Source: a bacterium
Lineage (GTDB): Bacteria > SZUA-182 > DTGQ01 > JAFGSM01
Reading direction: 5' to 3'
Assembly: GCA_016934595.1 (NCBI GenBank)
Contig: JAFGSM010000061.1
Coordinates: 1-34,749 of the forward strand
DNA: 34,749 bases
Shown here one piece after another: positions 1 to 34,749 of the stretch; positions within the stretch are counted from its first letter, which is position 1; each line of letters opens with the position of its first letter. A model generated the notes under the pieces. It worked only from the letters and a program-made list of their open reading frames with translations, was not told the origin of the DNA and ran no database searches. The position numbers were made by a program, and so were the translations under genes.

Positions 1-35
1 GCAAGTTTTTTACTTGAGAAGGGAGGGATAAGAAG

Positions 36-1502
36 GTGAAACATAAGGTGAACAGATTTTTGTTATTCTTTGCAGTCAGTATTTTTATGATAAGCATTTA
101 TATGAGTTTTTGCCCTGCTATTTCTATGGCAGGCGAGCCGGTTTGGGTTAAGGCTGTGCAATACAACCCTGGGGCGGATATGGTGATGACACCTGCCCAG
201 CCATTAGATTTGGCAAGGATGAAGACCCTCTACAGCCCAGGAACAAATTATACATCTTCTGATGCGCTTGGCATTATAGTAGGTCTTGCTGAAAGGCTGG
301 CTTTTAGGCAGAGACCAGATGGAGCCTGGACTGAGGACCTTCTGCCTGGCATAACGCCGGAAAATATCGCAGGTCCTGTGGGCCTCGGCATGTTGAGGGC
401 CTATAACCTGACTCAAAACGCCTTTGGAATGAATGTAAACGGGGTAACCGTAGATCCGGACAAATATCTAAATTCCGCTGGCCTCGCGGCAAAATACCTG
501 CTTGATCCTAACAGGGTTCTCCCGCTTGGCGCCAATGATTGTATATTTTTGTATTGCCGGGCCTATTGGATGGATCCTGCGCGCAACCCCCAGAATATAC
601 CAGAATATGCAAGTATTAAAGCAGCCCTGGAGGGCTATATTGGCTCGCAAGCCTCTGCTCCCGCTTTGTATAATGAGTATAAGAATGTTGAGCCTCAGCT
701 TATGCACTATTGGGCGGCCAACATGATCGAGGCATGCCAGCTCTTTGGATCTCAGGTACTGAAAACATTTGCAGATCAAATGGTAGCTGTGGCATTGGGC
801 AGCTATTATTCCGAGCCTGGCAATGTCGGCGTTTTTCTTTTTGATACGACTTACAAATATGTAAGGACGATGAGCCATGCACGTATGATAGAGGTGCTTG
901 CCAAATACTATGGTGGAAGTACGGTCGGCGGTTATAGCATAGATTCGGTTGTCTCAAAGGGCGCTGAGTTTCTTAAGGATGTGCAGCACATCACTGATCC
1001 AAACAATCCGTTTACCGGAGCATTTCGTGCTGGAGCACAGATAAATTCCAGTGATGAAGTGCAGGCTTTCGACTCCATCCTTGTCCAGGATCAGGCATTT
1101 GCAGTGAGCGCAATGGCCTTTGCCAAACAGACGACCTATGCGAATTATCAAAATGACAAAGGTCCTTATTGGGGCGCAAAAACGCTTATTCAATTGGCTG
1201 TAAATGCTCAACCTACCGGTGGAAAACGTTATCTTGATGACGGAAAGGAATATGCCGAGGACAATGCAGAGGCGATATACGGATTTTATGCAAGCTGCCG
1301 TGAAGGCGATGTGGACAAAAGTGGCAAGGTCATGGCAGGCGATGCATTGAAGGCGCTCAAGGCCTCCGTAGGCCAGATAAATCTTATCGGACCAGAATTC
1401 GTGTCTGCCGACCGGAATGGAGACGGGGATATCCTTAGCGGAGATGCGGTTGATATTCTTAAACATTCTGTTGGCATTCCTGTAGCGGTGCCCAATAAAT
1501 GA
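36..1502 (+). CDS. Exported alpha-helical (possible terpenoid-cyclase/alpha-alpha toroid-like) protein with C-terminal type I dockerin
   Basis: ORF with N-terminal signal-peptide-like hydrophobic segment; 'RQRPDGAW' QW-like motif; C-terminus has two Ca-loop repeats 'GDVDKSGKVMAGDALKALKASVG' and 'ADRNGDGDILSGDAVDILKHSVG' typical of dockerins. Confidence 0.8.
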   Translation: MKHKVNRFLLFFAVSIFMISIYMSFCPAISMAGEPVWVKAVQYNPGADMVMTPAQPLDLARMKTLYSPGTNYTSSDALGIIVGLAERLAFRQRPDGAWTEDLLPGITPENIAGPVGLGMLRAYNLTQNAFGMNVNGVTVDPDKYLNSAGLAAKYLLDPNRVLPLGANDCIFLYCRAYWMDPARNPQNIPEYASIKAALEGYIGSQASAPALYNEYKNVEPQLMHYWAANMIEACQLFGSQVLKTFADQMVAVALGSYYSEPGNVGVFLFDTTYKYVRTMSHARMIEVLAKYYGGSTVGGYSIDSVVSKGAEFLKDVQHITDPNNPFTGAFRAGAQINSSDEVQAFDSILVQDQAFAVSAMAFAKQTTYANYQNDKGPYWGAKTLIQLAVNAQPTGGKRYLDDGKEYAEDNAEAIYGFYASCREGDVDKSGKVMAGDALKALKASVGQINLIGPEFVSADRNGDGDILSGDAVDILKHSVGIPVAVPNK

Positions 1503-1588
1503 TTCTTCATATGGTCTATTCACATTGTATGATATTGAGATTTTATAGTTTATTATTTGCTTTAACATAATTTAAAGGGGGAGGTTCG

Positions 1589-2929
1589 ATGAAGATAAGA
1601 GAGTGTCGTAAGGGAAAGATAGGAACGATCCTGTATATGCTTGTGGGGTTTTTTGTCATATGCGGGATGGTATATTCTGTGCCTGCTAATGCGCAAGTAA
1701 TGCGAATCATCGCCGGTGAAACACTCGGGCAGGAATACCAAGCCAAAAAAGGCGAGCTTTTTGAGGTGCCCGTCAGGATCAATCCTGGCATTACATCCAT
1801 AGTTGACTATGCATATGATCTTAACGTCTATTATGACAATACGGTTCTTGAATGCACCGGATTCAGATATAATGGCGTACTTCGTGATACAGGAACGACC
1901 CAGTTTAGCGACAGCAATATAACAATTGCCTGGAATCCTTGGGATACAGGGGTTAATGCCTTTCATATGGGGGCTTGCAGCCTATACGCAAATAGCATTG
2001 CCGCTGGAGATTTGTTCAGGATACAGTTCAAGGTGCTAAGTGAAGACTCTACCGATATCAGGCCTTTTATTAATGATCCTAACGATCCAAGCAATGCGCT
2101 GTTCAAAGACTATGCTTTTTCAAGATGTACTTTTGTGAATTTGGCACAGGAAACAGTGGTGATTCCAGGCGGTATAGCCTCGCTGGATCCTAACACCTCT
2201 TTCGATCCCGAAACCTTTGATCCGAATGCTGTACTTCCTCAAGGGGTTATAGAGCTGACTTTGGGCGAAGATCCGAATAACAGCGATGTAGATGCCGCTA
2301 TCGGCGCCAATGTTGACATCTACGCCTTTTTTGGAAAAACAGGCAATAATGCCGCTGGATATAAAGATTCGACAGGGAGACCTCTTGGTCCAAACACCAG
2401 GCTTACGGCTACACTGCAGTGTTTTACAGGATCTGATTATGTAGACCCGAATGGTTTAATTGATCCGGCGAATTCTTTTATTGTCAATTTGAGGTTTACC
2501 GATCCTGCTGGAGTGGAGTATGAATATAACGATCCAAATGGCGGCACGATCTATCTGGAAGTCCCATTGCATCTCAATTTGCAGCTATATCCGCCGACTA
2601 CCGATCCTGCATCGATAAGGGACAATGTCCTTATAGATGCAAGCGATGAAAAAGATGACGTAGGAAGATATGCGATATATTTTATTGGCATAAATGGTAA
2701 TTTTGATCCAAATGATCCTTTTATTCCCAACAGCAACGGCAGAAAGGGCGAAAGCCTGAATGTCGCCTGGAGAGGGACACCCACTGACGGTATATGGATA
2801 GCAAAGATTGAAACCACACACGCCAGCGTATGGTTTAATGCTGTTGGCCCGGAAGGATTGCCAGAGACCCAAACAACCCCTGTCAAAGAAGACCAAGGGC
2901 TTTGTTTTATTGGCGCTGTTGACAGGTGA
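1589..2929 (+). CDS. Exported cohesin-like domain protein, rich in Asp-Pro-Asn
   Basis: Signal peptide; N-terminal region 'GELFEVPVRINPGITSIVDYAYDLNVYYDNTVLECTGFRYNGVL...LFRIQFKVL' has the cohesin-like strand pattern; RBS gggggagg upstream of ATG 1589. Confidence 0.65.
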   Translation: MKIRECRKGKIGTILYMLVGFFVICGMVYSVPANAQVMRIIAGETLGQEYQAKKGELFEVPVRINPGITSIVDYAYDLNVYYDNTVLECTGFRYNGVLRDTGTTQFSDSNITIAWNPWDTGVNAFHMGACSLYANSIAAGDLFRIQFKVLSEDSTDIRPFINDPNDPSNALFKDYAFSRCTFVNLAQETVVIPGGIASLDPNTSFDPETFDPNAVLPQGVIELTLGEDPNNSDVDAAIGANVDIYAFFGKTGNNAAGYKDSTGRPLGPNTRLTATLQCFTGSDYVDPNGLIDPANSFIVNLRFTDPAGVEYEYNDPNGGTIYLEVPLHLNLQLYPPTTDPASIRDNVLIDASDEKDDVGRYAIYFIGINGNFDPNDPFIPNSNGRKGESLNVAWRGTPTDGIWIAKIETTHASVWFNAVGPEGLPETQTTPVKEDQGLCFIGAVDR

Positions 2930-3030
2930 TCCATTTGGTCGTTCGCTTTTTAGTTGTTATGAGAAAGGTGATTGGCTGAATAACAGGATTAAAGACGAAT
3001 AAGCCGATTATTATATCTTATAAGTGTGAT

Positions 3031-3066
3031 AAATAAAAAGGGGGGTAAAAGCCCCCCTTTTTATTT
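3031..3066. terminator. Strong bidirectional intrinsic terminator between convergent genes
   Basis: Perfect 15-bp stem AAATAAAAAGGGGGG / CCCCCCTTTTTATTT with loop TAAAAG; A-tract and T-tract on both sides. Confidence 0.9.
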
Positions 3067-3275
3067 AATCTCTAATGACACTCTGTTTTTGCCCTTTTTA
3101 TGTAATTCTTGAAAATATTGATAAAAATTGTTGTTTTGTCTAATCGGATATCTTGTTGAAAAAATGGCTTATCCTAAAAAAGCGCAAAAGTAGAAAGGAT
3201 ATATTCACTCCCCTTTTTTGGAATGGAAAAATTTATTGTTTTGATACCCATCAGCTTGCGGCGGTGTAGTTCATT

Positions 3276-4691
3276 TTATGGGCGATAGAGTATATATCCA
3301 TTCATATTCTCTATATGAAATCGGTCGCCGCTTTCATGGTCAAAAAAAAGAAAAGAGCTTTGCCATTTTGCGGATTTTGATTCCAAACGGCTTATAACGG
3401 CATCATTTATATTTTTCATATAAAACATGCGCATTGCTTGCCAGGAGTGAATCGTCTCATAAGGCTGCGGGTGGATGGTGATGAAATTTAAACCTGATTC
3501 TGCCTGTCCGGCGATCTCTGAGATTTGTTCCTCAACGCTGGATTTTAGCATGCAGCCCGGAAAAGCCCTGGAAAAACCTTTTCCATCAATATACATAAGA
3601 TAGCTTTGAAAGGAAGAAATCATAAAATTTATGCCCTCAGGCTGGCCGTTATTCCAATGTGTATCCAGCCAGATTGAATCATTGGGGTCAAATGCCCTCA
3701 AACGCTTTATATTTCCACCAGATTCGCCAAGATTTGTTAAAAATCCGAATGAATCATCATATCCATCATGCGGCAGGGCAGGGTACCCAAAAAGGTTAAT
3801 GCCTGTCTCGAAACGGGCCTTAATGCCGAATCCCTTCTTGTATATGCCAAAATCGCCATTGGGGTTTGTCACAATGATGTCAAGCAATAGACCGACTGGA
3901 AAGGCATCGTATGGCGCTTGAATTATTATAAGATTACTGGTTAGGTATATAATGTTGTCAGACAACCGGACGGATCCTATTACAGGAATCGGGACAGCGC
4001 CGGGATTTTTGCTAAAACCCTGGCCATATATGGAAACGATCATGGTTTCACTCGATGGGTCTTCAGTTAAATCAATGTTGTTGATTTGAAGATTCGGAAG
4101 AACCTCAAGCGATCCATTTTGGCAGACGGCGCACCTGAGCGAATTCCCGATGCTGTCTTTGAATAACATCTTGATCTCGGATATTGTTTTCCATACAGGA
4201 ATCTGTCTTTTGGTTGTGAAATTGAACAGCAGGAATGTCCCTGTGCCCTTGGTGGGGAAGTCTTGGCCTGTTACGCTGTCGAACCCGATGCCGCCGGCGA
4301 TATTGACCCTTCCTGGATATATTTCGTATGGATAAACGAAGGTATAGTTCTGTGTAAGCTGGGTAGTGTTCATTCCTGTATAGGTGAGGATATTGGGGTC
4401 ATATTCCAATGAGATATTCCATGAACAAAATCCGTCAGGATTGTTTTCTATCAAGTTGAAAGGCACGGTGTGGTTTGCATCAAGTGTAATTGTCCCGTTG
4501 GGGATGGAGAATCTAATCGCTGGGTGTGAAGAGCCGGGAAGCAGCATATTGAGCATGACGATAGTCGCTGCAATGGCAATAAAAAGGTTTTTGGGGGAGG
4601 CTATAGATCGAATGTATTCAGGATGATAATACATTAAAGATTTAAAAATATCCCCTGATGATAGATACTGAAAACATTTGAATATATTCAT
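3276..4691 (-). CDS. Exported cohesin-like domain + IPT/TIG-like domain protein
   Basis: 'FCSWNISLEYDPNILTYTGMNTTQLTQNYTFVYPYEIYPGRVNIAGGIGFDS...GTFLLFNFTTK' resembles cohesin; 'QINNIDLTEDPSSETMIVSIYGQGFSKNPG...IVTNPNGDFGIY' resembles IPT/TIG; N-terminal hydrophobic segment. Start codon uncertain. Confidence 0.6.
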   Translation of the reverse strand: MNIFKCFQYLSSGDIFKSLMYYHPEYIRSIASPKNLFIAIAATIVMLNMLLPGSSHPAIRFSIPNGTITLDANHTVPFNLIENNPDGFCSWNISLEYDPNILTYTGMNTTQLTQNYTFVYPYEIYPGRVNIAGGIGFDSVTGQDFPTKGTGTFLLFNFTTKRQIPVWKTISEIKMLFKDSIGNSLRCAVCQNGSLEVLPNLQINNIDLTEDPSSETMIVSIYGQGFSKNPGAVPIPVIGSVRLSDNIIYLTSNLIIIQAPYDAFPVGLLLDIIVTNPNGDFGIYKKGFGIKARFETGINLFGYPALPHDGYDDSFGFLTNLGESGGNIKRLRAFDPNDSIWLDTHWNNGQPEGINFMISSFQSYLMYIDGKGFSRAFPGCMLKSSVEEQISEIAGQAESGLNFITIHPQPYETIHSWQAMRMFYMKNINDAVISRLESKSAKWQSSFLFFDHESGDRFHIENMNGYILYRP

Positions 4692-5195
4692 ATTATAAAA
4701 TCATTATAAAAGATTCGAAAAGCAAAGTCTTAGATCGAATTTTGCAAGATATATTCCAATAATATTCCAATAATATAATAAAATATATCTTCGATTAAAT
4801 CAATTAATGATTCTACATTCATAAATTTTAAGACACAATATGGATAAGTCATATGATATTAAATGGCTATCGGGGACATAGGGTTTTGAATCTCAATGCA
4901 TTTGCCAGGAAAGCGGGTTATAGAAGGCGTAATGTGATTTTATCAAAATATCTAGTTTTGGGCATATAAAATGCTTTTAATATTTATGGAGAAAACCCTC
5001 ATGACCCTTTGGGCCGCCACGAAGGATGAAAATAGGATGCTATTTTCGAGACAAAAGGAAGAAAAGGCAATAATGATATATAAGGATTTGACATCGGATA
5101 TTAAATTGATTTAAAATATTAACATCAAATGTAAAGTAAAAGGATTTATAAAATCAAGCAAGAAGGGGGGGAGCAGAAAAGAGGAGGTTAGGAGT

Positions 5196-6392
5196 ATGTC
5201 TGGTAGGTTTAAGGTTGGGAGGGCAGTCTTTTTTTCAAGCGTTTTGCTTCTTATCATAGGATTTTTTATATGCAATCCTGTTGAGGCCAAATACGGGGTA
5301 TATCCTGAAAATATTTCATGGGCTTATGGAGACGACACTGTATCTATACCTATATATGTCGATGATATTGGAGGATTGGAGTCGTGGGACCTTATCATCA
5401 AATATGATACAGGCGTGTTGACATTCTTAAATGTGGAATATACGGATTTGTCAGCCCAATACTATTTGATAAATGCCAATTTTGACCCGGATGCCGAAGG
5501 GATAAAGGTTGGCGCAATCCAATATTTTGATAATGCAGGCGTAGTTCCCCCTCCGCCGGATGGAACGGGCGGAGCGCTCTTCAATGCAGTTTTTCAGGTT
5601 ACAGATCAGGTGCCTGCTGCTACGGATATCGCAATCGTGATAATCCCGGATACAGGCCCTCAGCTTCAGGCAATCGGCTCTTCAGGTGTATTTTATGGCG
5701 AGTCTGTCCATTATGATGTCTCATTTCTTGAAAAGTATATCGATATGCTGGAGGGCAATTCTTTTTATATATCCTTATATATCAATAGCACAAAAGACCT
5801 TCAATATTGGAACCTTGAGCTGGTTTACAATCCGGATATCCTGCAATTTAAAGATTATATATCATTGACATCATTGACAGACCAGTATGATAATCTGAAA
5901 TTCTATGAAGAAACCCCTGGCCTGGTAAAAGTAAGCGCTATCAAGCTTGATAAGGCCATGGAAGGGTCAGGCGTTTTTCTAAGGTTTTTTTTCCAGGCTA
6001 AAAATAAGGGGGCTTCTGATATAAGCCTTCAATATATTAATGACAAAGGGAACCAGTTTGGTCCTGTCACTGCGTCTACTGGCAGAGTCTGGGTAAACAA
6101 ACCGACAACGGTCACTTCTGCCGTGCCTGCATATTGGACATATCCTAAATTTTCGACGTACCCAGTGAACCTGATATATCCGACGTTTTCAACCAATTTA
6201 AGGTTTCCTATATATATGCCATATTCGGTGTATCCTGGAAGTTTATCGTATATCTCATATCCAACCATATACTCTATGTTTCAGAGGTTTTACGGGTTGC
6301 CGTCATATTCTTTCTTGTCTCAGCAGTATTTATATCAAAACTATAACCCTTTTCGTTTTGGCGGAATCAATCCGTTCTGGTATTTTAGATAG
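5196..6392 (+). CDS. Exported protein with two cohesin-like domains and a Tyr/Pro-rich repetitive C-terminal tail
   Basis: Signal peptide; 'VSIPIYVDDIGGLESWDLIIKYDTGVLTFLNVEYTDLS...' and 'FYISLYINSTKDLQYWNLELVYNPDILQFKDYISLTSL...GVFLRFFFQAKN' are two cohesin-like repeats; RBS gaggagg-type upstream. Confidence 0.7.
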   Translation: MSGRFKVGRAVFFSSVLLLIIGFFICNPVEAKYGVYPENISWAYGDDTVSIPIYVDDIGGLESWDLIIKYDTGVLTFLNVEYTDLSAQYYLINANFDPDAEGIKVGAIQYFDNAGVVPPPPDGTGGALFNAVFQVTDQVPAATDIAIVIIPDTGPQLQAIGSSGVFYGESVHYDVSFLEKYIDMLEGNSFYISLYINSTKDLQYWNLELVYNPDILQFKDYISLTSLTDQYDNLKFYEETPGLVKVSAIKLDKAMEGSGVFLRFFFQAKNKGASDISLQYINDKGNQFGPVTASTGRVWVNKPTTVTSAVPAYWTYPKFSTYPVNLIYPTFSTNLRFPIYMPYSVYPGSLSYISYPTIYSMFQRFYGLPSYSFLSQQYLYQNYNPFRFGGINPFWYFR

Positions 6393-6453
6393 ATGGGGAA
6401 TCAAGAGCGGCGCTTACGGATTTCAAAGACTGACAGATTGCTGAAACTTGATT

Positions 6454-6494
6454 AAAAGGCCCTTAATATTCGCAAGTAATATTAAGGGCCTTTT
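6454..6494 (+). terminator. Intrinsic terminator after the 5196-6392 cohesin gene
   Basis: Perfect 17-bp stem AAAAGGCCCTTAATATT / AATATTAAGGGCCTTTT, loop CGCAAGT. Confidence 0.9.
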
Positions 6495-6518
6495 GGTTTA
6501 ATCTTTGATTTATTTGAG

Positions 6519-7166
6519 GTGACATATATGGCAGGCGATAGATGTGTGATTTGCGGCAAAAAGAGAGGTAAGCGGTTTTGCAGGGAACAAAAGGGGTTGA
6601 TATGCTCTATGTGTTGCGCAAAGATGATTTATGAACAGGGAGGTTGTCCTGAAGATTGTGTTTACTGGAAATCAAGCAGAAGTTATACAGAGCAAAAAAA
6701 CATCAGGGTTACGGCCACGGTTCCGGACAGCGTCCAAAAGACGGAATCGGAATTGATCGCCATTATGGAGATGGCTATTTATGATGTTTTAAAAAAGGAT
6801 GTTTATTACGAAGACAATGATATACTTCGGGGAACGGAAAGGAAGATCGAGGCTTTGAAACATCCTGAAAGGGGACATGATGTTCTGCTCAACCGTATTG
6901 GAGTGGTAGAATCCGGGCTGGACGAGGTTATCAAGAGGGTCAAATTCGAGGCAGTCGATAGATTTTCTGACAGTCTGATAATGGATGCCTTAAGGACGTA
7001 TGCCATTTTTATTAAAAAGGCAGGCGATGTTAAAAGCGGAGGACATAAGTATATAGACGAACTAAAGGAAAGGGTGTCAAAATTTGAGGAGGGTTTAAAA
7101 AAAGATCGGTCAAAACAAAAAGATGCTTCTGGCTATCCGCTCATAACCCTCCCGTTCAGCCAATAG
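6519..7166 (+). CDS. Conserved hypothetical protein with N-terminal Cys-rich (putative Zn-binding) module
   Basis: 'RCVICGKKRGKRFCREQKGLICSMCCAKMIYEQGGCPEDCVYW' Cys pattern followed by a helical region. Confidence 0.7.
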   Translation: MTYMAGDRCVICGKKRGKRFCREQKGLICSMCCAKMIYEQGGCPEDCVYWKSSRSYTEQKNIRVTATVPDSVQKTESELIAIMEMAIYDVLKKDVYYEDNDILRGTERKIEALKHPERGHDVLLNRIGVVESGLDEVIKRVKFEAVDRFSDSLIMDALRTYAIFIKKAGDVKSGGHKYIDELKERVSKFEEGLKKDRSKQKDASGYPLITLPFSQ

Positions 7167-8105
7167 GTCAAGATGGATCGTTGAAAGGTCCTCCATCTGC
7201 AAATCCCTGGTGTTTTCTTCTTCGTATTTACGCAAGTCGATGGTCTTTAAATACCTTTTGCATTTCATGCATACAGCCACTCTGTCTTTTCCCTTGAGTT
7301 CTTTCTCGTCATCCAGATAAAAATATTTCAGCGTATCTTGATCTATATTTTGACAGCAAGGGCATTGGATTCTCGGAAAGGCCCATGAAGAATCACACCA
7401 TGAGCATATTAGATGCCTTTGGCCTTCTTCTCCTATGATGTAAGCCAGTTGAGGGCTTGATCCGCATACCGGACAATAGGACTGATGCCACGGTGGCAAC
7501 CCTTGCTGGCTTTGAAAAATGGGGTTCAATGCCTCGCCAAAGGAATGACCGAATGGCTTAAGACTGATCCAGATCAGGATAGTCAACAAAACTGGCGGGT
7601 TTTGTTCTTTCTCACGGGTATTATAATTTGCCTTTGCGTCATCATTATGCAAGCATTTTACGTTTGATGTCCGATTCAAATCTTTTCTTTCATCCGCGGC
7701 TGAATCAATAGTCAGTGTTTCTTTTTTATTGCAGGCAGCTTGGTTCAGGATCAGCCGGGTTAAACCCTGCATATCAAATTTATGATTATTGATCTTTTCA
7801 ACCAGTTCAAGGATAGCAGGTTTTAAAGCCGCTCGTTTTTGTGCAAAAAAAACCGATATCCCTTTGAGTATCTCAATAAATTGATTTATAGGCAGATCAA
7901 TCCTGGATTTGTCAAGGAGTGGAAATCCATCTTTCAGCTTTATCTTTAAAAGATCGGGGGTTGGTTTGAATGGCTCTATATCAATAGCAGGGCGTATCTG
8001 CTTCAACTCCGTAAGAAGTTCGCGTCCAAAGCTGAGTATCTCGCCAAGTTGCGGACATTTGCGTGTCAAGTCTTTAAATGGATCTGCGAGTTGGATATCG
8101 GACAT
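7110..8105 (-). CDS. fdhE: FdhE-like formate dehydrogenase accessory protein
   Basis: 'SYCPVCGSSPQLAYIIGEEGQRHLICSWCDSSWAFPRIQCPCCQNIDQDTLKYFYLDDEKE...VAVCMKCKRYLKTIDLR' matches FdhE-type double zinc-ribbon layout. Confidence 0.8.
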   Translation of the reverse strand: MSDIQLADPFKDLTRKCPQLGEILSFGRELLTELKQIRPAIDIEPFKPTPDLLKIKLKDGFPLLDKSRIDLPINQFIEILKGISVFFAQKRAALKPAILELVEKINNHKFDMQGLTRLILNQAACNKKETLTIDSAADERKDLNRTSNVKCLHNDDAKANYNTREKEQNPPVLLTILIWISLKPFGHSFGEALNPIFQSQQGLPPWHQSYCPVCGSSPQLAYIIGEEGQRHLICSWCDSSWAFPRIQCPCCQNIDQDTLKYFYLDDEKELKGKDRVAVCMKCKRYLKTIDLRKYEEENTRDLQMEDLSTIHLDLLAEREGYERIARSIFLF

Positions 8106-8277
8106 AGTTTATGGACTCCTGATTATAGATGATGAGTTTTTTACGTAAAGAATTATAAAACTAAAGCGCCTTAAAAGACGCAACGTTGATTAAAATAATC
8201 ATAAACCAATAATGAAGAAAAAACAAGACAGTGAAATCACAGGTAATTGAAATGTCATGGCATTGGATGGGATATCT

Positions 8278-8321
8278 CCAATTTGCCTTGACAATTACGG
8301 GTAATTGTCAAGGCAAATTGG
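8278..8321. repeat. Perfect palindrome upstream of the T2SS operon
   Basis: Arms CCAATTTGCCTTGACAATTAC / GTAATTGTCAAGGCAAATTGG (21 bp each, 2-nt centre GG). Confidence 0.95.
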
Positions 8322-8345
8322 TATTGACTTGATAACTGCTATAAT
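8318..8345 (+). promoter_or_regulatory. Putative sigma70 extended -10 promoter for the gsp operon
   Basis: TGCTATAAT at 8337-8345; weak -35 TTGGTA at 8318-8323 with 16-nt spacer, overlapping the palindrome's right arm. Confidence 0.55.
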
Positions 8346-8396
8346 ATATACTAATTTTAAATATTTATACTAAAATCAAAGGTTTTGGGAGGTTTT

Positions 8397-10127
8397 TTGA
8401 ATTTAGATTTAACAGGAAACAGGTTAGGGGAGCTTCTTATCAAAAAAGGGCTCCTCAGTGAAGAGGACCTTGGAAAGGCCATGGAACAGAGGTCTGCCAC
8501 AACGGACAGACTTGGCAAAGTGCTCATCGGCCTTGGATTTATCTCCGAAGATGATCTGTATAAGACGCTTAGCGAGCAACTCAACATCCCGTATCTTCCT
8601 CAGTCTGAATACCCTGAAGCAACCATTCTGGATATAGACTTTTCCCTTAAATTCATGCGCCAGTACAGGTTTTTCCCATTAGAAATAAAGGACGGGACAC
8701 TGGCTATAGCCATGAGTGATCCATTGGATTTTGATACCATAGATGAGCTGAGGCTTTTCACAAAGCAGAAGATAAAGGTCTATATCTCAAAAGAGACGGA
8801 TGTGCTTACCGCCATTGAGCAAAGATACGGCGAAGGCACTACGACCATGGAGAAGATAATCGGAGATATGGCAGAGGAGGAGCTGCAGCTTCTCGCTTAC
8901 GGAGAAGAGGAGGATATAGATCATCTAAGGGATATGGCATCGGAGGCCCCTATAATAAAACTGGTCAATCTTTTTATATCAAGGGCCATTGAAGACGGTG
9001 CCAGCGATATACACATCGAGCCCTTCGAGGATAAACTACTTGTTAGATTGAGGATAGATGGGATTTTGCACGACATAGAATCCCCGCCAAAACGTATTCA
9101 GGCCGCCATTACATCCAGGGTAAAGATTATGGCCAATTTGAATATTGCAGAAAGGAGGCTGCCTCAGGATGGAAGGGTCAGGCTGAGGGTGGCGGGCAGA
9201 AAGATAGATCTCAGGGTATCCACTGTGCCCACGCTCTATGGAGAGAGTGTAGTTCTTAGGGTATTGGACAGGGAAAGCATCTTTCTCAGGCTTGAGGACC
9301 TTGGATTTCCTTCTGACAAGCTGGATGATTTTGAACGCCTTATTCACAAGCCTCATGGGATCATTCTGGTTACAGGACCTACAGGCAGCGGAAAAACCAC
9401 GACCCTTTATGCCGCATTGGAGAAGATCAACTCTCCTGACAAAAAGATAATCACGGTTGAAGACCCTGTTGAGTACCAGTTGAGCGGGGTTAATCAGATT
9501 CAGGTCAATCCGAAGATAGGCCTAACGTTTGCCAATGGATTGAGGTCGATAGTCCGTCAGGACCCTGACATCATGATGGTCGGAGAGATAAGAGACAGGG
9601 AAACGGCAGAGATATCCATCCAATCGGCCTTGACAGGGCATCTTGTCTTTTCAACACTTCACACTAACGACGCTCCAAGCGCAATAACAAGGCTTCTCGA
9701 TATGGGTGTTGAGGGCTATCTGGTATCTTCATGCCTGGAAGGCATATTGGCCCAAAGGCTTGTAAGGGTGATCTGCAAAAGCTGTAAACAACCTGTCATA
9801 CCGGACAAAAAGGCGCTGGAGGAGATGGGCATAAAGGCGAGGGAGATGAGGGTCGCCTATCGCGGCAAGGGATGCGATGTATGCAAAAATACAGGATATC
9901 ATGGCCGTACCGGCATATTTGAGTTCATGACGATAACGGATCCTGTTAGAAACTTGATATTGGAGAAGACAGGGTCAAGCATCGTTAGGCAGAAAGCCAT
10001 TCAAATGGGGCTTAAGCCTTTAAGAGAGGATGGCTGGGACAAGGTAAAACAAGGTGTCACGACCATCGAGGAGGTCCTCAGGGTGACCCGCGAAGAGGAA
10101 GTGGCCGGGCTTATGGAGGGATCATAG
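8397..10127 (+). CDS. gspE: Type II secretion system ATPase GspE
   Basis: Walker A 'GPTGSGKTTTLYAAL', Asp box, 'GEIRDRETAEISIQSALTGHLVFSTLHTNDAPSAITRL', tetra-Cys 'CKSCK...CDVCKNTGYHGRTGIFE'. TTG 8397 follows GGGAGG; ORF track starts at 8385. Confidence 0.95.
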   Translation: MNLDLTGNRLGELLIKKGLLSEEDLGKAMEQRSATTDRLGKVLIGLGFISEDDLYKTLSEQLNIPYLPQSEYPEATILDIDFSLKFMRQYRFFPLEIKDGTLAIAMSDPLDFDTIDELRLFTKQKIKVYISKETDVLTAIEQRYGEGTTTMEKIIGDMAEEELQLLAYGEEEDIDHLRDMASEAPIIKLVNLFISRAIEDGASDIHIEPFEDKLLVRLRIDGILHDIESPPKRIQAAITSRVKIMANLNIAERRLPQDGRVRLRVAGRKIDLRVSTVPTLYGESVVLRVLDRESIFLRLEDLGFPSDKLDDFERLIHKPHGIILVTGPTGSGKTTTLYAALEKINSPDKKIITVEDPVEYQLSGVNQIQVNPKIGLTFANGLRSIVRQDPDIMMVGEIRDRETAEISIQSALTGHLVFSTLHTNDAPSAITRLLDMGVEGYLVSSCLEGILAQRLVRVICKSCKQPVIPDKKALEEMGIKAREMRVAYRGKGCDVCKNTGYHGRTGIFEFMTITDPVRNLILEKTGSSIVRQKAIQMGLKPLREDGWDKVKQGVTTIEEVLRVTREEEVAGLMEGS

Positions 10128-10133
10128 AAGGAA

Positions 10134-11357
10134 ATGGCGGTTTTTGTGTATAAGGCGTCTGACAGCTCCGGGAAAATAATAACAGGCAGTATGGAAGCCA
10201 AGGACAAGGCTATGGTTATAAACCGGTTGCAGTCATCCTCCTATTTCCCTATAAAGGTAGAACAGGGGACGCAGACGCATGCATCTTTCGTTGAACGTGT
10301 CAAGGGAAAACGGGTATTTGAAAGGGTAACCAGCAAGGATATTTTGAGTTTTACCCAGCAGCTTGCCACATTGACGGGCTCTTCCATACCTCTTGACAGA
10401 AGCCTTGCAACTCTCAAGGAACTGGCGGAGAAAGAAAAACTTGCCTCAATTATAGACGACATTCATAAAAACGTACATGGAGGAAGCCACTTTGCCGATG
10501 CGCTGGCCCAGCATCCCAAATACTTTAGCAAGCTGTATATCAATATGGTAAAGGCAGGCGAGGCAGGAGGCGTGCTGGAGACGGTTCTGGCAAGGCTTGC
10601 GGAATTTCTGGAAAGCTCTCAGGAGATGAGGGATAATATTGTCAGCGCCCTTATATATCCGATCCTGCTAACCCTTGTAGGCGGGATCGCTGTCGCCATA
10701 TTGCTGATCTTTGTCGTGCCAAAATTTAAACTCATATTTATGGACATGGGCCAGGCCATGCCGATTCCTACACAGATATTGCTGGGTTTTAGCCAGGCCA
10801 TAGTGGATTACTGGTGGTTGATTCTTGGTGTTTTAGGTGTAGGATATTATATAATAAGACGCTATATAGATTCGCCCAGGGGCAAATGGAGATGGGACAG
10901 GATGAAGTTAAGAATGCCCGTCTTTGGCGCTCTGGTGCAGAAGATAGAGATTTCACGTTTCACAAGGACTTTGGGCACATTGATACAAAGCGGGGTGCCC
11001 ATTTTGCAGTCTTTGGGAATTGTCAGGGATATCATTGGAAATGTAGTTGTTTCCAAGTCCATAAGCAGGGTTCAGAGCAGCATTAAGGAAGGGGAAAAGA
11101 TTTCTGAGCCCCTCAAACAAAGCGGGATATTCCCTCCGCTTGCTGTTCACATGATTGATGTAGGGGAAGAAACTGGGCAACTGGAGAATATGATGTTCAA
11201 GGTCGCCGACACATTTGATGTCGATGTGAGAAATGGCATAAAAAGGCTGGTCGGCCTTTTGGAGCCGGTGCTCATACTGCTTATGGGGATTATCGTGGGA
11301 TTCATTGTAGTTTCCATGCTCCTGGCCATATTCAGCGTCAATGAGATACCGCTTTGA
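10134..11357 (+). CDS. gspF: Type II secretion inner-membrane platform protein GspF
   Basis: 'MAVFVYKASDSSGKIITGSMEAKDK', 'FTQQLATLTGSSIPLDRSLATL', duplicated T2SSF domains and three TM segments. Confidence 0.95.
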   Translation: MAVFVYKASDSSGKIITGSMEAKDKAMVINRLQSSSYFPIKVEQGTQTHASFVERVKGKRVFERVTSKDILSFTQQLATLTGSSIPLDRSLATLKELAEKEKLASIIDDIHKNVHGGSHFADALAQHPKYFSKLYINMVKAGEAGGVLETVLARLAEFLESSQEMRDNIVSALIYPILLTLVGGIAVAILLIFVVPKFKLIFMDMGQAMPIPTQILLGFSQAIVDYWWLILGVLGVGYYIIRRYIDSPRGKWRWDRMKLRMPVFGALVQKIEISRFTRTLGTLIQSGVPILQSLGIVRDIIGNVVVSKSISRVQSSIKEGEKISEPLKQSGIFPPLAVHMIDVGEETGQLENMMFKVADTFDVDVRNGIKRLVGLLEPVLILLMGIIVGFIVVSMLLAIFSVNEIPL

Positions 11358-11383
11358 CAAAAACCTTAACGAGAGGGATCTTT

Positions 11384-11848
11384 ATGAAAAGAAAAATATG
11401 GGATGATTCGTCACTGCTTTGTCAGAGGGGTTTTACTCTGATAGAACTGCTTGTGGTTATGATTATAATCAGCATGCTGGCGGCCCTTGTCGGTCCAAGG
11501 GTTTTCAAGAAATTGGGCAAGGCTAAGATGCAGGCCGCAGAGGGGCAGATTCATCTTTTTGAAATGGCCCTTGACACATATCGACTTGATACAGGCCATT
11601 ACCCTGAAAGACTGGAGGATCTGGTAAACAGGCCAGGCGGATCGGATTTCTGGGATGGGCCGTATTTGAAAAAAGGTATACCCAAGGACCCCTGGGGGAA
11701 TGATTACCATTACGCAAAATCAGGGGAAGAGTATGTGCTTCAATCTTATGGCGCGGATGGTCAGCCGGGCGGAGAAGGCGAAAACGCAGATATCCCAAAA
11801 GGTGATGATATGCAAACCAGGACGGTGGTTTCACCGGGAGAGTATTGA
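11384..11848 (+). CDS. gspG: Major pseudopilin GspG
   Basis: 'CQRG|FTLIELLVVMIIISMLAALVGPRV', 'DTYRLDTGHYPERLEDLVNRP', 'WDGPYLKKGIPKDPWGNDYHY'. ATG 11384 preceded by gagaggg; ORF track opens at 11354. Confidence 0.95.
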   Translation: MKRKIWDDSSLLCQRGFTLIELLVVMIIISMLAALVGPRVFKKLGKAKMQAAEGQIHLFEMALDTYRLDTGHYPERLEDLVNRPGGSDFWDGPYLKKGIPKDPWGNDYHYAKSGEEYVLQSYGADGQPGGEGENADIPKGDDMQTRTVVSPGEY

Positions 11849-11857
11849 CGCCTGTAT

Positions 11858-12490
11858 ATGAGGTTTATCTCGAAAATAGCCTTTTATTTTCATCCAGCCC
11901 GGCGCAGCAAAACGGCAAGGGCGTTTGTTTTGGAGAATAATAACCCTCACGGGTTTACCCTGTTCGAGATAATTGTCGTTATGGGGATCATTGCCATTGT
12001 GGCTGCCCTCATTGTGCCGAGGGTTGGAAACACCATTTACAATATGAGGCTTCGTTCGGCCGTTCGTCAGTGTTCGGCAGTTTTGAGATATACGAGAAGC
12101 ATGGCGATAACCACCCAAAAAGAACAAAGGGTCAGTTTTTTTATCAAGGGCGATCCTGAGGAAAAGGATTATTACAATTATAACAGGGTAACCAGGGATT
12201 CAAGCGGTCAATCCGGAGGGGAAGCTTATGATATAGACGAGGCAGGCGGTCCTGACAGCCTGAAGCATGAGACAAGAAAGGTGGAGATGGATTCTTCTAT
12301 ATCCTTGAGATGGAGGGATGCTCCGGATAAGGATTGGAAAGAGGAAGGCAGGTTTGAGGTCATCTTTTCCCAAAGGGGCATTGCCTCGGGGGGAGAAATA
12401 AGGTTTGCCCTCTTTGAGGGGAAAAGGGATTACATTTTGAGTGTAGATCCGGTGACAGGGAGGGCAAAAATCCTTGCAGGAGAGGGATAG
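11858..12490 (+). CDS. gspH: Minor pseudopilin GspH
   Basis: Prepilin motif 'NPHG|FTLFEIIVVMGIIAIVAALIVPRV' and operon position. Confidence 0.85.
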   Translation: MRFISKIAFYFHPARRSKTARAFVLENNNPHGFTLFEIIVVMGIIAIVAALIVPRVGNTIYNMRLRSAVRQCSAVLRYTRSMAITTQKEQRVSFFIKGDPEEKDYYNYNRVTRDSSGQSGGEAYDIDEAGGPDSLKHETRKVEMDSSISLRWRDAPDKDWKEEGRFEVIFSQRGIASGGEIRFALFEGKRDYILSVDPVTGRAKILAGEG

Positions 12491-12495
12491 TTGCT

Positions 12496-13032
12496 TTGCT
12501 TATTAGGTTTGTAAGAAAACCCTTTATGGGCCTTTGGCTGGCGATAAAGGATAAAGATGCACGAAAGGGATTTTTTTTAAACAAAGAATGGCGCAGGGGT
12601 TTTACACTTCTTGAGATAATGGTGGCGCTTGCGATAATGTCCATAGCCCTTGTTACGGTTATGCAGCTTTTTTCCGGGTCTCTACGCTCGGCCAAGGTGT
12701 CTTATGATTATTCTCTGGCAGTTATAGGCGCAAAAACCAAGATGGAGGAAGCCCTGGCAGCCAAAAACATGGAAGATTTTGATGATCTCGCAAAAAGCGG
12801 CGAGTTTGATAATGATCTGCTAAATGGTTATCATTGGGAGATCATCGGGCCTGAGCCTTATGAAGAGATGCTGCCTGAAGGCTTGAGGACGGATATCGAT
12901 AAAGAAAAAGGGCCTGTCGCCGATTTGCCTTATAAATTATACCAGATCGATGTTAAGGTCAAATGGAATGTCGGCGACAAGGAAAAAGAAGTGGGTTTTA
13001 CAACGCTTAAGATGCTGGAGGAAAGGGATTAG
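12496..13032 (+). CDS. gspI: Minor pseudopilin GspI
   Basis: 'WRRG|FTLLEIMVALAIMSIALVTVMQLFSGSLRSAKVSYDYSLAVIGAKTKMEEAL' and operon position. Confidence 0.85.
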   Translation: MLIRFVRKPFMGLWLAIKDKDARKGFFLNKEWRRGFTLLEIMVALAIMSIALVTVMQLFSGSLRSAKVSYDYSLAVIGAKTKMEEALAAKNMEDFDDLAKSGEFDNDLLNGYHWEIIGPEPYEEMLPEGLRTDIDKEKGPVADLPYKLYQIDVKVKWNVGDKEKEVGFTTLKMLEERD

Positions 13033-13798
13033 AGGCCGTATCGGAAGCATAAAGAGGGAAGCAGGTTTTACCCTGCTTGAATTGGTGATATCCGTAACAA
13101 TCCTTGCCCTCATCCTCGGCGTGATCCTTGGCGCGATGCGTTTGGGAAGCAGGTCCTGGGAGGTTGAGGAAAAGAGGGTGGAGAGGCTGCAGAGGATGAG
13201 GGTCACGTATGATATCATCTCGGAAGATATCAAATCCGTTTTGTGTAATGTAAAGAAAAGTATTTGTCCTGGAGGCAGCGGTTGCAGACATATAGCCCAT
13301 ATGTTTATCGGCGAAAATGACAGGATAAAATTCGTGTCTGCAAATCCCGGCATCGGCGCAAATCTTAGCAGGAGCAGATACAGGGTGGCAAGTTATTATC
13401 TGGGCCAGGACTATAATACGGAATATGAAGGGGTTGTCCTTGAAGAGAGCAAATGGCTCTTCCCTGATTTTTTCCGTTTTGACTTCGTATGCGATATATG
13501 CGATTCCGAGTCAAGCGAGTTTGAAAGCGAGTCGAATCTATATGTCATCTATCCGGATGTGACAGAGCTGACTTTTCAGTATTATGGAACCAGAAACGGC
13601 GAGTCTGAACCTGATTGGTATGATACATGGAATTCCCTGGAAGACCTTTGTTCCTGCGACCCTGGATATATACAGGAGCTATTGCCTGAAAAAGTAAGGA
13701 TAAGGATGCTCAGGCCGCCTATTAAAGGCCGGAAGGCGGAAGAAGAGCCCGAAGAAATTGTCATTGAGGTATATATAAGGTGCGGACAGGGAACATAA
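12950..13798 (+). CDS. gspJ: Minor pseudopilin GspJ (start uncertain, probably downstream of 12950)
   Basis: 'KREAG|FTLLELVISVTILALILGVILGAMRLGSRSWEVEEKR' and operon position. Confidence 0.85.
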   Translation: MLRSNGMSATRKKKWVLQRLRCWRKGIRGRIGSIKREAGFTLLELVISVTILALILGVILGAMRLGSRSWEVEEKRVERLQRMRVTYDIISEDIKSVLCNVKKSICPGGSGCRHIAHMFIGENDRIKFVSANPGIGANLSRSRYRVASYYLGQDYNTEYEGVVLEESKWLFPDFFRFDFVCDICDSESSEFESESNLYVIYPDVTELTFQYYGTRNGESEPDWYDTWNSLEDLCSCDPGYIQELLPEKVRIRMLRPPIKGRKAEEEPEEIVIEVYIRCGQGT

Positions 13799-14838
13799 CA
13801 ACAATTATTTTCGGGGCAGTGATTATATTGACCTCATGTTACCTTTTTGGTCATTCCTGCGAAGGCCGGAACCCAGGATTTACAGATGAAAGAGGTGTCG
13901 CGCTGATGATGATTTTGTGGGTCTTGATCCTTTTGGATATAATTGTGCTTCAGTTTGCTTCATCGATGAGGACGGAGGTGGAAATCACCAGAAATTTCAG
14001 GGACAGCATTGAGTCTTATTATCTGGCAATGGCTGGCATCGAGATGGCGAAGTTTGAATTAAAATATGTGGGAAGCATCACAAGGACGCATGGCCCTGAT
14101 CCCAACAGCGGCGCAGTGGATTTCAGGATCGGCTCTCTGGACAGGGAAGAAAGCCCCCGTTTCGGGAGGCGGGTATCTATGGGACGAGGAAGATTTTCTT
14201 ACGAATACCACCCGAAGGATGCAAAATATGATCTGAATTTTCTGACAGGACCAGGAAATGAGGCGAAGCTTAAGGAGGTTCTTGTAGAATGCGGGGTGGA
14301 ACCAGAAAGCCCGGAATTGAGCGATATCTCAAGATCGATTATAGACTGGAGGGACGCGGATCACGATCTGTCAGGGCCTGACATAGGCGCTGAGGATGAT
14401 TGGTATAAGGACAACTGGCAGGGTTATGAATGCAAAGATGATATGTTCTACAGCGTTGACGAATTGGCTCTCATCAGGGGCTTAAGACTTGAAGAAGGGG
14501 ACACCGGGGATGAGATAAAAGAGAAAAAGGCTCTGCTAAATCGTATCTATGAAAAAGTGGATGCCCACCCTTTTGACAATAGATTGATACCTCCTCATAG
14601 AGTCCCCAATCCTATCTGGGATCCAAATCGTGACACCCCTATTATGAATAAAAGATCGGAATATTATGAGGTGATATCCACCGGTTGGGTCAAAGGGGGT
14701 ATTGCACAGAGGAAGATCAAGGCCGGATTCAAGATAAAGGGGAGTGAAAACATACAGTTTATTTCATGGACTGACAATTATATACCGCTTGAGGATTTTG
14801 ACCCGAATCAGGGCAATGCAGATTCGGATACGATTTAG
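13780..14838 (+). CDS. gspK: Minor pseudopilin GspK
   Basis: 'DERG|VALMMILWVLILLDIIVLQFASSMRTEVEITRNFRDSIESYYLAMAGIEMA' and 'SIIDWRDADHD...YKD...YSVDELALIRGL'; no Glu at +5, as usual for GspK. Confidence 0.92.
   Translation: MRTGNITTIIFGAVIILTSCYLFGHSCEGRNPGFTDERGVALMMILWVLILLDIIVLQFASSMRTEVEITRNFRDSIESYYLAMAGIEMAKFELKYVGSITRTHGPDPNSGAVDFRIGSLDREESPRFGRRVSMGRGRFSYEYHPKDAKYDLNFLTGPGNEAKLKEVLVECGVEPESPELSDISRSIIDWRDADHDLSGPDIGAEDDWYKDNWQGYECKDDMFYSVDELALIRGLRLEEGDTGDEIKEKKALLNRIYEKVDAHPFDNRLIPPHRVPNPIWDPNRDTPIMNKRSEYYEVISTGWVKGGIAQRKIKAGFKIKGSENIQFISWTDNYIPLEDFDPNQGNADSDTI
13850..13890 (+). repeat. 41-bp palindromic repeat, copy 1 (inside gspK leader)
   Basis: gtcattcctgcgaaggccggaacccaggatttacagatgaa; matches copies at 29768-29808 (reverse) and 34191-34231. 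Confidence 0.9.
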
Positions 14839-14859
14839 AGTTTTTTTAAAGAGGAGAGG

Positions 14860-16395
14860 ATGTTTTTATTCCAGCAAAGTTTAGGGATAGATTTCAGGGA
14901 GGATACACTCCGTCTGGTTTTATTGGGCAAGACCATTAAAGGCACAATCCTGGTGGATCACCTGATAAAAAGATACCCGAACCTGGCTGATAAGCCTAGG
15001 GAAGGGGAGGCAATCGATGAGCTGGTGGCAGACCTGAATGCCTTTTTTTCTGACCGTAGCCGTCCTTCGGAGGTGATTTTAGGCATTCCGAGGCAGAAGG
15101 TTATACTCAGAGAGATACACTTGCCTGCCCTTGAACGGGAGGAGTTAAAAGAGATCATCACCTTTGAGATTGAGAAACATATACCATTGCCTTCCCAGGA
15201 AATATATTATGACTATCAAACAATGGAAAAGGTTTCAGAATCTGAAAATAGGATAATGCTGGGTTTGATCAAAAAGGAGGATATGGATTTTTATCTTAAT
15301 ATCCTTGAGAGGGCTCAGCTAATTCCCACGCTGGCTACACCCCTGTCCTATGTCCTAAAAGATTGCCCAGGCTGCAATCATTTTGCCGGTCAAGACCTTG
15401 GCGCCATGGTGGATATCGGAGAAAAAGAGATTGAGATTGACCTGCTTCAGGGCAGCAGCCTTGTCTTCAGCAGGAGTTTATCCATTAAAGATGAGGGATT
15501 GGATGAAGATTCTGCCATGACAAACAGAGAGCCTTCTTCAAAGGATGAAGAAGAAGGTTTAATGGATAAAAAGACGAGGGCTATCGGAACTGGGCTGCTT
15601 GGCATTGTCAAACAGATGTTCCGGACAATAAAGCATCCTGTGGATGAAGGGCTTGCAAGGATTGTTTTAACAGGCATGGGCGCATATGATTTACATTTGT
15701 CGGATTTTCTTCATGAAAGCTCGGGTATAGATGTTTACATACCTAATCCCTTCCATGGATTGACGGAAAAAAGTATATCAGGCCGCAAGGCATCCGCTCT
15801 CGCAATGGCCACAGGCCTGGCTGTAAAGGGGTTAAAGGAGAGTTTCACAGACCTGAACCTTCTTCCCGTCGAGATGAGGGTAAGGCGGACATCGCACGCA
15901 TTCTCTTTTGCCGTGATATTATTGTCCCTGCTTTTTTTATTGCTAACGGCTACGGCTTATACGGGTTTTGGAAAGTCTGGCTGGTTTTATCTTCCAAAGA
16001 GATTAAAGCTCGAAAGGGTTGTTAATACATCCAAGCAATTGCAGGATCAGGTGCGTGATATCAGGATAGTTTCCCAAAGGATCGATGAAACCTCCAAGAA
16101 GATAGACGAGATCCGTACTTTGATGAAAAAACGCGTCAGCAAGCTTGAAATATTGCAGGAACTGAGCGCGATTATACCTGAAAGCGTCTGGCTGGACAAG
16201 GCCGACATAGCAAACGACAAGATTGAAATAAACGGTTATGCGGATGCCTCCTCCAGTTTGATCGGCATCATGGAGGACTCCCCTTTGCTTGAGAATGTCA
16301 TCTTTCCATCGACCATAACAAAGAGGCCTGGAGAAAAGGAGAGGTTCAGGATAATCGCCAATATCCAGAGGGGGCTGACCGAGAATGGGAAATAG
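14860..16395 (+). CDS. gspL: GspL-like protein with PilM-like (actin fold) and PilN-like parts
   Basis: 'SLGIDFREDTLRLVLLGK', 'ITFEIEKHIPLPSQEIYYDYQTM', TM segment, then 'ILQELSAIIPESVWLDKADIANDKIEINGYADASSSLIGIMEDS' PilN/GspL C-terminal ferredoxin-like pattern. Confidence 0.85.
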   Translation: MFLFQQSLGIDFREDTLRLVLLGKTIKGTILVDHLIKRYPNLADKPREGEAIDELVADLNAFFSDRSRPSEVILGIPRQKVILREIHLPALEREELKEIITFEIEKHIPLPSQEIYYDYQTMEKVSESENRIMLGLIKKEDMDFYLNILERAQLIPTLATPLSYVLKDCPGCNHFAGQDLGAMVDIGEKEIEIDLLQGSSLVFSRSLSIKDEGLDEDSAMTNREPSSKDEEEGLMDKKTRAIGTGLLGIVKQMFRTIKHPVDEGLARIVLTGMGAYDLHLSDFLHESSGIDVYIPNPFHGLTEKSISGRKASALAMATGLAVKGLKESFTDLNLLPVEMRVRRTSHAFSFAVILLSLLFLLLTATAYTGFGKSGWFYLPKRLKLERVVNTSKQLQDQVRDIRIVSQRIDETSKKIDEIRTLMKKRVSKLEILQELSAIIPESVWLDKADIANDKIEINGYADASSSLIGIMEDSPLLENVIFPSTITKRPGEKERFRIIANIQRGLTENGK

Positions 16396-16951
16396 CAAGG
16401 TAAAAAACCTGACATGGATTGCTCTGATTGGCGCGATGGGCATAGCGGCGTTTTATTTTGCCCTGGTCTACCCGTTTATTTTGAACAAAAGGGTAAATGA
16501 AAAGCTGGAAATAGAGGAGCAGAGGCTGGAGAATTACCTTCGAACGATCAGACAAAAGCCTGAAAAGGATGCGATGCTGGAGCATCTCATCCAAAGCGAG
16601 GAAAGATACCAGGATATGCTTATGGAACCCGACAAGCCTCCAGTGGTTGCAGCCAGGCTACAAAATACCCTTAAAGGGATGGCAGAGAATGAAGGGGTGA
16701 ATATCATCAGCGAAAAGCAATTGGCCATTTCAGAACAGGGGGCTTTTATAGAAGTGCCTGTTGAGATAACCCTAAGATGCAGCATAACAAAACTGACAAA
16801 TCTGATCTATGCCATAGAAGATTATCAAAGATTTCTTGATATATCTAAATTAAACATAAGGGTGGTAAATATAAGAAACCCTATTGATATAAGGGCGGAT
16901 ATGACAGTGTCCGGCTTTATACTCGCCAGAGGCATCTCGGAGGAGGGTTGA
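16385..16951 (+). CDS. gspM: GspM/PilO-like T2SS assembly protein
   Basis: Single N-terminal TM, coiled coil, then 'NEGVNIISEKQLAISEQGAFIEVPVEITLRCSITKLTNLIYAIEDYQRFLDISKLNIR'. Confidence 0.8.
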   Translation: MGNSKVKNLTWIALIGAMGIAAFYFALVYPFILNKRVNEKLEIEEQRLENYLRTIRQKPEKDAMLEHLIQSEERYQDMLMEPDKPPVVAARLQNTLKGMAENEGVNIISEKQLAISEQGAFIEVPVEITLRCSITKLTNLIYAIEDYQRFLDISKLNIRVVNIRNPIDIRADMTVSGFILARGISEEG

Positions 16952-17958
16952 TGTTTCGTAAAATCGTTTGGATCAATATCGGCCTTTTTGTTATAGTTGT
17001 TTTACTTTCATATAACCTTTATACACTTTGGTCCAGGATCATGGAAGATATGAAGGCCCCTTCCGTCCAGGTCAACATTGCCGAAAGCCCTGAAAGAACT
17101 TCGGAAGATGAAGAGAAGGAAGAGGTATTTGATTACAAACCCTCTTCGAGGATGAGTTATTCTTCCATTATTGAAAAGGATCTTTTCAGACCTGAGAGGG
17201 AGGAGTGGCAACCGCCTCCGCCTCCAGAGGAGGAAGATGTTGATATAAAACAAATCTCTCCCTATCCACAGTTTCCAGGTCAAGGCATGCCTCAGCCAGA
17301 GATGAAGACCCCTACCGTACTGGGGATTATTTTGATCGGCGAGGCCAGAAGGTATGCTATCATGCAAGGATGGACGAGAGAAGATGTACAGGAGAGGACC
17401 AGGAAGATAAGGCTGGGGGATGGAACCATACGGGAAGTCCCTTTGCCGCCAGTTCCAGGCAAAGTAACTCAGGACAAGATAAAGGCATACCGGATCGGGG
17501 ATTATATCTCGGAGGAGCAGATAGTTGATATACTTCCGGAAAAGGTTGTGCTGGAGAAGAATGACGGGGAAAGATACGATGTCCTGCTAAGAGAGCAGGC
17601 CAAATTGGATTTATGGAAGGTCCAGGACCTGTCCCAGCAGTCGCCAGGCCAGGTTGGCCCAGGCGGTTTTGGACCGGGCCAGATGCCGGTTGTCCCTGAT
17701 CCAAGGGCATATCCTATCCCGCCGGGTATTCCGCCAGGGTTGCCGGCGTATCCCTATATTCCGGTTTATCCGCCTGTGCCTCCGCCTGGTTATATACCAC
17801 CTCAGGCGATTCAGCCGCCTCAGGGAGGGTTTAATCCGCCTTTGGCGCCTACACCGGGTCAAAGGCCTTCGCAGCAGTCTTTTCCGGGTCAGCCCGGATT
17901 GCCTCAGGGAAGGTTTCCTTTCATTCCAGGACAGCCTGTGCCCGGGGTTACTAATTGA
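16951..17958 (+). CDS. gspC: GspC/GspN (PilP-like) periplasmic protein with Pro-rich C-terminal tail
   Basis: N-terminal TM, 'SYSSIIEKDLFRPEREEW', 'PTVLGIILIGEARRYAIMQ...YRIGDYISEEQIVDILPEKVVLE' HR domain; the ATG overlaps the gspM stop. C versus N naming uncertain. Confidence 0.75.
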   Translation: MFRKIVWINIGLFVIVVLLSYNLYTLWSRIMEDMKAPSVQVNIAESPERTSEDEEKEEVFDYKPSSRMSYSSIIEKDLFRPEREEWQPPPPPEEEDVDIKQISPYPQFPGQGMPQPEMKTPTVLGIILIGEARRYAIMQGWTREDVQERTRKIRLGDGTIREVPLPPVPGKVTQDKIKAYRIGDYISEEQIVDILPEKVVLEKNDGERYDVLLREQAKLDLWKVQDLSQQSPGQVGPGGFGPGQMPVVPDPRAYPIPPGIPPGLPAYPYIPVYPPVPPPGYIPPQAIQPPQGGFNPPLAPTPGQRPSQQSFPGQPGLPQGRFPFIPGQPVPGVTN

Positions 17959-17981
17959 TGATATCAAACGGAGGAATTTCT

Positions 17982-22075
<4,094 letters not shown>

Positions 22076-22117
22076 CAGTGCAGGCGAGTCAGTATTTGTC
22101 CATGATCTTTTCATCGA

Positions 22118-23182
22118 TTACCATAGGCTTGTTTGTTGCCCACAGGGCTTTATATTGAAATAATCGTAGGCAAGCCTTGTGGCCATCCTTCCCCTTGGGG
22201 TGCGGTTCAGATATCCCTCCTGGATAAGATAAGGCTCGTACACCTCTTCTATGGTATCCCGCTCCTCATTTATGGATGCGGAAAGGGTTTCAACGCCGAC
22301 AGGCCCGCCGTTGAACTTTTGTATTATGGTCAAAAGGAGTATACGGTCCATCCTGTCGAACCCCTTATCATCAACCTCAAGGGCCTTTAACGCCTCATCG
22401 GCCACCTGCCTTGTAATGACCCCATCAGCCTTTATCTGGGCAAAATCCCTGACCCTCCTCAGGAGTCTGTTGGCGATTCTAGGCGTTCCTCTTGACCTTC
22501 TCGCTATCTCTATGGCGCCGTCATCGGATATCCGGATATCGAGTATCTTGGCAGACCTGTTTATTATACGGCATAATTCCTCAGGCTGGTAGAACTCCAG
22601 TCTGCAGACCACACCAAACCTGTCTCTTAAAGGTGAGGTCAAAAGCCCTGCCCGCGTAGTTGCCCCGATCAAAGTAAACCTGGGCAGGTCAATCCTGATT
22701 GTTCGGGCGCTCGGGCCCTGCCCGATTATGAGATCCAGCTTGAAGTCTTCCATGGCTGGGTAGAGTATCTCCTCAACAGCGCTGTGCAGCCTGTGGATTT
22801 CATCGATAAACAGGACATCATGATCCTGAAGATTTGTCAGTATAGCCGCAAGATCTCCCGCCCGCTCAACGGCAGGTCCCGAGGTAGTCTTTATATTCGC
22901 CCCCATTTCTCTTGCTATTATATGGGCTAAAGATGTTTTCCCTATACCCGGAGGACCGTGGAACAAGGAATGGTCAAGCGCCTCCCCCCTTTTTTTTGCT
23001 GCCTGTATAAAGACGGAAAGATTCGATTTGATCTTGTTTTGCCCTATGTATTCATCCAAATTCCTCGGACGCAGATTGACCTCAAGCCCTATGTCCTCTT
23101 CCTGCATTGTCTTGCTTATCAGCCTTTGATCTTTATCATTATCCATAATCTCTATTATACCTACATCGGGCATAAATTGCAC
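22118..23182 (-). CDS. ruvB: Holliday junction branch migration helicase RuvB
   Basis: '[12 protein letters not shown]', '[21 protein letters not shown]', '[11 protein letters not shown]', '[22 protein letters not shown]', 'RTPRGRMAT'. Confidence 0.97.
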
Positions 23183-23242
23183 CTCTAAGCAACTCCCTTT
23201 TTTAAATCAATCCTGTATCAATAAATTTACGACAGTATATTT

Positions 23243-23860
23243 TTATGCCTCATAGCGACACAAAAAGGCACGAGCGGTTATAGTAGTATAGAACAGAAAA
23301 GCCACGGCAATTCCTGCAGCGTGACTAACCGGCATTGTCACAAAAACCTGTCCCCCCCAATAAGGCAATATTGAGGCGCTATAATAAACTTCAAGGATGA
23401 TCTTTGCGGGGATGAAAATGATTATCAATTTGGATATTGTCCTCCAGGGGCCGGATCCTCCAGCCCCCAAAAGGGCACAGTAAAATATAAAACCGCACGC
23501 CATGCCCGACAATCCTCCATAATATCCCATGCCGGGTTTTAGAATGAATAATGATGAGCTAATGATTGGAGCCATCAACATATACATGAGACCAAAATGG
23601 AGATGATTCCTTCTTTCAACAATCCATCCAAACGTGCCGAATGCCAGCAGGTTATAGACAAGGTGGTCTTTGCTGAAATGCACGAAATGAGAAGTAAACA
23701 AGCGCCAGATTTCGCCTCTCATTAATTCAGCCCTGTCAAAAATGAAAAATGAGGACATTTTGACATTTATAAAAGACAGCACGCTGATAAAAATAATAAA
23801 AAGGGTCAGTACAGGTGCACGGGCTATTATGCCTTTTGTTTCCTTTTCAGCCATATCCAA
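23243..23860 (-). CDS. Rhomboid-family intramembrane protease, rhombosortase-like
   Basis: 'MRGEIWRLFTSHFVHFSKDHLVYNLLAF', serine motif 'YYGGLSGMACG', downstream His in 'VSHAAGIAVAF'; multi-TM. Alternative start at 23854. Confidence 0.8.
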   Translation of the reverse strand: MDMAEKETKGIIARAPVLTLFIIFISVLSFINVKMSSFFIFDRAELMRGEIWRLFTSHFVHFSKDHLVYNLLAFGTFGWIVERRNHLHFGLMYMLMAPIISSSLFILKPGMGYYGGLSGMACGFIFYCALLGAGGSGPWRTISKLIIIFIPAKIILEVYYSASILPYWGGQVFVTMPVSHAAGIAVAFLFYTTITARAFLCRYEA

Positions 23861-24669
23861 TATCCGCCCAACATAATTAAAAATATTATTGATAAACCAT
23901 CTATGCTCCCCCCGCCTGTATAGCCTGGTTTGTGAGATATCTGATAATCCTCCGGGGATTCTTTTATCTTTTCCTTAAACAACTCAAGCTGGATTTCCAG
24001 ATTTGCAATAAGGTCGGCGCTGGCCTCTATAAATCCCTCCATCCTGTCAATACGCAATTGTTCTGAAAGGTTGACAGGGGTTGCTTTACTCTTTATGTGG
24101 CTTATGCCTGGCGCGCGGAAAAGCATCTTTCTGCTTCTGATATCATAAACTGAGGTATCAACCATGGTGTGGGTGTCATTCTTTTCACCGGGTATCATAT
24201 ATGCACCAACGAGTGTCCAGTATGTTATAGAGGCAAGCCCTTCATCTGTAAATTGTGTCTGGTCATAGGAAAGAAGAGCGATTACATCGATTCCGTACAT
24301 TGTGCGGATTTGATCGAGGTTTGTAAAACTCCCTTCCTTTCTGAGATAGGCGGAGGGTATAAGCTCAATTGATTTAACAAAGTCATATTTTTTAAAATGC
24401 TGGCTTACTAAGTTCATTAGTTCCATTTTATCCCTTTCGGTGAGAATTTGACCAGCCCAGATATTTTCCGGAACAAAAGCAATGCCTGCACGCAATGGAA
24501 GGTCAAGTCGGGGTATACCAGGGTTTTCAACATAGTCCGTTTTGTCCGGGTAAAGGTATTGCACTACACTGCTGCTGCGGTGATGTGTTTTCATAAAACC
24601 GCAGCCTGTCATCATTGAACAAATCACTGTAATCAGCAGGACAGTCATGCGTTTATTCATGGATTTCAT
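23827..24669 (-). CDS. Lipoprotein with C-terminal GlyGly-CTERM-like sorting tail (rhombotail-type lipoprotein)
   Basis: Lipobox 'MTGC' near N-terminus; C-terminus 'GYTGGGSIDGLSIIFLIMLGGYWIWLKRKQKA' = Gly cluster + TM + basic cluster; overlaps rhombosortase-like ORF. ORF track opens at 24735. Confidence 0.8.
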   Translation of the reverse strand: MKSMNKRMTVLLITVICSMMTGCGFMKTHHRSSSVVQYLYPDKTDYVENPGIPRLDLPLRAGIAFVPENIWAGQILTERDKMELMNLVSQHFKKYDFVKSIELIPSAYLRKEGSFTNLDQIRTMYGIDVIALLSYDQTQFTDEGLASITYWTLVGAYMIPGEKNDTHTMVDTSVYDIRSRKMLFRAPGISHIKSKATPVNLSEQLRIDRMEGFIEASADLIANLEIQLELFKEKIKESPEDYQISHKPGYTGGGSIDGLSIIFLIMLGGYWIWLKRKQKA

Positions 24670-24899
24670 ACTGTTTATTCTCCTTATTTTCTTATAGTTT
24701 TTTAAAAGCTGGCATTGACCCAGCCTGATGACCATTTGTAAAATGCGCAGCCGAATCTTTTTAAAAGAAATTTATTCTGGGACCAATGATCCTTAATATA
24801 TCTTATTTGTATTAAAAATGTAAAGGATTTATAATGACTTTTCTCGAATAATTATTTTTTTCTATAAAGAAATAAAGAGGTTACTGTTCGTTAAATTAA

Positions 24900-25079
24900 T
24901 ATACTCCATTCTCCTCAAAAAATGGCGCTGTTTTTAATAATGCAAAACCACATTTAAAGGAATTAAATATTGAAATCATAGATAATCCAGCTTTTGATAA
25001 AATTGGAAATCCTGTTATACTTTATCCGGTTGATGCAAATTCTATGGATTTTAATAATAAATATAAACCATTCCCATAG
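24900..25079 (+). pseudogene. Possible gene remnant: 59-codon open frame with no start codon
   Basis: Stop-to-stop frame YTPFSSKNGAVFNNAKPHLKELNIEIIDNPAFDKIGNPVILYPVDANSMDFNNKYKPFP*; ends TAG overlapping the GTG start of the next gene. Confidence 0.3.
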
Positions 25080-26638
25080 TGGCAAATAAGAGATATCATA
25101 AATTCAGACAATCCCTTCGTAAAGAAGCCGTGCCTTCCCTTTCATATCTCAAGGAATTGTTTGAAAAAAGCGGCTTGCCGCTTTCTGATGCACAATACGG
25201 GCAGTTTTGGAGGTATCATAACCTTCTTAGAGAAAGGAACAAGGAGTACGACCTCACCCGCATTTTCAATTTTACTAATGTGGTTCAAAAGCACTATATA
25301 GATTCTGTCCTGGCAGCCAAGCGCTTAAACTGGAAACTCCCATCCCCTCTCCTTGATATTGGCACTGGTGCAGGTCTTCCGGGGATACCGCTAAAGATTG
25401 TTTGTCCGGAAACAGAGATTATTTTATCCGAGGGGCGGCATAAGAGGGTTCAATTTCTGAATGAGGTTGTCGATGCCCTTTCCCTTGAAAAAGTAGAGAT
25501 ATATAACCACAAGATTTCCCCCTCTTTTGAAAAGCTGGTTCAGGGGGTCATCACCCGTGCAGTTGAGACAATCCCAAAGACCCTTCTTAGGATTAGAGGG
25601 CTGCTGTCACCAGGAGGCCATGCAATTTTTATGAAAGGGCCGCAGTGTGATGAGGAAATTAAGGAGGCATTGAGGGTGTTTGGCCATGAATATCATTTGA
25701 TTCAGGAAATCCCTTATACCATCCCTAATACCATTCATAAACGGAGGTTGATAGTCTTTGAACGGCTGGATGATCGCTTGGCCAGGGGAGTTAAACATAG
25801 CTATCATAATAAAGTAATAAGCAGCTCATCCAACGAGACATTTAAAATATTAAAAACGCTTCTTATTTCAAAGGGAATAAAGAAGGAGGGCCAGGCCATT
25901 GTCTCCGGTGAAAAGATTATTAATGAGGTGTTGAAGGATTTTCCTGAGATCTGCATAGGGGTTATCAATGCCGCTTCATTAAAAGAAAACGCAGAAAATA
26001 GATATTTAGGAAATATAAGGGAAGTTTTAAATTCAACAATAGGGAAGGGGCTCACACAGTACCGACTGGACCGGACTTTATATGACATATTGGATGTCTT
26101 TGGAACGAAGAATGATATACTGCTGGTAAAGACACCCCCCTTCCTGGAATGGCAGATACCGGATATCAAAGAGGGATGTACCCTGATGATCCCTTTTCAG
26201 GACCCTGAAAATCTGGGGAGCGTGATCCGTTCTGCCGCTGGTTTTGGAGTCAAGGATATTGTACTGCTCAAAGAGGCTGCCAATCCTTATCTGCCAAAGA
26301 GCATTAGGGCCGGAGGCAGCGCAGTATTCAGGGTAAATTTTTTCAAAGGCCCATCCATTAAGGATTTATGTTTTATATCCCGGGATGCGATGAAAAGGGG
26401 TATCCCAATAATATCCCTATCAATGGAAGGGAAGGATATACATAATTTCAGATTTCCATCCAAATTTATATTACTGCCTGGATTAGAGGGCGCCGGCCTG
26501 CCTTCAGGGGAACTTCGGATGCAGTCATTGTCAATACCCATAGAGCCTGCCATCGAGTCGCTTAATGCGGCAGTGGCAACCGCTATCGCCATTTACAAAT
26601 GGAAAGAGGCTTGCAAGGGACAAGCTAAAATCAGATAA
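25079..26638 (+). CDS. Fusion of RsmG-like 16S rRNA G527 methyltransferase and SpoU/TrmH-family RNA methyltransferase
   Basis: N-terminus 'LLDIGTGAGLPGIPLKIVCPETEIILSEGRHKRVQFLNEVV' (RsmG); C-terminus 'IPFQDPENLGSVIRSAAGFG', 'LLPGLEGAGLPSG', 'LSIPIEPAIESLNAAVATAIAIY' (SpoU motifs 1-3). Confidence 0.88.
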   Translation: MANKRYHKFRQSLRKEAVPSLSYLKELFEKSGLPLSDAQYGQFWRYHNLLRERNKEYDLTRIFNFTNVVQKHYIDSVLAAKRLNWKLPSPLLDIGTGAGLPGIPLKIVCPETEIILSEGRHKRVQFLNEVVDALSLEKVEIYNHKISPSFEKLVQGVITRAVETIPKTLLRIRGLLSPGGHAIFMKGPQCDEEIKEALRVFGHEYHLIQEIPYTIPNTIHKRRLIVFERLDDRLARGVKHSYHNKVISSSSNETFKILKTLLISKGIKKEGQAIVSGEKIINEVLKDFPEICIGVINAASLKENAENRYLGNIREVLNSTIGKGLTQYRLDRTLYDILDVFGTKNDILLVKTPPFLEWQIPDIKEGCTLMIPFQDPENLGSVIRSAAGFGVKDIVLLKEAANPYLPKSIRAGGSAVFRVNFFKGPSIKDLCFISRDAMKRGIPIISLSMEGKDIHNFRFPSKFILLPGLEGAGLPSGELRMQSLSIPIEPAIESLNAAVATAIAIYKWKEACKGQAKIR

Positions 26639-26922
26639 ACCCAAAATAAATCCCCCAATGGGTCTTCGATTTTTAAGGGTGCATGAAAATATCTGAAAGA
26701 AGTTTTCAGGTAACCCCCATGATCTATTGATCACAACGAATCATGAAAATTAATAAAAACAAAGTATTGTTCGATCATTTTCATATAAAATGAAAATCTT
26801 AAAGGATGGAACCCAGTGGCGGCATTTCAGCCGCCCCTGGTCAGATAATCAAAATTATCCCTTTATTACCTTATTGATAGATCTTTGATATAGGGATTTT
26901 CCAGTGATTAGACATGAGCCGT

Positions 26923-27276
26923 CTATTTCTCAGGTTCATCTGTGACTGATGAAGACGGAACTGGAATTTGTTTGCCCTCTTTGAGAATAATAACAGTGGC
27001 TGCCTTTTTGCCATCTTTTTCCTCAAACTCTATATCAACTATATCTCCGGTTTGAACGACTTCGATGCCATAATCTTTATCAAAAATAGCATTGGCCACA
27101 TCGAACTCAACGATGCTGTCTTGACCTTTTACAGAAATGGTCTGAGCCGTCTCATCGACACTAACTACCTCGCCTGTCAACTTCATCGTAACGGATTCTG
27201 TCTTTGCAGACACATTCATGATAAGTGCTATGCAAATCGGCAAAAGAAGAAGAAACAGAACCAGTAATTTTTTCAA
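26923..27276 (-). CDS. Small exported protein of unknown function
   Basis: From TTG 27276: 'LKKLLVLFLLLLPICIALIMNVSAKTESVTMKLTGEVVSVDETAQTISVKGQDSIVEFDVANAIF...' signal peptide then OB-like beta pattern; RBS-like aaggtgg upstream. ORF track opens at 27399. Confidence 0.6.
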   Translation of the reverse strand: MKKLLVLFLLLLPICIALIMNVSAKTESVTMKLTGEVVSVDETAQTISVKGQDSIVEFDVANAIFDKDYGIEVVQTGDIVDIEFEEKDGKKAATVIILKEGKQIPVPSSSVTDEPEK

Positions 27277-27555
27277 GATTTCACCACCTTTCTTAAGAAA
27301 TTTTATGAGATCATAAAAATTGACGAATGATATAGATGCATCAGGTATGCCAGATAAAATCATTGGATGTGCCATCAACAAAAAGAAGTTTTTACACAAG
27401 ATATTTCAAAGAAATATTCCAGGGGACAATTTGGGTAGCTTGTTTTAGGATCGAGGCCGTCAAATTTTTCTGACTTGTTTTCATTTAACGTCAAATTTTT
27501 CGAACTTTTTGGTATTACCCGGAAAGATACAGTTTATAAATACCATTTCGATCTG

Positions 27556-29733
27556 TCATTCCCTTTTGAGGGTATAAGGTTCAGTATGTTTAGATAAAAG
27601 CACAGCCATTGAGCGGGCCTTTACCGTATAACGGCTCTGTTCATGGAGGGTACGTTCCTCCCCTGGATTACTGATATCTAGGGGAGGATCACAGGATGTA
27701 TCGATCGCCAAAAACCATCTCTTTTCCCCTGGGGCGCTTGGGATTGTAAATTGGACATCATCGGGCCATGAGTTGAACATTATAAAGAAATCGTTGTCAT
27801 CTCTGTCGGCCTCAATCTCAGCATTACTTCCGTCGAGTAGAAAGGCGATGGAGCGCATTTCTACGTTGTGCCAATCCGGATAAGCGCCCGATGGGCTGTA
27901 CCATGCAATATCAGGGATGGAGTTTAAATTCGTGTCCCTGCCTGTGAAAAAGACAGGGCGCCTGAATACAGGATGTGCCTTCCGGAAATGGATCAATCCG
28001 CTGCAGAAGCGAAACACATCTGCAAACCTTTCCTTAAATGTCCAGTGATACCAGGATATTTCATTATTCTGGCAGTAGGCGTTGTTGTTCCCTTTTTGCG
28101 TCCTCCTGAACTCATCCCCGCCAAGGAGCATAGGTGTCCCCTGAGATAGAAAAAGGGTTGCGATAAAATTTTTGACCTGCCTGTTTCTGAGCGTCTGGAT
28201 GCCGGGATCGGATGTCTCGCCCTCAGCGCCGCAGTTGTAGCTCAGGTTGTAATTGTTGCCGTCCCTGTTTTCCTCCCCGTTAGCCTCGTTATGTTTTTCG
28301 TTGTAGCTTACAAGATCGTTCAAGGTAAAGCCGTCATGGGCTGTGATAAAATTTATGCTGTGAAAAGGCCTTCGTCCGTCCCTCAGATAAAGATCGGAGC
28401 TTCCGGTTATCCGGGTGGCAAGGGGGGGAACCATTCCCTGCTCACTTCTCCAGTAGCGGCGTATGTCATCTCTAAAACGGTCATTCCATTCGGCCCACCT
28501 TCCCCCAGGAAATGCGCCTACCTGGTATGCGCCTGCCATGTCCCATGCCTCTGCAATGATCTTTGTGTCCCTTAAAATCGGGTCCTCTGCAATACGCTCT
28601 ATTATGGGCGGATTTTCCAAGATGCGGCCATTTTGGCCCCGTCCCAGGATCGATGCCAGATCAAATCGAAATCCGTCCACATGCATCTCCACCACCCAAT
28701 AGTGCAGGCAATCCATGATTAAATTGCGAACGACGGGATGATTGCAATTAAAGGTGTTGCCGCATCCGGAATAGTTTTTATAAAAACGGGGATTAGTCTC
28801 ATCAAGCATATAGTATATGGCATTGTCCAGTCCCCGGAAGCATAGGGTCGGTCCGGTTTCATCCCCTTCCGCCGTATGGTTGAAGACCACATCAAGTACC
28901 ACCTCGATACCGGCGCCGTGAAGCTCCCTTACCATCTCCTTAAATTCCGTGATCTGTTCCCCCAGTGTCCCTGTGCTGCTGTAACGCCCCTTGGGTGCAA
29001 AAAATAGCATGGTGCTGTATCCCCAATAGTTTTGGAGACTTTTCCCAGTTAAAGGATTTTTTCGGACCACCTCCAGTTCGTCGAATTCCTGAATCGGGAG
29101 AAGTTCCAGTGTGGTTATGCCGAGGTCCTTGAAGTAAGGGATCTTTTCAACCACCCCTCGAAAGGTCCCCTGATGCTTGACATTTGCGCTCTTGTGAAGG
29201 GTTAGTCCCCGGACATGGGTTTCATAGATGACGCATTCCCGCAGTGGGTAGTTTAGTGGACGGTCTCCCTGCCATTCGAAATTATCATCATAGATGATGC
29301 ATTTGGGCATCCCTGCCGCATCTGATATCGTGGAAAAGGAAATATCCTTTTCGGATGACCCTGGATCGTAGCCTCTGGAATCTGCAAGGTTCCAGTCGAA
29401 ATTCCCTGTCACAGCCCGTGCATAAGGATCAAGGAGGAGCTTGTTCGGATTGAAACGGTGGCCAGATTGCGGCTCATAGGGGCCCTCTGCCCTGTAGAGA
29501 TAGTATACCCCTTTTTTCAGACCTTCCAAAAGGATATGCCATACTTCGCCAGTGCGGTTCAGGCGTTTATCAAGCTTTATCTCTATGGCAGGCTCAGAAT
29601 CCTCCGGTTTATCAAAAAGGCAAAGGGTTATACCCGTTGCATGACGGCTGAAGATGGCAAACTGTACTGCATTGCCCTGAATAGAAGCCCCCAAAGAATC
29701 CGGCTTTCCGGGCGAGGTTTTAAATTGTCTCAT
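27556..29733 (-). CDS. glgX: Glycogen debranching enzyme GlgX (GH13)
   Basis: 'SLGASIQGNAVQFAIFSRHATGITLCLFD', 'VIYETHVRGLTLH', 'VVLDVVFNHTAEGDETGPTLCFRGLDNAIYYML', 'VDGFRFDLASILGR', 'ITAHDGFTLNDLVSYNEKHNEANGEENRDG'. Confidence 0.95.
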   Translation of the reverse strand: MRQFKTSPGKPDSLGASIQGNAVQFAIFSRHATGITLCLFDKPEDSEPAIEIKLDKRLNRTGEVWHILLEGLKKGVYYLYRAEGPYEPQSGHRFNPNKLLLDPYARAVTGNFDWNLADSRGYDPGSSEKDISFSTISDAAGMPKCIIYDDNFEWQGDRPLNYPLRECVIYETHVRGLTLHKSANVKHQGTFRGVVEKIPYFKDLGITTLELLPIQEFDELEVVRKNPLTGKSLQNYWGYSTMLFFAPKGRYSSTGTLGEQITEFKEMVRELHGAGIEVVLDVVFNHTAEGDETGPTLCFRGLDNAIYYMLDETNPRFYKNYSGCGNTFNCNHPVVRNLIMDCLHYWVVEMHVDGFRFDLASILGRGQNGRILENPPIIERIAEDPILRDTKIIAEAWDMAGAYQVGAFPGGRWAEWNDRFRDDIRRYWRSEQGMVPPLATRITGSSDLYLRDGRRPFHSINFITAHDGFTLNDLVSYNEKHNEANGEENRDGNNYNLSYNCGAEGETSDPGIQTLRNRQVKNFIATLFLSQGTPMLLGGDEFRRTQKGNNNAYCQNNEISWYHWTFKERFADVFRFCSGLIHFRKAHPVFRRPVFFTGRDTNLNSIPDIAWYSPSGAYPDWHNVEMRSIAFLLDGSNAEIEADRDDNDFFIMFNSWPDDVQFTIPSAPGEKRWFLAIDTSCDPPLDISNPGEERTLHEQSRYTVKARSMAVLLSKHTEPYTLKRE

Positions 29734-29767
29734 ATACAGAAGTCTCCTTACATTTCATTCAAAGCGT

Positions 29768-29808
29768 TTCATCTGTAAATCCTGGATTCCGGCTTTCGCC
29801 GGAATGAC
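29768..29808 (-). repeat. 41-bp palindromic repeat, copy 3 (intergenic, intact hairpin)
   Basis: ttcatctgtaaatcctggattccggctttcgccggaatgac; perfect 8-bp stem ATTCCGGC-tttc-GCCGGAAT. Confidence 0.9.
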
Positions 29809-29842
29809 GAATAAGGGTATTTTCATTCCCCTTTGTGAAGAT

Positions 29843-31267
29843 TCATGTATGTTCCATCCAGTCATTATAGAGGCCGAGTTCTTTCAGGCGGGCGATCCCG
29901 GAATAAAAGGTCTCCTTGCTGATGTTTAACCTCTCCATGATCAGCTTGGGCTTAATTCTTGTCCCTGACTCTGGGGGATTCTGTCTCGAAAGATAAAGAT
30001 ATATACGGTATTCAGACCCTGTAAGCCTGGCATCGATCAGTTGGTCTATAAGCTCCTTTCCGTCATCAGCAACGATCCCCTGACGTTGTCCCTGCTTGAC
30101 CTCTTCAGGCAGATGCTCAACGTCGATCAGGTTTTCCTCGCACATGACATAAGCCCGCTCGATCACGGATTCAAGCTGGCGGACATTCCCCGGCCACGAA
30201 TAACCTATGAGCAACTGAAGGGCATTGCCTTTTATCCCTTTTGTCTTATTGTGGGTCTGATTCAGGCGTTTAAGAAAGTGTTCAGAAAGGATTGGTATGT
30301 CCGTTGCCCTCTCGCGAAGCGGAGGGATGGTAAAGGCGATCACATTCAACCTGTAATAAAGATCCTCCCTGAATGTCTTTCTGGCGATCTCATCCTTAAG
30401 GTTCTTGTTTGTCGCTGCTATGATCCTGACATCCAGTTTTATATTATCCTTCCCGCTGATCCTGCGTATCTCCCTTTCCTGGATCGCCCTCAGGATCTTT
30501 GCCTGGGTGCCTAGGGAGAGGTCACCGATCTCGTCGAGAAACAGGGTGCTTCCATTAGATTGTTCAAGGAGTCCGGTATGCCTTGTGAGAGCGCCGGTGA
30601 AAGCCCCTTTTTCATAACCAAAGAGTTCGCTCTCCAGGAGGGTTTCAGGGATGGCTGCGCAGTTTATGGCAAAAAATGGCTTCTCCTTCCTCATGCTGTT
30701 GTAATGGATGCTCTTTGCAAAAAGCTCCTTGCCTGTTCCGCTTTCTCCATAGATGAGCACATTGGAATTGGTCGGGGCAACCCTCTTAACGATCCTGAAG
30801 AGATCCTGCATCCTTCCGTGGGTTCCTATGATATTGTCCATGCAAAAACGGTCGAAAAGCTGATTTCTCAGGCTGATGTTGTCTTTGAGCAATCGGGCCT
30901 GGTTCACAGCATTCTGGACGACAAGAAGCAGTTGTTCCTTTTCAACGGGCTTTTCCAGATAATAGAATGCCCCGAGCCTCGTGGCCTCTATCGCTGAGGG
31001 TATAGATCCGTAAGCCGTCATTATGATCACATGGCAAGGGAGGTTTGCCCCCTTCACACCCTTCAGTATCTCTGTTCCGTCCATATCTGGGAGTTTCAGA
31101 TCGGTGATTACGAGATCAAAAGGGCTGAGCCTGATGAGCTCAAGGGCCTTTTCTCCTGCCCCTGCGGTCTCGACATAGAATCCCTCCTTGAGAAGGATCA
31201 TCCTGATGATCTCCCTCTGATTGGGATCGTCTTCTATGACGAGTATCGTTCCCTTTTCAACCTTCAT
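29843..31267 (-). CDS. NtrC-type sigma54-dependent response regulator with atypical C-terminal domain
   Basis: Receiver 'ILVIEDDPNQREI...LVITDLKLPDMDG', AAA+ 'GESGTGKELFAKSIHYNS', 'GAFTGA', 'ESVIERAYVMCEENLI'; C-terminus not obviously Fis-type. Confidence 0.92.
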   Translation of the reverse strand: MKVEKGTILVIEDDPNQREIIRMILLKEGFYVETAGAGEKALELIRLSPFDLVITDLKLPDMDGTEILKGVKGANLPCHVIIMTAYGSIPSAIEATRLGAFYYLEKPVEKEQLLLVVQNAVNQARLLKDNISLRNQLFDRFCMDNIIGTHGRMQDLFRIVKRVAPTNSNVLIYGESGTGKELFAKSIHYNSMRKEKPFFAINCAAIPETLLESELFGYEKGAFTGALTRHTGLLEQSNGSTLFLDEIGDLSLGTQAKILRAIQEREIRRISGKDNIKLDVRIIAATNKNLKDEIARKTFREDLYYRLNVIAFTIPPLRERATDIPILSEHFLKRLNQTHNKTKGIKGNALQLLIGYSWPGNVRQLESVIERAYVMCEENLIDVEHLPEEVKQGQRQGIVADDGKELIDQLIDARLTGSEYRIYLYLSRQNPPESGTRIKPKLIMERLNISKETFYSGIARLKELGLYNDWMEHT

Positions 31268-31358
31268 TTAATGACATCCTGATTTTTACCATGAAAAACA
31301 CATTTTTATCCATTGGGATGGCCGGTAGTTTGGCCATAAATGTTTATATGATCTTTTA

Positions 31359-32855
31359 TTAGTCTATGTTTCTTATTAAACCATTCTGACCGTTTTGGCA
31401 ACCGGTTTGATCATGATATGGCAACCTGATTGTCACTTTTGTCCCTTTACCTTTAGAGCTCTCTACAGTTATTGTGCCGCCGTGCTCACTGATGATCTTT
31501 TTTGTGATTGTGAGTCCGAGGCCGCATCCGTGCCTTTTGGTTGAGTAATAGGGCTCGAATATCTTCTCCCTGTCCTTCTCATCGATACCCACCCCTTTAT
31601 CGATCACAGAAATATATGATAATGCATCTTCATTGCCAAACTCCACCGCTATAGCATCCTTCTTGCCGTCCATTGCCTCGATAGCGTTTATGATTAGGTT
31701 TATGAGACATATACGCATGAATTCGCGGTCACAGTAAATGCATTTTTGATTGTCCGAAAAGGAGGATGTGATACTTATGTCATCAGCTATCTTTCCTTTC
31801 AGCATTGAAATGGCTTCGTCCAGCAGGGAGCAGGGTGACACCCATTCCATGTCAAGGCTAATGGGTTTGCCGAGAAACAGGAAGTTGTGTATCTGCTCTT
31901 TCATCCTGTTTATCTCGCTCCTCAGGTTTTCAAGAAGCGACAGAAGCTCATCCTTTTCATGGATATCCTCCTCCATGATCCGCTCCCTTATATGCCCTAT
32001 GGAAAGGGAAAGAAAATTCAAAGGATTTCTGATATCATGGGCTATGCCTGACGAGAGCTGCCCTATCAGGGACAACTGCTCTGATTTTTTCAATTTATCT
32101 TCAAGCTCCTTCTGCTCCTTCAATTTAAGCACCATCTCATTGAAGCTCTTTATCAGAACTCCTATCTCGTCTCTTCTGTCACCCGCCTCGATCTGCTGAA
32201 GGTCGCCTTCGGCTATCCTCCTGCTTGCACATGCGATGTCCTTGATAGGTTCTGTATATTTCTTGGCAATTATCATGCTGATGATGATCCCTATACAGAA
32301 GGCAAAGAGGGTGCTCAAGACCCGCTTGAAAAAATTTTTCCTGTGGAAGAGCCTGTAGTCGTCAAGCACAAGGCTGATCAGGATATACCCTATGTTTTCC
32401 CCCTTTATGTGCACAGGCATAATGACATTATAAGTTCTCTGATCTTCCGTCAAATCCTGCTCACCGAGCCTGGCCATGATCATGATATCCTTTTTTGCAG
32501 TTTTTGCCGTCACCTTTTTCTTGAGTTTCTCCTTTGTCCCGATCTTTTTTGGATCAGAGCTGGCAATGACCTCGGATGTATCGTTTAGGATGGTTATCTC
32601 CTGAATCCCCTTTTGATTCAACGCCTCCACATAAGTCTTTAACCTGTCGGTGCCTTCTCCCTTGTAGGTCAATTCCTCCACGCTGATATTGATCGCCTTG
32701 GTGATATCTTTTATGTCTTCGCTTACCTTGTCAAGCAATTCCCTTTCTGACCTGGAATATATTAAGGTCAAAGAACCTATGGTTGCGAGGAGCAAGAGGA
32801 GAAAAATAAAGAGGAGTTTTGCCCTCAAGGAAAAGGGGTAGAATATATTATTCAT
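31359..32855 (-). CDS. Membrane sensor histidine kinase (HAMP-HisKA-HATPase)
   Basis: Two TM segments flanking sensor region, HAMP 'YTEPIKDIACASRRIAEGDL', H-box 'LSSGIAHDIRNPLNFLSLS', N/G boxes 'LINLIINAIEAMDG', 'DKGVGIDEKDREKIFEPYYSTKRHGCGLGLTI'. Confidence 0.95.
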   Translation of the reverse strand: MNNIFYPFSLRAKLLFIFLLLLLATIGSLTLIYSRSERELLDKVSEDIKDITKAINISVEELTYKGEGTDRLKTYVEALNQKGIQEITILNDTSEVIASSDPKKIGTKEKLKKKVTAKTAKKDIMIMARLGEQDLTEDQRTYNVIMPVHIKGENIGYILISLVLDDYRLFHRKNFFKRVLSTLFAFCIGIIISMIIAKKYTEPIKDIACASRRIAEGDLQQIEAGDRRDEIGVLIKSFNEMVLKLKEQKELEDKLKKSEQLSLIGQLSSGIAHDIRNPLNFLSLSIGHIRERIMEEDIHEKDELLSLLENLRSEINRMKEQIHNFLFLGKPISLDMEWVSPCSLLDEAISMLKGKIADDISITSSFSDNQKCIYCDREFMRICLINLIINAIEAMDGKKDAIAVEFGNEDALSYISVIDKGVGIDEKDREKIFEPYYSTKRHGCGLGLTITKKIISEHGGTITVESSKGKGTKVTIRLPYHDQTGCQNGQNGLIRNID

Positions 32856-33043
32856 ATTAAGTTAAGCGCCTGTTTTCTTCATGAGACAATTTTGATCCTC
32901 ATGGGATTTTGTCAGATAATTACAGAGTTAAGATGCTCTCACAATGGATAAAGATACAGTAATTGAGTAAAAAAAGCCAGTGACACCCATGAAAAATTAG
33001 GGATGAAGATGCTTTACACAAAGGGATTCAAAGGGATTGCGTT

Positions 33044-34600
33044 ATGATTATGAATAAATATTATGATGAATTGGCCGGAAAGGAATATGGCGATCTATAT
33101 CAGGTCATGAAATGGGTTTCCAATGCTGAGGCGGTGAAAGCCGGAAGACAGCGAGACGAACTTCTTGGTTCAATCATGGACAGGATCAAATGGGAGTATG
33201 CCGGTACCAAGCCTTACTTTTTGGGATTGTCGCCTGGCTGCCGCCTGTGCGGCGAAGGGAGCTGGTCATGCCTTTTTATAAACAGCATATGTAATGCATG
33301 CTGTTTTTATTGTCCTGCAAGTCAAAAAACAAAAGGGGAACCATCAACCAATACAATAGTCTTTACGAGACCTGAAGACTATATTGATTATCTTGGATAT
33401 TTCCAGTTCCGCGGGGCAAGTATAAGCGGCGGCGAACCATTGATGACTCTGGACAGGACAATGACATTCGTATCCAAGATCAAGAGGCAACTTGGAAATA
33501 ATATATACCTTTGGCTTTATACAAACGGTATCTTATTGACGGAATCTATAGTTGGCCGATTGAAAGACGCAGGTCTTGATGAGATAAGGTTTGATCTGAG
33601 CGCAGTAAACTATAGCCTTGATAAACTGAAATTGGCATCAGGAAAGATACCTAAAGTTACTGTTGAGGTTCCAGCTATACCTGAGGATGAATCCATACTT
33701 AGGGATCTTGTATTTAAGCTTGAAGCTGCCGGGGTCAGTTATCTTAATCTTCATAAGCTAAGGTGTACAGTTCATAATTATCCCCATTTGGCCAGGCGGG
33801 GATATACATTGCTGCATGAAGAGCACGCCACAGTGCTTGAATCAGAGCTTACAGCACTGCGCATACTGAGATTTGTCACAGATAATCAACTGGCCCTTCC
33901 TGTGAATTACTGTTCTTTTGCCTATAAGCACCATTTTCAGTCTCTTGCTGCCCGCAGGCGCACGGCAAAATTTATGGTAAAACCATACGAAGACATCACC
34001 CCCGCGTCCTTCATCCGGTGCGTCTCAATAGGTGTTGACAGAGAGACAGCATGCAGGATCAGCGAATTCCTGAAAAGTCAGGGTATGGATGAAAAGGGTT
34101 TCTGGTTCGACCCTTCAAAGGGCAGGTTATATTTTAATGAACAGATCATGAATCTTCTATTCACAAAGGGGTATGAAAGTAACCTCCTTTGTCATTCCGT
34201 CGAGAGCCGGAATCCAGGATTTTCAGATGAAACGGCCTTGAGTCCTCTATTCGCAGATAAGGGATTTTCAGGTCAAGCAACCTTGAATCTTAGATTTTTT
34301 TTGAGCTATTATAAAACGGCCATGCTTCCGAAGGTATCGTATCATTATCCTTACAAGACAGTACAATTAAATCCAAGAAAGTCAATTGTAATTGAGAGGA
34401 GGCCGGTCATCGAGGATAAAGAGATCCCTCCTTATAGCCTGCCATTATTCAGGAAGATTATGTGTGATCTTGATGCAGAGCAATGTCCGATGGATGTAAT
34501 TCCTGAAATATTTCATGAAGATGATCCGGCGAAAACAGAGCCAATATCAACAGTCCTTTGTTTCGAGCATATCCGTAAGGGACTTCCTGATTATTTCTAA
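33044..34600 (+). CDS. Radical SAM protein of unknown function
   Basis: CX3CX2C in 'INSICNACCFYCPASQ', 'GASISGGEPLMTLD', 'LYTNGILL'; extra upstream Cys 'GCRLCGEGSWSC'. Confidence 0.88.
   Translation: MIMNKYYDELAGKEYGDLYQVMKWVSNAEAVKAGRQRDELLGSIMDRIKWEYAGTKPYFLGLSPGCRLCGEGSWSCLFINSICNACCFYCPASQKTKGEPSTNTIVFTRPEDYIDYLGYFQFRGASISGGEPLMTLDRTMTFVSKIKRQLGNNIYLWLYTNGILLTESIVGRLKDAGLDEIRFDLSAVNYSLDKLKLASGKIPKVTVEVPAIPEDESILRDLVFKLEAAGVSYLNLHKLRCTVHNYPHLARRGYTLLHEEHATVLESELTALRILRFVTDNQLALPVNYCSFAYKHHFQSLAARRRTAKFMVKPYEDITPASFIRCVSIGVDRETACRISEFLKSQGMDEKGFWFDPSKGRLYFNEQIMNLLFTKGYESNLLCHSVESRNPGFSDETALSPLFADKGFSGQATLNLRFFLSYYKTAMLPKVSYHYPYKTVQLNPRKSIVIERRPVIEDKEIPPYSLPLFRKIMCDLDAEQCPMDVIPEIFHEDDPAKTEPISTVLCFEHIRKGLPDYF
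34191..34231 (+). repeat. 41-bp palindromic repeat, copy 2 (inside radical SAM gene)
   Basis: gtcattccgtcgagagccggaatccaggattttcagatgaa, in frame as CHSVESRNPGFSDE. Confidence 0.9.
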
Positions 34601-34686
34601 GCCTGGCCAACTTTTCATATGGCCTTGCACTGCCACAATCCTTGTTTGTCTGCGCGCTGATTCGCGCAACGCCAACAAAAACGCTC

Positions 34687-34740
34687 GAGCGACGTTCGCA
34701 TAACCCGCTACTTTATAGCTCATTATGCGTAACGTCGCTC
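34687..34740. repeat. Near-perfect long inverted repeat at the window's right edge
   Basis: GAGCGACGTTCGCATAA / TTATGCGTAACGTCGCTC pair with one bulged base; 19-nt centre contains an inner GCTA/TAGC pair. Confidence 0.85.
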
Positions 34741-34749
34741 AGCTCGGCC

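Follow-up and report, generated by a model that had tools for sequence, protein, structure and literature searches.

A candidate non-cellulosomal cohesin/dockerin assembly locus upstream of a type II secretion operon in a bacterium of the SZUA-182 lineage

Cohesin and dockerin modules are already known from systems that are not cellulosomes. Non-cellulosomal cohesin/dockerin proteins occur in archaea, including ANME (PMC9012536), and such modules are reported for Archaeoglobus fulgidus (Peer et al. 2009, as cited in PMC9012536). In freshwater Planctomycetes (Nemodlikiaceae), a hypothetical ‘planctosome’ was proposed (PMC6461901), and Ca. Stygibacter (Cloacimonadota) has a cellulosome-like complex with a dockerin-bearing C25 peptidase (PMC8542988). 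Non-cellulosomal genes of this kind are widespread, cohesins being found in 62 of 294 genomes sampled here, and their assembled products are mostly obscure. Among the open-licence papers that a full-text search brought up, titles and opening lines of abstracts describe no linkage between cohesin/dockerin modules and type II secretion (T2SS).

Here we analysed a stretch of 34,749 nucleotides (the window), which is an entire contig of a 3.16-Mb bacterial genome (G000; GTDB lineage Bacteria; SZUA-182; DTGQ01; JAFGSM01) whose order is represented by five genomes in our sample (G000 to G004). Only 35 bases precede ORF1, which starts at the contig edge (base 36), and any gene upstream of it is therefore cut off. 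The features used below are as follows.

36..1502, + strand: ORF1, exported helical protein with a C-terminal dockerin-type module (signal peptide, from sequence; order-restricted family)
1308..1478, + strand: dockerin module of ORF1 (loop pattern; PF00404 16.3 bits in the genome search)
1308-1343 and 1410-1445, + strand: putative Ca2+ loops of the ORF1 dockerin (pattern)
1589..2929, + strand: ORF2, exported cohesin protein, forming a conserved gene pair with ORF1 (PF00963, 33.9 bits)
1739-2053, + strand: cohesin of ORF2 (PF00963)
2426..2854, + strand: conserved C-terminal module of ORF2, residues 280-422 (blastp to the G002 and G004 orthologues, E about 3e-9)
2903..2929, + strand: CFI-x5-stop tail at the ORF2 C-terminus (C, F and I invariant in 4/4 orthologues)
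3276..4691, - strand: ORF3, exported cohesin and TIG-like protein (PF00963 and TIG profiles)
4152..4469, - strand: cohesin domain of ORF3 (profile; predicted fold matches solved cohesins)
5196..6392, + strand: ORF4, exported two-cohesin protein with an aromatic-rich C-terminal tail (PF00963, 40.2 bits, two stretches)
6108..6389, + strand: Y/F/W/P-rich tail of ORF4 (Y+F+W make up 31% of the final 80 residues)
6519..7166, + strand: small cysteine-rich protein, possible Zn-ribbon (precedes gspE in G000, G001 and G003)
7110..8105, - strand: antisense FdhE-like gene separating the T2SS operon from the cohesin genes (PF24859/PF24860)
8385..20033, + strand: T2SS operon with gspE,F,G,H,I,J,K,L,M,C,D (conserved across the class)

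Export signals are present on all four proteins, ORF1 to ORF4. A preliminary description of the window had proposed three neighbouring exported proteins with one, one and two cohesin domains, and this assignment holds. ORF2 and ORF4 exceed the PF00963 cut-off of 24.1 bits, and ORF3 is borderline, with 21.9 bits in hmmscan, just under the cut-off, and 24.8 bits in the genome search; the TIG match of ORF3 (15 bits) lies under its own cut-off. A profile of six domains (A3; four from the window and two from G003) retrieves solved cohesins in the PDB with a best E of 4.9e-12, and its E-values are biased for the window's own domains and for G003:C253, which sit in the profile. For the ORF3 cohesin, the weakest of the domains, an AF2 model with the other window cohesin domains as alignment reached pLDDT 70 and pTM 0.68, and 50 of the 50 PDB matches listed for it were cohesins (best E 1.3e-6). 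The ORF3 domain is thus predicted to adopt the jelly-roll beta-sandwich of cohesins, while the other domains are assigned by sequence alone. Because A3 finds solved cohesins and the ORF3 model matches cohesins, a lack of cohesin fold, named beforehand as fatal to the proposal, is not what we observe. Nothing in NCBIfam scored above cut-off for ORFs 1-4, and the domain search of the four proteins gave neither a carbohydrate-binding module nor a glycoside hydrolase, the latter as previously noted. Outside its cohesin, ORF3 resembles over residues 246-453 the C-terminal end of large proteins encoded on contig C238 of the same genome, where adjacent large genes (L024:4863-18949) have common C-terminal stretches that are 80-89% identical and include this module.

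The proposed dockerin of ORF1 has two Ca2+ loops of F-hand type, each of about 12 residues (DVDKSGKVMAGD and DRNGDGDILSGD), spaced 34 residues apart, as expected of a type I dockerin; such a loop pair appeared in 0 of 20,000 shuffles of ORF1. Thus the two-repeat dockerin suggested in the preliminary description is borne out by its pattern and falls short by profile: PF00404 gives 12.3-16.3 bits against a curated cut-off of 22.9, and in phmmer against the PDB an EF-hand protein slightly outscores the nearest solved dockerin. Since the profile score is below cut-off and an EF-hand protein is ahead, the dockerin call rests on the pattern, the C-terminal position and the adjoining cohesin gene. 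The remainder of ORF1 is mostly helical in a low-confidence single-sequence AF2 model (pLDDT 40; fold search left out), its profile gave chance matches only in the PDB, and no enzyme domain was recognised in it, in line with the earlier view of a dockerin on a helical, non-enzymatic protein. An alpha-alpha toroid of the terpenoid cyclase type was considered for the helical part from QxxxGxW-like repeats seen by eye, and found no support in profiles.

We propose that the window encodes a cohesin/dockerin system for surface assembly, non-cellulosomal in kind and built from separate units, namely the ORF1-ORF2 pair, ORF3 and ORF4 as cohesin sockets, and ORF4 as the unit tied to the T2SS; to this reading we give about an even chance. 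ORF1 and ORF2 would leave the cytoplasm by Sec export, and most likely the ORF1 dockerin would dock onto the ORF2 cohesin in a Ca2+-dependent manner outside the inner membrane. The resulting non-covalent heterodimer could display the helical domain of ORF1 at the cell surface, with ORF2 as the presumed retained or anchoring partner, and ORF3 and ORF4 would supply additional sockets. Of the four proteins, ORF4 has the likeliest tie to the T2SS, either as a substrate or as a surface-retained acceptor.

The pairing of ORF1 and ORF2 is the best conserved part of this arrangement. The two genes are co-directional and 86 nt apart in the window, and they are probably co-transcribed. Gene order, strand and tight spacing are shared by 4/5 sampled genomes of the order (G000, G002, G003 and G004), with gaps elsewhere from 4 to about 98 nt or with overlapping genes. 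G002, G003 and G004 belong to another family within the order, and in each of them the ORF1 homologue has a gene for a small exported protein before it and a co-directional ORF2 homologue after it. A four-sequence profile of the ORF1 family found no member in 389 other genomes, among them the fifth member of the order, G001. In G003, the ORF1 homologue has one in-frame TGA (L019 about 7513-7515, G003:C43) in an otherwise conserved frame, compatible with an assembly error, a pseudogene or read-through alike.

In addition to its cohesin and conserved C-terminal module, ORF2 ends in the CFI-x5-stop tail, possibly a short C-terminal sorting tail; no known sorting-tail family in NCBIfam matched ORF2. 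The same ending is seen in large exported proteins at G000:C25:9973-9999, G000:C238:13090-13116 and G002:C46:1076-1102.

Both halves of the pair have changed in the relatives. Pfam does not recognise a cohesin in their ORF2 proteins, and comparing profiles with A3 identifies the N-terminal domain there as a remote cohesin (probability 91.6%, E 8e-7). The C-termini of their ORF1 proteins align to the window dockerin at 44-50% identity, and most Ca2+ ligands have been lost in three of the four orthologues; judged from these residues, they would have little or no affinity for Ca2+. Hence the genomes in which one half diverged are those in which the other did. That dockerin and cohesin both look canonical in the window, and degenerate in G002, G003 and G004, would fit co-divergence of binding partners, which from two clades is suggestive only.

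In the whole genome, three of the five cohesin genes found fall within the 4.8 kb of this locus (chance about 6e-5), at most two cohesins occur per protein among the matches, and a handful of dockerins was found, the others lying on contigs C23 and C25. One dockerin protein of this genome is a recognised enzyme, a gingipain-like C25 peptidase (L022:98-3112, G000:C25) with its dockerin between propeptide and catalytic domain. The order makes heavy use of these modules: we counted 20 cohesin and 21 dockerin places in G002 and 24 and 31 in G004, scattered over many contigs. In each of these two genomes, twelve cohesins have a co-directional dockerin directly after them, no more than 300 nt away, and the dyads examined in full are one chain, the cohesin-dockerin dyad usually being placed C-terminally in an exported protein. 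In the window, the modules are split in trans, with dockerin and cohesin on separate adjacent genes.

Such abundance brings forward a possible, though doubtful, account, in which the window holds part of a dispersed set of modular surface proteins whose partners are spread genome-wide, and chance gene order mostly explains why the four genes lie near one another and near the T2SS. The scatter of modules in the relatives and the further dockerins on C23 and C25 speak for it. Moreover, ORF1, ORF2, ORF4 and the gene at 6519-7166 are on the + strand and ORF3 and the FdhE-like gene on the opposite strand, so ORF1 to ORF4 are not one operon, and the whole block is conserved in no relative. Against this account stand the ORF1-ORF2 order kept in four genomes of two families, the clustering of three of five cohesin genes, and an ORF4 counterpart beside gspE in G003.

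The T2SS operon beginning about 2 kb past ORF4 is complete, as the preliminary description had it, with the gspC-M gene set at 8385-20033, its GspC being a weak match (19.1 bits). GspC (16948-17958, +) has a long proline/glycine/aromatic-rich C-terminal tail, of similar character in G002, G003 and G004. The link of this operon to cohesins was found in one relative. In G003, a 253-residue exported cohesin protein (L060:7767-8528; 33.5 bits) is located upstream of the 6519-7166 homologue, which is followed by gspE, i.e. the arrangement of the window minus the antisense FdhE-like gene. ORF4 and this protein are alike in position, domain and composition, with no blastp match at E 0.01. A cohesin gene on that side of gspE in G003 is expected by chance at about 0.004; this value and that for clustering presuppose uniform gene placement. 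Y, F, W and P are abundant in the tails of both proteins. Compared with a mean Y+F+W content of 9% over the tails of 289 proteins, ORF4 has 31%, and the five most aromatic tails in this set, taken from the fetched loci, include ORF4 and its G003 counterpart. Four of these five were flagged as cohesin by our own profile (Fisher p 5e-4), and in the fifth (L078:1943-5197) Pfam finds two cohesins. The loci were fetched largely for cohesins, for which the Fisher margins allow and which limits the generality of the association.

Beyond these two genomes, G001, G004, G005 and G006 showed no cohesin gene over the 6-12 kb read ahead of the T2SS operon, and in G002 only 1 kb upstream is visible. GspG occurs in 140 of the 294 genomes, and by eye, among the matches listed, cohesin and GspG are close on one contig only in G000 and G003. 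Since few genomes show the adjacency and other members of the order have no cohesin gene there, a T2SS-linked cohesin is a lineage feature at most, which would imply loss or movement in the other members, and the link would concern ORF4 and not the dockerin gene. Thus the preliminary idea of one compact set linked to the T2SS does not stand: the ORF1-ORF2 pair lies on contigs other than those of the T2SS in all three relatives having the pair (G002, G003 and G004), and ORF3 and the FdhE-like gene are reversed. What is kept of the neighbourhood is the pair and, more weakly, the ORF4-T2SS proximity in 2/5 members of the order. T2SS substrates are not known to share a recognisable signal, and for this reason the export route cannot be read from the sequence. 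A stronger version, in which the trans-split system is coupled to the T2SS, the aromatic-tailed cohesin serves as a surface-retained T2SS acceptor and the pair, drifting together, displays the order-restricted helical family, seems unlikely to us.

About 3 kb past the operon, at 23243-24735 (-), a rhomboid-family protein lies beside a rhombotarget lipoprotein (TIGR04179, 329.5 bits) that ends in a glycine-rich stretch, a hydrophobic segment and basic residues. In Vibrio, GlyGly-CTERM/rhombosortase acts with T2SS substrates (PMC6219818). Anchoring of the cohesin proteins by this system was considered because the window holds these two genes, and was set aside, as a GlyGly-type tail was not seen on ORF1-4. 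Further on, a 519-residue ORF (25079-26638, +) matches GidB/RsmG (residues 41-201) and SpoU rRNA methylase (373-506) and is apparently two RNA methyltransferases fused into one.

The C-terminal repeat of ORF1 could also be an EF-hand-like structural cap, with ORF1 and ORF2 cooperating otherwise, e.g. in a complex via other domains. The weak dockerin scores and the EF-hand protein slightly ahead in the PDB are consistent with this, as are the conservation of the segment despite the lost Ca2+ ligands and the failure of Pfam to see the relatives' ORF2 cohesin. However, both loops are canonical in the window copy and the gene partner ORF2 has a clear cohesin, and we regard a cap as improbable. A cellulosome-like scaffold, in which ORF4 as mini-scaffoldin would dock dockerin-bearing enzymes encoded elsewhere in the genome, could draw on the two cohesins of ORF4 and on the dockerin-bearing C25 peptidase, an enzyme kind shared with Ca. 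Stygibacter (PMC8542988), but is very improbable given the handful of dockerins with one on a recognised enzyme, four proteins with neither carbohydrate-binding module nor glycoside hydrolase, and an isoamylase at 27556-29733 that matched no cohesin or dockerin family; the cellulosomal combination of multi-cohesin scaffoldin, carbohydrate-binding module and dockerin-bearing glycoside hydrolases was not found.

Under the surface-assembly reading that we prefer, ORF1 and ORF2 provide a compact case, i.e. adjacent genes whose products should bind and whose orthologues have decayed in both halves, and a cohesin gene of ORF4 type keeps its place beside the secretion operon in two families. The locus would thereby offer a defined Gram-negative pair for measuring the cohesin/dockerin bond outside enzyme complexes.

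Compared with the clostridial type I cellulosome, the window set shares the module folds and the Ca2+ loop pattern, but has no long scaffoldin, cellulase or carbohydrate-binding module. Ca. Stygibacter is likewise Gram-negative and, as in this genome, has a C25 peptidase carrying a dockerin, whereas its long scaffoldin, which bears carbohydrate-binding modules and, at the C-terminus, a domain for surface attachment, is not seen in the window. The planctosome is also a hypothetical outer-membrane-tethered cohesin/dockerin assembly of Gram-negative cells that is not for cellulose; its model, however, recruits peptidases to an anchor protein, and ORF1 has no recognisable enzyme domain. The modules of Archaeoglobus and ANME resemble ours in being scattered on exported proteins, some with both modules, and in having no part in cellulose degradation; in contrast, the window, from a T2SS-bearing bacterium, has a dockerin gene and a cohesin gene conserved side by side, with a helical passenger restricted to the order. 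Non-cellulosomal cohesins and dockerins are thus already known, and the adjacent pair, split in trans and bearing a helical passenger, is a different arrangement of them.
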